Assembly: GCF_037976825.1 (NCBI RefSeq)
Contig: NZ_CP150269.1
Location: forward strand, 3,919,501 to 3,983,500
DNA: 64,000 nt
Source of the DNA: Paenibacillus sp. FSL K6-1330
GTDB lineage: Bacteria; Bacillota; Bacilli; Paenibacillales; Paenibacillaceae
Direction: 5' to 3'
Position numbers and translations under genes: made by a program. Every line of letters begins with the position of its first letter. Positions within the stretch are counted from its first letter, which is position 1. The notes below the pieces were generated by a model. That model was not told where the DNA came from. It made no database searches and saw only the letters and a program-made list of their open reading frames with translations. Below, piece by piece: positions 1 to 64,000 of this stretch.

Positions 1-3000
1 TTCATAACGGCGAGCATAGCGGTCAGCGTGGGGATGGAGCGCTCCGCCATGATGCCGATTACGCTGCTGCGTCCCACACCTTTGGCGCGCAAGGTTCGCG
101 CCAGCGCATCGGTACGGCGATCCAGCTCCCGATAGGTCATGGATTCACCGCCGCAAGCTACGGCCGGCAGTTCGGGAACGGCCAGCGCCTGTTCCTTAAA
201 GCAATCATGCAGACAGCGCGGCGGCGAAAAGTCCGCTTCGCGTCTCCCCAACGCCAGCATGTGCAGGCGCTCCTCCTCCGTCAGCATCTCCACTTCGCCT
301 AGTGTGGCGTCGGGACGGAGCGTCACGCTGCGCAGCAGCTGCACATAATGCCGCATGAACCGCTCGGCTGTCGCGCGGCGAAACAAATCGGTATTATATT
401 CCACGACAAGCCGCAATTCCGCACCATTCTCCACAGCCTGAATCATTAAATCGTATTTGGCGGTTCCATGCTCAAAGCGCTGGTGGCGATACGACAACCC
501 CTCAGATGAAGCGTTTGGAATACCCAGGTTTTGCATGATGAACATCGTGTCAAACAGCGGACTCCGGCTGGCATCCCTTCTGTCCATCCATTGCGCAATT
601 TCCTCGAATGGATAATCGGCGTGGGCGTAAGCCCCAGTCGCCATCTCTTTCACTTCGGACAAAAAAGCTCTGAACGGCTTGTCCGCGAGCGGATAAGCGC
701 GCAGCGCCAGCGTGCCGGTGAACATGCCCGCGATCGCTTCTAGCACGCGCCTATTCCGTCCAGCAATCGGCGTGCCGACGGCAATGTCCTCGGCCCCTGT
801 ATAGTGGGCGAGGAACGTGTAATATGCCGATAGCAGCACCATAAACGGAGTCGTGCCCGATTCGGCCGCTAGGCTGCGCACAGCCTTCGTCAAACCAGCC
901 TCGACGTAGACGTCGAACGTTTCGCCGCGATTGCCTTTGACGAGCGGCCGCGGGGCATCGGTTGGAAGCGCAAGCGTCGGCCAGTCTCCCCGGCATTGCT
1001 CGCGCCAATACCGTTCGGCGTTCCCAGAGAGCGGCCTGCTCTCCTGCCATACCGCATAATCCTTGTATTGCAGCGGCAGCGGCGGCAGCGAACCTCCCTG
1101 ATATAAAGTCATCAGGTCGGACAAAAGAATGCCCGCCGACATGCCATCGGATGCAATATGGTGCATATCAAGAAACAGCACATGGCGCTCCGGCCCCAGC
1201 GTCAGCAAAGCTGCGCGGAGCAGCGGAGCCGTATCGAGCCTGAACGGCCGGAACAAGCTTTGCAGCACGGTCTCCGCTTCCGCTTCATCGGCCTCCATGC
1301 GAATCAAGCGGAAAGAAATGGCGTCGTGAACACGCTGTCTGATCTCTCCGTCGATGACGTGGAAGGTGGTACGAAGCGTCTCGTGACGCTCTACAATGGC
1401 TTGCAGGACGGCCTCCAGCCGATCTGCATCAATAACCCCGTCCAAGTGCAACAATTCAGGCAAATTATAGCTGCGATCATCCGGAATCGCCTGCTGTTGC
1501 AAATACATACGTTTCTGCGGCGATGAAACCGGATAATGCTCTTGCGGAGCCGCCTTTGGAATCGGCTCCAGCGTATCGCCGAACAAAGAGTCGGACACTT
1601 GGCCGGTCCATGGCCCGTCCTGCACTCTGGTTACTCTTGATCCGCCAACACCTCCAGCCGCCGCTTGCCCGTCACGAGTACCGTACGCCATTTTCCCGTC
1701 AATGGTGCTGGCTACCGCTTGCCCGCCGTTCGCCTCTTTCTCGCCGATCCCAACGCCTGCCCCTTGTCGATCATGCCCTGCGCTTGTTCTTTGCGCTGTC
1801 ACCGCGCCGCTCTCCCTGAGACGCTGCTCGATCAGCGCTGTGAACGAAGGCAGATCCGCATGTCCCAGCAAATCCGCCGCCTGAATGCGTACGCCCACAA
1901 GCTCGCTGACCCGGTTTACTATTTTGAGCGCAATAATGGAATCTCCGCCCAGCTCATAAAACCCGGCATTCGCAGGCAATTCGTCATAACCCAGTAGCTC
2001 TCCCCAAACATCTGCGACATGCTGCTCCCATTCCAGGCGGGAGCGCTCTCCGGTTAACGTAACGCCGCGGCGACTCTGACTCGTCATCCCGCCGCTCCGC
2101 TGAAGCACGGCCTGCCATCTGGCAAACGTCTCGTTCATTTCTTGCCCAAGCTCCTCGGGAATATCTCCACCGAGCGAATATCCGCTCCAGGCGGCAAATG
2201 GCATATGAAGCGCTGCTCCAGCCCGCGTCTCCTCCACCCAGCAACGATGAGCATCGAACGGATACGTCGGAAGCGGCAGCCGATGGCAGCGTTGTCCCCG
2301 AAAGATTGCCTTCCAGTCGATCTCGTATCCGCCCACGTAACGTTGGCCCAGCTCCAGCGCTTCCAATTCCCGTTCATTTGAACCGGGTTGCTGTCTCATA
2401 TTCCCGACCGGAGCTGAGTCGGCTGTCCCGAAGAGGACGTTCGGCAGCGCAAGGCCGTTAAGGCCGCTTTCGGCAACAGAATGCAAGGTGTGGACAAGCT
2501 CCTCCCAGCCGCTTACCGCAATCGCCAAGCGATACCGATGGGCTCCCCGGCCAACGGCCAAGGTGTAGCAAAGATCGGCTAGGCTGCGGTTCTCATCAGC
2601 GCGATGCTCCTGAGCCCAGTCCCGCATCAGCAGGACGAGCCGCTCCAGCGCCGTCATGCTGTGCGCTGACAAGCAGAACAGCTCCGCTCTGTCCGAATGA
2701 CCCGATGGTGTACCGGTAGGAGCCTCCTCCAGCACAACATGGCAATTGGTCCCGCTCATGCCAAACGCGCTTACTCCACATCTTCTTGCTTCGCCGTTCG
2801 TCTCCCATGGCGTCAATTCGTCATTGACATAAACGGGCGAATCCACAAACGGAATGTTGCGGTTGGGCGAGCGATAATGAAGCGTTGGCGGAAGCTGCTT
2901 GTGGACAAGTGACAGGATCGCTTTGAGCAGCCCTGCAATGCCGGCGGCATGGTCGAGATGGCCGATATTGGTTTTCAGCGAGCCGATGGCGCAAAATTGC

Positions 3001-4088
3001 CGCTTATCGGTATATCTCCGGAAGGCGCGCGTCAGCCCGTCGATTTCGATCGGGTCACCGAGCGGGGTTCCCGTGCCATGAGCCTCCATATACGTCAAGG
3101 TTTCGGGATCAATGTCCGCATCCTGCCAGGCGCGCACAATGACGTCCTCCTGAGCGAGGGCGTTCGGGGCGGTAATGCCGACCGAACTGCCGTCCTGATT
3201 CATCGCGCTGCCTTTGATGACAGCATATATAGGGTCGCCGTCCTCCTGCGCACGCGACAGCGGCTTAAGCAGCAGCGCAATCACCCCGTCGCCAATGCCA
3301 GTTCCATCCGCCGAGTCGTCGAATGTTCTGGCCCGGTTGTCGCTTGACTCGATGCCAAGCCGTATACCGGTATCAAGCGGCAGCACGTTAATCTTGACGC
3401 TGCCGGCAATCGCCGCCTCACATTCACCGCTGCGAATTGACTGGCATGCCAGATGGACGGCTACCAGTGAGGAGGAGCAGGCGGTGTCCACGCTGATCGC
3501 CGGTCCGCGCAAATTAAGCAAATACGAAATCCGGCTCGGTATCATGGAGCTCAGATTGCCTGGCGCCGCCATGGACAAGGCATCCGGGTCCAAAGCTTCG
3601 ATGATTCGCTTGTAATCATGCTGCGCGTCCCCGTTATAGCCCATAAAGACGCCGGTGCGCGAACCATGCAGCGCAGCTCCGCCGTACCCTGCATTCTCAA
3701 GCGCTCCCCAGGCCGTCTGTAGGAACAGGCGTTGCGCTGGACTCATCAGCGAGGCTTCCTTGGGCGAAAGCCGGAAAAAAGAATAGTCAAAACCCGAAAT
3801 ATCTTCGATATACGCCCCGTCAAAAAAGGAAACGGAGCCATATTGCACCTCCATGCGGCGCAAATACGGCTTCAATTCCTCCTTGCGGGAATCCGGAAAC
3901 CCGCCTACCAGATCCTTACCACTCCGCAGAAGCTCCCAGAATGCTTCATGCGATTCCGCGCGCGGCAGCTTGGCGGATATCCCGACAATCGCAATATCCT
4001 TGAGGGAAACATTGGAGACGGATCCCCCGCTCCGCCCCTTCCGCCCGGATGTGTCTTTTTTGGTATCCAGCAAATCCAGTTGAAACAT
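1..4088 (-). CDS. Hybrid PKS/NRPS protein, KS-carrier-C-A (partial, runs off left edge)
   Basis: Megasynthase subunit; about 1360 residues are visible. Domains in order: ketosynthase about residues 30-440, with active-site Cys near 203 in DTACSSS, His near 337 in HGTGT and His near 378 in NIGHLD; a flanking subdomain of about 170 residues ending in YPFD near 611; a carrier with GGDS near 714; a low-complexity Gly/Ala/Gln linker; a condensation domain starting near 856 with HHIASDG near 978; and the beginning of an adenylation domain from about 1295, cut before its pocket. No AT (no GHSxG) and no KR, DH or MT lies between KS and carrier, so the module fits the trans-AT type: it should add a malonyl unit to the upstream chain and pass it to an amino acid module. 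The ATG at 4088 follows an AGGAGGT site; the upstream CPBP gene ends 14 bp before. The substrate of the A domain cannot be read here. Confidence 0.93.
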   Translation of the reverse strand, partial: MFQLDLLDTKKDTSGRKGRSGGSVSNVSLKDIAIVGISAKLPRAESHEAFWELLRSGKDLVGGFPDSRKEELKPYLRRMEVQYGSVSFFDGAYIEDISGFDYSFFRLSPKEASLMSPAQRLFLQTAWGALENAGYGGAALHGSRTGVFMGYNGDAQHDYKRIIEALDPDALSMAAPGNLSSMIPSRISYLLNLRGPAISVDTACSSSLVAVHLACQSIRSGECEAAIAGSVKINVLPLDTGIRLGIESSDNRARTFDDSADGTGIGDGVIALLLKPLSRAQEDGDPIYAVIKGSAMNQDGSSVGITAPNALAQEDVIVRAWQDADIDPETLTYMEAHGTGTPLGDPIEIDGLTRAFRRYTDKRQFCAIGSLKTNIGHLDHAAGIAGLLKAILSLVHKQLPPTLHYRSPNRNIPFVDSPVYVNDELTPWETNGEARRCGVSAFGMSGTNCHVVLEEAPTGTPSGHSDRAELFCLSAHSMTALERLVLLMRDWAQEHRADENRSLADLCYTLAVGRGAHRYRLAIAVSGWEELVHTLHSVAESGLNGLALPNVLFGTADSAPVGNMRQQPGSNERELEALELGQRYVGGYEIDWKAIFRGQRCHRLPLPTYPFDAHRCWVEETRAGAALHMPFAAWSGYSLGGDIPEELGQEMNETFARWQAVLQRSGGMTSQSRRGVTLTGERSRLEWEQHVADVWGELLGYDELPANAGFYELGGDSIIALKIVNRVSELVGVRIQAADLLGHADLPSFTALIEQRLRESGAVTAQRTSAGHDRQGAGVGIGEKEANGGQAVASTIDGKMAYGTRDGQAAAGGVGGSRVTRVQDGPWTGQVSDSLFGDTLEPIPKAAPQEHYPVSSPQKRMYLQQQAIPDDRSYNLPELLHLDGVIDADRLEAVLQAIVERHETLRTTFHVIDGEIRQRVHDAISFRLIRMEADEAEAETVLQSLFRPFRLDTAPLLRAALLTLGPERHVLFLDMHHIASDGMSAGILLSDLMTLYQGGSLPPLPLQYKDYAVWQESRPLSGNAERYWREQCRGDWPTLALPTDAPRPLVKGNRGETFDVYVEAGLTKAVRSLAAESGTTPFMVLLSAYYTFLAHYTGAEDIAVGTPIAGRNRRVLEAIAGMFTGTLALRAYPLADKPFRAFLSEVKEMATGAYAHADYPFEEIAQWMDRRDASRSPLFDTMFIMQNLGIPNASSEGLSYRHQRFEHGTAKYDLMIQAVENGAELRLVVEYNTDLFRRATAERFMRHYVQLLRSVTLRPDATLGEVEMLTEEERLHMLALGRREADFSPPRCLHDCFKEQALAVPELPAVACGGESMTYRELDRRTDALARTLRAKGVGRSSVIGIMAERSIPTLTAMLAVM

Positions 4089-4102
4089 GGCGCCCTTACC
4101 TC

Positions 4103-4906
4103 CTAGTTAGTAATGGAATGGCTTACGGCCTGTTCTTTGTCCGCCCTTCCACCAATCCCGCGCAGCAGCAGCAACATATGCGCCGCGATGCCGAGTCCGC
4201 TGATCAGGGCTAGTAATCCAAGTGTACCGGACTGCCAATCGCCCGCCCATTGCAGCACGATATACAAAGTGCCTGTGCTGCACACATGAGCCGCAAGCGA
4301 CCCCCAAAGCGAATACGACCCGGCGCGAACGGCGCCGTATACGATCGCACCAAGCGCCGCAAATGCGCCGACCGTCACATTCATAAATACCGTTCCGAAC
4401 AATACGGCCTGGAGCAGAACTGTCCACGGAACCGAAAGACGTTGACGCAGCGTATGGAACAGCATTCCTCGGAAAAGCCATTCTTCCAGCAAAGACCCCA
4501 GCAGCAAACTGCCGAACACAAAAATGATCAGGCTGCCGCCAGCGACAAATGCGACCAAATCCGAAATGGGAGGAAAGGTCGCTTTTACCCACGGAAGACG
4601 GGTAAAAGCGCTGATAAACAAGCCGAGCCAGACGCCTGTCCCGGCGGAAAGCAGCAAAGATCCGGCCCGCGCAGGAACTAATCCTAAATCCTTCAGCGAA
4701 ATTTTTTGCCAGCGAAGCAGTGGAATATAGACGGCAAGCACGATGATATTGGATACAATCAGCACAATGCCGGAATTGCCTTTGATCCAGTCTTTCAGCC
4801 CGGGATCGCCGACCCAGTTGTAGAGGACTTGATTGACAAGCATCACGACCGCCGCATAAATGACCAAATATAAGACGGTATTTCCCGCTATTCGCAGTCC
4901 CTTCAC
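4103..4906 (-). CDS. CPBP-family (Abi/CAAX-protease-like) membrane protein 1, motif-eroded
   Basis: 267-residue polytopic membrane protein of the CPBP (type II CAAX prenyl endopeptidase/bacteriocin immunity) fold. Motif 1 is intact (EEWLFR, Glu141, Glu142, Arg146), but the motif 2 His is replaced by Phe (residue 174, in FGTVF); the motif 3 His is kept (His207) without its usual Asn partner. Those histidines are metal ligands in active members, so proteolytic activity is doubtful. The chosen start is GTG at 4906, which overlaps the stop of the preceding gene as GTGA and has a GAGGCGG site; a longer in-frame extension to 5107 would lie entirely inside the neighbour. It is third in a tandem of three paralogues between two megasynthase genes, probably co-transcribed. 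Role unknown; self-protection, export or membrane anchoring are possible. Confidence 0.82.
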   Translation of the reverse strand: MKGLRIAGNTVLYLVIYAAVVMLVNQVLYNWVGDPGLKDWIKGNSGIVLIVSNIIVLAVYIPLLRWQKISLKDLGLVPARAGSLLLSAGTGVWLGLFISAFTRLPWVKATFPPISDLVAFVAGGSLIIFVFGSLLLGSLLEEWLFRGMLFHTLRQRLSVPWTVLLQAVLFGTVFMNVTVGAFAALGAIVYGAVRAGSYSLWGSLAAHVCSTGTLYIVLQWAGDWQSGTLGLLALISGLGIAAHMLLLLRGIGGRADKEQAVSHSITN

Positions 4907-5712
4907 AATGGCGTCACCGCCTCGGAAGTCAGCGTCAAGGAGATCGAAGTGCGATGCTTGACCGCAAGGAATATGCCAACCGCAATCATGGCGGCCGCCA
5001 CAGCCATCACAACCGACATGACGGTGACGTCCGTCGTCTCCGGCCCGTAATGCCAAAGCAGGTATTGGCTGCCCTGACAGGCGACTTGCGCGGCAATCGG
5101 CGCCCAAATGGATTTAAACCAGACATACAAGAGCGCAAATATAACCGCGCCGAGAAAACCGTACAGCGACAGCGGAATGTCTCCGAAAAAGAACAACGCC
5201 CCATACAACACGCCCTGAATCACAATTGCGATCCAAACCGGGAGTACGCGTCTGAACTCATTCATCAGAATGCCTCTGAACAACGTCTCCTTGTAAATAT
5301 TTCCGAGAATCAGGAAAACCAGAAATACATACCATTCCGCACGGTTCAGGTAATCAAACAATTCGCGGAACTGGTACTTGTCCGATGCAATGGCGGGAAG
5401 ACGGGAGAATGCGACCGTAAACAGGCCGGCTCCAAGCCCGATCCATAAAGCGATCGCTACTGATTTGCCGCCCATCACGCGAAACTTAGCCGCCTTAAAC
5501 AGATTTTCTTTGAATATAAGCCTCCAGGCCAGCAGCATGAGCGGCAAACCCACCATATCGTTCAAAATAATGACGGTTACCGTGTTCTGTTCAAACCACG
5601 TGCTTTTGGGGTACACATAATCGAAAAATAATGTCGTTACGGTAAAAAACCATGCAAAATACAGGCCGATAACAACAGCCACGCGAGCCAGCATCATTCC
5701 CCACGCCTTCAT
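4903..5712 (-). CDS. CPBP-family membrane protein 2, motif-eroded
   Basis: 269-residue integral membrane protein, paralogous to both neighbours. Aligned to CPBP motif 1 it reads KETLFR, so the first catalytic Glu is Lys141; the motif 2 His position is Phe174 and the motif 3 His position is Gln209. All the positions that bind metal or activate water in true CPBP proteases are therefore hit, making this the most degenerate of the three. The ATG at 5712 has a GGGGGGC site, lies 4 bp after the stop of paralogue 3, and the gene overlaps paralogue 1 by 4 bp, so the three look translationally coupled. It probably works as a non-proteolytic partner in the secondary-metabolite operon; the actual job cannot be told from sequence. 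Confidence 0.8.
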   Translation of the reverse strand: MKAWGMMLARVAVVIGLYFAWFFTVTTLFFDYVYPKSTWFEQNTVTVIILNDMVGLPLMLLAWRLIFKENLFKAAKFRVMGGKSVAIALWIGLGAGLFTVAFSRLPAIASDKYQFRELFDYLNRAEWYVFLVFLILGNIYKETLFRGILMNEFRRVLPVWIAIVIQGVLYGALFFFGDIPLSLYGFLGAVIFALLYVWFKSIWAPIAAQVACQGSQYLLWHYGPETTDVTVMSVVMAVAAAMIAVGIFLAVKHRTSISLTLTSEAVTPL

Positions 5713-5716
5713 GCGG

Positions 5717-6589
5717 TCAGCCCCCCTTTTGTGCTGCTGACGGCGTGTCAGCCGTCAGAGCTTGACCGGCGCGTGCGCCGATGCCTCCGCTGCCAGAGGT
5801 CCGCCAGACATAGACGGTACCTCCAATCAACGCAGCCAGACAGAGCGCTGTAATAATATACAGCGAAACATCGCCCAGCTTGCCAAACCATTCGTAGAAC
5901 CCGATGTATTTAAACAGAAAGATTGTGCCCATGGTCGTATTCTGTACCAGAATAGGCGCCCACAGCGACCCAGTGCGCAGATACAGTGACCCGTAAATCA
6001 GGCCCGAACCGATGCTGATGACTGAAAGCGCCAGGCTCGGCTGGAAGTAGGCGTATGCTGCGGCTTGCAGCACCAGGGCCACATATACCGGCATAACCCT
6101 GCGAAGCTCGCTGAAAATGAGACCCCTGAACAATATTTCTTCAAATGCCGGGCCGATCAAACCGGCGCCCAGAATGACATACCAGATCGAATCCCCCCTG
6201 ATCGTATCGTTGACAAGCGCGGGAATGGACGGAAATTGCCGCGCAATATCGTCAATGACGATCAGGCCGATACTGAACAAACTTCCGGCAAGACCCAAGC
6301 CAATCATTAACAAGACGCGCGAGGCTTTCAGCCGTTTAAAGCCCGACGCGCGAAACAGATTTTTTTCCGCATGGGGCCATATCCATCCTTTGATACGAAA
6401 GATGAGCAAATAAACAAGCGTAATCAACGTGAACAGAACAGCCATAAACATGGCTGGATTGCGATCCAGAAACTTGGCGAAGGACAGCGTCACTTCGTAA
6501 TTGTAAGTAGAGCGAAGCAGATAGAGCAGCGCATAAAAGACCCCGAGATAAAGAGCGATATTACCTATCATGATCAACACTTTTTTCAC
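5717..6589 (-). CDS. CPBP-family membrane protein 3, motif-eroded
   Basis: 290-residue polytopic membrane protein, first of the three tandem paralogues. Motif 1 EEILFR (Glu150, Glu151, Arg155) is intact, but the motif 2 His position reads Gln183 and the motif 3 His position Gln216. The C-terminal 25 residues are a hydrophilic Gly/Ala-rich tail that its relatives here lack. The start is GTG at 6589 after an AAGGGGC site. It begins 68 bp after the NRPS stop with no obvious terminator between, so it is very likely in the same transcript. CPBP proteins are known as prenyl proteases and as bacteriocin self-immunity proteins; inside an NRPS/PKS operon an immunity or trafficking role is an inference only. 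Confidence 0.82.
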   Translation of the reverse strand: MKKVLIMIGNIALYLGVFYALLYLLRSTYNYEVTLSFAKFLDRNPAMFMAVLFTLITLVYLLIFRIKGWIWPHAEKNLFRASGFKRLKASRVLLMIGLGLAGSLFSIGLIVIDDIARQFPSIPALVNDTIRGDSIWYVILGAGLIGPAFEEILFRGLIFSELRRVMPVYVALVLQAAAYAYFQPSLALSVISIGSGLIYGSLYLRTGSLWAPILVQNTTMGTIFLFKYIGFYEWFGKLGDVSLYIITALCLAALIGGTVYVWRTSGSGGIGARAGQALTADTPSAAQKGG

Positions 6590-6657
6590 AGGAATGCCCC
6601 TTTCTTCCTTCTATCAGATGTATTCTCAGGGTCAGGCTAAGCCCGCCTTGGCCCATG

Positions 6658-9600
6658 CTACGTCCCCGATTCGGCGCTTCCTATTGCGACGCGATATTGC
6701 TCGACCACGCTTGACAGCAGCTCCAGATAACCGGAAGCCCAATCCAGCACCGCTTCCTTGCTGAGGCGCCGGGCGTCGTACGTCCATACTCCGCCAAGCT
6801 CTGGCACTTCCGCCCCTCGTGGTGCGGCGGCAGCACCACTCATATACAGCACAACATCGAATCGTTCCAATAGCCCCTCCCGCTCCTTGAACCCGTGCTG
6901 CGCTGCTCCTGCAAATAACGGAAATAAGGCAAATCCGGCTTCGGCTTGCGGCTGCTTTCTGATTTGCCGCGGGGTATAACATTCTCCCGCGTTTACCCGT
7001 TTGGCAGCATGCCGCAGCAGCGTATCGAAATCCCGCACCTCCCCAAAGTCGATTTCCTTCGGAGCAATCAGCCCGTTGTCCGTCATTGCCGGAAGCACAA
7101 GCCGGCCCATGCCGGACTTGCCGCGCCAGAAGTATAGATATACGGCATACGCCGCGGCTTCGACCGTTACCGAGCGGGATGCCGCAAGTTCCGTAAGTCC
7201 TTCCGATACCATCGTGTCCAGTTGGAACTGAACGCTGCCGATACGCTCCGCGGCATAACCATTGCAGACGCAGTCGTCTGCCACCGACAGACCGCTCCAG
7301 CTCCAGCTGGCGAGCTCCCGATTTCTCGACTTCAGATAAGCCGCAAGCGATGCGATCGTCGGGTAGGTGAACAAATCCGTTACGCCCAGAGCGCCGGGAT
7401 ACAACTCCTCCAGCCGTTGATGCACCCGCACCAGCAGCAGCGATTCTCCCCCAACATCGAAGAAACGATGATGGATGCCGAAGTCGTCCCTTTGCAGAAT
7501 TTCATGCCATACAGCGGCAATCGCCAGTTCAGTATCGCTTGCCGCTTCGACAAACGGAGTGGCGCTACCCGCCGCCAGCTCCAGCTCCGGCAGCGCCTTC
7601 CGGTCGATTTTGCCGTTTGGAGACAGGGGCATGGCTGGCAGTTCCACCACGGCCTGCGGAACCATATAATCCGGCAGGCGCAGCCCTGCAAAATCCCGCA
7701 GTTCCTGGTGGTCCACAGGTTCGGAGCCAACGATGTACGCGCATAAATATTCGCTTCCGCTTGTGGCGTCCCGCTTCATAACCACCGCTTCCGAGACCGC
7801 CGGATGACCGAGCAGCACATGCTCGATTTCACCACATTCAATGCGCTGGCCCCTTATTTTTACCTGATGGTCGATTCGGCCCAAATATTCGATCGTTCCG
7901 TCAGGCAGCCATCTGGCAAGGTCTCCTGTCCGATACATCAGACTGCCCTCCGTAAACGGATTATCGACGAACTTTTCTTCCGTCAAATCGGGCCGGCCGA
8001 TATAACCCCGCGCCAGACCCGCACCGGATATGCACAGTTCCCCGGCAATGCCGACAGGCTGGAGCTTCATCGATTCGCTCACGATATAAAGCGAGATGTT
8101 GTCGATCGGCTTGCCAATCGGTACATTGATCGAAATATCGTTGATCGAAATATCGTCGTCAGAGCAATCGTAATAGGAAACGTCAACCGTCGCCTCGGTC
8201 GGGCCGTACAAATTCACAAGCCTGGCATTGAACGGAACTCCGATCCGCTCGCGGAACCTCCGCACCTGATCCGCAGTCAACGCTTCGCCGCTGGCGAACA
8301 CATGACGCAGGCTCTCCAGCCTGGCATCGCCGCGCAGCAAGCCGGGATCCTCCAAGAACAGGTGCAGCATGGACGGCACAAAATGCATCGTCGTTACGCC
8401 ATGCCGCGCGATCGTATCCATCATAAGCGCGGGGTCCTTTTCGCCGCCCGGAGGCAGCAGGACCAGCTTGGCTCCCGCAAAGCTCCACCAGAACAGCTCC
8501 CAGACCGATACATCAAAAGTAATCGGCGTTTTCTGCATAACGACTCCGCTTGCGTCCAGTCCGTATTGCTTCTGCATCCAGCCGATCCGGTTGACGACGG
8601 AATGATGCTCGATCATGACGCCTTTCGGATGTCCGGTCGATCCCGAAGTATACAGCACATAAGCAAGCGAACGTGAATCATGCAGCTTCTCTACAGGGAA
8701 GTCGTCCCGCTCCTGCGTCATCACCTCATGAACGTCCGTAAATGGCAGAGACGTCTCCAGCCCTTCCGGGGCTTTGCCCTTCGTCAAGACAAGCTTGGCT
8801 CCGGAATTCTCCAGCATGTAGCGGATTCGATCGGGCGGCAAGCTCGGCGTAACAGGCACATAAGCTCCGCCCGCCTTCAGCACGCCAAAGATTGAAATCA
8901 TCATCTCCAGACTGCGATCCATCACGACGGCCACGCGCTCCTCGCGCTTGATGCCTTGCTTTCTGAGCGTCTGCGCCATCTGGTTCGACCTCCGGTTTAA
9001 TTCCGCATACGTCAATGCTCCGTTCTCCGCCGCAACCGCAACGGCCTGTGGCGTTTCCGCCGCTTGCCTTTCGAGGTAAACCTCTACCGTATCGCCGTTT
9101 GCATACGGCGCTGCCGTGCGATTGAACGCTTCGCTCTGCTTCTGTGCCTCTGCGGAGCCCTGCAGCCCGATCCCTCCGAGCGGTCGCCCCGGCTCCGCCA
9201 GTGCAAGGCCGACAATACGGAAATACCATTCCGCCATTCTGCGTATGCTGTCTTCCTTAAACAGCGCCGCCCTATATTCGATTGTCAAAGCTGCGCCTTT
9301 TGCGCCCTGATCCGCAATCTCAAACGTCAAGTCCAGCTTCGAAACGCGATTGTCCGGAACTTGCACCTCGAATTGCAAGGCGTCCGCCGCCGTCTGTCCG
9401 GCCTCCATATGCTGCATCACAAATATCGTGTCAAACAGCGGATTGCGGCTCAGGTCACGCGGCACATCCAGCATCGTCACCATATGCTCAAACGGGAGCA
9501 AGCTGTTGTCCAGCGCCGCAAGCACAATTTCTTTGAGCTGCTCGGCGAACGCTCTGAACGGCAGTTCGCCGGATGGCTGGCTTCGAATCGGCAGCGTATT

Positions 9601-12600
9601 GACAAACATGCCGACCAGAGACTCGGTTGCGGGATGGAAGCGGCCTGCGATCGGCGTGCCGACAATAAGATCGTCTTGCCCCGTCATCAGATGCAATAAC
9701 GTATGGTAGGCGGTAAGCCATATATGGAATGGCGTAACGCCCCATTGCTCTGCCGCCGCCGAGGTCCCCTCGACAAGCTCCGCCGGAATCGGCAGAGCAA
9801 GCTTGGCACCTTCGAAGCTTTGTTCAGGGGGACGCGGATAATCAGTCGGCAGTTGCAGCACAGGAAGCGTACCCGCTAGCCGGAACGCCCAAAATTGCTC
9901 TTGCTGCTTTCTCGCCTCCGAAGCCATCCACTCCTGCTGCCAAACGGCGGCATCCTTATAGTGAATGGGCAGCGGCTGCAAGGAGCCCCCGCGATACAGC
10001 TGCTCGAAATCGCGCGCCATCACATTCATGGACACGCCGTCGGCGACGATGTGGTGAATGTCCAGCAGCAGCGTATGCCGACTTTCGCCGTCCGTCGCGA
10101 GAAACGCCCGGATTAACGGAGCCTTTCGCAAATCGAACGGGCGGACGACCGCGCGCGCAAATGTATTCAAGTCCGCCGCATCCATCAAGGCATGCACGGC
10201 GAGTTCAAACGAAACCCGCTCATGGACATGCTGTACCGGCTTGCCATCTGCCCAGTCAAAGCTGGTGCGCAGCGGTTCATGGCGGTCAATCAGCCCTTGA
10301 ATCGCCTCGCGAAGCCTGTCCTGATCAAGCTTGCCCGTCAGGTTCAGAGCAAGCGGAAGATTGTAGGCCGTGCTGTCCTGATAAAGCTGCTGCAGCACAA
10401 ACAGTCTGTTCTGCGCGAGCGACAACGGATAGAACGGCCGGCTCTCAGCCCGGTTAATAACCGCAGCCTGCTTGGGAGCCGCGTTGTCGATGCGGGCCGC
10501 CATTTCCCGCAGCAGGGGAGCGTCGAACACATCCTTCATCGCAAACGCCGCTCCATAACGCTGTTCAATCAAGCCCGCAAGCTGCGCGGCTCGCAAGGAA
10601 TGGCCGCCCAATTGGAAGAAATGGGCTTCTCTCCCGATCGCCACCGGGTTGTCCGGTTCGCTTGCAGCCAGACCGAGCACCTCCCGCCAAAGATCGGCTA
10701 GCCGCTGCTCCGTCTGTGTACCCGGTGCCTCGCCGCAAGCCGCCGATTCAGCGAACCGGGGCTGCGGCAGGCGACTGCGGTCGGTTTTGCCGCTCGGGCT
10801 TAGCGGAAACGCTTCCATAGCAATGAAATACGAAGGAATCATATACTCCGGCAGCAGTTCCTTAAGTGTAGCCCGAAGGCTCGCTTCCTCCGGCGCCTCC
10901 CCTTCCGCTGTCACTAGATATGCGCAAAGAGCTGGCTCTCTCGCATGGTCCGTCACTGCCGTCACCACGGCATCGCGAACTTCCGCCTGTAAGAGCAGTA
11001 CGTGCTCGATCTCGCCGCATTCGATGCGGAGACCGCGCAGCTTGACCTGATGGTCAAAGCGTCCCAAATATTCAATATTACCGTCCGGTAGCCACCTTGC
11101 GCGATCGCCGGTACGGTACAGCTTATCTCCTGCGGTAAACGGATTCGTAACAAAGCTTTGCTCCGTCAAATCCGGCCTGTTGCGATATCCGCGCGCAAGA
11201 CCGGCACCCGCGATGCACAGCTCGCCGGACACGCCGATCGGCTGCGGTCTTGTCCGCTCGTCCACAATGTAGAGCCGGATGTTATGGATTGGCTTGCCGA
11301 TCGGAATCGTACCCGCCCCAGCGTCCGGGCAATCGTAATAGCTGACATCGACCGTCGCTTCCGTCGGGCCGTACAGATTAATGAGCCGGCATTGGCGGCC
11401 GCCGCGCTCCATCAGGGTGTAAAAACCTGCGACATGCGCGGGCTTGAGCGCTTCGCCGCTCGCAAATACGTATCGCAGGGAACAAAGCTCGCCGCCTCTG
11501 CCGCTGTCCGCCGCATAGGGCAAAAAGACACCCAGCATGGACGGCACAAAATGCATAACCGTAACCGCCTGCTCCTCAATCGCGCGCAGCATGACCGATG
11601 GCTCCTTCTCCCCGCCGGGCTCCAGCAAATAAAGCGAAGCGCCGGCAAAGCTCCACCAGAACAGCTCCCATACGGAAACGTCGAACGTGATCGGCGTTTT
11701 TTGCAAAATAATGTCACGCTCATTCAGTGGATAAGTCGTCTGCATCCAGTTCAGCCGGTTGAGCACCGCGCGGTGCTCCACCATAACGCCTTTGGGTTTG
11801 CCGGTGGAGCCTGACGTATAAATGACATACGCCAAATGCTCGGGGCCCGCTTGAGGCGGCAGGTCCGTTTCTTCTTCGCCCTTCGGCATCTCCGATGCAG
11901 CAGCAGCCGTAAGCGCATCCAGATCGAGCGTTTCTCCCTGGAAGGCCGGGAGCGTATGAATCCACTTGGCCCCCGCCAGAAGCAGCCTCGCCCCACTATC
12001 CTCCAGAATGCCACGGATCCGCTCGTGTGGATGCTCCGGGTCGATCGGCAAATAGGCCCCTCCCGCCTTGAGCACCGCTATGATCGTAATCATCATGGAC
12101 AACGAGCGCTGAGCGGCAATCGGCACAATCGTTTCGACCACAACCCCCTTGCCTCTTAGCACGGCAGCCATACGTTCCGCGCGGTCGTTCAGCTCCCCAT
12201 ACGTTAGCGATCCTTCGGCAGACCGCACCGCCGTTCGACCCGGCCAACGCTGGGCGGACTCGGCGAACCATCCGTGAATCGTCTTCTCCGCCGGGTACGG
12301 ATGTCCCGTATCATTCCATGCTGCAAAAACGGCTTCTTCGGCAGGTGTCGCCTGTGCGACATCGCCACAGATCAGGTCGGGGCTGGCGGCCGTTTGCTCC
12401 AAAATGTATAGCAGTCGATCCGCCAACCGCTCCATCGTTCCCTTATGGAACAATCCCGTATTATACTCCAGCTCCGCCCGCAGACCGCCTTCGCCATCGC
12501 TGTACAGATCGAGCTTGAAGTCCAGCTTGGATGTTCCGTGGTTGACGGGCAAAGGCTCCATGCTCCAGCCGTCGCCGCGCGCCGCCAGCTTCTCGTCTTC

Positions 12601-15600
12601 AAACTGGTTGTGAACGATCAGCATCGTATCGAACAGCGGGTTACGCGACGGGTCATGGGAATACTGGGCCACTTCCATCATGTGCTCGAAGCTGACATCG
12701 CCATGCTCGTATGCAGCAAGCAAACGCCCATGGGTCTCGCCGACAAACGCCAAGATTGGCAGTTCGTCCGCCACCCGCATCCGAATCGGCAAAAACTGGT
12801 TGAACATGCCGATCATCCGGGCCGTGTCCGGATGCGTCCGGCCTGCCGCTAAAGAACCAATTGCAAATTCCGACTGATGCGTCGTTCCCTTGAGCAACAG
12901 CGCGTAAGCCGCAAAAAGAAGGCTGTTCATGCTCGCTCCGGCGCTTGCGGCCGTCTCTTTCAGTCGTGCGGCGAGCACCGCCGAAATATGAAAGGTATAC
13001 GTATCGCCCGCAAATGTCTGACGGTCGCCGCGCGGCCGATCCAGCGGCATATCGAGCGGCGCCGGCGGCTCTGCAAGCTGCTCCGTCCAAAACGCTCGGC
13101 TTGCCCTGGCCCGCTCCGAGCCGGACTGTCGCTCCTGCCAAACGGCATAATCCTTGTAATGCAGAGCCAAAGATGCAAGTTCCGCGCCGTCGATCAAAGC
13201 GGTCAATTCCTCCAGCAGCAGCTTGACGGCTATGCCGTCCGCCGCGATATGGTGAATGTTGAGCAGCAGATAGGCCTCCGCTCCTTCTGATTCAGGCCGG
13301 CAATAACATGCGGCGAGCAGCGGCGCTGCGGCGAGCTCGAGCGGCCGGAAAAACTCGCTCAAGCATTCCGGCAGCGGCGTCCCCGTGAGCTCCGCCGTTT
13401 GAAGAACAAAATCGGCCGAATCGTGCACAATCTGGGCCGGAACGCCATCAATCCAATGATAGGAGGTCCGCAGCGGCTCATGCCGTTCGATCAACTTCCG
13501 AAGCGCTGACGCGATTCTGGTCTCATCCACCACACCCGACAGTTTAAGAGCAAGTGGAATGTGATAGGTTAGTCCGATATCAGCCATGCTTTCCGCCAAA
13601 AACATGCGCCGCTGCGAGGGACTGAGCGGATAGGATGCGGCTTTTGGCGCTTCTGCAATAGGTTCGTACGCTTCCTTAGCAGCGCTGTCGATCCAAGCCG
13701 CCTGCTCTCTGACCGTCGGCAGCTTGAAAATTTCCTGGAGCGACATGCGCACCCGGCAATGCTTGTAGATTGCCGAGGTCAATGCGGCTGCCTTCAGGGA
13801 ATGGCCGCCATGCTCAAAGAAGTGGTCAAGCGCGCCAACCTGCCCCGCATGAAGCACTTCTTGCCACAATCCTGCGACAAGGATCTCCGTATCGGTGGCG
13901 GGCGCTTCATATGGGACTGCGTACGCCGCTGCGACCGCTGCGCGCTCCGGCGCAGGCAGACGTTTTTTGTCCACCTTGCCGCTCCCGTTCAGCGGCAGCT
14001 TCTCCAACTGCACAAACGCGGCGGGAATCATAAATGCCGGCAGCTTGCCTGTCAGTTGGCTCCGAACGCTTGCCTGCCCTTCGGTTTGCTCTGCCACGAT
14101 ATAAGCGCATAAATACCGCGCACCGTCATTCTCGATCAGCGCCACATACGCTTCCTTAACGCCCGCGCAATCCAGCAGCCTGCATTCGATTTCGCCCAAT
14201 TCAATCCGGTAACCCCGCAGCTTGACCTGACTGTCGATCCGGTCCAGAAACTCCAAATTTCCGTCAGGCAGGCGGCGCACCAGGTCACCGGTTCCGTACA
14301 CGGTTTCGCCTTCCCGGAATGGATGCGGCCGGAACTTTGAAGCGGTCTGCTCCGGCAAATTCACATAACCGGATGCGACACCGTCACCCGCAATCCACAG
14401 CTCCCCCGGCACCCAGTCCGGCTGCAATCGGCTCTGTTCATTGAGTACCAGTGTTTCCGCACGCGCGATCGGCACGCCGATCGGCACGGTGGCCGCTCCT
14501 TCACTGTCCCATGTTTTCGTAATCGGATAACAGGTAGCGAACACCGTCGTTTCCGTAGGACCGTAGACATGCAGCAGCACGCCCGATCCAAGCGCGCGGA
14601 GCGCTTTGCGGATATGCGGTACGGAAGCCCGCTCTCCGCCAAATAAAATATGGCGCACGCCGCGCAGCGACTCCAGCCCATGATCGACCAGCGTATTGAA
14701 CAGCGCCGTCGTCACAAAGAATACGGTAATGCCTCTGCCCTCAATCAGCTCGGCCAGTCTCACAACGTCGGCAACCTCTTCCTCTCCAACCAGCGTCAGC
14801 TTCGCGCCATTCAACAGCGCTCCGTACAAATCGAACGTTGAACCGTCAAAGGCATAGTTGGAAAGCTGCAACAGCGCATCGTTTTCCGAAATGCTTACAT
14901 AATCGGTATGGACAGCAATCCGGGACACATTGCGATGCGTGGTCATAATCCCTTTCGGCTTGCCCGTCGATCCGGACGTGTACATGATATAAGCGAGATC
15001 GTCTGCCGAGCCATCAAAGTCCAGATTATGGCCGGACTCGCCGTCCCATCTTGTATCGAGTCCATCCATGTCGACGACATCTATGCTGTCTCCGGCAAGC
15101 CCTGCGACCATCTCCATCATCGCAGCCGCAGTCACGATCACCCGCGCTTCCGTATCCTGCAGCATAAACAAAATCCGTTCTTCGGGATATTGCGGGTCAA
15201 TCGGCACATAGACCGCTCCCGCTTTCAGCACAGCCAATATCGCCGTAATCATATCGGGCGAACGCAAGAGCAGCAGAGCCACCTTTGCCCCCGGCGCAAC
15301 GCCGCGCCGCACAAGCGCGCGCGCAAACCGGTTGGCACGTTCGTTCAGCTCACTGTAGGTATACGCCCTCTCGCCCATTTCAACGGCAATCTGCTGCGGT
15401 GACTCCACCGCTTGCCGTTCAAACAGCCTGTGCAGCGACAGCTCTTGCGGCTGGGTGCCGAATGAACGGCCAAGCTGGAGCAGCCGTTCCCGCTCCCCTG
15501 CATCAATGGGATCAAGCTCACCAAGCGCCGCATGCGGCTGCGCGGCGACTGCCCGGGCCAGTGCTACATAATGCCGGGCCAATTGCGCGGCGGCCCGCTC

Positions 15601-18600
15601 ATCGTACAAATCCAGCGCATACTCCAGCGTAAATGCGATACTAACGCCGTTATCCGCGCACTCCCAAGTCAGGTCAAACTTGGCCGTGCCGCTGTCCATC
15701 TCTTGGGGTGCATAAACGACATTCTTGCCCCTCCATTCGGGCAGCTCCATATTTTGCAGCGTAAACACCGAATCGAACAGCGGATTCCGCCCATATTCCC
15801 GTTTCACATTCGCCAACTCGGCTATTTCTTCATAAGGCACATCCCCATTGCCGATAGCCGCAAGCGCCTCCCCATTGACCTGCATCAGCCATTGATCGAA
15901 GCGCAAACCGCTTTGCCCGCGCAGGCGGATCGGAACCATGTTGACGAACATCCCGACTACGCTTTGCAGCTCCGGCCTCATCCGTCTTGCGGCTGCCGTG
16001 CCGACAATGATGTCGGATTCGCCCGTATATTTCGCCAGCAGCACATAATAAATCGAAAGCAGGACGGTGTATAATGTTACACCCTCGCGTCCAGCCAACG
16101 CCCGCAGCGATCCGGCAAGCTCCGGCTCCAGCTCGAAGCGCTCAATTGCCCCGCGGTAGCTTGGCTTCTGCGGCCTTGGACGGGGGGACGGAAGCGCCGG
16201 AGACAGCACACCATCCCGAAAGATTTCATGCCAATAAAGCTTCTGACGCTCTAGCCAGCCGCCGCTTCGGCCCGTTTCCTCCCACAGCGCTATATCCCCG
16301 CTATGAATGGACAACAGCTCCGGCGCGTTCCCCTCATAAAACCTCGTAAGATCGGACATCAAAATGCCCATCGACGTTCCGTCCGTAATGATATGATGCA
16401 TATCCAGCAGCAGCACGCTGGACTCGCGCTCCAGGCGCACAAGCTCCATCCGCAGCAGCGGCGCTTGCTCCAGATTAAACGGCTGCAGGAAGCTGCGCTG
16501 CCGCATCGTCAGCACAGACGCCGGCCAGCTGCTTCCGTCAACGACGGCAAGCGGAGGCTCAACCGCCTGCTCAATGCGCTGCATCACATTGCCATCTTCC
16601 ATATAAAAGGACGTCCGCAGCGCCGGATGCCGCTCTATCAGCGCCTGCCACGCCGCGCGGAATCGTTCAATATCGAGCGGGCCCTTCACCTGGACCGTAA
16701 ACGGCAGATTGTAGCCCAGCAGCCCCGGATTCAGCTCTTCCAAAATGAACAGTCGCTTTTGCGCCGAGGTCGCCGGATAAACCGTCCGCTCCTCCGCTTT
16801 GGACACCAGCGGAGGGACGGCGGCGGCAGTTCCTTCGCCCTCTTGCGCCTTTTGCTCCAGCAAAGCGGCCAGCGAACCCACCGTATCATGCAAAAACAGC
16901 TCGGTAAGGGTAAGCTCGACGCCAAACGTCTCTTGCAGCCTGGCGGCGGCATAAGCCGCCTTGAGCGAATTGCCTCCTTGTTCGAGAAAGCTGTCCTTCC
17001 GGCCTATAGAATCCTTTTTCAACACCTCGCGCCAGATGGTCATGATCCGCTCTTCCGTCTCCATGGCTGGCTCCAAGCCGACATCCCCACGCAAGGCATC
17101 GCCGCCTTCCGCATCACACCACTTAAGCGTGGCCGCCGCTTCCAGCTCAGCCAACTCGGCAAGCGTTTCGGCAAACTCGCCTTCGCGCAGCGCTTCCGCC
17201 AATACGTAGCGCCTGATTTTACCGGAGGTCGTTTTCGGAATTCGCCGAATGGGGACAACAAAAGCAACGTCCAGACCGGCCGATCTGTTCAGCAGTTTTT
17301 TCACCTTAGCCATCAGCGGTACAAATCCGCCGGTCTTGCCGCGATGCTGAATAAAAACGGCGATCGCATCCCGTTTGGTCGTCAGATCCTGAACGGCGGC
17401 AATTGCCGTTTTCCCGATTTCGGCCCCTTTCAGGCTACTGATCAACGTCTCCAGGTCATGCGGATACACATTTTGCCCGTTGACGAAAATGACGTCCTTC
17501 ATGCGGCCCGTCACATATAAACGCCCTTCCAGCAAGAAACCCAAATCTCCCGTATTCAGCCAACCGTCCGGGAAAATCATTTGCTTGTTTACATCGGGCC
17601 GCTTATAGTAGCCGCTTGTAACGTTGCGCCCTCTAATATGAATCAAGCCTACGCTGCCTGCTGCCGAAGGGTTTCCCGTTTCGTCACAAATGCGCACCTC
17701 GCACTCTTGTACGGGGAAACCCAGCTCGACGATCTCGATCGCGGCATGATCCCCGTGTGCGGCCATTCGTACAGGCTGTCCGACAGCGAGCGATTGGCGA
17801 TCAAGCAGGACAGTATTCAGGTGATCTTCCGTCCCCGGGAACGTTACGGCCAGACTCGCTTCCGCAAGCCCGTATACCGGGAAAATGCAATTCCCCTTTA
17901 ACCCGTACGGCTTCATCGCCTCCAGAAAATCGCGGCAATGGGCGGCCGATATCGGTTCGGCCCCGTTAAAAATCAGCCTGACGCAAGACAAATCCCAATC
18001 GTCCGCTCCTTCCGGCTTCCAATGCTGCAAAAAATGCACATAACCGAAATTCGGCGAAGAGAGGCATGTCACCCGATGCTTATGCGTAAGTTCCAGCCAT
18101 TTCATCGGATGAAGCACAAACGTCGAGGTTGGCAAGTGTAGCTGATTCATGCCGCAAAACAGCGGCGAAAGATGAAAGCCGATGAGCCCCATATCATGCG
18201 TCAGTGGCAGCCAGCTTAGCGAAGAATCCCTCTCCGTCGACTGCGCCCCAAGGATAATGGCGCGCATGTTCGACAGAATATTGCCGTGCGTTAATACGAC
18301 CCCCTTCGGATCTCCGGTAGAACCTGATGTAAACTGGATGAATGCGATGTCCGTCTCGGCAGCGTCATATGACTCAGCCTCGGGCCGAACTGCATCCGCA
18401 GCCGCTGCAAATATCTCAGCAACCGGCACGCTGCCGGACTCGAGCTGGGCCAGCGCCTCCGCCTCCCCGTGCTTCAAAGCGTAGCCTTGAATTCCCGGCC
18501 AAAGCTCTTCATCACAGAGCAATCTCGGCGCTTCCAACTGCTTGCATACCTGGATCAGCTTTTTGTGTCCTTCGTCCGTACGCGCCGCCGTCACAGGTAC

Positions 18601-18849
18601 AGGGACAATGCCGCCGAGCACGCAAGCCCAGAATAGAAGGATAAACCGTTCGTTATCTTCCGTCTGTATAACGGCAAAGTCCCCTGGCTCAAGGCCCTGC
18701 TCGCGCAGCAGATGGAGCGCCCTTCCGGCCAATACAAGTAATTGGCCATACGACAAGTAACGCTCCTGACCGCTTTCGCAAAATAAAATTCCCGCATCGT
18801 TTTCCTTGCGCGCCAGCAATACGCCGGACAAATTACGGATGGTTCTCAT
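6658..18849 (-). CDS. Lipopeptide-type NRPS: AL-carrier-(C-A-T)x3 plus truncated C-like tail
   Basis: 4063-residue megasynthase. Domains (approximate residues): acyl-AMP ligase 1-560 (FTSGSTGDPKG near 171), carrier with GGNS near 626, C1 from 690 (HHIITDG near 819), A1 1140-1630, carrier GGHS near 1681, C2 from 1743 (HHIAADG near 1866), A2 from 2190, carrier GGHS near 2747, C3 from 2808 (HHIVADG near 2931), A3 from 3258, carrier GGES near 3800, then about 210 residues resembling part of a condensation domain without HHxxxDG. Pocket residues read by eye: A1 DGFFLGVVFK (known for Ile), A2 and A3 DVWHFSLVDK (known for Ser). No epimerase, methyltransferase or thioesterase. The AL and first carrier should activate and load a carboxylic acid starter, then add Ile-Ser-Ser. 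The ATG at 18849 has a GGAGG site 28 bp after the panD stop. The product passes to the KS of the last gene. Confidence 0.96.
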   Translation of the reverse strand: MRTIRNLSGVLLARKENDAGILFCESGQERYLSYGQLLVLAGRALHLLREQGLEPGDFAVIQTEDNERFILLFWACVLGGIVPVPVTAARTDEGHKKLIQVCKQLEAPRLLCDEELWPGIQGYALKHGEAEALAQLESGSVPVAEIFAAAADAVRPEAESYDAAETDIAFIQFTSGSTGDPKGVVLTHGNILSNMRAIILGAQSTERDSSLSWLPLTHDMGLIGFHLSPLFCGMNQLHLPTSTFVLHPMKWLELTHKHRVTCLSSPNFGYVHFLQHWKPEGADDWDLSCVRLIFNGAEPISAAHCRDFLEAMKPYGLKGNCIFPVYGLAEASLAVTFPGTEDHLNTVLLDRQSLAVGQPVRMAAHGDHAAIEIVELGFPVQECEVRICDETGNPSAAGSVGLIHIRGRNVTSGYYKRPDVNKQMIFPDGWLNTGDLGFLLEGRLYVTGRMKDVIFVNGQNVYPHDLETLISSLKGAEIGKTAIAAVQDLTTKRDAIAVFIQHRGKTGGFVPLMAKVKKLLNRSAGLDVAFVVPIRRIPKTTSGKIRRYVLAEALREGEFAETLAELAELEAAATLKWCDAEGGDALRGDVGLEPAMETEERIMTIWREVLKKDSIGRKDSFLEQGGNSLKAAYAAARLQETFGVELTLTELFLHDTVGSLAALLEQKAQEGEGTAAAVPPLVSKAEERTVYPATSAQKRLFILEELNPGLLGYNLPFTVQVKGPLDIERFRAAWQALIERHPALRTSFYMEDGNVMQRIEQAVEPPLAVVDGSSWPASVLTMRQRSFLQPFNLEQAPLLRMELVRLERESSVLLLDMHHIITDGTSMGILMSDLTRFYEGNAPELLSIHSGDIALWEETGRSGGWLERQKLYWHEIFRDGVLSPALPSPRPRPQKPSYRGAIERFELEPELAGSLRALAGREGVTLYTVLLSIYYVLLAKYTGESDIIVGTAAARRMRPELQSVVGMFVNMVPIRLRGQSGLRFDQWLMQVNGEALAAIGNGDVPYEEIAELANVKREYGRNPLFDSVFTLQNMELPEWRGKNVVYAPQEMDSGTAKFDLTWECADNGVSIAFTLEYALDLYDERAAAQLARHYVALARAVAAQPHAALGELDPIDAGERERLLQLGRSFGTQPQELSLHRLFERQAVESPQQIAVEMGERAYTYSELNERANRFARALVRRGVAPGAKVALLLLRSPDMITAILAVLKAGAVYVPIDPQYPEERILFMLQDTEARVIVTAAAMMEMVAGLAGDSIDVVDMDGLDTRWDGESGHNLDFDGSADDLAYIMYTSGSTGKPKGIMTTHRNVSRIAVHTDYVSISENDALLQLSNYAFDGSTFDLYGALLNGAKLTLVGEEEVADVVRLAELIEGRGITVFFVTTALFNTLVDHGLESLRGVRHILFGGERASVPHIRKALRALGSGVLLHVYGPTETTVFATCYPITKTWDSEGAATVPIGVPIARAETLVLNEQSRLQPDWVPGELWIAGDGVASGYVNLPEQTASKFRPHPFREGETVYGTGDLVRRLPDGNLEFLDRIDSQVKLRGYRIELGEIECRLLDCAGVKEAYVALIENDGARYLCAYIVAEQTEGQASVRSQLTGKLPAFMIPAAFVQLEKLPLNGSGKVDKKRLPAPERAAVAAAYAVPYEAPATDTEILVAGLWQEVLHAGQVGALDHFFEHGGHSLKAAALTSAIYKHCRVRMSLQEIFKLPTVREQAAWIDSAAKEAYEPIAEAPKAASYPLSPSQRRMFLAESMADIGLTYHIPLALKLSGVVDETRIASALRKLIERHEPLRTSYHWIDGVPAQIVHDSADFVLQTAELTGTPLPECLSEFFRPLELAAAPLLAACYCRPESEGAEAYLLLNIHHIAADGIAVKLLLEELTALIDGAELASLALHYKDYAVWQERQSGSERARASRAFWTEQLAEPPAPLDMPLDRPRGDRQTFAGDTYTFHISAVLAARLKETAASAGASMNSLLFAAYALLLKGTTHQSEFAIGSLAAGRTHPDTARMIGMFNQFLPIRMRVADELPILAFVGETHGRLLAAYEHGDVSFEHMMEVAQYSHDPSRNPLFDTMLIVHNQFEDEKLAARGDGWSMEPLPVNHGTSKLDFKLDLYSDGEGGLRAELEYNTGLFHKGTMERLADRLLYILEQTAASPDLICGDVAQATPAEEAVFAAWNDTGHPYPAEKTIHGWFAESAQRWPGRTAVRSAEGSLTYGELNDRAERMAAVLRGKGVVVETIVPIAAQRSLSMMITIIAVLKAGGAYLPIDPEHPHERIRGILEDSGARLLLAGAKWIHTLPAFQGETLDLDALTAAAASEMPKGEEETDLPPQAGPEHLAYVIYTSGSTGKPKGVMVEHRAVLNRLNWMQTTYPLNERDIILQKTPITFDVSVWELFWWSFAGASLYLLEPGGEKEPSVMLRAIEEQAVTVMHFVPSMLGVFLPYAADSGRGGELCSLRYVFASGEALKPAHVAGFYTLMERGGRQCRLINLYGPTEATVDVSYYDCPDAGAGTIPIGKPIHNIRLYIVDERTRPQPIGVSGELCIAGAGLARGYRNRPDLTEQSFVTNPFTAGDKLYRTGDRARWLPDGNIEYLGRFDHQVKLRGLRIECGEIEHVLLLQAEVRDAVVTAVTDHAREPALCAYLVTAEGEAPEEASLRATLKELLPEYMIPSYFIAMEAFPLSPSGKTDRSRLPQPRFAESAACGEAPGTQTEQRLADLWREVLGLAASEPDNPVAIGREAHFFQLGGHSLRAAQLAGLIEQRYGAAFAMKDVFDAPLLREMAARIDNAAPKQAAVINRAESRPFYPLSLAQNRLFVLQQLYQDSTAYNLPLALNLTGKLDQDRLREAIQGLIDRHEPLRTSFDWADGKPVQHVHERVSFELAVHALMDAADLNTFARAVVRPFDLRKAPLIRAFLATDGESRHTLLLDIHHIVADGVSMNVMARDFEQLYRGGSLQPLPIHYKDAAVWQQEWMASEARKQQEQFWAFRLAGTLPVLQLPTDYPRPPEQSFEGAKLALPIPAELVEGTSAAAEQWGVTPFHIWLTAYHTLLHLMTGQDDLIVGTPIAGRFHPATESLVGMFVNTLPIRSQPSGELPFRAFAEQLKEIVLAALDNSLLPFEHMVTMLDVPRDLSRNPLFDTIFVMQHMEAGQTAADALQFEVQVPDNRVSKLDLTFEIADQGAKGAALTIEYRAALFKEDSIRRMAEWYFRIVGLALAEPGRPLGGIGLQGSAEAQKQSEAFNRTAAPYANGDTVEVYLERQAAETPQAVAVAAENGALTYAELNRRSNQMAQTLRKQGIKREERVAVVMDRSLEMMISIFGVLKAGGAYVPVTPSLPPDRIRYMLENSGAKLVLTKGKAPEGLETSLPFTDVHEVMTQERDDFPVEKLHDSRSLAYVLYTSGSTGHPKGVMIEHHSVVNRIGWMQKQYGLDASGVVMQKTPITFDVSVWELFWWSFAGAKLVLLPPGGEKDPALMMDTIARHGVTTMHFVPSMLHLFLEDPGLLRGDARLESLRHVFASGEALTADQVRRFRERIGVPFNARLVNLYGPTEATVDVSYYDCSDDDISINDISINVPIGKPIDNISLYIVSESMKLQPVGIAGELCISGAGLARGYIGRPDLTEEKFVDNPFTEGSLMYRTGDLARWLPDGTIEYLGRIDHQVKIRGQRIECGEIEHVLLGHPAVSEAVVMKRDATSGSEYLCAYIVGSEPVDHQELRDFAGLRLPDYMVPQAVVELPAMPLSPNGKIDRKALPELELAAGSATPFVEAASDTELAIAAVWHEILQRDDFGIHHRFFDVGGESLLLVRVHQRLEELYPGALGVTDLFTYPTIASLAAYLKSRNRELASWSWSGLSVADDCVCNGYAAERIGSVQFQLDTMVSEGLTELAASRSVTVEAAAYAVYLYFWRGKSGMGRLVLPAMTDNGLIAPKEIDFGEVRDFDTLLRHAAKRVNAGECYTPRQIRKQPQAEAGFALFPLFAGAAQHGFKEREGLLERFDVVLYMSGAAAAPRGAEVPELGGVWTYDARRLSKEAVLDWASGYLELLSSVVEQYRVAIGSAESGT

Positions 18850-18877
18850 AGTCGGCAGCCCTCCGTTCTGTCTTTTA

Positions 18878-19261
18878 TTACACCGTTGTGGAATGCAGTT
18901 CTTGATAATCCTCCGTTACGATGCGATTATGCTCGTCCAAAATGACGACATGCGGACGATACGTCCGGGCTACCGATTCCTCCATCATTGCATAAGAAAT
19001 AATAATGACGCGGTCGCCCGGCTGCACAAGTCTGGCAGCGGCGCCGTTCAAGCAAACCATACCCGAGCCTCTGGGGCCTGTTATCACATACGTCTCCAGC
19101 CTGGCTCCGTTATTTATATTGACAACTTGCACTTTTTCGTTCTCCAGGATGTCCGATGCATCCAAAATATCCTGATCGATGGTTATGCTTCCCACGTAAT
19201 TCAAATTGGCCTCCGTCACGACAGCACGGTGAATTTTGGACTTATGCATCTCTCTAAACAT
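18878..19261 (-). CDS. panD: Aspartate 1-decarboxylase (pyruvoyl enzyme)
   Basis: 127-residue PanD, which decarboxylates L-aspartate to beta-alanine. The self-cleavage site is at the canonical place, Gly24-Ser25 in YVGSITID, where Ser25 becomes the pyruvoyl group. The Lys9 region (KIHR), NGAAA and the conserved RPHV segment near the C-terminus are present, and the length is normal. The start ATG at 19261 has an AAGGAGA site. It is the first gene of the NRPS/PKS operon and is not next to panB or panC, so it probably serves as precursor supply (a beta-alanine unit, or extra phosphopantetheine) for the megasynthase rather than routine CoA synthesis. No beta-alanine-type A domain is visible in the window, so the using module would have to lie beyond the left edge. 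Confidence 0.95.
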
Positions 19262-19317
19262 GAATACACTCTCCTTGTGGAGTAGTCTTTGGAAAAATAA
19301 AACTTACTAACTTCTTT

Positions 19318-19331
19318 ATAACGAACGTTAT
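19318..19331. promoter_or_regulatory. Palindromic operator candidate upstream of panD operon
   Basis: ATAACG-AA-CGTTAT, a palindrome with 6 bp arms and a 2 bp centre, 57-70 bp before the panD start, in AT-rich DNA where the operon promoter should lie. No convincing -35/-10 pair could be fixed. It could be the target of a TetR- or MarR-like repressor; none is encoded next to it. Confidence 0.4.
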
Positions 19332-19488
19332 TTTCCAACTTTCTTTTTTAATGATTCAGAGTGCAAACAAACCTACATTGTTTCTCTGTCTTAACGAGAA
19401 AGAACAATCTGGAGCAATCAAGCCGTTCAAAAAAGAAATTCTGCGGCAAATTTGTGCGAATGTGACTGTTTCGTACGGAATAAGCAAG

Positions 19489-19670
19489 TTCATGCTTATG
19501 TGTGGGATCATGCTGAGTGGGTTATTTCATGCCATTGTGAGGGGATCATGTTGACTGGCAGCTCATACTTTTTGTGTGGAATATTGCTGATTGGGCATGC
19601 TCATGCTATTGGAGAGAGAGTCATGCTAATTAGGCAGGTTAATACTTTGTGCGGGTTCCAGTTGATTGAA
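19489..19670. repeat. Array of about five degenerate 37-39 bp direct repeats
   Basis: Units begin near 19489, 19526, 19563, 19601 and 19640 (the last is shorter). Each starts TCATGCT/TCATACT, has a TGTG-G core, then CATGCTGA or TTGCTGATTGG. Similarity between units is clear but imperfect, there are no spacers, and no coding frame runs through. The array lies 230-410 bp upstream of panD in the 770 bp gap between panD and the cueP-like gene. It could be a cluster of regulator sites or an old minisatellite. Confidence 0.6.
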
Positions 19671-19980
19671 TATCTTGACAGCAGAAACAAAAAAAACGTG
19701 GCTTGTACTTACATCGCAGCAGCTCATCATACAGGCAGTTCAGTACTGCGCAGGGGAGGAAATCATGCCGTGTAACCGGGTGTAGCGGTAATGGACTAAA
19801 GTGTTGCTGCGCGATAACTTTTCTCGAATCTCTTACAACCTACCCTTATAGTAGTGCTAAACCTTCACTTGTGATAGGGAGATAATCTTTCAACAGAGGG
19901 GTAAATTCTTTTACTTTTTTGAGCATTCCTACCATAAATTAAGAGCCCTATGAAAAAGTTCCTGATTCCACCTATACCCA
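19671..19980. other. Intergenic stretch without recognised gene
   Basis: About 310 bases between the repeat array and the terminator of the cueP-like gene. Both strands were scanned; no open frame with a ribosome binding site and no hairpin with a T-run was seen. Confidence 0.5.
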
Positions 19981-19984
19981 TAAA

Positions 19985-20013
19985 ATAAAAAAGCCTGAAC
20001 GATCAGGCTTTAA
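19985..20013 (-). terminator. Rho-independent terminator of the cueP-like gene
   Basis: Stem AAGCCTGA/TCAGGCTT with a 4 base loop (19991-20010), followed on the minus strand by a T-run, 15 bp past the stop codon. Confidence 0.85.
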
Positions 20014-20027
20014 TGCTTTATTGTGTG

Positions 20028-20552
20028 TTATGTTAGTTGCATCGTTGTGGTACAAGTATTGTCATCTTTAAAAGTAGCGATTTCAGATTCTACTGTTTTG
20101 CCATCATACTCAATTTTCACTTGATATGTCCGATCTCGCGGTAACCATAGATCAATAAAACCATTCTTTAAAGAAGTAATGTTTTCATCCATCACCACAT
20201 TACCTTCTTCATCCCGAATAAGCACATCGAAGTTTTTATCTACTAATTCGCCTTGGCACCCCGTTAAATTGTGGATAGCACATTCATGCGTGTATTCAAT
20301 AAACGGTGCAATCGAAACAAAAAATTCGTTCTCTGGAAGGTCAAAAGAAGTCTTTTTACCATTATCAGTCACAATTAGTTCATGTGATGTAATGGATGCA
20401 GTTACATCCTCAAAGGTACCGACACTATACGCATGGACTTTTTCTTTAATTTCCTGTGTCCCCACTTCATTCGATACACTATTATCGTTGTTACAAGCTA
20501 CTGACACAAGACTTAGTAATAAAACCGAAGCTATGAGCAAACCCTTTTTCAT
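20028..20552 (-). CDS. CueP-like copper-binding lipoprotein
   Basis: 174-residue secreted protein with an N-terminal signal of about 20 residues ending in VSVAC, so probably a lipoprotein anchored at Cys20. The body matches the CueP family of copper-binding envelope proteins: conserved FFVSIAPFIE, the Cys-x-x-His...Cys pattern in CAIHNLTGC, FIDLWLPRDRTY and a final CTTTMQL. CueP in Salmonella binds copper in the periplasm and helps load and protect envelope enzymes. The start ATG has a GGGAGTGG site, and a good terminator follows, so it is a single-gene unit. No copper-responsive regulator is adjacent. Confidence 0.82.
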   Translation of the reverse strand: MKKGLLIASVLLLSLVSVACNNDNSVSNEVGTQEIKEKVHAYSVGTFEDVTASITSHELIVTDNGKKTSFDLPENEFFVSIAPFIEYTHECAIHNLTGCQGELVDKNFDVLIRDEEGNVVMDENITSLKNGFIDLWLPRDRTYQVKIEYDGKTVESEIATFKDDNTCTTTMQLT

Positions 20553-20813
20553 TATTCCACTCCCTTTTTCTTGTCATATTGCAAGGGCAAACTTTTTTGA
20601 TTGTATCACATTTCCACTTAAGTAATCGGTGCTCAATTTCACACCATTTCCTCCACCTTATCCTAATTATAGATAGAGGCAGCACCCTCAAACTTTACTT
20701 TAAACACTTACATTTGACGATTATATCCAAAATTCCTTGAAATACACAATTTCCGGGTGTTACATTTAGATAGTTCAGTAGAGTCACTACTAAAAATGGA
20801 GAAGGGTGACAAC

Positions 20814-21215
20814 ATGGGGATGTACGGATATTACTTTGCTATTGATGACAAACTGGTGCAGCAAATCGCTACCGGCGAAATTGCATTGGAGAATTTGAAA
20901 ATAGAGGATTATCCCGGACTGGATATTGATAGATCCTGGGAGGCGATTCACTACTTGCTTTGTGGAGATATAGTCGAAGGTGAGCCCCCTCTTAGCTATG
21001 TTGATCCAATGACGACAGAGCGAGGCATCGACTTTGGATCATTCGGTGCGTTTTTCTTGCGTGCAGAGCAAGTTGCACAAGCGCTTCAGATTATTTCTGA
21101 GCTGAACGAAGCGCAGCTCCGCTTGCGATATGATTTTCCGACCATGATCAAGGACGAGGTATATCCTCTTGAACCTGGCATGGTTCTACATTTTCTGAAT
21201 CCAATCATATCGTAA
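20814..21215 (+). CDS. DUF1877 (YfbM-like) protein, short C-terminus
   Basis: 133 residues starting MGMYGYY, the typical opening of the YfbM/DUF1877 family, whose function is not established. The conserved SWEAIHYLLCGD segment and the FFLRAEQV segment are present. The family is usually about 160 residues; here the tail after residue 115 (VYPLEPGM onward) does not look like the family's C-terminus, so the gene may be shortened or frameshifted at its 3' end. The ATG at 20814 has a GGAGAAGGG site; the second ATG at 20820 is an alternative. It is a soluble protein standing alone. Confidence 0.72.
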   Translation: MGMYGYYFAIDDKLVQQIATGEIALENLKIEDYPGLDIDRSWEAIHYLLCGDIVEGEPPLSYVDPMTTERGIDFGSFGAFFLRAEQVAQALQIISELNEAQLRLRYDFPTMIKDEVYPLEPGMVLHFLNPIIS

Positions 21216-21274
21216 GCGTAACAAAAACCGTTACAGGCTCATGGGTTTCCTCCCCTAACTTCATATGCTCACAA

Positions 21275-21460
21275 TCAATTCGCGATTTTGTCCAGCTTTT
21301 CGTTTTCTTCCGCTCTAAGCGAACTCCGCGTACGTTCACTATCATCACCCGCTTTTTCGCGGAATGGCGTTACATATATCTTGTGATCGTAATATTGGGA
21401 TCGAGAGCTCAGCATGCCGTCTCCGTCTTGAGACAGAGACGAAAACCATTCTGTCGCCCG
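21275..21460 (-). pseudogene. Possible 3' gene remnant, family not recognised
   Basis: An open frame of about 60 codons with protein-like composition (FSSLSQDGDG, KIYVTPFREKAG, then a charged Arg/Glu/Lys-rich tail) ends in TGA at 21275-21277 and is bounded upstream by an in-frame TGA at 21461-21463. It has no start with a ribosome binding site. It looks like the 3' end of a lost gene, but I cannot name the family. The rest of the 21216-21630 gap shows nothing else. Confidence 0.3.
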
Positions 21461-21630
21461 TCACTCCTTGGCAGAGCAATACGGTATCTTAATATTAACG
21501 CCTGCTCATTTACCGTTAAGTATACTTAGGCACCAGCTCAACCACAGCATTGATCAGTCAAAGAATACATACTCTCTCGGGGTTCAGACACGTAGCAGCA
21601 AAACCATAGTACCAGCAGAAAGGGGCAAGA

Positions 21631-22587
21631 ATGATGAGGCTGATCTATCAATTAGAGCATGTGAATAAAACGTACAAAAAAGGAAAGGTTATCGCCAATC
21701 AAAACATAAGCTTCGACGTTCAACAAGGGGAGATTCTCGGTTTGCTCGGTCCGAATGGAGCAGGAAAATCCACGCTAATCAAGCAGATGGTAGGCCACCT
21801 TGCTCCCACCTCAGGTACGGTACGTTATAAAGGAACCAGCGTACAGACCCAAACCAAGCGAGTTGCTCAGGAGGTGGCCTACTACTCGCAAGAGCCTCAC
21901 GCCCTGACCAGTTTAAAAACCTGGGAAGCTTTGTATTTTACGGGAAGATTGCGGGGTTTGACGAAGGAGTCCGCCGTAAACCAAACAGAGGTATTGTTGG
22001 AACGTTTTGGAATGCAGGACCTTCGTCATAAGCTGTTGAAAAACGTCTCTGGCGGACAGAAGCGTTTAATCGGGATTGGTACTTGCTTGATCGGCTTTTC
22101 CCCCGTCATGATCCTGGATGAACCGACCAATGAACTAGACCCTAAAAAGAGAAGGCTCGTATGGGATCTGATTCAGGAGCGCAATCGCCAAGGAGTAACC
22201 GTAATCTTGGTGACACACAACGTGCTGGAGGCCGAACAGGTCGTAGACAGAGTAGCTGTTGTAAATCACGGCAAGCTATTGGCCATCGATCATGTCAGTG
22301 TCTTAAAACAAAAGGTCGATCAGCGGATGAAGCTGGAAATTACGACTTCCTTAGGCGAGAGCGATTATGTTTGCCGAAGCTTAAGCGCGCTGGGACAGTG
22401 GACCAAAACAGGAGAAAACCGAATCCGGACACTGATTGAGAAGCAAGATGCCAGCCACGCGATTGAAGTCTTGACTGAGCAGCAGTTACCGATCGAAGAG
22501 TATTCATTGGTCCCGCCGAATCTTGAGGATGTCTATTTCCATATCGATGACGAACAGGATCAGCTTGCCAAAACGGAGGTGGTCTAA
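21631..22587 (+). CDS. ABC transporter ATP-binding protein
   Basis: 318-residue ATPase of the ABC-2 (drug/antibiotic exporter) type. Walker A GPNGAGKST near residue 40, Q-loop YYSQEP, signature VSGGQKR near 137, Walker B VMILDEP, and the switch His in VTHN. A C-terminal extension of about 90 residues after the nucleotide-binding domain is typical of NatA/YhaQ-like exporters. The start ATG at 21631 follows an AAAGGGGC site. The next gene begins 1 bp after the stop and encodes the membrane partner, so they form a two-gene export unit at the inner membrane; the substrate is unknown. Confidence 0.93.
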   Translation: MMRLIYQLEHVNKTYKKGKVIANQNISFDVQQGEILGLLGPNGAGKSTLIKQMVGHLAPTSGTVRYKGTSVQTQTKRVAQEVAYYSQEPHALTSLKTWEALYFTGRLRGLTKESAVNQTEVLLERFGMQDLRHKLLKNVSGGQKRLIGIGTCLIGFSPVMILDEPTNELDPKKRRLVWDLIQERNRQGVTVILVTHNVLEAEQVVDRVAVVNHGKLLAIDHVSVLKQKVDQRMKLEITTSLGESDYVCRSLSALGQWTKTGENRIRTLIEKQDASHAIEVLTEQQLPIEEYSLVPPNLEDVYFHIDDEQDQLAKTEVV

Positions 22588-22588
22588 C

Positions 22589-23422
22589 ATGGAACAGATG
22601 AAACCATCCATGCAAAATCATGACTTGCAACTGCAAGAAGCGGTCTTTCTCCAAGGGCACCAGCAGCAGAGCATAATCCAACGCAGAATGACGGAATGGC
22701 TGATCCTGGCCCGCATTCAATTCTCGATTATCCGCGAGGCATGGGTTTGGATTTTCATCATGGCATGCATGTTTCCTTTAACGACGCTGTTGTTTCTCAA
22801 ATTCTTTACGGTCGACCCAACGCCGGCTGTCATGACCCGTATTATTACAGGAAATATGCTCTTCGGCTTAATCGTCATGGGCCTCAATTCCATGGCTCAG
22901 GAGATATCTTGGCAGAAGCATCAAGGCCACTTCACGTACTATTCGTCCCTGCCGATTGCCAAGGTAAACTTCATCTTCGCCAATCTGCTGCGCGGCTTGA
23001 TCATGTGCGTACCGTCTTTTATTATCCTGGCGATGATTGGTCAACTTGCTTACGGCATTCAATTCCACTACAGCTGGGGACTTGTCCCTGTATTGCTGCT
23101 CACCGTCTTTAGCGTGGTTGGCGCGGGTGTACTGATCGGCTTCTGGTCGCCTAGCCATCAATTGACGAATATGCTGGTCCAGGCGTTGATGATGTTCATC
23201 TCGTTTTTGACGCCTGTCATGGTGGATATGGATCAATTGCCTGTGATCTTGCAATGGTTCGCTTATATCTTCCCAACCACTTACGCAGCTGAGGCCATGC
23301 GGGAGGTGCTGATATCGGGTTGGTCCGGGTCTGTTGCCTGGAACTCGCTTGTACTCTTGCTTTTCTCGCTGATCTCCATCGTATTGATCTTGAAAAAGGT
23401 AGATTGGCGTGTTGAGAAGTAG
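22589..23422 (+). CDS. ABC-2 type transporter permease
   Basis: 277-residue membrane partner of the preceding ATPase. After a hydrophilic N-terminus of about 35 residues come about six membrane segments, including the ABC-2 hallmark near the C-terminus (FAYIFPTTYAAEAMREVL), typical of polysaccharide/antibiotic exporters. The ATG at 22589 has a GGAGGTGG site inside the end of the ATPase gene, showing translational coupling; an in-frame extension upstream overlaps the ATPase and is unlikely. A strong terminator follows about 100 bp on. Confidence 0.9.
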   Translation: MEQMKPSMQNHDLQLQEAVFLQGHQQQSIIQRRMTEWLILARIQFSIIREAWVWIFIMACMFPLTTLLFLKFFTVDPTPAVMTRIITGNMLFGLIVMGLNSMAQEISWQKHQGHFTYYSSLPIAKVNFIFANLLRGLIMCVPSFIILAMIGQLAYGIQFHYSWGLVPVLLLTVFSVVGAGVLIGFWSPSHQLTNMLVQALMMFISFLTPVMVDMDQLPVILQWFAYIFPTTYAAEAMREVLISGWSGSVAWNSLVLLLFSLISIVLILKKVDWRVEK

Positions 23423-23518
23423 AGAAAAGTTCTGTCCCTATGCCTCGATTATTCAATGGAAGGTTACCCTTTCCCTCCTTATCCGCTTTAGTGCGCAGTT
23501 CATTTTTTCCGAAAAAAC

Positions 23519-23560
23519 GAGAAGGCAGCTGATCACATTGATCGGCTGCCTTCTTATTTT
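23519..23560 (+). terminator. Terminator after ABC exporter; part of a dispersed repeat
   Basis: Hairpin GAAGGCAGC...GCTGCCTTC (23521-23553, with inner GATC/GATC pairing) followed by TTATTTT. Hairpins with the same GGCAGCCGATC-type stem recur in this window (for example near 57055). Confidence 0.75.
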
Positions 23561-23592
23561 GATTAAGCTATCGTTCCCCGTTAGCTTAATCA
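23561..23592. repeat. Inverted repeat of the GTTAGCTTAAT family
   Basis: GATTAAGCTA and TAGCTTAATC form a perfect 10 bp inverted repeat around CGTTCCCCG. The same CCGTTAG motif with a hairpin recurs near 32960-33050, 35660, 46090 and 57035-57120, so this is one member of a dispersed intergenic repeat. Confidence 0.6.
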
Positions 23593-24519
23593 TTAATAAC
23601 TAATAATGGTTTCTTCATTCCAAAATTCTTTTACCTCGTCTAGTATTTGAGCAGCAGGTGTTATTGTGGCCTCGAAAATGGTTCTTCCTGTTTTTCTTAA
23701 ATAATATTGGATTAAATGATATCCGCAAGCGTATCCGGCACTATAAGGCATGTTAACCGGTGTAAAGTTTTGAAGTTTTGCAATCTCGTCACCGTAAAGA
23801 TACGGAGCAAATTGATCAAACCCAGTTAATTGCAATTGCTCTCTAAGCACAGGCTTTATGCGCCTGTTCAGTGTTTCTGCATTTGTCTTCGTTACCCAAG
23901 GGCCGAGCAATTCTTCTCCAAACATGAACGTAGCATAGTTTTCAGCTAATCCTTCACTTACAATCAGCTCGCCCAGATTAACCGTGTGATCCCACTGAAT
24001 AAATTGATATCGCACATTATGGTTGCATTCGTGCGCCAGCGCAGCCTTCATTCGAGGAATCGTGTACTCATTTGGCAAGAGTGTACCCCAGATAAACCCA
24101 GGAATGCCCCCAAAGCCGCTATATCCTTCGTTTATTGCTAAGGCACCGTTTTCCGGATTCCCTAGTTGAATGGTAAACAAATAATCGGACACGGGGAGGT
24201 TAATTTCATGCTCTACAAATAGATGCAGGCTTTTCTTCACAGCATGCTCACACTCTAACCAAAATGATTCGGACGAAATCAGCTCGATCTCTGCCGAAAT
24301 CTGAGGGGTAATCTGATCAGGGGATCGATGCATCATACTATTAAACGTAATAACATCAAAACCATTCGCCTCTTCAGCTTTAAAAGGAATCTGTTGAAGT
24401 TGCCATTGTTTCATAAAGGGAGCCATCATTTCGTTTCTGAATAATTCAAGCTTTTCCTCGGGTGAAGCTTGGGCAACTTTTTGATAAATATGATCTGAAC
24501 GCAGTGATTTTATATTCAT
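23593..24519 (-). CDS. DUF2268 predicted zinc metalloprotease (YjaZ-like)
   Basis: 308-residue soluble protein. The HExxH motif is HECNH (near residue 180), followed by LGELIVSEGLAENYA, which supplies the downstream Glu expected of a zincin; GYACGYHLIQYYL near the C-terminus is also typical of DUF2268. Members are predicted Zn-dependent proteases without a firm substrate. The chosen start is ATG at 24519, spaced correctly from AGGAG; the GTG three codons earlier overlaps that AGGAG and is unlikely. No signal peptide, so probably cytoplasmic. It stands alone, convergent with the ABC exporter. Confidence 0.85.
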   Translation of the reverse strand: MNIKSLRSDHIYQKVAQASPEEKLELFRNEMMAPFMKQWQLQQIPFKAEEANGFDVITFNSMMHRSPDQITPQISAEIELISSESFWLECEHAVKKSLHLFVEHEINLPVSDYLFTIQLGNPENGALAINEGYSGFGGIPGFIWGTLLPNEYTIPRMKAALAHECNHNVRYQFIQWDHTVNLGELIVSEGLAENYATFMFGEELLGPWVTKTNAETLNRRIKPVLREQLQLTGFDQFAPYLYGDEIAKLQNFTPVNMPYSAGYACGYHLIQYYLRKTGRTIFEATITPAAQILDEVKEFWNEETIISY

Positions 24520-24654
24520 TTCTCTCACTCCTAGTTATGTATTCATAGAGAACTATGCACTATGCCCTAACGTCATAGTCAAGAACTTATTATCTTCTAA
24601 CATGAATCCAACCACAGTCCTTTAGCGTGGACGATTTATTGAATAATACACAAA

Positions 24655-24739
24655 CATTATATTTGAAAAGAAGACGACGATGATATGTCGACTATAGATA
24701 TATTCATTTATTATCTCTTCCTGCTCGTTACTTCATTAG
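24655..24739. repeat. Dispersed 100 bp repeat, copy 1 (partial)
   Basis: TTTGAAAAGAAGACGACGAT...GACTATAGATATATTCATTTATTA followed by CTCTTCCTGCTCGTTA. Copies 2 and 3 are at 35591-35700 and 46015-46123; this one diverges after the CGTTA. The 24529-24840 gap otherwise shows nothing. Confidence 0.75.
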
Positions 24740-24845
24740 AGAAGGCCATATCAGCAATCAACTCCTAACTTAAAGTATTATTTCTACGAAAAAACTATCA
24801 TGTCATCGATTCAGACAATTCTCATAGATTTCTGAATTCACAATA

Positions 24846-24896
24846 TGCAAAAAAAGCGCCGCCAGCGCGAACCTTTATGGTCCGGCTGGTCAACGC
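24846..24896 (-). terminator. Terminator of the oxidase/cupredoxin operon
   Basis: On the minus strand, AAAGCG...CCAGCC...GCTGG...CGCTTTTTTT: an imperfect long hairpin with a T-run, about 65 bp beyond the cupredoxin stop. Confidence 0.7.
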
Positions 24897-24959
24897 TTTC
24901 TTGATCTGCCTCCCGCAGTCATCCAGGCGGCAATCCGGCGGTCTCAACCGCATACATAT

Positions 24960-25334
24960 TTATTCAACAATCAAGGTCCCCTTCATATCGCTGTGACCGG
25001 CTCCGCACATGACGGAGCAGTGGAATTCATGCTCACCAACTTGATCGGCGGTAAATTCGGTCGAGCCAGGCTGCTGCAGGTCAACGTTGAAATCGGGAAT
25101 GGCCAGGCCGTGATTTCCATCTTTGTTCTCCAGCGTAATTTTGACTTTTTCGCCCTTTTTGACTTTAATCTCGGTAGGCTCGAACTTAAAGTTTGACGCC
25201 GTCACCTTAATTTCTTTTACACCATCCGATCCGCCTGAAGACGAGGACTCGTCCGACGAGCTGCCGCCGCCTCCGCATGCGCTCAGCACCACAACCAGCA
25301 GCAAGGTAAGTCCAATCAACATCCATTTTTTCAT
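24960..25334 (-). CDS. Cupredoxin-domain lipoprotein with CuA-like motif
   Basis: 124 residues. A signal peptide ends in LSAC (lipid anchor at Cys20), a Gly/Ser linker follows, then a cupredoxin domain of the cytochrome oxidase subunit II/plastocyanin fold. Copper ligands are visible: His in GNHGLAIP and the loop HCSVMCGAGHSDM, which matches the binuclear CuA pattern CxxxCxxxHxxM, although the usual Glu between the cysteines is missing. It should sit on the outer face of the membrane and carry electrons. It is last in a row with tatA, a GMC flavoprotein and its subunit 3, so it is a plausible electron acceptor for that dehydrogenase in place of the usual cytochrome c subunit. A terminator follows. 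Confidence 0.88.
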   Translation of the reverse strand: MKKWMLIGLTLLLVVVLSACGGGGSSSDESSSSGGSDGVKEIKVTASNFKFEPTEIKVKKGEKVKITLENKDGNHGLAIPDFNVDLQQPGSTEFTADQVGEHEFHCSVMCGAGHSDMKGTLIVE

Positions 25335-25392
25335 GTCAAATCCCTCCCGATAAAATAATTAAGTTGCCATCTTCGAACCAAACAAACCATTC

Positions 25393-25587
25393 CTAGTGAT
25401 CTTCCTGGCGGCGCCCCGCGTCCTGCTTCTCTTCGTCCTCTTCCGTCAGATGACGAGCGGAGTTGCGGAATTCGTGAAGTGTCGCTCCCACCGCCCTGCC
25501 AAGCTGAGGCAGCTTGGACGGTCCGAACAGCAGCAGGGCGAGCAGCAGCAACAGCAGCAGCCCCGGTATTCCAATCGTCGAAAGCAT
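25393..25587 (-). CDS. tatA: Twin-arginine translocase subunit TatA/E
   Basis: 64 residues: one N-terminal membrane helix of Leu-rich sequence, the conserved FGPSKLPQLGRAVG hinge and amphipathic helix, then an acidic/charged tail. This is the TatA/TatE architecture, the pore-forming part of the Tat export system. The ATG at 25587 has a GGGAGGG site. It lies between the GMC oxidoreductase and cupredoxin genes in one direction, and the first gene of the group carries a Tat signal, so it is probably a dedicated TatA for exporting this complex. No tatC is in the window. Confidence 0.93.
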   Translation of the reverse strand: MLSTIGIPGLLLLLLLALLLFGPSKLPQLGRAVGATLHEFRNSARHLTEEDEEKQDAGRRQEDH

Positions 25588-25661
25588 AGCCGATCCCTCC
25601 CTTTCCTTGAAGTCTCATGAAGTAGCATGTTAATCGCATAAGCATGGAAGGACTTGCCCGT

Positions 25662-27380
25662 TCAGACAAGCATGCCTCCCTGTTTCAAATATTTCTGGAT
25701 CCCTTCCGCCGCCCTGTAGGAGAGCGCGCCGACGGTATCGGTCGGATTGTATCCACTATTATGCGGGAATGCCGAAGCACCCACCACAAACACATTTTCC
25801 GCTTCCCACATCTGCAGGTAACTGTTCACGGCCGACGTTTCCGGGTCCGCTCCCATAATGACGCCTCCGGTATTGTGGGTGGACTGGTAAGGAACGATAT
25901 TATACGGGTCCAGCTTGTCCTTGATCTCCACATGGGAAGGCCCCATTTCCTTCATAACCTCGCCCGCCTTATCTGCCAGATACTTCGTCAGCTCTCGGTC
26001 CTGATCTTCGAAATCAAACGTAATCCGCAGCAGCGGTTTGCCGTAAATGTCCTTATAAGTCGGATCCAGATCCAGGTAATGGTGCTTCCAGGGCAGGCTA
26101 GCCCCTTGCGTCGCCACGGTCAGCACCCGGTTGGCATACTTTAGTGTGGTCTCCTTCCACTTCTTGCCCCAGGTCGGCGTACCCTGCGGCGCCGGATTGT
26201 TCTCGATCGGACGTAGGCCGTTCTGGCTGATCCGGATTCCAGCCCCGTGCAGAAACTTCAAATCGGAATGGTCGAAATTATCCCCGTTGAAGTCGTCGAA
26301 CTCCATCCCGAGCGCCCCGGCGCCCATGAACGTGCTGAACTCTTCGTCATCGTAAAAGCCGACCGCACGTCCGGAGTTGACCTGATACGCATAATTTCGG
26401 CCGATGGTCCCCCGTCCGGTCTTCCGGTTGTAAGGCGTCCCGAGCTTGGAGTTCAACAGCAGGCGCGCATTGTTCAGCATGAAGCTGCCGAGAACGACCA
26501 CGTCCGCCGGCTGGGTCACCTCTTCCCCGGTCACTGTGTTGATGTACACCACGCCGGTCGCTTTTTTGCCGTCATGGAGAATTTCGGTCACGTTCGAGAA
26601 GGTGCGCACCTCCAGCTTGCCGGTGGCCATCGCCGTCGGAATGACGGTAACGACAGGATCCGCCTTGGCACCGTACTCGCAGCCGAACCGCTCACAAAAT
26701 CCGCAGTACTGGCAGGCTGCCCGGGATATGCCGTCGGGATTTTTGTAGTTCTCGCTCAGGTTTGCCGAAGGGATCATGTACGGATGGTATCCGAGTTTCT
26801 TCGACGCCTCTTCGAACCGCTGCAAAATCGGCGTTTTCTTCATCGGCGGGGTCGGAAACGGATGGGACCGTTTGCCAAGCATCGGATTGGCTTCCGATTC
26901 CCCCGAAATGCCGGCTACCTGCTCAAACTTGTCGTAGTACGGTTCGATTTCGTCATACGTGATTCCCCAGTCCTGCAGCTGCATGCCCTCGGGAATTTTG
27001 CCTTTTCCATACCGTTCCACCGTCTGGTTGTAGATTTCAAAGTCATACGGCAGGAAACGGTGCGTCTGCCCGTTCCAGTGCGATCCGGCACCGCCGAGCC
27101 CGTCTCCCAGCAGAAAGGAGCCATAGCTGCGCATCGGCAGCGCCCTCATTGACTCCGAATTGCGGAAGGTGATCGTTTCCTTGGATAGATCCTGCATCAG
27201 TTCAAAACGCCGCGCGTACCGGAGCTCGTCATGATCCATGAAATAATCCTCTGTGCTTCGGCTCTTTCCGCGCTCCAATCCGACTACCTGGATGCCCGCT
27301 TTGGTCAGTTCGGCCGCAATAATGCCGCCGACCCAACCCATTCCAACAATAACCACTGGTACTTTAGGTAATTTGCCCAC
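25662..27380 (-). CDS. GMC-family FAD dehydrogenase (gluconate 2-dehydrogenase-like large subunit)
   Basis: 572-residue flavoprotein. The FAD-binding VIVGMGWVGG segment is near residue 10, and the C-terminal GMC signature reads AFPHNSGYNPTDT with the active-site His. Near residue 220 it has ACQYCGFCERFGC, a Cys cluster like the iron-sulphur ligands of bacterial FAD-glucose dehydrogenases. It oxidises a sugar or other alcohol outside the membrane in known relatives; the exact substrate is not readable. It has no own signal peptide, so it probably rides out with the Tat-signal subunit 3 encoded just upstream (28 bp gap). GTG start at 27380 with an AAGGGG site. Confidence 0.9.
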   Translation of the reverse strand: MGKLPKVPVVIVGMGWVGGIIAAELTKAGIQVVGLERGKSRSTEDYFMDHDELRYARRFELMQDLSKETITFRNSESMRALPMRSYGSFLLGDGLGGAGSHWNGQTHRFLPYDFEIYNQTVERYGKGKIPEGMQLQDWGITYDEIEPYYDKFEQVAGISGESEANPMLGKRSHPFPTPPMKKTPILQRFEEASKKLGYHPYMIPSANLSENYKNPDGISRAACQYCGFCERFGCEYGAKADPVVTVIPTAMATGKLEVRTFSNVTEILHDGKKATGVVYINTVTGEEVTQPADVVVLGSFMLNNARLLLNSKLGTPYNRKTGRGTIGRNYAYQVNSGRAVGFYDDEEFSTFMGAGALGMEFDDFNGDNFDHSDLKFLHGAGIRISQNGLRPIENNPAPQGTPTWGKKWKETTLKYANRVLTVATQGASLPWKHHYLDLDPTYKDIYGKPLLRITFDFEDQDRELTKYLADKAGEVMKEMGPSHVEIKDKLDPYNIVPYQSTHNTGGVIMGADPETSAVNSYLQMWEAENVFVVGASAFPHNSGYNPTDTVGALSYRAAEGIQKYLKQGGMLV

Positions 27381-27408
27381 GTCTGATGTCCCCTTATATC
27401 TGTGAAAT

Positions 27409-28185
27409 TTATTCGCTCATGTGAGCCTGCAGGCTCTTCGGCTTCATCTGAACCAGCCCTTCCTTCGTAATCTGCTGGGCATAACTCATCTGGTTGCCCG
27501 GAAACTTCCGCATCTTCCACCCGTTCATATTCCGGTTGCCGCCATAGAGCGGATCCGCGTAGACCCCTTCGATCGTCAAACTTCTCAGCATCTTGAAGAA
27601 ACTGCTGCTCGTCACCCCGCGCATGGGAAATTTATCCCCCTTTTCCATAGCGGTCAGCACTTCATCCTGCTGCTGAGCCTCAAGTTCCGTAAAAACCTTT
27701 TTATACTTTTGCTGGCAGTAACTCTTAAGTCCCTCCAGACCCAACGTGAACATTTCGTTGCGTTTCAGGCGCGACTGCTCTCCCTGCGTTGCCTGGGCTT
27801 GGACAAAAGGACCCATCATATAGTCCCGCGCATTATATCCCCAAGGACCTGCAAGCTGATGATCAATAAAAAAGGCTACGCCCAGCGCCTTGGCTCCAGG
27901 GCCGTTCTCATCTTCGGGATAAATCCGTTCGACCGCCGCTTCGGTCATTTTAAACTGCTCCTGATTAAAGAACATTAGCGCATCCTGCAACGAAGCTTCC
28001 GGCTTGCTGGCCGGTGCGGGGGAGTTGTTTTTCTCAAGATTGTCCGTCAGGACACCCCCGAACACGCTGCCAACGATCAGACCGCCCAGCGTCATACCCG
28101 AGGCTTTCAAAAAATTCCGCCGGGATTCATCCGGTTGTTCTGACCGGGCCGGCTTGCTGTTCTTTCCCAATTTCAGTCCTGGCAA
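27409..28185 (-). CDS. Gluconate 2-dehydrogenase subunit 3 family protein with Tat signal
   Basis: 258 residues. The N-terminal twin-arginine signal SRRNFLKASG is near residue 21, followed by a hydrophobic helix, so the folded protein is exported by Tat. The rest matches the small (subunit 3) family that binds the GMC-type large subunit and carries it across the membrane. The start is TTG at 28185, six bases after GGAGGG; no better ATG is in range. It is the first gene of the four-gene unit with the flavoprotein, TatA and cupredoxin. Confidence 0.88.
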   Translation of the reverse strand: MPGLKLGKNSKPARSEQPDESRRNFLKASGMTLGGLIVGSVFGGVLTDNLEKNNSPAPASKPEASLQDALMFFNQEQFKMTEAAVERIYPEDENGPGAKALGVAFFIDHQLAGPWGYNARDYMMGPFVQAQATQGEQSRLKRNEMFTLGLEGLKSYCQQKYKKVFTELEAQQQDEVLTAMEKGDKFPMRGVTSSSFFKMLRSLTIEGVYADPLYGGNRNMNGWKMRKFPGNQMSYAQQITKEGLVQMKPKSLQAHMSE

Positions 28186-28199
28186 TATGATCCCTCCAA

Positions 28200-28434
28200 T
28201 TGTGATATTGTGGATACAATAATAAAGACCACTTTGAATCAGTTACCCAAAATTTATCTTTTTAAAAAGCAACATTTGTCATCAATCGTCAAAATGCAAC
28301 TAAGTTCCTAGTAAGAGACCCCGGCGCTTACGTTAGCCTCGCCCAGCTCTTTCATAAAGGAACGACGCACGCAGCGCCAGCCCTATTTACGGCTATGATA
28401 AGAATAGAGCGCCTTGCTGCCTGCTTTTTTGGAA
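28200..28434. other. Intergenic, promoter region of the oxidase operon
   Basis: About 235 bases between the subunit 3 gene and the DoxX-gene terminator. It must hold the promoter of the oxidase unit, but no clear -35/-10 pair or operator was recognised. Confidence 0.4.
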
Positions 28435-28436
28435 AC

Positions 28437-28471
28437 AAAAAAGAGCCCCCGGTTTTCTACCGGAGGGCTGA
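28437..28471 (-). terminator. Terminator of the DoxX-like gene
   Basis: On the minus strand AGCCCTCCGGT...ACCGGGGGCT, a strong 11 bp stem with one mismatch and a 5 base loop, followed by CTTTTTTG. Confidence 0.88.
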
Positions 28472-28531
28472 CATGACCACTGATTCAACCATGTGGTAAC
28501 ATCGCAATATTCAAAAGGTTGCAATTGTATT

Positions 28532-28957
28532 TTAGTGTAAGCGGCTCTTTGCTGGTCGTAGAGCCCACGAAAAGATATTTAGTGCAGCATATGAAAGCGG
28601 AAGGATAAGATTAAAACCGTAATCACCATAATCGTTAGCAAATGCATGAGACAATGCCGCACCCGTCATCAAAAAGAAGATTCCTGCGTGAACCCATTCT
28701 TTAAGTCGAGGTAAACCTGGCACGACGAGAGTGATGGCTCCAAGCACTTTCCATATCCCGAGAATAGTCAATATGTATAATGGGTAGCCCAGATTCGTAA
28801 CTAAATCGAGGTTGCCTCCAAATTGCATCAGTTGTCCGATACCACTTAGCATAATAGCTGCTGCGAGTAGTAATGTGACTGACCAATAAGCAACCATTTT
28901 TCCGTGGGGCTGGGTATTTACTTTCATGGTCGTTTCCACACCGATCATCTTACTCAT
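28532..28957 (-). CDS. DoxX-like four-helix membrane protein
   Basis: 141 residues with four predicted membrane helices and the DoxX-family pattern (LSGIGQLMQF, then LGIWKVLGAITLVVPGLPRLKEW). Family members are associated with respiratory or redox functions, but no clear activity can be assigned. The ATG at 28957 has a GGAGGG site, which lies inside a 33-codon upstream ORF whose stop overlaps this start (ATGA), so translation is likely coupled. A strong terminator follows. Confidence 0.8.
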   Translation of the reverse strand: MSKMIGVETTMKVNTQPHGKMVAYWSVTLLLAAAIMLSGIGQLMQFGGNLDLVTNLGYPLYILTILGIWKVLGAITLVVPGLPRLKEWVHAGIFFLMTGAALSHAFANDYGDYGFNLILPLSYAALNIFSWALRPAKSRLH

Positions 28958-29055
28958 TTGTTTCCCTCCTCATTTCTATTAATTACAAAAACGAGTCCCG
29001 TTCCATTTCCTAAAGCGATAAAGCTGTCTTTTTCCTCTAGCGTATAATTTGCCAT
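28954..29055 (-). CDS. 33-residue ORF, likely remnant of a GyrI-like protein
   Basis: Starts MANYTLEEKDSFIALG with a good AGGAAGGGA site and ends NRNEEGNK; the stop overlaps the DoxX start. The first 16 residues resemble the N-terminus of GyrI-like/AraC effector-binding proteins (YdeE type, usually 150 residues or more). The rest of that domain is missing, so this is probably an internal-deletion remnant that now acts as a coupled leader. Confidence 0.5.
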   Translation of the reverse strand: MANYTLEEKDSFIALGNGTGLVFVINRNEEGNK

Positions 29056-29358
29056 ATTCAATCCCTTCCTTTTCTTAGAGTTTTCAATGATTTGTCATTT
29101 CGCTTGATGGGTAAATAATAACTTTAAATTATGTCAAAAAATGATACTGTTTTAGGGGAATCGTATCAGCAAATTTAAAAACCAGAAAAACGCTGCTTGA
29201 AAGCGGCTATTCATATAGCGTGATGACCTTAGTTAAGTTTCGGTGTACCCCATTTGCTTTAAAAGAAAAGTATGAAATTGATAATTGATACTTAGCTTCG
29301 GATTTTAAATGAGAGTCCTTATGGGCATACTAGATATACGATAAACGTAAGGGGAAGA
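29056..29358. other. Intergenic promoter region between divergent genes
   Basis: About 300 bases between the short ORF (minus) and the MprF-like gene (plus). AT-rich; contains a small hairpin CGCTGCTTGAAAGCGGC near 29190 but no gene. Confidence 0.4.
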
Positions 29359-30357
29359 ATGCAAATGGCAAAGGTGAAAAAGCAGTTTGCACGATTGGGG
29401 AAATTAAAACTCATCTCAACATTATATCGCATGAAAATTGTGAAGATCTTGATTCCTATGATCATCCTCGGAATGATTGTTTGGGCGGGAAAGTCTGAGC
29501 TGGGCCGGATTGACTGGGCTGCCACGCTGGAAATCCTTAAGCATCTCGACCCTACACGAATCTTCCTTCTATTGTCTCTATCCCTAGTCGCAGTCGCATC
29601 GGTTAGCGTCTATGAGTTTTTGCTTCGGCATCATTTCAAGCTTCCTCTCGGGATCTGGGCGACTTTCCGCTATGCATGGATTGCTAACACGTCAAACAAT
29701 GTTATAGGATTTGCCGGGATCGTTGGTGCCGCGCTTCGTACCTTCCTATACCGAGGGCGAGGAGTTTCGATACCAACTATAACAGCTTGTATTGCCTTTC
29801 TGGCTACTATTACAATTACGGGAGTTTCGCTGCTGGCTTGGGGGGATTTGACCGGGCTGTTTCCGATCGATGCGGTGATTCAATCTCATCGCTGGACCTT
29901 GTATGCTGTCTGGGCGATCGCGCTTTATCTGCCGGGGTACCTGCTCTTTCAGCGGACTCCCTTCTATAGCAAATGGCTGAACCGCAATCTGCCCCAGATG
30001 AATCTGTCCATAATCGTTGCAGCTGTAGGTGTCTCTGTCGTGGAGTGGCTATTAGCAGGCGTTGCCTTCTGGGCGATTGCGGCGACTCTACTTCCGGAAT
30101 TTCCTCTTCGAACGGCATTAGGCATTTACACCGTCGCCGTAGCGACTGGTCTTGTCAGTATGACACCCGGCGGCATTGGCGGTTTTGATCTTATTACCCT
30201 GCTTGGTCTTCAGTCCCTTGGATACCCTCCTGAAACAAACGCTGCGGTTCTTGTATTATTTCGTTTGATGTACTATTTGATCCCTTGGCTCATTGGACTG
30301 GTAATGGGAGGCATTGAGTTTGCACTAGGTCGATACCGTACCCAGTTTGATGTATAA
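29359..30357 (+). CDS. MprF-type flippase domain protein (LPG synthase membrane part only)
   Basis: 332 residues with about eight membrane helices, matching the N-terminal UPF0104/flippase part of MprF (hallmarks SVYEFLLR, NTSNNVIGFAGIVGAALR, and VSMTPGGIGGFDL). Full-length MprF has about 850 residues and adds a cytosolic domain that puts lysine on phosphatidylglycerol; that domain is absent and the frame ends cleanly. It may thus move lipids or have another role, as do other stand-alone members. The ATG at 29359 follows AAGGGGAAG. Single gene, with a bidirectional terminator about 150 bp downstream. Confidence 0.85.
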   Translation: MQMAKVKKQFARLGKLKLISTLYRMKIVKILIPMIILGMIVWAGKSELGRIDWAATLEILKHLDPTRIFLLLSLSLVAVASVSVYEFLLRHHFKLPLGIWATFRYAWIANTSNNVIGFAGIVGAALRTFLYRGRGVSIPTITACIAFLATITITGVSLLAWGDLTGLFPIDAVIQSHRWTLYAVWAIALYLPGYLLFQRTPFYSKWLNRNLPQMNLSIIVAAVGVSVVEWLLAGVAFWAIAATLLPEFPLRTALGIYTVAVATGLVSMTPGGIGGFDLITLLGLQSLGYPPETNAAVLVLFRLMYYLIPWLIGLVMGGIEFALGRYRTQFDV

Positions 30358-30506
30358 ACTTGGTTTATTGCTTGGTAGTGCTGCCCTCTCTAACCAAAAT
30401 GTCCGATTCCCATATTATTACTCAAACTCTCGTTCCCTCCACTCGCATAGCAGGTGGTTTTATGTTTCGCACGCTATCGCGTGCTCAACTGACTAAAGTC
30501 GTAATA

Positions 30507-30535
30507 AGAGAGCCCACTTAATGTGGACTCTCTTT
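30507..30535. terminator. Bidirectional terminator between the MprF-like and DUF4179 genes
   Basis: AGAGAGCCCAC-TTAAT-GTGGACTCTCT stem with one mismatch, with T-rich ends on both strands, between two convergent genes. Confidence 0.75.
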
Positions 30536-30550
30536 GGGATTTTAGCTCCA

Positions 30551-32164
30551 TTATAGTTTAACTTCTACGTCCCGATCTGGATCGGTGTATTTATAAATAC
30601 CAGGGTTTAGTTCAATCATCTCATCCAATGGAATACCACTATAGCTGTCAACATTTATTTCTGTAGAAACCATACCCTTAGGTGTAATTTCAGGTACTAC
30701 TTCTTTGCCGTTAATTCGCAGAGTTGTTTGGTTAACGCCCCTGAAGCCTGGAGATTCGGATTGTGACTCTACAATCAAACTCTCCCCCTCCATATAATAC
30801 GTGAACTGAATATCAAATCCATCGACATTGAGTTTGGTATACTGCTTTTCTTGTTTTGGTTTGTTTAGAGTAATCCAGTTCTTCGTAGTATCCCGTTTCT
30901 CAACGACAGCATCTTTTAATATCAGCTTCATTGGAACATCAGACCAGTTTTTGTACCACTCCGGAGATTCAAATTGAAATAAATGCTGATAGCTTTCGGG
31001 AAGGTTACCTTTCAAAGTCCTCACCCCAGTAATTATGTTATCCCCTATAGCCAATTGTGCTATGTTGTAATGAACAATTCCATTCTTAAGAGAACCTTCT
31101 TCGTTTATTAGAATTTGGATATCTAAAGGAGTAATCACAAGTTGTTCTAAAGTGATACGTGATTTTTCTTGGAATTCAGGACTAGTAAGTAATTTATTTG
31201 TGTAGATAGCCTCACTTGCTTTTTGACCATCTGCTTTAAAATCGAATTTCCAAGTGCCCAATATCCGCTTTGCTTCTTCAATGTAACTGAAATGAATACT
31301 CGCATCCGTCCAATCTGTTTTGGTCATATTGAACACCTGCTCTATCAACAAATCTTTATCTTCGCTCGGTAAAATAGTTGGAATTGCGTCTAATTCTTGA
31401 TCACCGGTATGAACTACTAAATGAGGATTACCATGTCCTAAGTGAGATGGGGAAGCAGCGACTTTATAGCGGATAACGGTTTGATTTCCATCCTGTCTAA
31501 CGGACTCAATATGAATCGTTGGATACTGTGCAACTCCTGTAATCATTGTATCTCCGGGTTGATGATTAGAATTCAAGCGAATATCCCGATCACGGTAAAA
31601 AATAAGATTTTGTGCTTCGAACGTATATTCCTTCGTGTCATCCTTTAAGGTATCGGGTGTTTCATAGACACCAATGAGTTTCTGGCTGTCCGGATCGTAT
31701 CCAAAATAACCATATACTTTTGCCTTCGATTTGTATTCACTTGTCATTGTATTTATTTCTGTAGCAAATCCAGTATATTGCGTCAGATCAGTTGGAGTGT
31801 CCAGAGACACGAGCATCTTCATTTTTTCTCCATCAGTCACAACACCATTCAAATTCATGGTCACACCTGAACTGGAAGATTGAAGATCATACTGCTGGCC
31901 GATACCGTTATTCAATGCATTTGCAACGCTACCTCCTCCGATTCGATCCCAATCAATCGTCACACTTGCGAATACAGGGATGGCGACAAGTAAGAAACAA
32001 GAGAAAACGATACTGATAGGAATAACTTTACCGCGTTGCCGAGTAGCCTTTTGAGAAGTTTGCAGATTGACTCGTCGATTGTGTGCTTCATTTTCGATGG
32101 CTGTCCACATCAAGTCATAATCCGGCTGAGGAGTACGCCTAACATTTTCAAAAAAACGATTCAT
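30551..32164 (-). CDS. DUF4179 membrane protein, putative anti-sigma factor
   Basis: 537 residues: about 45 cytoplasmic residues, one membrane helix (VIPISIVFSCFLLVAIPVFA), then a large extracytoplasmic region starting with the DUF4179 domain. This is the usual layout for the partner of an ECF sigma factor in Bacillales, where the N-terminal part holds the sigma factor and the outer domain senses envelope state. The start ATG at 32164 overlaps the end of the sigma gene by 17 bp, which supports that pairing. The signal sensed and the regulon are unknown. Confidence 0.82.
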   Translation of the reverse strand: MNRFFENVRRTPQPDYDLMWTAIENEAHNRRVNLQTSQKATRQRGKVIPISIVFSCFLLVAIPVFASVTIDWDRIGGGSVANALNNGIGQQYDLQSSSSGVTMNLNGVVTDGEKMKMLVSLDTPTDLTQYTGFATEINTMTSEYKSKAKVYGYFGYDPDSQKLIGVYETPDTLKDDTKEYTFEAQNLIFYRDRDIRLNSNHQPGDTMITGVAQYPTIHIESVRQDGNQTVIRYKVAASPSHLGHGNPHLVVHTGDQELDAIPTILPSEDKDLLIEQVFNMTKTDWTDASIHFSYIEEAKRILGTWKFDFKADGQKASEAIYTNKLLTSPEFQEKSRITLEQLVITPLDIQILINEEGSLKNGIVHYNIAQLAIGDNIITGVRTLKGNLPESYQHLFQFESPEWYKNWSDVPMKLILKDAVVEKRDTTKNWITLNKPKQEKQYTKLNVDGFDIQFTYYMEGESLIVESQSESPGFRGVNQTTLRINGKEVVPEITPKGMVSTEINVDSYSGIPLDEMIELNPGIYKYTDPDRDVEVKL

Positions 32165-32666
32165 TACTTCTCATCTCCTTTAGTTGTGGTTCAACCATTT
32201 TATTAAGAAGTTTTAGCCCCTTGTTTAATCTTGATTTTGCAGTTCCTTCGGGTATGTTCATCACTTTAGAAATTTCGGGTACGGTCAATTCGTTGATAAA
32301 TCGAAGCACAACCACCATTCTAATTTTTTCAGGGAGCTCACTGTATAATCCTTGTAGCTCATCCTTCGTTTCCCGATGATCTAAACATTCTTCTACGGGG
32401 TTATAGTCCTGAGTTTTGGATAACAAATAATGACGCACTTCTTTCATCCATCCTGTTTTACGTCTCCTCATAACATTGTTACATTCATTCGAAGCAATTC
32501 GTAGAATCCACGATTTCAAGTTCCTTACCTTAGTTCTGTCTGCCAAGATTACTTTGACAAATACCTCTTGGGAAATATCCTCAGCATCAGCCTGATTTTT
32601 CATTATATAGTAACAAAAATAATAAACTTGCTCCTTATACATTTCGAAAATCTCTCGATCAGTCAT
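32148..32666 (-). CDS. ECF-type RNA polymerase sigma factor
   Basis: 172 residues. Region 2 near residues 10-75 (DAEDISQEVFVKV, then LKSWILRIASNECNN) and region 4 near 110-160 (LPEKIRMVVVLRFINELTVPEISKVMNIPEGTAKSRL) are clear. It redirects RNA polymerase to a small set of promoters and is likely held by the DUF4179 protein encoded next. The start ATG at 32666 has an AAGGGGGTG site; a longer frame upstream is not needed. It is probably autoregulated from a promoter in the 32670-32870 region, where no consensus could be fixed. Confidence 0.9.
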   Translation of the reverse strand: MTDREIFEMYKEQVYYFCYYIMKNQADAEDISQEVFVKVILADRTKVRNLKSWILRIASNECNNVMRRRKTGWMKEVRHYLLSKTQDYNPVEECLDHRETKDELQGLYSELPEKIRMVVVLRFINELTVPEISKVMNIPEGTAKSRLNKGLKLLNKMVEPQLKEMRSNESFF

Positions 32667-32867
32667 TCTCACGCACCCCCTTTTGTTATTCTCATACATA
32701 AGACTGATAAGGCTATGTAATCGTTCATTTTGGTTATACTTATTCTTAACTCGTGACAAGTCTTTGATCGAATTTGAATTGCAATATATTCTTGTCTCGC
32801 GACAACAGATCCGCAAGCAGTTCTTTCCACGAAAATCGCCCTTCACCTGATCTCTTACATGTGACAT

Positions 32868-33092
32868 TAGTGAATCGGCAAGCTTTCAGGTTAAATGCAA
32901 GCCAATTCATATTAGAAAGTTATTAGACTGCTATTCTCTGCTGTCGTTAAACTATCCTGCCCGTTAGCTGATCGAAAGAGCAGCCCGCTCACATTGCCCG
33001 ACTGCCTTCTTGTATTTATTGAACTGACACTTCCCGTTAGTTCAGTTTCGAAATAACTCAAGGATATTCAGATTTAGAACTTGTACCGATAA
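32868..33092. repeat. Non-coding region with members of the CCCGTTAG repeat family
   Basis: Holds CTGCCCGTTAGCTGATCGAA, a GCAGCCCG...CGACTGCC hairpin remnant, and an imperfect inverted repeat TGAACTGAC...GTTAGTTCA around CACTTCCC (about 33018-33044). The same elements recur near 23519, 35660, 46090 and 57035. No gene is seen on either strand. Confidence 0.55.
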
Positions 33093-33096
33093 AACA

Positions 33097-33124
33097 AAAA
33101 AAGCCGCTAATATAGCGACTTTCT
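33097..33124 (-). terminator. Terminator of the rsgA gene; repeated element
   Basis: AGTCGCTA-TAT-TAGCGGCT stem followed by TTTTTTT on the minus strand. Almost the same terminator is used at 35803-35826 and 46143-46168. Confidence 0.85.
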
Positions 33125-33247
33125 ATGGGATTATGCTTTTGTCCTTCGACGACAACAACAGACTCTGCTAGTCCATTATCTATCAACATTCGGCATTATC
33201 TCAATCCAAGCTACATAAAGACTTGTACGATATGCTTATCAGTAAAA

Positions 33248-34327
33248 TCAATGTTTATCGTTAGTACGACGAGTCTCCTTACTCTTCTGCCTTTCCCATA
33301 CTTTCATCGTTACTTGCTGATGGTCTTTACTGCGTAAATAAGTAGCTTTATCATCAACAAACGCAGCTTCCTTTTTAAGAGTTAGATAACTTTCCCACCG
33401 TTCATAGGCAAGGTTTCCGTCCTCAATCGCCATTTTTATCGCACAACCAGGCTCGCTTTGGTGCTTACAATCTGAAAATTTGCATCGTCCTAAAAACTGT
33501 TTTACATCAGAAAAGCTCTCTCTCAAGCCTTCAGAAACATTCCACATACCAAGCTCACGCATGCCAGGGGTATCAATAACCATCACGCCGCTGTCCAATC
33601 TAATCAGCTGACGATGCGTGGTGGTGTGTCTTCCTTTGCTATCATCTTCTCGAATTTCTTTGACAGACATCACCTTCTTGCCTGCCAAAGCATTGACAAG
33701 ACTGGATTTTCCCGCACCCGACGATCCAAGAAAAACAATGGTCTTTCCTTTTTTAAAATAGTCTGCAAGTCCGTCAATGCCATAGCCCGTTTTTGCACTG
33801 ATCGCGTGAACATCCACGTCAATCGCAATTTGTTTGACTGAAGTAAGTTGTGCAGAGTAGTCTTCTATTAAATCTGATTTCGTCAGCACCACAACAGGCA
33901 CTGCACCCGACTGCCATGATAGAGTTAAATAGCGTTCTAATCGCTTTAGATTCAAATCGTGATTAAGGGATTGCATGATGAATACATAGTCGAAATTAGC
34001 AGCAACCGTCTGCTCTTTAATGGTTTTGACATATTCAGACCCATGACCGGATAAGTCATTTCTCGCAAATTTGGATTTGCGTTTTAACGTTTTTATAATA
34101 AGGCTTTCACCCTCTGTGTTGTATTGAATTTCTACAAAGTCACCAGTAGTGGGGAATTCCTCAGTACAGTTGTTGAAATAAACACTCGATTTTAGTTTTG
34201 CGGTGCATTCACCATACTCGGTAACAAGGCTGTAGCTCCCTTTATGCACAGCGGTAACTCTTGCATAAGTCCCCTCTATGTCTATTGAATAATTTTGAGC
34301 CGGAAAGCCGTAGTCTTTTAGATTCAT
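33248..34327 (-). CDS. rsgA: Ribosome small subunit-dependent GTPase A
   Basis: 359 residues. An N-terminal OB-fold precedes a circularly permuted GTPase: G4 TKSDL near 150, then G1 GSSGAGKSSL near 200, G2/G3 (KGRHTT; DTPGMREL), and a C-terminal zinc site CKFSDCKH...CAIK. RsgA hydrolyses GTP while checking late maturation of the 30S subunit. The ATG at 34327 has a GGAGG site; the upstream in-frame starts overlap the preceding gene. It begins 14 bp after the phosphotransferase stop. It is longer than the usual 290-300 residue RsgA and not beside prpC/prkC, so it may be a second, accessory copy. Confidence 0.9.
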   Translation of the reverse strand: MNLKDYGFPAQNYSIDIEGTYARVTAVHKGSYSLVTEYGECTAKLKSSVYFNNCTEEFPTTGDFVEIQYNTEGESLIIKTLKRKSKFARNDLSGHGSEYVKTIKEQTVAANFDYVFIMQSLNHDLNLKRLERYLTLSWQSGAVPVVVLTKSDLIEDYSAQLTSVKQIAIDVDVHAISAKTGYGIDGLADYFKKGKTIVFLGSSGAGKSSLVNALAGKKVMSVKEIREDDSKGRHTTTHRQLIRLDSGVMVIDTPGMRELGMWNVSEGLRESFSDVKQFLGRCKFSDCKHQSEPGCAIKMAIEDGNLAYERWESYLTLKKEAAFVDDKATYLRSKDHQQVTMKVWERQKSKETRRTNDKH

Positions 34328-34341
34328 GATACCTCCAATTG

Positions 34342-35373
34342 TCATTGTTCATTCCTTATCTCAAAGATTTTTTGCAGGGTTTGGATGTGCAGCATTCTTT
34401 CATCATCTGTATCTTGGAGTTTGTTTCCTGATCCTGCGTCCATATACCACTCTACAAGCCTGTATCCGAACATCAGTAGAATCAACTCATAAACGCAGTT
34501 ATTCTCTATGTGTGAAATATCCACATATTCCGAAAAGCCCTTGTAATACGCCGGGATACATCTATGGTAGTATTCAACCATGTTTTCAATATCGGCTTCG
34601 TCCGCGATAAGACTTGCCATGTCTTCACCTAAATAGCCCCACCCCGTGGTATCCCAGTCCATGAGTATGGTTTTACTGTCTGAATAGAATATGTTTGCCA
34701 CCCAAAAATCCCTGTGGCACAGCACGATGGGCAGCTTTTCTATACGGTTGAATATTTCGTCTGCGTTTTCATCAATGTCGATGAGCATATTACATAGGTG
34801 TTTCGGGATTTCGCAATCGTCGGAGCGTATATAATCGTACACTCTATTCCATGACCGATAATGAAGATAGAAGTTCTTCATACAATCCACTTTACTCAGG
34901 TTGGTCAAGCTCTGTAAAACAACTGGCTGTTCGGCATATAACTTGCCTTGGTACCGTCCTAATTCCTCGGCTGCGCGTTCATACATATCGCCGGTCAAGT
35001 CTAATCCCGATATGCCTTCGATATTTTCCATCCAAATCTGCGTTTCGTTTTCTTCTTCGTTCATTTCGGCGTGATAGCATTCAGGCCAACGGAATGATTC
35101 AGAAAACAGAGCGCCAAAATTGGATTTATAAAAATCATATTCCCTACGCCAGGAATCGGGATCGCTGTAGCGCTCCCATTTCTTCTGCGTTTTTAAAATA
35201 ATTCTATAAGGTAACATCCCGCCGTCAGTGGTTTTGGCGTTGCCCGTTATAAGCTGTACATCGCCCACTGTACCACCATGTAATGGTTTGGTCTGAAAAT
35301 CGGTGCAGATTATTGTTGTACCGAGCATTTTGCTTAAAATCGGTGTCAAAGTTTCGGCTGTTATTTCGCTCAT
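34342..35373 (-). CDS. APH-like phosphotransferase family protein
   Basis: 343 residues of the aminoglycoside phosphotransferase/choline kinase-like fold. The catalytic loop reads LCHRDFWVANIF and the metal-binding segment ILMDWDTTGWGYLGED. Such proteins phosphorylate small molecules (aminoglycosides, macrolides, choline, homoserine); the substrate here is not predictable. The start ATG at 35373 has a GGAGG site nine bases upstream; the track extension to 35448 lacks one. A mutated duplicate lies at 45051-45912. It is likely co-transcribed with rsgA. Confidence 0.85.
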   Translation of the reverse strand: MSEITAETLTPILSKMLGTTIICTDFQTKPLHGGTVGDVQLITGNAKTTDGGMLPYRIILKTQKKWERYSDPDSWRREYDFYKSNFGALFSESFRWPECYHAEMNEEENETQIWMENIEGISGLDLTGDMYERAAEELGRYQGKLYAEQPVVLQSLTNLSKVDCMKNFYLHYRSWNRVYDYIRSDDCEIPKHLCNMLIDIDENADEIFNRIEKLPIVLCHRDFWVANIFYSDSKTILMDWDTTGWGYLGEDMASLIADEADIENMVEYYHRCIPAYYKGFSEYVDISHIENNCVYELILLMFGYRLVEWYMDAGSGNKLQDTDDERMLHIQTLQKIFEIRNEQ

Positions 35374-35440
35374 TATGGAGTCCTCCAATCGTTTTTTTAA
35401 AAGGTACAACATTTTTATGCCTGTTGTTCGCCGTTCAAAT

Positions 35441-35560
35441 TTACCCAACTAGTTTTTCAGAGGTTATGTTATCGAGTTCAGAAAGCAACTGTGCTACGGT
35501 CGATTTTCCACTAGCCATGATCCCTGTGGTTAATATAATGCTTGGCTTCTCCATTAACAT
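35441..35560 (-). pseudogene. N-terminal fragment of a P-loop kinase
   Basis: 39 codons including MEKPSIILTTGIMASGKST, a Walker A P-loop as in small AAA/phosphotransferase kinases, then TAA at 35441. Intact relatives run to about 170 residues or more, so only the start survives. It sits directly upstream of the APH-like gene; the duplicate at 45.9 kb lacks it. Confidence 0.5.
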
Positions 35561-35590
35561 ATTAAAATCACCATCCTTAGCGTCTACATA

Positions 35591-35700
35591 AACATCATAT
35601 TTGAAAAGAAGACAACGATGAAAGGTCGACTATAGATATATTCATTTATAACCTCTTGCTGCCCGTTAGCTTAATGAAATAGCGATTGGAAAATGATTAG
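35591..35700. repeat. Dispersed 100 bp repeat, copy 2
   Basis: CATCATATTTGAAAAGAAGA...GACTATAGATATATTC...GCCCGTTAGCTTAATGAAAT...AAAATGATTAG. It is almost identical to 46015-46123; both sit upstream of a copy of the APH-like gene, so they belong to one duplicated block. A shorter copy is at 24655. Confidence 0.85.
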
Positions 35701-35748
35701 ATATTTGTCTAACCAGTAATCGGACACGTTCTAGTCCTTTACGGCAAT

Positions 35749-35826
35749 CGGTACAAGTTCGTGACCTCGAATCGGGACATGAACTTGTACCGATATAACA
35801 AAAAAAGCCGCTAAATTAGCGACTTT
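35749..35826 (-). terminator. Terminator of the GNAT gene with adjacent 12 bp inverted repeat
   Basis: The stem AGTCGCTAATTTAGCGGCT followed by TTTTTTG on the minus strand (35803-35826) ends the GNAT gene. Just beyond, CGGTACAAGTTC (35749-35760) and GAACTTGTACCG (35781-35792) form a perfect 12 bp inverted repeat with a 20 base loop. Confidence 0.8.
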
Positions 35827-35837
35827 CAAGGGGTCAA

Positions 35838-36755
35838 TTAAGAAAACGACTTACACCATACAAACATATTTCCCAGTGCTTGAAATCCAACTCTTGTGTA
35901 GACTCGCATCGCGTCATCTGGTTCTGGATCAAGCGTCCACATTCCCCCATGATTGATGTAGAGTTTACTGACGCCGGCCTCTTTTAACTGTCGCATACAC
36001 TCGTACAACAGGTTTGTTGCCAATCCCCGCCTTCGATATGTGGGAGCCGTTCCAAACGGTTCGATAATTGCGATATTGTTATCACTGTCGAGCCAGATAT
36101 TTGCAAAGCCGACAATTTCGTTCGTCTCGTTCACAATAACCAAGTCCAAATCCTGACGGTACGTTGGACAGGACATCAAATGAAGGTAAATCTCGATATC
36201 TGGCGCAGTCAAACCAGCTGAACCGCTCATGATATTGACCTTTTGCTCTAAATCGCCCGCCTCGATCGGGCGCACCTTGAACCCCTCGGGAAAATGAGGT
36301 TCTTGATTCACATCTTCTAAATCAATAACCCCGGAATACATATACCAGGTATGCTGTTCATATCCCCTGGCTTTGAGCGTTTGTACTCGGGGAAGATCCT
36401 CAATATAGCCCCAAATATAAACCTCCTGTCCGTTGCGATCTTCAAGTGACGGACCGCAATAGTGTTGTTCCACCCAAGCGAATATTTCATCTTCTAGATG
36501 AATGTATTCAGGCCCGGTAAAGCAATATAGAATTCGATAATGCCCAGGCCAAATAGCACCGATAATGGTGTCATTTTCGATTTCGCAAACCATCAGACTT
36601 TGAAGGAATTTTTCACCGCCGAAGGCGCGGTTATAATCAAAATCCGCTAGACTAGGATAAAAACGGCGGGTTGGATCGGCAAACTTTTGAGTAATTACCT
36701 TACGTAGTGCCATGTAATCGCTCTCATCTTTGTATTTCCGGAATTTCATCGTCAT
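35838..36755 (-). CDS. GNAT-family N-acetyltransferase
   Basis: 305 residues. The C-terminal half has the acetyl-CoA binding motif A, PTYRRRGLATNLL, preceded by the beta-strand region IVGFANIWLDSDN and followed by the aromatic YTRVGFQALG. The N-terminal half, with TIIGAIWPGHYRI, may be a second, degenerate GNAT fold, as in tandem GNAT proteins. It transfers an acetyl group from acetyl-CoA to an unknown acceptor in the cytoplasm. The ATG at 36755 has a GGAGAGTG site; the in-frame start at 36779 does not. Single gene with its own terminator. Confidence 0.85.
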   Translation of the reverse strand: MTMKFRKYKDESDYMALRKVITQKFADPTRRFYPSLADFDYNRAFGGEKFLQSLMVCEIENDTIIGAIWPGHYRILYCFTGPEYIHLEDEIFAWVEQHYCGPSLEDRNGQEVYIWGYIEDLPRVQTLKARGYEQHTWYMYSGVIDLEDVNQEPHFPEGFKVRPIEAGDLEQKVNIMSGSAGLTAPDIEIYLHLMSCPTYRQDLDLVIVNETNEIVGFANIWLDSDNNIAIIEPFGTAPTYRRRGLATNLLYECMRQLKEAGVSKLYINHGGMWTLDPEPDDAMRVYTRVGFQALGNMFVWCKSFS

Positions 36756-36907
36756 GCCTATCACTCTCCGGTTCCTCATAGTCTGATGAACAATTTCATA
36801 TGTTCAATACTTTCAGAGTAATCCAATGTTGAAAAGGACTACAAGTGGAAAAATGGTTATATTTATGTTTTCTAAAGATCGTAAATGTGTAGAATAACAT
36901 CTCATAT

Positions 36908-36947
36908 AAAAAACCCACTGATGCTTAGTTTGATCAGCGGGTTTAAA
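36908..36947 (-). terminator. Terminator downstream of the helix-turn-helix gene
   Basis: AAACCCGCTGAT...ATCAGTGGGTTTTTTA on the minus strand: a 12 bp stem with one mismatch plus T-run, about 105 bp after the stop at 37051. Confidence 0.8.
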
Positions 36948-37050
36948 AGTATTCTTTGCCATAGATCATCTTGGGTATCCTTCTGCACTTATTAAGTACA
37001 CCTCCACATAATTAGTTCCGTTTAGATATGTCTCCAATACTTATCAGGTA

Positions 37051-37461
37051 CTATTGGTGTCTTTCTATTTCCGCTTGTTTTTTGATTGAATCAACAGTGA
37101 GTGCGAAAGCTTCAGCAGCCTTATATGCATCTAATGCATTTTGAAGTCTTTTTACTTGTTGATTCAACTCATTCCTATTCTCTTTGACCTTTATTGTTGC
37201 ACGCGCAACGTCAATAAGCTCTTCTCTTGCTGCTTTTATAGCCCGGTTATGAGCTTTTTCAATTATTTGTACTGCCATATGAGTATAAATCGTTGCAAAC
37301 TCTTTATCGCCAATCTGTTGCTCACGAGCAGCTAAGTCACTCTCACTGATTACCCAATCTCCGGAGTCGTTTTTCGAAGCGGCTATACGCCCGTCATTAA
37401 TCATGTTTAGAATGGTTTTGTAATGAACCCCAAGTAACAACGCTGCTTCTTTAGCATTCAT
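37051..37461 (-). CDS. Helix-turn-helix (MerR/excisionase-type) protein with coiled coil
   Basis: 136 residues. The N-terminal 45 form a MerR/excisionase-like winged helix (MNAKEAALLLGVHYKTILNM, then GRIAASKNDSGDWVISESDL). The remainder is a long charged helix (EKAHNRAIKAAREELIDVARA and onward) likely to form a coiled coil for dimerisation. It probably binds DNA as a dimer; similar proteins occur in spore-formers and in mobile elements, and no integrase is nearby. The partner genes or targets are not visible. Start ATG at 37461. Confidence 0.65.
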   Translation of the reverse strand: MNAKEAALLLGVHYKTILNMINDGRIAASKNDSGDWVISESDLAAREQQIGDKEFATIYTHMAVQIIEKAHNRAIKAAREELIDVARATIKVKENRNELNQQVKRLQNALDAYKAAEAFALTVDSIKKQAEIERHQ

Positions 37462-37567
37462 TATTATTCAACCCCTTATCTATAGTTATCCATATATCAA
37501 GAGATAATAAGAAGAAAGTAAACAGGATATCATAGCATTCTTTGATGTGGGCTTCACCAAATTAAGA

Positions 37568-37615
37568 AAAGAAGTGCTAGCCCGCCATTTAAGAAATAGC
37601 TTCTAGCACTTCAAA
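37568..37615 (-). terminator. Terminator of the flavin reductase gene
   Basis: GAAGTGCTAG (37571-37580) and CTAGCACTTC (37603-37612) form a perfect 10 bp stem with a 22 base loop and a TTTTC tail on the minus strand. Confidence 0.7.
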
Positions 37616-37659
37616 TGATCTTTTTTTTAAAAAATGAATCTTCAAAAAGTCTTACACAT

Positions 37660-39474
<1,815 letters not shown>

Positions 39475-39486
39475 TTAAACATTGTG

Positions 39487-39570
39487 AAAAAATGTGCAAT
39501 ATGTATTATAGGCTATGCATCTCCAAATGTATTTGCACATTTTGGACTTTATTTATACATTTTGGATAAG
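39487..39570. promoter_or_regulatory. Putative operator between the reductase and the two-component genes
   Basis: AAAATGTGCAAT (left) and ATTTGCACATTTT (right, ending near 39543) form an inverted repeat about 30 bp apart; ACATTTTGGA is then repeated in direct orientation near 39538 and 39557. The shared 176 bp divergent region makes these candidate sites for the AraC-type response regulator. Confidence 0.5.
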
Positions 39571-39617
39571 TGATACTTCTCATTTATAAAGGGAATGCAA
39601 CATGATGTAATAAAGAC

Positions 39618-41222
39618 ATGCACTCAATACAACGAAAAATTACATTATATGCCGGAGGATGCTTTCTCTTACTATTCCTTGCGTTGTTAGTCGCCATACA
39701 CATAGAGATGGAACGAACGGTCGTCCCACTCAATGAATCACTGACACAGCAAATCGTCAATGCCCGGAGCGAACAAATATCCTATTGGTTTCAGCAGCGG
39801 ATTGGAGAAGTCGAAATGCTCGCCACCCTTGCTTCTGATCATCACTTGACTCGAGAAGAGCTGTTACGCGAAAGTCGCAAGCTCGAACAACGTCGAGGTC
39901 ATGACTACGAGTCCATTCGGATTGTTGATCTCCAAGGAAACTCTTGGACGCCGGATAGCAACTCTTTCTCTATATTAAATCGAGACTATTATAAAGAACT
40001 GATTTCGTCGAATGCTCCCTGCGTTGTAAGTAACGTTATTGTTTCAAGAGCCAACAAAGCAGAGATTGTTGTTATTCTGTACCGTGTTGAACCGCTAGTT
40101 CATGAGGATGCAGCTTACATCGCAGCCGCCGTTCCTATCGGTAAAATGAAAGATATCGCCCAAGACATTTTGGTGTATGACGGTAGAGGATCGCTTATCG
40201 TTAATTCAGAATTTCCAGAACTGGATGATTCCAGAGCTAACATGGCTATCTTTACGGCTTCGATTACCGGTGTTCCGGGCTGGAAGCTCATATTCCAAGT
40301 GCCGAAATCCCAGCTTACCCAAGGTATGACGAAGACCCAGCGGTCGGCTCTTATGGTAGGAACTGTAGTAGGTATCTTCTTTTTGATACTCGTCCTATTA
40401 TTGGGCTCCTCCATAGCTAAGCCGATACAGGCGCTGCGTCAATTGATGAGACAAGTGGAAGACGGTGACTGGAGCGTGCGTTCTAACGATAAAAGGCGCG
40501 ATGAGATTGGAGAGTTAGCGCGTAGTTTCAATCAAATGCTCATTAAGCTATATCAATCCCAGCAAGAAAAGAAGGAAATGGAGCTGCAGATGATTCACGA
40601 ACAGATTAAGCCCCATTTTCTGTATAATACACTGGATACGATTCAATGGATGGCTGCAAGCCATGACGCAAATGATGTGGTGGACATTGTAGAATCCTTA
40701 AGCACGTATTTCCGGCTTGGACTCAGCAGCGGCAGTCAATTTGTAACGCTGGAACAAGAATTTCAACATGTCGAGAGCTACTTAAATATCCAATGTGTTC
40801 GGTATGATGATATTCTGGATTACGAATTGAGCTATGACAAGCATTTGGAACAACATCAGATCATTCGGTTCATCCTTCAACCACTCGTTGAAAATGCGAT
40901 TTATCACGGAATCAAGCCGCTGACAAACCAGAAAAGTAAAATATCAATTCGTGCATATAAACAAGGGGATCAACTGATCGTCACCGTCCTGAATAACGGA
41001 GTAGACATTCCTAAATCCAGGCTCGCATCACTTCAGAAGACGTTGCGGGACGGAAAAAAAGACAGAAACGAAGAGATCGGATTCGGTCTATATAGTGTCA
41101 ACCATCGCATCAAACTTGCTTATGGTGAGCTTTACGGTTTGCAGATCAGTAGTGGACAAGGTGTAACCTGTATGACGATAAATGTACCGCTTGGAGGTAA
41201 CAACTCATGTGGCAAGTCCTAA
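39618..41222 (+). CDS. YesM-type sensor histidine kinase
   Basis: 534 residues: a membrane helix at about 10-30, an extracellular Cache-like sensor to about 240, a second helix at about 243-264, HAMP to about 318, then the His_kinase domain with EQIKPHFLYNTLD (phospho-His near 333) and the ATPase domain with LQPLVENAIYHGI and IGFGLYSVNHR. This is the YesM/LytS-like class that senses outside ligands. No ribosome binding site stronger than GGGAATGC was seen before the ATG. The gene overlaps the response regulator by 16 bp, so they are co-translated, and both lie divergent from the reductase lipoprotein. Confidence 0.92.
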   Translation: MHSIQRKITLYAGGCFLLLFLALLVAIHIEMERTVVPLNESLTQQIVNARSEQISYWFQQRIGEVEMLATLASDHHLTREELLRESRKLEQRRGHDYESIRIVDLQGNSWTPDSNSFSILNRDYYKELISSNAPCVVSNVIVSRANKAEIVVILYRVEPLVHEDAAYIAAAVPIGKMKDIAQDILVYDGRGSLIVNSEFPELDDSRANMAIFTASITGVPGWKLIFQVPKSQLTQGMTKTQRSALMVGTVVGIFFLILVLLLGSSIAKPIQALRQLMRQVEDGDWSVRSNDKRRDEIGELARSFNQMLIKLYQSQQEKKEMELQMIHEQIKPHFLYNTLDTIQWMAASHDANDVVDIVESLSTYFRLGLSSGSQFVTLEQEFQHVESYLNIQCVRYDDILDYELSYDKHLEQHQIIRFILQPLVENAIYHGIKPLTNQKSKISIRAYKQGDQLIVTVLNNGVDIPKSRLASLQKTLRDGKKDRNEEIGFGLYSVNHRIKLAYGELYGLQISSGQGVTCMTINVPLGGNNSCGKS

Positions 41223-41992
41223 TCGTGGATGACGAGAAAATTATCCGTAATGGCTTACGGAAATACATCCAAGAGAGTCGGCTGCCTTTTGAACCATCAG
41301 GAGAAGCAAGGAATGCTGCTGAGGCTCTGTCTCTAATCGAGGAATCCACACCAGACGTATTGCTAGCGGATATTAACATGCCGGGGTTGAATGGCCTTGA
41401 TCTGGTCGAAATTGTAACGAGTCGGTATCCTGACATGGTCGTGGTGATTATTAGTGGGTATGATGATTTTAAATATGCGCAAAGAGCCCTGCAAATGCAT
41501 GCTTATGATTACTTACTGAAGCCGGTACCCAAGAGCGATCTAAACCGAATGCTGTCTAAGTTACACGATCACTTGTGCGGTCTTCATCCTGACGAAGTTA
41601 CGAAGCTCAAGAATGAGATGACGCAGGAAGCACTCTCGAATGCCTGTGGACTCTCGCCAATTATGGTGAAAATAACAGAATATATCCACTGTCATTACAA
41701 TGATCCGGAACTGGCCGTACCTCATGTGGCGGAGTTATTTCATATTAATTCCAATTATTTGAGTAAACGAATGAAAAAAGAGGTCGGAGTATCTTTTCTG
41801 GAGTATTTGACTGAGCTTCGCATCTCGAAAGCGAAGGAATTATTGGACAACTCCATGCAAAACATCAAAATTGGTGATTTGGCGATCAAAGTAGGCTATA
41901 AGAATCAATATTATTTCAGCCGCCTGTTTAAAAACCGAGTTGGAGTGTGTCCGGTAGATTATAAAAATAGTACCAAAATGAATATGTATTGA
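41207..41992 (+). CDS. YesN-type response regulator with AraC DNA-binding domain
   Basis: 261 residues. The receiver domain at 1-125 has the acidic pair DDE (8-10), phospho-acceptor Asp55 in LLADINMPG and Lys in YLLKPV. It joins almost directly to an AraC-type double helix-turn-helix at about 155-255 (VAELFHINSNYLSKRMKKEVG; IGDLAIKVGYKNQYYFSRLFK). Usual YesN proteins are about 500 residues with a middle section; that section is missing here. The ATG lies inside the end of the kinase gene with a GGAGG site. It is the likely activator of the divergent reductase gene. Confidence 0.93.
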   Translation: MWQVLIVDDEKIIRNGLRKYIQESRLPFEPSGEARNAAEALSLIEESTPDVLLADINMPGLNGLDLVEIVTSRYPDMVVVIISGYDDFKYAQRALQMHAYDYLLKPVPKSDLNRMLSKLHDHLCGLHPDEVTKLKNEMTQEALSNACGLSPIMVKITEYIHCHYNDPELAVPHVAELFHINSNYLSKRMKKEVGVSFLEYLTELRISKAKELLDNSMQNIKIGDLAIKVGYKNQYYFSRLFKNRVGVCPVDYKNSTKMNMY

Positions 41993-42055
41993 CTATAGAG
42001 ATACGGATTAACTTGGCATAAATCAGAATTCATCGTAGTTGAGCGATTCGCCAGG

Positions 42056-42271
42056 TTAACCGATGTATCTCCTTTCGTATTTTCCACTGCTTCTTTCAAG
42101 CCCCTTTAGAACGATTTCACCTTTTTCAGAAAAAACATTCCAAACGAAGCAGGTTCCTCTTGGGATGCCCTCTGTGATCTCCAACTTTTTAGATCCAATT
42201 TGCGAAGTATTGTAAAGTACTCCTTCAATGTATGGTTTTGAACGAAAGGAACACGGGTCGGAAATTTCCAT
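42056..42271 (-). CDS. Small hypothetical protein
   Basis: 71 residues from an ATG at 42271 that has an AAGGGAG site nine bases upstream (a longer version from 42307 is possible but lacks one). No membrane helix or signal; it contains a Cys near the start (DPCSF) and ends with a basic segment. I do not recognise the family. It is divergent from the Ldh-family gene. Confidence 0.45.
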   Translation of the reverse strand: MEISDPCSFRSKPYIEGVLYNTSQIGSKKLEITEGIPRGTCFVWNVFSEKGEIVLKGLERSSGKYERRYIG

Positions 42272-42393
42272 TATTCTGTGCTCCCTTGCAGGGGTAATTA
42301 TATTCATAGGATATGAAAAACTTAGAAGGATTAGGTTATCAGCTAAAGAATGATTATGGTATTAAAATCATGGTGGATTGGGAGGGTTACGAG

Positions 42394-43371
42394 GTGAATG
42401 TAGAGCAGAAGGACAGTATCAGAGTTAGGCCTGAAAAGCTCAGGTGCTTCACTTCCGCACTAGCCCGTAAGGCTGGTATGTTGGAAGAACAAGCTGATTT
42501 TCTAGCGGAAGTACTCGTAAAAAATGATCTTCGAGGAGTATTCAGTCACGGTTCCCAGCAAATAGCTACCTACGCCCGGATCATGCGAGATGGTTTGATT
42601 CATCCAAATCCACAAGTCCACACAGTGAATGAAGCGGCTTCTACGATGGTAGTGGATGGAGACGGAGGACTTGGTTATTTTGCGGCATTTCGGGCAGTGG
42701 AAGAGATCGTTGATCGCTGCCGTAATCACGGGATCGCTGCGGCCGTCACACGGAATCACGGACATATCGGAGCAGCTGGAATCTACTCACGCCTCCTTGC
42801 GGAACAAGGGCTCGTCGGGTATGTTACGTCTGGGCATCAGTTACACTTAACCACCGAGGAATCGATCATGCGTGCAGCCGGTGGATCACCGATGTCCTTC
42901 GCAGTGCCTTCGGGCACTGAAGTACCCATGGTTCTAGACTTTGGGGCAATGCATGACCTCTACCCCTCTCCTCACTTGGAGCAGCTGTTTAAGCTCGCGC
43001 CCGGACTTGTATTTCGAAATATGGGATTAGGTTTTATGTGCCAAGCTTTGGGCGGCTTCTTAGCAGGTCTTCGGGTAGTAGAAAAAGACGATGGGAAAAA
43101 GTACAAGGGAGCTAATCAAGGCGCGTTGATCATCGCACTGGATATCAGCCGGTTTATACAACCAGATCAGTTCAAAAAAGAAATGGACACTTATATGAGT
43201 ATAACTAGTAAAATGCAGCCAATGCCCGGATACGATAGAGCAACACTTCCGGGGGTCCTTGAATATGAGCGCGAACAGGATCGAATACACAGTGGGATAC
43301 CTCTCAGTAAAGAGCAGCAGACGGTGTTAAAAGATGCGGCTGTTGAGTTTGAACTTGAACCGCCATTTTGA
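42394..43371 (+). CDS. Ldh-family (malate/L-lactate-type) NAD(P)-dependent oxidoreductase
   Basis: 325 residues of the malate/L-lactate/ureidoglycolate dehydrogenase-like family (not the classical LDH fold). Hallmarks are VKNDLRGVFSHG near 45, AVTRNHGHIGAAG near 125 with the catalytic His, and TLPGVLEYEREQ near the C-terminus. It reduces or oxidises a 2-oxo/2-hydroxy acid with NAD(P). The chosen start is GTG at 42394, eight bases after GGGAGGG; the in-frame ATG at 42313 has no site. The usual family SGxxAxG-type region in the middle is shortened (LDFGAMHDLYPSPHLEQ), so activity is not certain. A strong terminator follows. Confidence 0.82.
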   Translation: MNVEQKDSIRVRPEKLRCFTSALARKAGMLEEQADFLAEVLVKNDLRGVFSHGSQQIATYARIMRDGLIHPNPQVHTVNEAASTMVVDGDGGLGYFAAFRAVEEIVDRCRNHGIAAAVTRNHGHIGAAGIYSRLLAEQGLVGYVTSGHQLHLTTEESIMRAAGGSPMSFAVPSGTEVPMVLDFGAMHDLYPSPHLEQLFKLAPGLVFRNMGLGFMCQALGGFLAGLRVVEKDDGKKYKGANQGALIIALDISRFIQPDQFKKEMDTYMSITSKMQPMPGYDRATLPGVLEYEREQDRIHSGIPLSKEQQTVLKDAAVEFELEPPF

Positions 43372-43420
43372 GCCGCGCAACTGATTTCCCAGTGTCAGAT
43401 CATCATACCGCCAGACAACA

Positions 43421-43460
43421 GAAAGAGAAGCTGCAGCCTCCACCCCTGCAGCTTCTCTTT
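43421..43460 (+). terminator. Strong hairpin terminator of the Ldh-family gene
   Basis: GAAAGAGAAGCTGCAG and CTGCAGCTTCTCTTTC form a perfect 16 bp stem with an 8 base loop, 50 bp after the stop. Confidence 0.75.
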
Positions 43461-43612
43461 CACTTACCGTCCCGAGGGTATGCTCGGCGACCGCTTGATA
43501 CGCTTTGCTTGCCACCCACAATGCCGTTTCGCTGTGGGAGGACTGTACAGCAAATTTGGACTCGCCGACAAATGTCGGGAACGACATCGTAAACATCATC
43601 CAGATTGCGAGC
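43461..43612 (-). pseudogene. Unrecognised coding remnant
   Basis: A minus-strand open frame includes AKTLAIWMMFTMSFPTFVGE, then FAVQSSHSETALWVASKAYQ. The composition looks protein-like but there is no start signal, and it runs into the Ldh terminator hairpin. Family not recognised; it lies in a zone of broken genes. Confidence 0.25.
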
Positions 43613-43701
43613 GTTTTAGCACGGTGCTGCAGCCACGCACCCTTTGAGCTCCCCTATTTCAGCCCAGCCTCTGATAGATATAGTTTTTATAAAAGACGAC
43701 T

Positions 43702-43895
43702 TCATGCTTCTTCTGTTTGGGAACCCGTTTCCCTATCCTTCTCTAAAGCGAGAACCTCCCTTGTTGCTTCTATGAAAGACATCATGATAGGTGAAAGCCA
43801 CTTGTCTTTATGCCACAACATCTGTGTATACACGTGCAAGTCCGGAATTTGCCATGGAAGAGCAACAAGTTCGCCCCGGTTCGATAGGGACATGA
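43702..43895 (-). pseudogene. LysR-family regulator, C-terminal fragment
   Basis: About 65 codons reading ALPWQIPDLHVYTQMLWHKD...MMSFIEATREVL, the end of a LysR substrate-binding domain. Everything before it, including the helix-turn-helix, is missing. It is fused directly to a BCCT transporter fragment, so a deletion joined two genes here. Confidence 0.6.
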
Positions 43896-44250
43896 ACAAG
43901 CGGCTCGGCGACACCAAAGTTTACAAGGCCGACACCAATTCCTGCAGTGAACAACATTCCTAGCCTTGAGAACGTGCTAAACTCCGGCTTCTCATCCTTC
44001 TTCCCCAGCCTGACATTGCCAAACTTACTGAAGGCCAGCAATAAGCAAATTCCGATGACAATAAGCGGGATCATCATCGTAAACCAGCTAATTGGCCATG
44101 GTACTTGTAAACCCATCCCCATAAGGTGTTCGTCAGATTTTCTGGGTTAACGACAGCCCAGACAGAAAAGATACCTGTGAATATAACCGCCGACCGGAAT
44201 GTTACTGAACTTTTACTGCCATTCCGATTGGAGGATTGAAGGGAATCCAT
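43896..44250 (-). pseudogene. BCCT-family (betaine/carnitine/choline) transporter, N-terminal fragment with frameshift
   Basis: The frame starts at the ATG at 44250 (MDSLQSSNRNG), reads SAVIFTGIFSVWAVVNPENL, shifts frame near 44125, then continues with WFTMMIPLIVIGICLLLAF...LGMLFTAGIGVGLVNFGVAEPL. This is the first roughly 110 residues of a BCCT symporter, a family of about 500 residues. The rest was lost at the junction with the LysR fragment, so it cannot make a transporter. Confidence 0.75.
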
Positions 44251-44407
44251 AGTGTGAAGTCTCCAATCTATGTTGTAGTAAAGCTCTTCCATACATAATA
44301 TTTACAACTCCCAATCGATAAATTCATCCGTCTCAATTATTTTCGAATCGGATCATATATATCTGTCTATAAGCAGCACACTTAAAGGAATCTAGTTTGA
44401 AGAAATG

Positions 44408-44468
44408 CAGAAAAAAGGATGAGTTCAGATCCATCACCAACATGTGAATCTTACTCATCCTTTTTTAA
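44408..44468 (-). terminator. Hairpin terminator after the rph remnant
   Basis: AAAAAAGGATGAGT and ACTCATCCTTTTTT form a perfect 14 bp stem with a loop of about 28 bases and a T-run on both strands. Confidence 0.75.
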
Positions 44469-44548
44469 CAGGCTGTTGTCTTTTTATTAATCAATCTCTT
44501 GTGAAACATGCTCAGGGAATCCACGAAGTATACGAAAATGGTACTCAG

Positions 44549-44931
<383 letters not shown>

Positions 44932-45050
44932 TTACCTGCCCTGCGGACGGTTTTATATCACCCCATGAGTCTATGTCGTCTTGTGATTACCCCGACGGTG
45001 ACCGTATTGTTTTCGGAGCGGTTTATGTAATAAGTGAAACCATTTATCAA

Positions 45051-45912
45051 TCATTGTTCATTCCTTATCTCATAGATTTTTTGCAGGGTATGGATGTGCA
45101 GCGTTCTTTCATTATCCGTTTCTTGGATTTTATTTCCAGATCCTGCGTCCATATACCACTCTACAAGCCTGTATCCGAACATAAGTAGAATCAACTCATA
45201 GACACAGTTATCCGTTATGTGTGAAATATCCGCATATTCCGAAAAACCCTTGTAATACGCCGGGATACATCTACGGTAGTATTCAACCATGTATTCGACA
45301 TCGGCTTCGTCCGCGATTAGACTTGCCATATCTTCACCTAAATAGCCCCACCCCGCGGTATCCCAGTCCATGAGTATGGTTTTACCGTCTGAGAAGAATA
45401 TGTTTGTCACCCAAAAATCCCTGTGGCACAGAACGATGGGCAGCTTTTCAATACGGTTGAATATTTCGTCTGCGTTCTCATCAATGTCGATGAGCATTTG
45501 ACATATGTGTTTCGGGATTTCGCAATCGTCGGAGCGTATATAATCGTACACTCTATTCCATGACCGGTAATGAAGATAGAAGTTTTTCATGTAATCCACT
45601 TTGCTCAGGTTGGTCAAGCTCTGTAAAACAACTGGCTGTTCGGCATATAATTTGCCTTGGAACCGTCCTAATTCCTCGGCTGCGCGTTCATACATATCGC
45701 CAGTCAAATCTAAACCCGATATGCCGTTGATATATTTCATCCATATCTGCGTTTCGTTTTCTTCTTCGTTCATTTCGGCGTGATAGCATTCAGGCAACGG
45801 AATGATTCAGAAAACAGAGCGCCAAAATTGGATTTATAAAAATCATATTCCCTACGCCAGGAATCGGGATCGTTGTAGCGTTCCCATTTCTTCTGCGTTT
45901 TTCGCTCATTAT
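45051..45912 (-). pseudogene. Decayed duplicate of the APH-like phosphotransferase
   Basis: It is nearly identical to the gene at 34342-35373. The start ATG (45910, after a GAGG-like site) is kept, but after MSE the next 85 or so codons are deleted with a frame change, and near 45795 one G is missing from GTTGGCCTG (here GTTGCCTG), giving a second frameshift. The remaining 248 codons, from ECYHAEMNEEEN onward, keep the catalytic HRDFW and MDWDT motifs with few changes, so the loss is recent. It has no rsgA partner. Confidence 0.85.
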
Positions 45913-46014
45913 GAAGTCCTCCAATCGTTTTTTTACAAGGTGAATGGTTAAGGTAAACACCCCTGTCGATTTGTCCGTTATACAGTTTCTGATTTGCTTG
46001 TCGCCATACATAAT

Positions 46015-46123
46015 CATCATATTGGAAAAGAAGACAACGATGAAAGGTGGATTATAGATATATTCATTTATTACCTCTTCCTACCAGTTAGCTTAATGAA
46101 ATCGCGATTGGAAAATGATTAGA
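46015..46123. repeat. Dispersed 100 bp repeat, copy 3
   Basis: CATCATATTGGAAAAGAAGA...GGATTATAGATATATTC...CAGTTAGCTTAATGAAAT...AAAATGATTAG; it matches 35591-35700 almost base for base and has the same position upstream of an APH-like copy. Confidence 0.85.
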
Positions 46124-46142
46124 TCCATCAAACCGGCAAAAC

Positions 46143-46168
46143 AAAAAAGCCGCTAAATTAGCGACTTT
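46143..46168 (-). terminator. Terminator of the sugar-oxidation operon
   Basis: AAGTCGCTAATTTAGCGGCTTTTTT on the minus strand, 40 bp beyond the last gene; same sequence family as 33097 and 35803. Confidence 0.85.
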
Positions 46169-46209
46169 CAATGTCTATATGTTCTTGTCATCGGACACAG
46201 GATTTGTTC

Positions 46210-47286
46210 CTAATCAAAATAAACGGTTTTGCCTGTATCTGCGGATATATACACGGCTTCTAATATTTGTGAAACAATCATAGCTTCCCTCGGTTTAACT
46301 AAAGGTTCAGTATCGTTTACGATACTGTGAATCCATTGTTTGGCTTCATACTCGAAATCGGTCATTTCTTCTCCCCTGAACAGTTCTCTTGCATTCGGAT
46401 TCACCTCAATTTTATTCAGGAACAAGCTCCCGTCCCTCTCGCCATTGATCCGCAGTTCATTTTTAGCAAAATCCGCTCCTCCCTTCGTTCCGCACAGCAG
46501 GTTGCCACCACCTTTCGCAATGTTGAGGGCCCAACTTGTTTCAATGATGACCGTAGCTCCATTTTTAAATTTCACATACCCGAACGCCGAATCTTCTACC
46601 TCGAATTCGTTGGGATCCCAGGCTCCCCATTCGTTCGCGGCATTTTCGGTATGCTTCAGTTTATGGAAGACACTGCCAACGACACTTTCCGGTTCATAGT
46701 TATCCATCAACCATAGGATCAGATCAAGGGAATGGGTTCCAATATCGATCATAGGACCGCCCCCTTGCTTCTCTTTATCTAGAAACACGCCCCATGTAGG
46801 TACGCCTCGTCTTCGGGTAGCGACAGCTTTTGCAAAATAGATATCTCCAAGTTCCCCATCGGCGATCATCTTTTTTAACAGTTGGCTTTTGGCGTTGGAA
46901 CGATTCTGGTACCCGACGGTGAGCTTCTTTCCTGTTCGCAAGTGGGCTTCGTACATCGCTTTGGCCTCCGCTCCTGTGACTGCCATTGGTTTTTCGCACA
47001 TGACATGTTTGCCACTCTCGAGCGCATCAATGGAAATCGTCGCGTGGGAGCTGTTCGGTGTTAGCACATGTACGACCTCAATCTCCTCCATAGCAAGCAG
47101 ATCCTTGTAATTGGTAAACACCTTAGCGCCTTGCGTGCCGTATTTTTCCGCGGCTTCCTCGGCTCTTTCCGGTTTCAAGTCGCAGAAGCCCACCATTTGT
47201 ACGTTATCTAACTTGGACAAACACGGCATATGTTTGCCGTTCGCAATCATTCCGCAACCGATGATCCCTACTTTTACGGTTCTCAT
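46210..47286 (-). CDS. Gfo/Idh/MocA-family oxidoreductase (second)
   Basis: 358 residues. An N-terminal Rossmann fold with GIIGCGMIANGKHMP near 7-20 binds NAD(P). EKPMAVTGAEAK near 97 carries the conserved Lys of the EKP motif, and GGGPMIDIGTHSLDLILWLM near 185 supplies the catalytic Asp/His pair. It oxidises or reduces a sugar or cyclitol. The ATG at 47286 follows GAGGGAATGCG. It lies 18 bp after the other Gfo/Idh gene and is the last gene of the operon with uptake genes and a PhyH-type dioxygenase; the two paralogues probably do successive steps. Confidence 0.9.
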   Translation of the reverse strand: MRTVKVGIIGCGMIANGKHMPCLSKLDNVQMVGFCDLKPERAEEAAEKYGTQGAKVFTNYKDLLAMEEIEVVHVLTPNSSHATISIDALESGKHVMCEKPMAVTGAEAKAMYEAHLRTGKKLTVGYQNRSNAKSQLLKKMIADGELGDIYFAKAVATRRRGVPTWGVFLDKEKQGGGPMIDIGTHSLDLILWLMDNYEPESVVGSVFHKLKHTENAANEWGAWDPNEFEVEDSAFGYVKFKNGATVIIETSWALNIAKGGGNLLCGTKGGADFAKNELRINGERDGSLFLNKIEVNPNARELFRGEEMTDFEYEAKQWIHSIVNDTEPLVKPREAMIVSQILEAVYISADTGKTVYFD

Positions 47287-47304
47287 CGCATTCCCTCCCC
47301 CGCG

Positions 47305-48288
47305 TTATTTAAACTCTACCGTTCGGTTTTCCTTATGAGCGATGTATGCTGCTTCCAATAGCTCCGTCAATTTCGTCCCCTCTTCCAATCCGAAAGGCAT
47401 CGGCTTGTCATGAATCAATGCATCTGCCCATTGGATGATCGGAAGCGGCTGCTCTTTAGGGAGCTGATTAGGTGAAATCCATCCGGAAAAAGGTACATCG
47501 AGCTTCTTCGAGCTGACTCTAACGGTATCATCTGAGATCATCAGGGTGCCCTCCGTGCCGTAAATCTCAAGGGCAGAAGGAGTTTTGTACGTAACAAGGC
47601 TTGTTTCGACCAGTGCGACCGCGTTGTTTACGAACTCAATGGAGCACTGCGCATTATCTTCCACTGCACGATTGGTAAAATAATGAAACATGGATGTGAT
47701 TCTTTTAGGCTTACCGAGCAGCATACTTGCGATGTACATCGGATGACAGCCCAAATCCATCATGGCTCCGCCCCCTGTTTGCTTCTCATCATACCAGTAA
47801 TCCGGGAGCCAATTATTCAATGCACCGTCGTGGCCGTTACGAATGCGCAAAAGCGTGATGTCTCCTAATACATGGTCATCTACTAGCTGCTTAGCGAACA
47901 ATTGGTGCGGCCTTGTGAGAGCGGGAAATGAAATGCAGAACTTGACGCCTGCTTTGCGTACTGCTGCAGTAATCCGATCGCATTCTGCTACGGTAAGAGC
48001 CATGGCTTTCTCGGTAAAGATGTGTTTGCCGGCCTCAGCAGCTGCTACCATGACGTCTGCATGCATGCTTGTAGGGGCATCCACCACGACGCCATCAATG
48101 TCTTCCCGCTCTAGCAGCGTGTCCAAATCCGCTTCAAAATCCGTTCCCAATTGGGCAGCCCATTCGCTTCCGCGTTCAGGCTGTTCGTCCCAGACTGCCG
48201 TGAGTTTGACGTTACCGTGAGATTGTAACCTTCTTGCATAATCATCTGCATGCACATGCCACTTACTTAACATCGCAACGTTCAACAT
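47305..48288 (-). CDS. Gfo/Idh/MocA-family oxidoreductase (first)
   Basis: 327 residues. The Rossmann N-terminus is less regular than in the neighbour (MLNVAMLSKWHVHADDYARR, no strict GxGxxG), but the family EKAMALTVAECDRI segment (Lys of the EKP-like motif) and GGGAMMDLGCHPMYIASMLLG, with the catalytic Asp/His, are present. It is an NAD(P)-dependent dehydrogenase acting on a sugar derivative. The start is ATG at 48288, seven bases after GGAGGGG; the upstream in-frame ATG overlaps that site. It sits between the dioxygenase and the second oxidoreductase in one transcript. Confidence 0.88.
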   Translation of the reverse strand: MLNVAMLSKWHVHADDYARRLQSHGNVKLTAVWDEQPERGSEWAAQLGTDFEADLDTLLEREDIDGVVVDAPTSMHADVMVAAAEAGKHIFTEKAMALTVAECDRITAAVRKAGVKFCISFPALTRPHQLFAKQLVDDHVLGDITLLRIRNGHDGALNNWLPDYWYDEKQTGGGAMMDLGCHPMYIASMLLGKPKRITSMFHYFTNRAVEDNAQCSIEFVNNAVALVETSLVTYKTPSALEIYGTEGTLMISDDTVRVSSKKLDVPFSGWISPNQLPKEQPLPIIQWADALIHDKPMPFGLEEGTKLTELLEAAYIAHKENRTVEFK

Positions 48289-48329
48289 GCGTTTCCCCTC
48301 CGTCATCGTTTATATTTTTTTACAAGATT

Positions 48330-49118
48330 TTAGTTTTCTTCAAAGGGAGGTGGCGTATAACTTGCTCCAAATGGCGCATCAGGCCTTGAAAAATCCCCCA
48401 TTAAAGCTCTTCGCACAGGCGTAGTTCTTTGCATAAAGTTGACATCGTTATGGAAACGGTCCGAGGGCTTTACCCACGGAGGGCTATAGATGTAATGCAT
48501 GGTATAGCGGTCGTAATCCCAATTATGTTCGTACGTCCGATGCCATACTGCGTTGTGAAACACCAGGACTGACCCTGCAGGCGCGCATACCACATGGCTT
48601 ATCGGCGTATCCGACTTTGTAGTCCGGATCGAATCCGGCAGAGGAATGAGACTGCGGTGGCTGCCTGGAATGAACTCCATATTCCCCATGCCAGGTTCTT
48701 CCTGATCGGTCAATAAAAATGAAGCACGGAGCTGAATAAGGGGGACTGGGTACCCCAGATTCTTAAAATCGAAGGCGCTGGATCCGTCTTGATGCCAGCC
48801 TCCCATACCTCCCCTTACCGGCTGCTTCGTATTCCACCCGGACTGCATAATGAATCGGTCGCCAAGTAAACCTCGGATCTTCGGTAAAACCGATGGATGA
48901 TCCATTAAGTTTTCAAGAGCGTGTTCAGATTCATACCCTCTGCCGACTTGCCCCCAACCGACTGTACCTGCCGCTTCATGAAGTCGAATTGATGCCTGCA
49001 GGCATTCTTTGACCTCCTCTTTCGACAGTACATTCGGAATGACAAAATAACCCCACGATTCGAACATAAACTGATCGAGTTCAGTGAATGCGCCTGCTGA
49101 AACAATCGGGTTTAACAT
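48330..49118 (-). CDS. Phytanoyl-CoA dioxygenase (PhyH)-family Fe(II)/2-oxoglutarate enzyme
   Basis: 262 residues. The iron-binding triad is visible: HQD in GGWHQDGSS near 110 and the distal His in FHNAVWHRTYEH near 190, with an Arg in DYDRYTMHYIYS that would hold 2-oxoglutarate. Members hydroxylate or oxidise small molecules using O2 and 2-oxoglutarate. In Paenibacillus such genes often sit next to Gfo/Idh oxidoreductases in sugar or natural-product loci. It follows the binding-protein gene, with a weak hairpin (GGGATGG...CCATCCC, 49157-49178) between. Substrate unknown. Confidence 0.88.
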   Translation of the reverse strand: MLNPIVSAGAFTELDQFMFESWGYFVIPNVLSKEEVKECLQASIRLHEAAGTVGWGQVGRGYESEHALENLMDHPSVLPKIRGLLGDRFIMQSGWNTKQPVRGGMGGWHQDGSSAFDFKNLGYPVPLIQLRASFLLTDQEEPGMGNMEFIPGSHRSLIPLPDSIRTTKSDTPISHVVCAPAGSVLVFHNAVWHRTYEHNWDYDRYTMHYIYSPPWVKPSDRFHNDVNFMQRTTPVRRALMGDFSRPDAPFGASYTPPPFEEN

Positions 49119-49197
49119 ATGTTGTCGTCCCCTTCCTTACATGTAAAAAGTGATTCGGGATGGCAGTGACACCATCCCATGGATAAACTTCCTTCAC

Positions 49198-50889
49198 TTA
49201 GAACCCTACATCATCTCGTTCTGCAGCTTTTTGAGCCACAAACTCCGCCATTTCTTCTACGCCGGCAGCTCTAAATTTTTCTTGAACACTATGAAGCATA
49301 TCTAGAGCTTCTTGATCTGACGCCGCAAAATACGCTCTCTTAATTTCCTCATCGAAATTCAAACTACTGGTTTTATCTCTATATTCCTGATATTTGGGCC
49401 ACTCTCTTGCAAGGTAGTTGGCGCTTACTTTGTCTATAATTTTGATAGGCATTTTTGCTGAGAGACTCTCCTCCAACTTTTTCCACTTCGTTTTTTGATC
49501 CTCGGGCATAGGCCAAGTAATATCATTGGAGAATGCCCCGATGAATCTTCCTGGAAGATAATTGAGCCCTGCGTCTCTTTTCAGATCCGGGTTATCATCG
49601 AATTGTTTTTTCACATCAGGAATCCACCGGGGTAACCCGTTTTCCATGGTGTAGTGCGTTCCTTCGATCCCGAAATACGCAAGCAATCGGCCTTCTTCAC
49701 TGTTGACATAATCAATGTAACGTAATGCCGCATCAGGATCTTTGATGTTAGCGCTTAAGAACAGGGCAGGGAAACCGGAACGGCCGGGTTTTTCCACTTG
49801 CGTTCGGATTTCTCCGCTCTTATTCTTCATCGGTCCGAGTAGTTCATATTGCATTTCCGGATTCGTCTTATAAAGCGTTTTTTGCAAATCATCTAACATC
49901 GGCTGGGCTCCGAACACGGCAAGCTTGCCCGTCGTAAGCTTTTCATTCGCTGTTGTACTCGTATTGTTAAAGGCTTCAAGATCAAACAAACCTTCCGTTA
50001 ATAACTTCCTCATGTATAACAACTTAGCTTCATGGTCCTTGGATTGCGTCCAGTGAATCAGTTTTCCATCCACTTGATGGAAGTCCGAAATCGTGTAATC
50101 CGACCACCCGGCTAGGAACTGGCCGGAATCCCATCCATTCCACATCGTTCCGGCCGGGATGACCGGTTTCCCGCCAATATCCTTAAAACCTCCATCTCTG
50201 ATCTTGACCAATAGATCATATAGTTCTTCTTGCGTATCAATATCCTCCGCTTTTACATTTAAAGCTTTCAGGATATCCCCCCTGGCAAAAAGACCGTAAT
50301 TCCAATTATGAATGCTCTCAGGGGTGCCGTCCGGGGTCTCCGTAGGAATGAGATAAGTCTTGCCTTCAAAATCGGGACTATTGAGATCGAACTCGGCAAA
50401 ATCCTTTGCAATCCCGGTAGTCACAAGTCTTTTAATATTCGGGTATTTATCGAGATATGGGGTTAAATCCAGGAGCTGTCCTTCCATGGCTGCCTTCTTG
50501 ATGACTTGTCCTTCTCCTCCTGTAGTCGACCAGAATGGTGCGTTAACAATATCCGGAACCGTACCGGAAGCAAATATGGTGTTTAGTTTTTCTACTTCGC
50601 TTGTTGTGATGGATTCCAGTTTTAACGTTACTCCGGTTTTCTCCCTAATTTTTTGGGCTACAGGATTATTCTCCTGGTCCTGCGGGAAACCGGCTCCGCC
50701 ACCGTTCCAAGCACTGAGAAAAGTCAAGGTTACCGGTTTTATTTCTTCAGTACCTTGCTCCTTCGGACCTGTGTCAACCGTGCCTGCATCTTCCCCTCCG
50801 CCTTTTCCCGTGCATGCCGTCATGGTCACTAAAAGCAGTAAAGCGATTAGTGTCATAACAAGAACACTCCTACGCTTGTTCCTCCTCAT
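49198..50889 (-). CDS. ABC transporter extracellular solute-binding lipoprotein
   Basis: 563 residues. A signal peptide with a basic start (MRRNKRRS) and lipobox MTAC (Cys26) gives a membrane-anchored binding protein. The mature part matches the family 1 sugar/oligosaccharide binders of the LipO/YtcQ type common in Paenibacillus (LTFLSAWNGGG at the front; GMWNG-like and NSEEGRLLAYFGIEG later). It presents a carbohydrate to the two permeases encoded upstream. The ATG at 50889 has a GGAAGGGG site; the GTG six codons earlier has none. No ATPase gene is nearby, so a shared MsmX-type ATPase probably drives the system. Confidence 0.9.
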   Translation of the reverse strand: MRRNKRRSVLVMTLIALLLLVTMTACTGKGGGEDAGTVDTGPKEQGTEEIKPVTLTFLSAWNGGGAGFPQDQENNPVAQKIREKTGVTLKLESITTSEVEKLNTIFASGTVPDIVNAPFWSTTGGEGQVIKKAAMEGQLLDLTPYLDKYPNIKRLVTTGIAKDFAEFDLNSPDFEGKTYLIPTETPDGTPESIHNWNYGLFARGDILKALNVKAEDIDTQEELYDLLVKIRDGGFKDIGGKPVIPAGTMWNGWDSGQFLAGWSDYTISDFHQVDGKLIHWTQSKDHEAKLLYMRKLLTEGLFDLEAFNNTSTTANEKLTTGKLAVFGAQPMLDDLQKTLYKTNPEMQYELLGPMKNKSGEIRTQVEKPGRSGFPALFLSANIKDPDAALRYIDYVNSEEGRLLAYFGIEGTHYTMENGLPRWIPDVKKQFDDNPDLKRDAGLNYLPGRFIGAFSNDITWPMPEDQKTKWKKLEESLSAKMPIKIIDKVSANYLAREWPKYQEYRDKTSSLNFDEEIKRAYFAASDQEALDMLHSVQEKFRAAGVEEMAEFVAQKAAERDDVGF

Positions 50890-50946
50890 ACTACAATCCC
50901 CTTCCACTGGAAGTTTTTATATAAAAGGCTTTACCTTTTATACCAA

Positions 50947-51861
50947 CTACTCCTTAAGAGAGCCTACCAATACGCCTTTTACAAAATATTTCTGTAGAAA
51001 TGGATACACACAGATAATCGGGGTCGTAATAATGATGACGAAAGTCATCCTCAAGGCTTCCGGCGTTACTCCTCGCAGTTCCATCTGAGTCTGGGTCATG
51101 TTTTGAATAGCAGATCCGCTATTTCCCGACGTCATCGACTGGAAAGAAGCTTCGCTGATCATCTTATTAAGGAACGTAGCTGCAGGCTGCAGTTTTTCAT
51201 TCTGGATGAAAAACTGACCGGTAAACCAGTCATTCCACACGCCCACTCCGACAAACAAGGCAATGGTAGCAAGCACCGGCATCGAAAGAGGCAATATGAT
51301 TCTTGCAAATACCGCCAACTCACTTGCTCCGTCGATTCGGGCCGATTCCGACAGAGCTTCAGGGATCCCGTCGAAGAAGGTTTTCATAATAATCGCATTA
51401 AAAAAATTATATAGAGAGGGCAATACCAACACCCAAAACGTATCCAGGATGTGTAATTGCCGGAACAGGATAAACGTCGGAATAAGCCCTCCGCTGAACA
51501 ACGTGGTGAAGAAAAAGAAAAACACGATATATTTTCTTCCGGGCAGACCTTTCCGTGAAAGGGCGTATGCCAGTAAGGCCGTCAAAAATACGGAGCCAAC
51601 CGTTACCACAATCGTTCGTGTAATGGAAATATAAAACGAATTTAAGATTATAGAGTTGCTAAAAGCTTTCGCATAGTTCTCTAATGTAAAAACTCTAGGA
51701 AAAAAATAGATTCCACCCTTCATCGCATCGTAGCCGTCATTGAAGGAAAGGGCTAGAAAATAGATAAATGGATATAGTGCTGTAGCGCAGAATAACAGCA
51801 GCACCGAATAGTTAAGCGTCATATACATTTTATCTGCTGTCGTCAGCCTTCTCGCACCCAT
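50947..51861 (-). CDS. Carbohydrate ABC transporter permease (YtcP-type)
   Basis: 304 residues with six membrane helices. The binding-protein-dependent permease loop ESARIDGASELAVFARIILPLSMP near 180 is the EAA motif that docks the ATPase. N-terminal RRLTTADKMYMTLNY is typical of YtcP/LplC partners of LplB. The start is ATG at 51861, seven bases after AGGAGGT; the in-frame GTG two codons earlier is less good. It lies between the first permease and the binding protein. Confidence 0.92.
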   Translation of the reverse strand: MGARRLTTADKMYMTLNYSVLLLFCATALYPFIYFLALSFNDGYDAMKGGIYFFPRVFTLENYAKAFSNSIILNSFYISITRTIVVTVGSVFLTALLAYALSRKGLPGRKYIVFFFFFTTLFSGGLIPTFILFRQLHILDTFWVLVLPSLYNFFNAIIMKTFFDGIPEALSESARIDGASELAVFARIILPLSMPVLATIALFVGVGVWNDWFTGQFFIQNEKLQPAATFLNKMISEASFQSMTSGNSGSAIQNMTQTQMELRGVTPEALRMTFVIIITTPIICVYPFLQKYFVKGVLVGSLKE

Positions 51862-51893
51862 ACACACACCTCCTCATCTTCTGCGCTAGCTGA

Positions 51894-52844
51894 TTACCAT
51901 AACGATACGTCACTCACGCGCCTGGATATATTATTGACAGCAACAATGAGCAGCAGCGAGATCGCCGATTTGAATAAACCAATGGCCGTGGAATATGCGA
52001 GTTGCCCCTGTTGGAGGCCTGTTTTTAGGACATAAGTGTCCAAGATCTCCGAGACGCTTAATGTTGCTGGGGACTGCATCAGCCAGATTTGGTCAAAACC
52101 CGCGTTCAGTATTCCGCTGAGGGAGAATATGAGCAGTATGGCTATCGTTGGAACAAGGCATGGAAGCGTAATCTTAAATAGTTTGCTCCATCGACCTGCC
52201 CCGTCGATTTCCGCAGCTTCATACAAGTGCGGATCGATATTCGTTAACGCAGCTAAATAAATGATCGAACCCCAGCCTATACCTTTCCAAATGTCAGAAA
52301 TGATGACCAGTGGATAGAATAATTCCGGCTTTCCCATAAAAAAAATCGGATCCAAACCCATTTGGTACCGAATGTCATTGATAAGCCCTACGTTCGGAGA
52401 CAGGATTTTTTGAAGTAAGGTAACGACAACGACCCACGAAACGAAGTGCGGCAGATAGGAAATCGTTTGAAACACTCTTTTGATTCTTTTGTGCATGACG
52501 GCATTGAGCATTAAGGCTAGAATCAATGGAGCTGGAAATCCGAAAACAAGTTTAAGGGCACTAATGGATAACGTATTTCGGAGTACTTCGTAAAATTTGG
52601 AATCGTTTAAAAACTGTACGAAGTATTTGAAGCCTGCCCATGAACTCCCCATGATCCCCAGATTGAATTTGTAATCTTTGAACGCGATTACAATGCCGTA
52701 CATCGGGTAGTAAGCAAAAACCAGAAACCAGATGATAGCAGGAAGCAAAAACAAATAGATATGCCTGAAATACCATATTTTAGTTAGTTTCCTGTTCTTT
52801 TTTAATTGCTCAAATCCGTGGATAACCACACCCTTTGGTACCAT
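51894..52844 (-). CDS. Carbohydrate ABC transporter permease (LplB-type)
   Basis: 316 residues with six membrane helices. The EAA loop reads YEAAEIDGAGRWSKLFKITLPCL near 210, and the early segment YPMYGIVIAFKDYKF is the LplB/YteP hallmark. It pairs with the YtcP-type permease to import a carbohydrate, probably an oligosaccharide. The ATG at 52844 has an AGGAGGTG site. It is the first gene of the transport and oxidation operon; a TTCAATAT-type site at 52995-53005 lies about 150 bp upstream. Confidence 0.92.
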   Translation of the reverse strand: MVPKGVVIHGFEQLKKNRKLTKIWYFRHIYLFLLPAIIWFLVFAYYPMYGIVIAFKDYKFNLGIMGSSWAGFKYFVQFLNDSKFYEVLRNTLSISALKLVFGFPAPLILALMLNAVMHKRIKRVFQTISYLPHFVSWVVVVTLLQKILSPNVGLINDIRYQMGLDPIFFMGKPELFYPLVIISDIWKGIGWGSIIYLAALTNIDPHLYEAAEIDGAGRWSKLFKITLPCLVPTIAILLIFSLSGILNAGFDQIWLMQSPATLSVSEILDTYVLKTGLQQGQLAYSTAIGLFKSAISLLLIVAVNNISRRVSDVSLW

Positions 52845-52994
52845 TCCCCGTACACCTCCTACTTCGTCGTATCGGATTTTTACGAATCCATTCCCGATAG
52901 CTTAGGAACAGAGCCAATTTTCGATGTTTCGACGGTAAATAGCGACTGTCTCCCCCTCCTTCATTGCAAGCGGTTTCATATCTACAATTTAAAT

Positions 52995-53005
52995 ATATTC
53001 AATAT
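52995..53005. promoter_or_regulatory. ATATTCAATAT operator candidate before the uptake operon
   Basis: The same TTCAATAT core occurs at 53141-53151 and twice before the regulator gene (54575-54591). Likely target of the GntR/LacI-hybrid regulator encoded at 53396. Confidence 0.45.
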
Positions 53006-53012
53006 GGTGTAG

Positions 53013-53395
53013 GAATCATTCCATAATTTTATTTTGTACATCGTGTGCACTGCTCCCTGGGCGTACGATGCGTCGTTTGGGGCATGATCGATGGCTGTCG
53101 GCCATGTTCAGGTGTTTTTATTCCTTGGCAAAAATACATTATATTCAATATATACTTATGAAATTGTTTGATAAAAATGTTTATTGAAATAAAGCAACCT
53201 GTGAATGGTTTGAAGAGCTTCTGCTGGATTTCTTTATGGATTTGGGACTTATTATGGGAGGATTTCATGAGAGGAAGTTGCAGTTGACGTAGTAGAAGAG
53301 CCCGGGGAACCGTCGCTTCCATTGTCAGGTTTTGAATAGAAAGCGCGTCGGACTCGTTATTAGGTTACCTATATAGGGGGAAACGGGTGTTGATA
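53013..53395. other. Intergenic region with a second ATATTCAATAT site
   Basis: About 380 bases between the uptake operon promoter and the end of the regulator gene. ATATTCAATAT sits at 53141-53151. No gene or clear terminator was recognised on either strand. Confidence 0.45.
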
Positions 53396-54556
53396 TCACG
53401 AGGTGGAGAAAACGTTTTTTCCCGTCGTCTCGCCAATCACCAATTCCGGCTCCACTAGGGTTTTAAAGTATTTTCCTTGTTGCCCGTCATCATTGTTAAT
53501 GACCTCAACCAGCGTGTAAGCCGCGCGGTAGCCCATGTCTCGTTCAAACTGTTTAACATGTGTGAAGGTGCTGTATCCTTCGATGATTGAAGTCGGATCG
53601 TCAAAACTGATGATGGATATGTCCTCAGGCACCTTCAATCCAACTTGACGCGCAATCTGATAGATTTTCACTCCAAGACTTCCATTTAGCGTAATATAGG
53701 CCGTTGCCATTCGATTTTGGATATAGCGGTACAGTGGATGTGTTTCAGCTTGCTCAAGACTTCCGATTTCAAAACCGGTCACGATGTGGGCAGGGTTTAT
53801 GAGTGATCCCTTTTCCTTGAAGGCATTCATATATCCATCGATCCGCTCTTGAACGGTGACGGTTTGTATGGGCGAATCGGAGCATATGGCGATTTCACGA
53901 TGCCCCAGTTCCCACAGATAATTTACAGCCATATTAACGCCAAGCCTACCGTCTGATGCTATATAATGAGTTTCCACCCCAGGAAGGTAACGGTCGATGA
54001 GAACAAACGGAAACCCCGCAAATTTCATGCTTAATATTTCCTCGTTGAATAACTCCTCGTCAACCGGGAAAATCAGTAACCCTTCCACTCCGATTTTACT
54101 ACATGTCTTAATAGCCTCTTTTTCCTTATCAAGATTGCCCTCTGATAAATAAATAACGCAACGGTAACCGTTTTCATTTATCGCTTGCTGAATACCTTGT
54201 ATAAGTCTAATCGTAAAATAGTCATAAATGCTGGGCAGAATTAGGCCTATCAACCGCGTCCCCATTTCTCCACTGGTTTTATGGATAGGCTTCACGGCAA
54301 TTTTAGGAGATGTTTCCGGCATTTCATATTCAGGCTCACTTACAAAAGTCCCCTTTCCGGGCACCCTGGTTATGATTCTTTCGTTAACCAAACCGGCCAA
54401 GGCATTAACGACAGTAATCTTGCTTACGCCGAAACGCTCCATGAGTTCCTTTTCCGTTGGTATACGGTCTCCAATCTTCAGTACTTTTGACGTTATCAAG
54501 TTGCGTATATACTCTTGAACCCTCTGATATAAAGGTATTCTTTCCGTAGAGCTCAT
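53396..54556 (-). CDS. GntR/LacI-hybrid transcriptional regulator (AraR-like)
   Basis: 386 residues. The N-terminal GntR winged helix at 1-70 (IPLYQRVQEYIRNLI; GDRIPTEKELMERFGVSKITV) is joined to a LacI-type sugar-binding domain from about 95 (GLILPSIYDYFTIRLIQGIQ; ISFDDPTSIIEGYS), the layout of AraR. Binding of a sugar should release it from its sites. The ATG at 54556 is chosen; two in-frame GTG codons just upstream are inferior. Two TTCAATAT copies nine bases apart lie 18-35 bp before the start, so autoregulation is likely, and the same core precedes the uptake operon. Confidence 0.92.
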   Translation of the reverse strand: MSSTERIPLYQRVQEYIRNLITSKVLKIGDRIPTEKELMERFGVSKITVVNALAGLVNERIITRVPGKGTFVSEPEYEMPETSPKIAVKPIHKTSGEMGTRLIGLILPSIYDYFTIRLIQGIQQAINENGYRCVIYLSEGNLDKEKEAIKTCSKIGVEGLLIFPVDEELFNEEILSMKFAGFPFVLIDRYLPGVETHYIASDGRLGVNMAVNYLWELGHREIAICSDSPIQTVTVQERIDGYMNAFKEKGSLINPAHIVTGFEIGSLEQAETHPLYRYIQNRMATAYITLNGSLGVKIYQIARQVGLKVPEDISIISFDDPTSIIEGYSTFTHVKQFERDMGYRAAYTLVEVINNDDGQQGKYFKTLVEPELVIGETTGKNVFSTS

Positions 54557-54574
54557 CCGAATCACCACATTTCA

Positions 54575-54591
54575 TTCAATATGTTCAATAT
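54575..54591. promoter_or_regulatory. Tandem TTCAATAT operator candidate at the regulator promoter
   Basis: TTCAATAT at 54575-54582 and 54584-54591, spaced by 9 bp, directly upstream of the regulator gene; same core as 52995 and 53141. Confidence 0.5.
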
Positions 54592-54596
54592 ATAAA

Positions 54597-54895
54597 TTAC
54601 GAAAGATGCAACCGTTTTATTCCATGTCCTTTCTTTGTTTGTGGTTGGTGCTGTGCCCAAAGGAGCCATTGGGTTATGTTGCAGTGTAAAACAGTCCCCG
54701 GCCGTTTAGCCGAGACTTTTCGCCGATTTGGCATTTGGTGGAGAAGATACGCGGCATGCAGGTGGTCACGATTATGCGAAATTCCTACAAAATGGTCGCT
54801 TTTGTGCATTCTAAAGGGCAGTTCCGGTTAATAGGTAATTTGGTTATCCCTGAGTAATTAAATGAGCAATTGATAAGAAATCATAACATTTGTTA
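54597..54895. other. Intergenic region without recognised gene
   Basis: About 300 bases between the divergent regulator and DUF1579-like genes. A plus-strand frame near 54715-54810 (FADLAFGGEDTRHAGGHDYA) has protein-like sequence but no start or family match; it may be another remnant. Confidence 0.3.
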
Positions 54896-54923
54896 CATGC
54901 TATGATATAAGAAACATAGCATG
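54896..54923. promoter_or_regulatory. 9 bp inverted repeat before the DUF1579-like gene
   Basis: CATGCTATG (54896-54904) and CATAGCATG (54915-54923) flank ATATAAGAAA, ending just before the AAGGAG site. It could be an operator or a leader hairpin covering the ribosome binding site region. Confidence 0.45.
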
Positions 54924-54937
54924 AAAGGAGAATCAAA

Positions 54938-55435
54938 ATGGCAACAAACAATATCAGTGAACAAGAGAATGATGATGCCCTTACTTCACAAAATTCGTCT
55001 AAACCAGATCCTGCAATGGCACGCTTGAATGTCTTCGTAGGGAAATGGAATACAGAGGGTGTGATTAAAGCAAGTCCGTCTGGGCCAGCTGATCAGTTGA
55101 AAGCAATAGATACCTACGAATGGTTGCCCGGGGGTCATTTTCTTATTCATCATGTTGATGGTCATATGGGGAAAGAAGAGGTTAAGGCTATTGAGATCAT
55201 TGGCTATGATGCTTCCAGTCAGAAGTACACCACACACTCATATGACAACCAAGGCAATTTCAGTGCATACCAAGCGAACCTAATCGACCGTGCCTGGACA
55301 ATTTTGGGCAAATCGGAGCGATTCACAGGAATGTTTAGTGAAGATGGCAACACCTTAACAGGTAGTTGGGAGCTGTCAAACGACGGTAAGAATTGGGTAC
55401 ATTGGATGGACATCAAATTGACTAAAGTCATTTAG
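54938..55435 (+). CDS. DUF1579-like lipocalin-fold protein
   Basis: 165 residues. After a flexible, hydrophilic 25 residues the sequence shows LNVFVGKWNTEGVIKA, then DTYEWLPGGHFLIHHVDG, EIIGYDASSQKYTTHSYDNQGN and a C-terminal LTGSWELSNDGKNW. This is the beta-strand-rich pattern of the DUF1579 family, which has no settled function. The ATG has an AAAGGAG site. Single gene, with the inverted repeat upstream and a shared terminator downstream. No signal peptide. Confidence 0.75.
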   Translation: MATNNISEQENDDALTSQNSSKPDPAMARLNVFVGKWNTEGVIKASPSGPADQLKAIDTYEWLPGGHFLIHHVDGHMGKEEVKAIEIIGYDASSQKYTTHSYDNQGNFSAYQANLIDRAWTILGKSERFTGMFSEDGNTLTGSWELSNDGKNWVHWMDIKLTKVI

Positions 55436-55464
55436 CTAATAGGCTGGTACCACCCCTTTAATGC

Positions 55465-55520
55465 ACAAAACACCTCCAAGGTTGTCTCTATTGAAGCATT
55501 CCCTTGAAGGTGTTTTGATT
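55465..55520. terminator. Terminator shared by the DUF1579-like and HxlR genes
   Basis: AAAACACCTCCAAGG (55467-55481) pairs with CCTTGAAGGTGTTTT (55502-55516) with one mismatch; A/T tails on both sides suit convergent genes. Confidence 0.75.
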
Positions 55521-55577
55521 GATCCCACTCTATGGGGTCAGTCCAATGTTATTTTTTCACCACTACTTTGTACAGCC

Positions 55578-55949
55578 TTAAAACTCTTCCAAAACCTTGG
55601 ATTTGTCACCATAAACCCTTTCCAGGTGATCCTCTCCCCAATAGCATAAATAGTCTAGCGCGGGCTTTAATCCCCACCCGTAGGCCGTTAACTCATACTC
55701 CACTTTAGGCGGGATCTCTTTATAAACCTTTCTTGCAACAATCTCATCCTTTTCCAGGCCTCTTAGTTGAGTGGTCAGCATTTTTTGAGTAATGTCGGGT
55801 ATTAACCGTCGAAGCTCAGACGTCCGTTTCCGGCCAGTCATCAAATGATAGATGATTAAGGGCTTCCATTTCCCCCCCATTACTTCTAATGCCGCCTCCA
55901 CTCCAACTTTATACTTCTTTTGAACGTTATTTTTGCTCTTTTCAGTCAT
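55578..55949 (-). CDS. HxlR-family transcriptional regulator
   Basis: 123 residues. The winged helix is clear: EAALEVMGGKWKPLIIYHLM (with the family GGKW), then RTSELRRLIPDITQKMLTTQLRGLE as the recognition region, and YELTAYGWGLKPALDYLCYW. HxlR proteins are dimeric and often sense quinones, aldehydes or disulphide stress. The ATG has an ACGGAGG site. It is divergent from a quinone-reductase-like gene, its likely target. Confidence 0.92.
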   Translation of the reverse strand: MTEKSKNNVQKKYKVGVEAALEVMGGKWKPLIIYHLMTGRKRTSELRRLIPDITQKMLTTQLRGLEKDEIVARKVYKEIPPKVEYELTAYGWGLKPALDYLCYWGEDHLERVYGDKSKVLEEF

Positions 55950-56027
55950 CTCTTATTCCTCCGTTAAAAGGCTGTGTTTTTGCTAGGAACATAAGATTCT
56001 TTCATTTCAGTCCGTTATTCAGGTAAG

Positions 56028-56070
56028 TTTCTAGGGCATCTTTCTAGGGCACTTCCATGTTTCTATGGCA
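56028..56070. repeat. Three TTTCTAGGGCA repeats in the HxlR/quinone-reductase promoter region
   Basis: TTTCTAGGGCA at 56028-56038 and 56041-56051, and TTTCTATGGCA at 56060-56070, in the 245 bp divergent region. They could be operator units or a small tandem repeat. Confidence 0.45.
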
Positions 56071-56194
56071 CCTCTATCATCCTATAGAACTTGAAAGTGC
56101 GTACTTCCAGAGTATTTTGTTACTGTTTATAATAGCATCAGCCATTGACCGTGGCTACGAGTTAGCTGTGAAGAAAGGTAGTGAACATACAGGC

Positions 56195-56770
56195 ATGAGA
56201 GTATTGAGCGTTGTTTCGCATCCAAGAAAGGATTCCCTGACTTTTAAGGTTGCCGATCGTTTTGTAAAAGGTCTTGCCGAGGCTGGCCACGACTATGAGA
56301 TATTGGATTTACACGGGATTGGCTTTGACCCTGTTTTAAAAGGCGTAGATGAACCTGATTGGTCAGCCGAGGAACAGTCCTTTTCCCCTCAGGTAGAAAT
56401 GGAAATAAGGCGAATGAAGGAGCATGATGCCTTGGCATTTATTTTTCCAATTTGGTGGTGGCATTTGCCAGCTATGCTAAAAGGTTATATTGACCGGGTA
56501 TGGAACAATGGGTTTGCCTACGGTTCGAACCAGCTTCATCATCAGCATGTCTTGTGGATTGGTTTGGCGGGCGTTTCGAAAGAACAGATGAAAAAGCGTA
56601 ACTATGATGAAATGATGACGCATCTTCTCAATGTGGGAATTGCAGATTATTGCGGTGTATCCAATTCCAAGGTAGAATTTTTATACGAGACTTTGGATTC
56701 CAATCCCAGGCATTATGAGATGCTGCTTAACCAAGCTCATCACTTAGGGCTAAATTATGCCAAGCAGTAA
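56195..56770 (+). CDS. NAD(P)H dehydrogenase (quinone), flavodoxin-2 family
   Basis: 191 residues with a flavodoxin-like fold: VVSHPRKDSLTFKVADRFV near the N-terminus (FMN/FAD phosphate loop), FIFPIWWWHLPAMLKGYIDRV near 90 and GFAYGSNQLHHQHVLWI. This is the MdaB/NQO1-like class that reduces quinones by two electrons using NAD(P)H. The start ATG at 56195 is taken because the protein family begins there; the frame upstream is not family-like. The ribosome binding site (AAAGGTAG) is rather far. It is divergent from hxlR and probably regulated by it. Confidence 0.88.
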   Translation: MRVLSVVSHPRKDSLTFKVADRFVKGLAEAGHDYEILDLHGIGFDPVLKGVDEPDWSAEEQSFSPQVEMEIRRMKEHDALAFIFPIWWWHLPAMLKGYIDRVWNNGFAYGSNQLHHQHVLWIGLAGVSKEQMKKRNYDEMMTHLLNVGIADYCGVSNSKVEFLYETLDSNPRHYEMLLNQAHHLGLNYAKQ

Positions 56771-56799
56771 GCTTTAAGTTAAGTCTGAACTATCATATT

Positions 56800-56965
56800 T
56801 GCGTTATTATGCGTGTACGTTGTTGTTTACTCTTGCCTACTGCTGGGGCCACCTTCTGCATACGATTACCTACCTCGTCATAACTGTAACAAATCGCCGT
56901 TCCATCAGGCAGCGTTTCTGCTACCATTTTCAGGTTTTCATGCTGTTCATTAAAATCACTATTGT
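56800..56965 (-). pseudogene. RHS/YD-repeat protein remnant
   Basis: A minus-strand frame reads NLKMVAETLPDGTAICYSYD, then EVGNRMQKVAPAVGKSKQQR. LPDGT...YSYDEVGNRM is the YD-repeat of RHS/wall-associated toxins. The fragment has no start and stops shortly after; the large shell and the toxic tip are absent. Confidence 0.55.
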
Positions 56966-57125
56966 GCAAACCTGTTTAGATCATTATCTAATCGGTAATC
57001 GGACCATCTTCGTGTCCTTTACGGCACCAACCTGCCCATTAGTTGAACAAAGGCAGCCGATCTCATAAACGGCTGCCTTCTCTTGTCTTCTATTGAACTA
57101 ACCTCTCCCGTTAGCATAATGATCA
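56966..57125. repeat. Dispersed intergenic repeat with GGCAGCCG hairpin
   Basis: Contains GTAATCGGAC...GTCCTTTACGGCA (also at 35716-35745), CCTGCCCATTAGTTGAAC, the hairpin AAAGGCAGCCGATC...CGGCTGCCTT (about 57050-57080) and TTGAACTAACCTCTCCCGTTAG. It matches the pieces at 23519, 32940 and 35640-35745. Confidence 0.65.
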
Positions 57126-57412
57126 GCAATTCTACTTATGATACGTTTCACCGCCGTATAAATATCTTACAATTTATCAACGTATGTCATGTATTCTTTT
57201 TTTCGGCAGATGAAAAATAACGCTTAATTAATACCCTGTTCATTATAGGTGTTCCTTCTTGTTTTGAACCTGTTTCAAGTTATCTAACACTTAAGGATAG
57301 TGGTCTTGTCCAAAGAGAGTTGTACTATCAATATATATTTCTTATCGTCGGACGGAAGATTTGCTTTTTATGTGATAAAATGTAATTCATAATAAATGAA
57401 GGGGCTGATTTT
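57126..57412. other. Intergenic promoter region of the small membrane protein
   Basis: AT-rich 290 bases. No further gene was recognised; it should hold the promoter of the gene at 57413. Confidence 0.35.
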
Positions 57413-57685
57413 TTGAACTTATCGATCTTAGCTCTTATCCTTGTCGGGATAATCACTATCTATGCCATTGCATTTACCATGATAATAAAGTCACTTGGCC
57501 GGAAATTTAAAGACAAATCTAATATGTATTTTCTATATGCATCCATTATCTTGGTTATCCAATCTTATCTTATAATTAAGGATTTTTTAGGAAAACAGCC
57601 TTTAAGTTCAGTCAATATTTTATTTTTCTTAATGGCGTTTATGCTGATTTTCCAAGGAATAAGGCGGAAAAATCAAATAACATAA
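57413..57685 (+). CDS. Small three-helix membrane protein, unknown function
   Basis: 90 residues, almost entirely hydrophobic: helices at about 4-27, 38-57 and 68-83, with basic loops (GRKFKDKS) and a basic tail (RRKNQ). The TTG at 57413 is the likely start, after AAGGGGC. I do not recognise a named family; small proteins like this are common in Bacillales. It stands alone. Confidence 0.6.
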   Translation: MNLSILALILVGIITIYAIAFTMIIKSLGRKFKDKSNMYFLYASIILVIQSYLIIKDFLGKQPLSSVNILFFLMAFMLIFQGIRRKNQIT

Positions 57686-57773
57686 AATAAGAATCTGTTT
57701 GCTTTCTGTAAAGTGTTTTTTCTAAGACAGATGGCTCTTGTTATAAATTATTCTGTGCCCTGTTATAGCATAA

Positions 57774-57806
57774 AAGGACACACAATACAAATTGTGTGTC
57801 CACTTG
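57774..57806 (-). terminator. Terminator of the osmC-like gene
   Basis: GGACACACAAT-TTGT-ATTGTGTGTCC, a perfect 11 bp stem followed by TTTTAT on the minus strand, about 30 bp past the stop. Confidence 0.88.
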
Positions 57807-57834
57807 TTAAGACTATGTATCTATACCTTCATAT

Positions 57835-58386
57835 CTAATAGGAAGAACCTTCTGGCTGGCTAGCAGGCGAGCGATGCACTAATCCACCGGAGATGGATTG
57901 CGGATACTTTAGGAGGTTGTATATCGGGCATGCGCGCTCAACCACTTCATGAAGCTCGGCGATGGTTTCGGCGGATTCTTCGGATACGATGTGAATGTTA
58001 TATTCGATATTATGCGGATATATGGGAATGTCCTCGTATCCCGGTTTGCCAGCAAGCGGGTGCAACTGACCCGTGACTTCGACTTCAAGGGATTCCAGCG
58101 ATATGCCCCGTTCCGCAGCTTTAATCAACGTAATATGAGTCAGGCAGCTGCCTAATACACCAAGCTGAATTTCAGGTGATGAGGGACCGAGGCTATATCC
58201 GGCATAATTCTCAGGGCTGTCGCTGATAATTTGGAAGTCGCGTATACGTATTTCTCGAACGCCGCTGCGGCCTTTCGCCTGTACCTTGGCCGAATAGGTA
58301 TTCGGCTTGGGGTCTTGCTCCGCTTGAGAACGCAGGGCCTCTGCCGCCGCTTTTTTTTGTGCTAAATAATCATTTAATGTAGTCAT
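57835..58386 (-). CDS. OsmC-family peroxide-detoxifying protein
   Basis: 183 residues. The two redox cysteines of the OsmC/Ohr family are in place: Cys near 80 in LGSCLTHITL and Cys near 151 in ERACPIYNLL. These proteins reduce organic hydroperoxides using a Cys pair. The N-terminal 35 residues form a charged helix (LAQKKAAAEALRSQAE) seen in a subset of the family. The ATG at 58386 has an AAAGGAGC site. Own terminator; it lies next to the truncated ArsR-like gene, which ends in its own hairpin. Confidence 0.88.
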   Translation of the reverse strand: MTTLNDYLAQKKAAAEALRSQAEQDPKPNTYSAKVQAKGRSGVREIRIRDFQIISDSPENYAGYSLGPSSPEIQLGVLGSCLTHITLIKAAERGISLESLEVEVTGQLHPLAGKPGYEDIPIYPHNIEYNIHIVSEESAETIAELHEVVERACPIYNLLKYPQSISGGLVHRSPASQPEGSSY

Positions 58387-58427
58387 GGTATCTCGCTCCT
58401 TTACAATTTTGATATTTTTAACAAATA

Positions 58428-58472
58428 AAAGACACAGCTAAGCAGCTCATCCCTGCTTAAAGCTGTGTCTCC
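58428..58472 (-). terminator. Terminator after the ArsR-like fragment
   Basis: GACACAGCT/AGCTGTGTC stem (58431-58439 with 58461-58469), followed by TTTTATT on the minus strand. Confidence 0.7.
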
Positions 58473-58501
58473 GACGATTCGGTCAACACTCGTTTGCTTG
58501 A

Positions 58502-58906
58502 TTATTCCATTTCATTGACGGAATTGGATAACAGGCTGGGGGGCATTCCCAAATAATCGAACAGCCCCTGCTCGGTTTGTTGAACTCGTTCCACTCGTAA
58601 ACTATAGGTCGATACCGTCTCTCCGACGACATGAACGTTGAGCAGTCCCGCACTGCGCAAATTGAAAATATGATCATGCGTAATGCCTTTGGATATGCCA
58701 AGATGTCGAATCACTTCGATAAAAGTACGCGGTTCGCTGCGCAAAAAGTGCAGAATCCGCAAACGGCTCTTCTCGCTCAGACTGCGAAGAAGCCGGTATA
58801 AATGAAGCGACGGCTCATCGTCTGCCTCAGCATACGGCTCGATCCTGGATGCATAGTGGCAGAGGGTCAGGCTTCCGTACGAATAAAAGATATTGCCAGG
58901 CTGCAC
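58502..58906 (-). pseudogene. ArsR-like winged-helix regulator, 5'-truncated
   Basis: About 134 codons with a winged-helix core (LYRLLRSLSEKSRLRILHFL, then RTFIEVIRHLGISKGITHDH and LRSAGLLNVHVVG). Proteins with the GNIFYSYGSLTLCHY opening usually have about 150-180 further residues before it. Here an in-frame TAA lies seven codons upstream, and the only start (GTG at 58906) overlaps its own AAGGAG, so the front is probably lost. It could still make a short DNA-binding protein; I favour a remnant. Confidence 0.55.
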
Positions 58907-59050
58907 TCCTTCTTTGACCTCTTATGATTGACTGGCTGCCGGTATCCAGCAGCCATTTCGCTCATATTTTACAACATTCCGCATCATCCGAACACGCCCC
59001 CGGGCATATCCTCAATGTGTTACATAAGGATCCGAAGATGGCGTGCCGCT

Positions 59051-60016
59051 TCAAACGAGATGACATGCCACGTAATGATCATCCCCCACGTTGCGGAACT
59101 CGGGAACGACTTCCTTACACTGCGCCAAGGCATAAGGGCAGCGTGTATGGAACTTGCAGCCAGAAGGCGGTTGAGCCGGACTCGGAATGTCCCCTTTGAG
59201 CACGATCCTCTCCCGCTTCAGCCTCGGTACCGGGACAGGGATCGCCGATAGCAATGCTTGGGTATATGGATGCAGCGGACGGCTGAACATTTCGTCACGC
59301 GAAGCCATTTCCATCATGGAACCGAGATACATCACCCCGATGCGATTGCACAAATGCTCCACGACACTTAAGTCATGCGAAATGAACAAATAGGTTAATC
59401 CGCGATTATGCTGAAGTTTTTGAAACAAATTGATGATTTGTGCCTGGATGGACACATCAAGCGCGGATACCGGCTCATCGGCGATTATGAAATCAGGATT
59501 CAGCACCAGAGCGCGGGCAATGCCGATCCGCTGCCGCTGGCCGCCTGAGAACTCGTGCGGAAACCGATTGTAGTGATAGGCAGACAGGCCGCAAGCTTCC
59601 AGTACATCCAGCACCTGACCACGAACCTCGGCTTTTTCGGCCAAATCGTGTTCAAGCAGCGCTTCGCCGATTGCGTCTCCGATGCGGATACGCGGGTTAA
59701 GCGAGCTGTAGGGGTCCTGAAAGATAAGCTGCATTTTAGGCCTGAGCTTTCGCATCTCCGATTTGGGCAGGTCGTGAAACGGGATACCTTTGTACAGGAT
59801 GTCCCCGCTGGTTTTCTCATGAAGCCGGAGTATCGTGCGCCCAACCGTGCTTTTGCCGCTGCCGGATTCGCCGACCAGGCCGAACGTTTCTCCAGCCCGA
59901 ATTGTCAAACTGATATCATCGACCGCTTTGACGTGACCGACGTTACGATTAAGCAGCCCGGCGGTAATGGGAAAATATTTTTTTAAATGTCGTACTTCCA
60001 GCAATGCTTCACTCAT
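59051..60016 (-). CDS. Dipeptide/oligopeptide ABC transporter ATPase, DppF/OppF-type
   Basis: 321 residues. Walker [10 protein letters not shown] near 50, signature FSGGQRQR near 155, Walker B FIIADEP near 178, switch His in [10 protein letters not shown]. The C-terminal oligopeptide domain has [15 protein letters not shown], the Cys pattern of Opp/Dpp ATPases. It couples ATP use to peptide (or nickel or other small solute) uptake together with the DppD-type ATPase. The start ATG at 60016 has a GAGGAGG site and overlaps the end of the DppD-type gene by 8 bp. Last gene of the operon; no clear terminator is seen. Confidence 0.94.
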
Positions 60017-60992
60017 GCCGCGCCTCCTCTTCATACAACCAACAGGCCGTTCTGTGACCGGGTTCCACTTCTCTTAGTGACGGCTGCCGGGATCGGCAGA
60101 TGGCCATGCAGCTTTCACAGCGATCATGAAAATAGCAGGATTCTGTCAGTTCAAGCGGATTGGGTACCTGGCCTGGAATGGAGTACAACAGGTCCGAGCG
60201 CTGGCCGAGGATCGGTTTGGATTTCAGCAATCCCTTCGTGTAAGGATGTTTCGGACGGTCGAAGATTTCCTCGACGTCTCCCTCCTCGACGATTTTCCCC
60301 GCGTACATGACGATGACATAATCCGCCATCTCGGCCACCACACCAAGATCGTGCGTAATCAGCAGAATCGACATATTGGATTGCTCTTTGCTTTCCCTCA
60401 GTGTTTCCAGTACCTGCGCCTGGATGGTAACGTCCAATGCCGTCGTCGGTTCGTCGGCAATCAACAGCTTGGGGCTGCACGAGATCGCAATCGCAATCAT
60501 GATCCGCTGCAGCATCCCTCCCGACAATTGATGGGGATAGGAAGCCGCGATTTGTTCCCCTCGGGAAATGCCGACCAGCTCGATCAGCTCGAGCGCCCGC
60601 GTATAGGCTTGTTTTTTGTTCATTTGGCGATGGAGCATAAGCGGCTCCATGATTTGCTTGCCGATCGTAATGACCGGGTTCAGGGAAGACATCGGTTCCT
60701 GGAATATGATCGAGATGTCGTTGCCCCGAATTCGGCGCATCTCTTCTTTGCTGATCTTTAGAAGATCCTTGTCCCCGAATTGGATCCGGCCGTTCACCAC
60801 TTTCCCGTGCGGCCCTTCGACCAGTCCCATGATCGACATGGCCGTGATGCTCTTGCCGCAGCCGGATTCGCCCACGACGCATACCGTTTCGCCTTCGCGG
60901 ATGCGAAAGCTGATATCGTCCACCGCTTTGACCGTTCCGGTTCCGGATTCGAAATAAGTGCTTAAATGATTGACCTCGATTAATGAATTCAT
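60009..60992 (-). CDS. Dipeptide/oligopeptide ABC transporter ATPase, DppD/OppD-type
   Basis: 327 residues. Walker A GESGCGKS near 42, signature LSGGMLQR near 155, Walker B LLIADEP, switch His in ITHDLGVVAE, and the C-terminal oligopeptide extension with CYFHDRCESCMAIC. It forms the heterodimeric motor with the DppF-type protein. The start ATG at 60992 has a CAGGTG site; the in-frame extension upstream overlaps the permease gene. Confidence 0.94.
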   Translation of the reverse strand: MNSLIEVNHLSTYFESGTGTVKAVDDISFRIREGETVCVVGESGCGKSITAMSIMGLVEGPHGKVVNGRIQFGDKDLLKISKEEMRRIRGNDISIIFQEPMSSLNPVITIGKQIMEPLMLHRQMNKKQAYTRALELIELVGISRGEQIAASYPHQLSGGMLQRIMIAIAISCSPKLLIADEPTTALDVTIQAQVLETLRESKEQSNMSILLITHDLGVVAEMADYVIVMYAGKIVEEGDVEEIFDRPKHPYTKGLLKSKPILGQRSDLLYSIPGQVPNPLELTESCYFHDRCESCMAICRSRQPSLREVEPGHRTACWLYEEEARHE

Positions 60993-60999
60993 TATCCGT

Positions 61000-61932
61000 T
61001 CACCTGCTTGTATTCTGTTTAGGATCGAGAACGTCCCGCAATCCGTCACCGAAAATGTTGATGGCAATGACCGTCAAAAAAATCGCCAGACCTGGCGGAA
61101 TCCACAGCCAGGGCCGTTTCTCAAAATCGATGACGTTGTTGGCCGCATCGATCATATTTCCCCAAGTGGGCGTTGGGGGCATGACCCCGAGCCCGAAGAA
61201 GCTGAGCACCGATTCCGACAGTATCGCTCCTCCGATGCTAAGTGTGGCGATGACGATCAGAAGCGGGAAGACATTGGGCAGTAGATGGCGAAACAGCTTG
61301 CGCTTATCGCTGAGACCCAGCACGTCGGCAGCTATCATATACTCCCGTTCCCGCAAGGTCAGCATTTGGCTGCGGACGAGCCGCGCCACGCCGGGCCAGC
61401 CGATGACGCTAAGCATGAGCATGACCAGATACAGCCGATAGTCGGTTGGAACCTTCCAATCCGACATTAACGCCCCCATGATGAAGAGAATCGGAAGCCC
61501 CGGGATCGTAAACAACAAATCGGCGGTTCGCATGATCAACTGATCGACTACTCCACGATAATAACCCGAAATGACGCCGAGAACCGTCCCGATTGTCATG
61601 GATAACGCCATGGACGCAAGGCCGACCGTGAGTGAAATTCGGCCTGCTTGCAAGAGCCGGGTCAGCACATCGCGGCCAAGCAGGTCCGTTCCCAGCCAAT
61701 GCTTGCCGCTTGGGGGCTGGTGCATCATGGCGGGATTGATTTTGCCATCCGCATATGGGGAGAACAAGGGACCGATAAAGCAAACAACAAACATCAACAC
61801 GATGAAGGCGAAGCCAGTTACGGCCAGCTTGTTTTTCTTGAGCTTCCGAGTGGATTGCTTCCATAAGGAGTCTGAAACCTCCATTCCTCTGCTGGCTTTT
61901 CCGGCTTGACTTGCCGTCGTTGGAATCGACAA
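61000..61932 (-). CDS. Dipeptide/oligopeptide ABC transporter permease, DppC/OppC-type
   Basis: 310 residues. A hydrophilic N-terminus of about 35 residues precedes the first helix, then the DppC-specific HWLGTDLLGRDVLTRLL near 75 and the EAA loop EYMIAADVLGLSDKRKLFRHLLPNV near 200; five to six helices. Forms the membrane channel with the DppB-type protein. The ATG at 61932 follows AAAGGAGG. It starts 18 bp after the DppB-type stop and ends 7 bp before the DppD-type start. Confidence 0.95.
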   Translation of the reverse strand: MSIPTTASQAGKASRGMEVSDSLWKQSTRKLKKNKLAVTGFAFIVLMFVVCFIGPLFSPYADGKINPAMMHQPPSGKHWLGTDLLGRDVLTRLLQAGRISLTVGLASMALSMTIGTVLGVISGYYRGVVDQLIMRTADLLFTIPGLPILFIMGALMSDWKVPTDYRLYLVMLMLSVIGWPGVARLVRSQMLTLREREYMIAADVLGLSDKRKLFRHLLPNVFPLLIVIATLSIGGAILSESVLSFFGLGVMPPTPTWGNMIDAANNVIDFEKRPWLWIPPGLAIFLTVIAINIFGDGLRDVLDPKQNTSR

Positions 61933-61950
61933 AGGTAGTTCCTCCTTTCT

Positions 61951-62904
61951 TTAAAGCCTGACCCGGGGATCGGAAGTGTGGTAGAGGATATCGGATATGA
62001 GCGTCCCGACGACCGTCAAGATAGCCAAAAACATGGTAAAGCCCATGAGGAGCGGATAATCCCGCACCGTGAAAGATTGCATGTACAACTGGCCGATGCC
62101 CGGCCAATTGAATATCTTCTCAATGATGATGGAGCCGCCGAACAGGCCCGGCAATTCGAAGCCAATCAACGTAATCGCGGGCAGCATCGCGTTTTTCAAT
62201 GCGTGGCGGAACAGCACCGTTCTTTCCTTCAACCCTTTTGCACGGGCGGTGCGGACATAATCCTGCCGGATCACCTCCAGCATGTTGCTCCGGAAATAAC
62301 GGGTGAGCGACCCGACGCCAAGCAAAATCATGACGGCTGCCGGAAGCAGCATATGGTGCAGCACCTCGACGACGTAGTCCCAGCCCTCGGCCCGGCTCCC
62401 TGTCGTGATCATTCCACCCGGCGGGAGAATTTTTAAATCGACGGCGAATACTTTGATCAGGAATAACCCGATGAAGAACGAAGGAATCGACATCGCGGCG
62501 AAGATGCCGATCATCACCAGGGTATCCAGCAGCGAGTATTGCTTATAGGCCGTAAGAACACCCACGACGACCGCAATGAACCAGGTGAAGAACGTCGAAA
62601 CCACCGCCAGCAGAAAGGAGTTCCATATGTAATCCTGAAACAGGTCCAGGACGGGGCGCTGCTGGGCCAAAGAATAACCGAAATCGCCTTTGAAAATGTT
62701 GGCCATCCAGTTCACGTATCGTTCAATGACAGGCTTGTTCAACCCGTGAATTTCCCTTAGTTCCGCCTTGCGCTCCTCGCTCAAACTCAAGTTGTTGTCT
62801 ACATAGTCGCCTGGCGTTAAGGAATACAAGATAAAGATTAACAAGGACGCGCCAATTAATATCAAGAGCATGTACAAGCATCTTCGGAGCAAATAGGTTC
62901 TCAT
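61951..62904 (-). CDS. Dipeptide/oligopeptide ABC transporter permease, DppB/OppB-type
   Basis: 317 residues. It starts MRTYLLRRCLYMLLILIGAS, the usual first helix, and carries the DppB EAA loop YVRTARAKGLKERTVLFRHALKNAMLP near 215 and GLFGGSIIIEKIFNWPGIGQL near 255. It is the second half of the membrane channel. The start ATG at 62904 has an AAGGAGAG site; the seven codons before it are not family-like. It follows the binding-protein gene by about 100 bp. Confidence 0.95.
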   Translation of the reverse strand: MRTYLLRRCLYMLLILIGASLLIFILYSLTPGDYVDNNLSLSEERKAELREIHGLNKPVIERYVNWMANIFKGDFGYSLAQQRPVLDLFQDYIWNSFLLAVVSTFFTWFIAVVVGVLTAYKQYSLLDTLVMIGIFAAMSIPSFFIGLFLIKVFAVDLKILPPGGMITTGSRAEGWDYVVEVLHHMLLPAAVMILLGVGSLTRYFRSNMLEVIRQDYVRTARAKGLKERTVLFRHALKNAMLPAITLIGFELPGLFGGSIIIEKIFNWPGIGQLYMQSFTVRDYPLLMGFTMFLAILTVVGTLISDILYHTSDPRVRL

Positions 62905-63003
62905 GTTCTCTCCTTCATCAGTCATCTCCTTGCCTGATGGATTCAGGCAGGAGATGTCTTCTTTGATAGAGCTGTCTAATCTTCCCTCCAGCTGCCAGCT
63001 CGC

Positions 63004-64000
63004 TTATTGCAGATTCCAACCCGGCAAGCTGTATGCGATACCCGCGAGCGGGTTCAACTCAAAACCGTCGATGCGTCCGTTGATTGCGATGACTGATTTC
63101 GTATAGTTGGTAAACATGATCGGCAATTCGTCATTCAATATTTTGAACATTTCGTGGTAAATCGCTTTACGCTTTTCGACGTCGCCAGTCGCAAGACCCT
63201 GGGCGTAAAGCTCTTCGATGCGTGGATTGTCGTAGCCCTTCGTTTCTCCTTTGATGAACCGCTCCACCCCTTGCGAAGGATCACTGATAATCGTCGTGGA
63301 GAACGAAGCCATGTCATAATCGCCGTTATTGACCTTGGATACAAGCGTGTTGAAATCCGGGAATTGCTCAGGCACGAAATCAACTCCGATTTCTTGATAG
63401 TTCTCTTTGGCGACGGCAATGAAAATATCGGTATTCGGGCTCTTCGATCCCAAATAGTTGATACGGAGCTTGACCCCGTCCTTCTCCCGAATGCCGTCTG
63501 CGCCGACCGTCCAGCCCGCTTCGTCCAGCAATTGTTTTGCTCTTTCCGGATCATACGGATACGGGTTGATGCCTTCCTCGGTATAAGACCACAGAATCGG
63601 AGATGATGGAATGTTGGCGATCGACGCTGCCCCTTGCCTGGAATCCACGTAAATCAGCTGACGATTCAGACCGTAAGTCAAGGCTTGGCGAACCCGCTTG
63701 TCTTTCAATTGATCCCTCTCCAGATTGAATTGATTATAGCCGTAGTTACTGGCCGTGGACGGAATCAAGTTTAAGAAGCCAAGGGATTTCAGTTTCTCGA
63801 TGTTATCTGTCGTAGCTGAAAAGCTACCATAGTCGACTTCCCCGGTTTCGATAAACTGCCAAGTGTCTCCCTCCGTGGTCTTGTAGATGAAGTATTCGGT
63901 CTTCGGTTTGCCTAACACATAGTGTTCATTGGCGACAAAACGCACTTCTTGGCCTGGAATGAACTTCTCCAGCTTGTAAGGTCCGTTCGTGATCGGATTG
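63004..64000 (-). CDS. Peptide ABC transporter substrate-binding protein, family 5 (partial, runs off right edge)
   Basis: The last 332 or so residues of an SBP family 5 protein: NPITNGPYKLEKFIPGQEV at the window edge, then DKRVRQALTYGLNRQLIYVD, YDPERAKQLLDEAGW and MFKILNDELPIMFTNY, all hallmarks of DppA/OppA proteins. The frame is open past position 64000, so the signal peptide and first domain are outside. It captures peptides or similar solutes outside the cell for the Dpp-type permease and ATPases encoded downstream. Confidence 0.95.
   Translation of the reverse strand, partial: NPITNGPYKLEKFIPGQEVRFVANEHYVLGKPKTEYFIYKTTEGDTWQFIETGEVDYGSFSATTDNIEKLKSLGFLNLIPSTASNYGYNQFNLERDQLKDKRVRQALTYGLNRQLIYVDSRQGAASIANIPSSPILWSYTEEGINPYPYDPERAKQLLDEAGWTVGADGIREKDGVKLRINYLGSKSPNTDIFIAVAKENYQEIGVDFVPEQFPDFNTLVSKVNNGDYDMASFSTTIISDPSQGVERFIKGETKGYDNPRIEELYAQGLATGDVEKRKAIYHEMFKILNDELPIMFTNYTKSVIAINGRIDGFELNPLAGIAYSLPGWNLQ

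What the first reader, a model, noticed from the sequence alone, without database searches (positions are those of the whole stretch)
4103..6589. Three tandem CPBP membrane proteins with destroyed protease motifs inside a megasynthase operon
All three share the CPBP fold and gene overlaps, yet every one lacks the motif 2 His (Phe, Phe, Gln), two lack the motif 3 His, and one has Lys for the first motif 1 Glu. Parallel loss in three paralogues suggests a retained non-proteolytic job, perhaps a membrane complex for immunity, export or tethering of the synthase.
Basis: partly seen in the sequence, partly recalled or inferred. Interest (0 to 1): 0.75.

Follow-up and report, generated by a model that had tools for sequence, protein, structure and literature searches.

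The report
Dead-protease membrane trio in lipopeptide factories
Three neighbouring membrane proteins that look like proteases but have lost their cutting residues belong to an old, strictly conserved set found beside one particular hand-over point of bacterial lipopeptide assembly lines, so they probably hold or pass on the growing lipid-tailed peptide instead of cutting anything.

Summary
In detail: three PF02517 (CPBP) genes, A, B and C, lie between an NRPS gene and a KS-led PKS-NRPS gene. All lack the motif-2 His, A and B lack the motif-3 His, and B has Lys-Glu for Glu-Glu. It is not local decay. In 61 distinct loci (Paenibacillus, Cohnella, Chengkuizengella, Clostridia) the pattern is fixed by subunit: A has EE..R with Gln for His (60/60), B has KE..R (60/60), C has EE..R (33/33) and keeps only the motif-3 His (32/33). 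A, B and C form one clade apart from other CPBPs, so one ancestral motif-2 loss is simpler than three parallel ones. Many loci have only A+B, often fused. In 60 of 61 loci a KS-led gene follows directly. All 26 clusters traced to their start are FAAL-led, with at least 2 residues before the KS; five FAAL-led lines with 0-1 residues have no CPBP. Best reading: a non-proteolytic heteromer that binds the lipo-oligopeptide at the membrane around the NRPS-to-KS hand-over. Step and partner are inferred; leader (prodrug) handling, export and immunity stay open. No structure could be predicted.

The parts
5717..6589 (-). CPBP subunit A (290 aa); EE..R kept, Gln for motif-2 His, Gln for motif-3 His
   Evidence: PF02517 52.1 bits; motif table
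4903..5712 (-). CPBP subunit B (269 aa); Lys-Glu for Glu-Glu, no motif-2 or motif-3 His
   Evidence: PF02517 49.3 bits
4103..4906 (-). CPBP subunit C (267 aa, GTG start); EE..R and motif-3 His kept, no motif-2 His
   Evidence: PF02517 44.4 bits
6125..6142 (-). A: EEILFR, residues 150-155
   Evidence: E150, E151 and R155 kept in 60/60 A domains
6041..6043 (-). A: Q183 in place of the motif-2 His
   Evidence: Gln in 60/60 A domains
5275..5292 (-). B: KETLFR, residues 141-146
   Evidence: K, E and R kept in 60/60 B domains
4469..4486 (-). C: EEWLFR, residues 141-146
   Evidence: E, E and R kept in 33/33 C domains
4286..4288 (-). C: H207, the only catalytic-type His left in the trio
   Evidence: His in 32/33 C domains; the other one lies in a frame-broken copy
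6658..18849 (-). NRPS1 (4063 aa): FAAL-T-C-A-T-C-A-T-C-A-T-half-C
   Evidence: Pfam domains; domain string
17125..18834 (-). FAAL-type loading domain at the start of NRPS1
   Evidence: one of four AMP-binding stretches; relatives of it lead all 26 traced CPBP clusters. The name FAAL is from recall of the family, not from a named model
6661..7320 (-). half-C: 220-aa tail of NRPS1, like the second lobe of a condensation domain
   Evidence: no Pfam match for the window's own tail, 10 of 18 tails match PF00668
3..4088 (-). PKS-NRPS2, first 1362 aa (gene runs out of the window to G000:C1:3913287): KS-T-C-A...
2709..4004 (-). KS domain directly after the CPBPs; Cys-His-His intact
   Evidence: triad kept in 36/36 linked KSs

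Best explanation
A, B and C are subunits of one non-proteolytic membrane heteromer (A+B the core, C an addition) that serves FAAL-started NRPS / trans-AT PKS lines. Shown by sequence: loss of the catalytic His set, one clade, purifying selection, subunit-specific residues kept in the old active site, and a place beside the NRPS T-half-C | KS junction. Inferred: the CPBP fold, which in eukaryotic CAAX proteases accepts a lipid-modified short peptide, here binds the fatty-acyl oligopeptide (2-4 residues) without cutting it and keeps its lipid tail at the membrane while the chain passes from the last NRPS carrier to the KS. Loss of the motif-2 His would spare the bound chain; the frozen EE..R/Gln (A) and KE..R (B) sites would be the binding site or the A-B contact. 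The timing (on the line) and the partners (half-C, KS) are guesses.
For: Motif-2 His 0/96 and motif-3 His 23/96 in the first set of domains; 61-locus count: A EE..R+Gln 60/60, B KE..R 60/60, C EE..R 33/33; 58 A/B-type domains from a protein search agree. One clade, 100/98. dN/dS 0.09-0.25. A-B fusions. A-B, A-KS, B-KS distances correlate 0.94, 0.89, 0.85. KS-led gene next in 84 of 85 loci, 60 of 61 distinct. Upstream NRPS ends in half-C in 81 of 85 loci. FAAL start in 26 of 26 traced clusters, with 2, 3 or 4 residues before the KS; no CPBP in 5 of 5 fetched FAAL-half-C-KS lines with 0-1 residues. Precedents: CPBPs without catalytic residues acting beside a catalytic partner (passages of PMC7387801); CAAX proteases act on farnesylated C-terminal tetrapeptides (passage of PMC10811503).
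Against: No experiment, product or structure; structure prediction was off. Half-C tails and KSs of 58-63% identity occur without CPBPs, so CPBPs are not needed at every such junction. The link with 2 or more residues may rest on few evolutionary events. Linkage in one cluster explains part of the distance correlations. Kept Glu/Arg residues could also mean a remaining catalytic job.
Confidence: 0.45

Rival explanations
1. Leader (prodrug) handling after assembly: the acyl-aminoacyl start is a removable leader. The pseudo-CPBPs bind it at the membrane and another peptidase cuts it, in the manner of DidK, which is itself a catalytic CPBP that removes an acyl-polyglutamine leader from didemnin.
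For: DidK sits in an NRPS-PKS cluster and is needed for leader removal and release (PMC10811503, abstract, passages and section 2.4). CPBPs appear where an amide bond lies inside the acyl start (2 or more residues) and not in five lines with 0-1. In L214 an A/B-like pair is followed by a PF00144 protein with C-terminal hydrophobic stretches and then a KS start.
Against: DidK keeps Asp/Glu, His, His, Asn and needs them; none of A, B, C has the motif-2 His. A tblastn with the L214 protein found no relative in any CPBP cluster held other than L214's own; it found distant ones (23-28%) in the three non-CPBP comparison clusters and one unrelated locus. The window's genome has 26 PF00144 matches, none inside the cluster.
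Confidence: 0.25
2. Export or flipping: the heteromer takes the finished lipopeptide from the line across the membrane.
For: About six hydrophobic segments in each of A, B and C by a simple hydropathy scan; no transporter gene was seen between the megasynthase genes (ORF list; not tested by family search).
Against: CPBPs are not a known transporter fold (recall). Gene place is tied to the NRPS|KS junction, and five lines without CPBPs also make lipid-started chains.
Confidence: 0.1
3. Self-immunity: the proteins protect the producer from its lipopeptide, as proposed for CPBPs in bacteriocin loci.
For: CAAX-type genes beside bacteriocin genes have been proposed to give self-immunity (passage of PMC10811503).
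Against: Content, residues and place are kept over Bacilli and Clostridia although the rest of the assembly lines differs; immunity genes would be expected to follow the product.
Confidence: 0.08
4. Still an enzyme: a changed active site (EE..R/Gln in A, KE..R in B, EE..R/His in C, perhaps shared between subunits) catalyses acyl transfer or hydrolysis by another route.
For: The old active-site residues are frozen in subunit-specific form (60/60, 60/60, 33/33), more than a bare scaffold needs.
Against: The motif-2 His, essential in DidK and important in MmRce1 (passages of PMC10811503), is missing from all three. C, the only one with a motif-3 His, is absent from 26 of 61 loci.
Confidence: 0.08
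5. Passengers: relics kept by linkage with no present function.
For: Lost catalytic residues; frame-broken copies of B or C in two draft genomes (L040/L166, L038/L151).
Against: dN/dS 0.09-0.25; fixed residues over great divergence; separate and fused forms both kept.
Confidence: 0.02

Closest known systems
DidK of the didemnin cluster
   Same: CPBP/CAAX-protease-like membrane protein encoded with an NRPS-PKS line whose chain starts with an acyl-peptide (PMC10811503)
   Different: Single protein with catalytic D203/E204/H237/H274/N278; hydrolyses an ester. Here two or three proteins, none with the motif-2 His. DidK's sequence was not compared
LnsB of Staphylococcus aureus lipoprotein N-acylation
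   Same: CPBP-like membrane protein diverged from the catalytic motifs, needed with a second, catalytic protein in lipid transfer (passages of PMC7387801)
   Different: Only remote homology to CPBPs, one CPBP, ribosomal lipoproteins as substrate; not compared by sequence
SpdC (LyrA; SagB-SpdC complex) and APH-1 of gamma-secretase
   Same: CPBP-type proteins without own proteolysis acting in a membrane complex (as stated in PMC7387801 and PMC10811503 passages)
   Different: Other partners and roles; the passages read describe no heteromer of two or three CPBPs
Intact Rce1-like CPBPs of the same phylum (L215-L232)
   Same: Closest relatives found in the phylum search; same motif context (for example QGLLFGIFH against QGVLYG.FF)
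   Different: All 19 readable domains keep Glu-Glu and both His, and no NRPS/PKS neighbour was recognised

Membership tests
CPBP / Rce1-like family (PF02517) | Match to the Pfam model above its cut-off | tested here: met
   52.1, 49.3, 44.4 bits against 22.4
Catalytic glutamic intramembrane protease (CPBP peptidase) | Glu-Glu...Arg in motif 1 | tested here: not met
   Met by A and C; B has Lys-Glu
Catalytic glutamic intramembrane protease (CPBP peptidase) | Motif-2 His | tested here: not met
   Gln in A, Phe in B and C; 0 of 96 domains
Catalytic glutamic intramembrane protease (CPBP peptidase) | Motif-3 His | tested here: not met
   Met by C only
Catalytic glutamic intramembrane protease (CPBP peptidase) | Proteolytic activity | not testable with these tools
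   needs an assay
DidK-type leader hydrolase | Encoded in an NRPS-PKS cluster with an acylated start | tested here: met
   FAAL start in 26 of 26 traced clusters
DidK-type leader hydrolase | Catalytic residues as in DidK | tested here: not met
   motif-2 His absent in A, B, C
Non-catalytic CPBP partner (LnsB / SpdC / APH-1 kind) | CPBP fold without the catalytic set | tested here: met
   (fold by sequence only)
Non-catalytic CPBP partner (LnsB / SpdC / APH-1 kind) | Stable complex with a catalytic partner | not testable with these tools
   structure prediction off; only A-B fusions as indirect sign
Bacteriocin-locus CPBP immunity protein | Next to a bacteriocin structural gene | tested here: not met
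   direct neighbours are NRPS and PKS-NRPS genes; small peptide genes were not searched for

The most novel reading that the evidence does not exclude
The pseudo-CPBP heteromer is a membrane-integral working part of a modular assembly line: a fold that once cut lipid-modified peptides, turned into a clamp that holds the fatty-acyl di- to tetrapeptide while it crosses from the NRPS (T-half-C) to the trans-AT KS.
Probability: 0.3. Interest if true: 0.85.

Novelty: new variant of a known kind. Interest (0 to 1): 0.7.

Why it matters
NRPS and PKS lines are mostly treated as soluble machines. A conserved membrane pseudo-protease set that goes with lipid chains carrying two or more residues into a KS would be a new kind of assembly-line part, a marker for a family of lipopeptide clusters, and a case of a protease fold becoming a multi-subunit pseudo-enzyme with its intact relatives at hand. 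Names given by sources call many of these proteins endopeptidases or metalloproteases, which the sequences contradict. The Gln, Lys-Glu and Glu-Glu sites give direct point-mutation tests.

Tried and rejected
Rejected: (1) Recent pseudogenes or passengers (dN/dS 0.09-0.25). (2) Three parallel losses: one clade (100/98), though group A alone has weak support (78/47) and B+C is weak (86/57). (3) A strict rule 'number of CPBPs = number of residues before the KS': 25 of 26 traced clusters fit, the Acetivibrio one (L181; 2 CPBPs, 4 residues) does not, and the three-CPBP clade may be one event. (4) Half-C tail as a partner of CPBPs only: its profile matches 51 of 200 relatives, A matched 19 of the same 200. 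(5) 'Every KS of this type needs CPBPs': of the 30 KS loci given, the 19 at 63-100% identity have CPBPs upstream and the 11 at 58-63% have none; many further matches were not fetched. The KS tree needs 2 changes for the label, not 1. (6) Plasmid carriage: no match for B in 'plasmids'.

Led nowhere: PDB sequence searches; structure prediction (switched off), hence no fold search; literature. Searches gave no paper, one unrelated paper; the listings showed no report of such a pair or trio (only DidK is close). PMC11959601 holds neither 'CAAX' nor 'protease' and PMC9867215 no 'CAAX' in their main text; passages only were read. The library holds open-licence papers only.

Limits: the scan used a pattern with KE, so KE is partly ascertained there (105 stretches, 48 relatives). 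Searches scored only 8000 candidates each; one search scored at most 6 candidates a genome. Domain strings use profiles built from this cluster, several from one sequence; epimerisation, ketoreductase and other domains were not called. Type labels A/B/C came from the motif residues themselves. One of the 14 control rows of the tree (L007) also lacks the motif-2 His.

Full report
What is there. Between the gene for NRPS1 (6658-18849) and the KS-led PKS-NRPS2 gene (from 4088 down to G000:C1:3913287, beyond the window) lie three minus-strand genes: A 5717-6589, B 4903-5712, C 4103-4906. All three exceed the PF02517 cut-off and are 25-26% identical to each other. Only B and C overlap.

Is it unusual? 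The window's genome has 8 PF02517 matches, three of them this trio. Among 52 other CPBPs of 9 related genomes (52 of the 54 matches outside such trios), 51 keep EE...R, 50 the motif-2 His and 46 all three motifs by regular expression. The nearest relatives outside such clusters, from the same phylum, are intact: the 19 readable domains of L215-L232 all show Glu-Glu and both His, and no NRPS/PKS neighbour was recognised by comparison with the window's cluster.

The pattern is old and fixed. P0001 matched 19 of 200 genomes, P0002 30 of 392 of the order. A scan of genome contigs with the B alignment gave 105 pattern matches, 48 of them relatives, in Paenibacillus, Cohnella, Chengkuizengella, Acetivibrio, Ruminiclostridium and an uncultured Clostridia bin. 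After removing duplicates there are 61 loci: 33 with A+B+C, 26 with A+B, and L045 (A only) and L094 (B only), two ends of one cluster. A: EE..R and Gln for the motif-2 His in 60/60, never a motif-3 His. B: KE..R in 60/60, no His at either place. C: EE..R in 33/33, no motif-2 His, motif-3 His in 32/33. Proteins from two searches of the large protein database agree: 58 A/B-type domains without the motif-2 His, 12 intact relatives, 1 partial. One distant pair (L214) has Arg-Glu where B has Lys-Glu.

One origin. In a tree of 96 domains A, B and C together form one side of a branch (100/98) against 16 intact relatives and 14 other CPBPs of related genomes; B (100/99) and C (100/99) are solid, A is weak (78/47), B+C is weak (86/57). 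Labels came from motif residues, a handful of 273 columns. Loss of the motif-2 His before A, B and C split is the simplest reading.

Heteromer. A and B occur together in all 59 full loci. Order varies (A-B; B-A in L177, L180, L181; B-C-AT-A in L091, L174, L175), and A and B are one polypeptide of roughly 540-570 aa in L050, L092, L093, L095, L096, L098 and in L178, L182 and L184-L193. A-B distances correlate at 0.94, A-KS at 0.89 and B-KS at 0.85 over 35 loci, with 0 of 2000 permutations as high; linkage alone could give part of this. dN/dS is 0.09-0.25 in 15 comparisons.

Where they sit. In 84 of 85 loci (60 of 61 distinct) a KS domain begins 65-370 bp after the last CPBP domain. The exception is L045, whose B and KS lie in the same cluster (L094). 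The KS Cys-His-His is intact in 36/36. The NRPS before the CPBPs ends, after its last carrier domain, in a tail of 194-225 aa in 81 of 85 loci (exceptions L045, L046, L048, L179); the tail profile matches parts of the window's own condensation domains, and 10 of 18 tails, not the window's own, match PF00668.

Which lines carry them. Domain strings of 26 CPBP clusters begin with a FAAL-type domain: 9 of 9 three-CPBP clusters have FAAL-T-(C-A-T)3-half-C; of 17 two-CPBP clusters 16 have (C-A-T)2 and the Acetivibrio one has 4 modules (two further stretches held no CPBP and are not counted). In the 200 relatives, comparing the match lists by eye, twelve other frames carry FAAL and half-C together, by their length with 0 or 1 module between. 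Five of the twelve were fetched, and all five run FAAL-T-(C-A-T)0 or 1-half-C, AT, KS with no CPBP match and no other strongly hydrophobic ORF on that strand. Three further half-C-AT-KS clusters without FAAL also lack CPBPs. So CPBPs go with lines in which a fatty acid plus at least two residues reaches this type of KS. How many independent events stand behind this is unknown.

How it may work. Shown: loss of the catalytic set, selection, co-occurrence, place. Inferred: the CPBP fold, which in CAAX proteases acts on a farnesylated short peptide (passage of PMC10811503), binds the fatty-acyl oligopeptide without cutting it and helps it across the NRPS-to-KS junction. The conservation of EE..R/Gln in A and KE..R in B argues for a used site rather than a bare anchor. 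Leader handling is the strongest rival: DidK is a catalytic CPBP that removes an acyl-polyglutamine leader (PMC10811503: abstract, passages and section 2.4 read), and the L214 pair lies beside a PF00144 protein followed by what looks like a KS start.

Known kinds. CPBPs without catalytic residues that work beside another protein are on record (LnsB, with SpdC and APH-1 discussed; passages of PMC7387801). A CPBP in an NRPS-PKS cluster is on record (DidK), and its authors mention further didK-like genes with such clusters. A fixed pair or trio of pseudo-CPBPs tied to one assembly-line junction was not found in the searches. I call it a new variant of a known kind.

Noticed in passing
window 6661-7320: 220-aa half-condensation tail at the end of NRPS1; the same kind of tail precedes trans-AT KS genes in many lines without CPBPs (51 of 200 relatives match its profile). 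A possible NRPS-to-PKS docking part.
   Followed up: partly
L214 478-1992 (minus): A PF00144 (beta-lactamase family) protein with C-terminal hydrophobic stretches lies between a divergent pseudo-CPBP pair (Arg-Glu for Lys-Glu) and a KS start; distant relatives (23-28%) lie in the three non-CPBP comparison clusters L323, L325, L327. Resemblance to ClbP-type prodrug peptidases is recalled, not tested.
   Followed up: partly
L011 12282-13253 (minus), after PKS-NRPS2: 323-aa protein with a weak match to BtrH_N (16.2 bits, cut-off 29.7). Relatives follow the last NRPS, ending in a C domain, in G078, G331 and G387 and one is fused behind a C domain in Acetivibrio. Possibly a product-release protein.
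   Followed up: no
window 4103-6589 and relatives: Subunit A is 91-94% identical in genomes of another GTDB family (f6) but only 60-61% in some genomes of the same genus (G008, G062, G078), which suggests horizontal transfer of the cluster.
   Followed up: no
L040/L166 (B) and L038/L151 (C): Frame-broken copies of B or C in two draft genomes; sequencing error or decay not told apart.
   Followed up: no
L045 and L094 (G135:C1): In one Chengkuizengella cluster A has moved to the 3' end of the operon, behind a 7497-aa NRPS, while B stays before the KS.
   Followed up: partly
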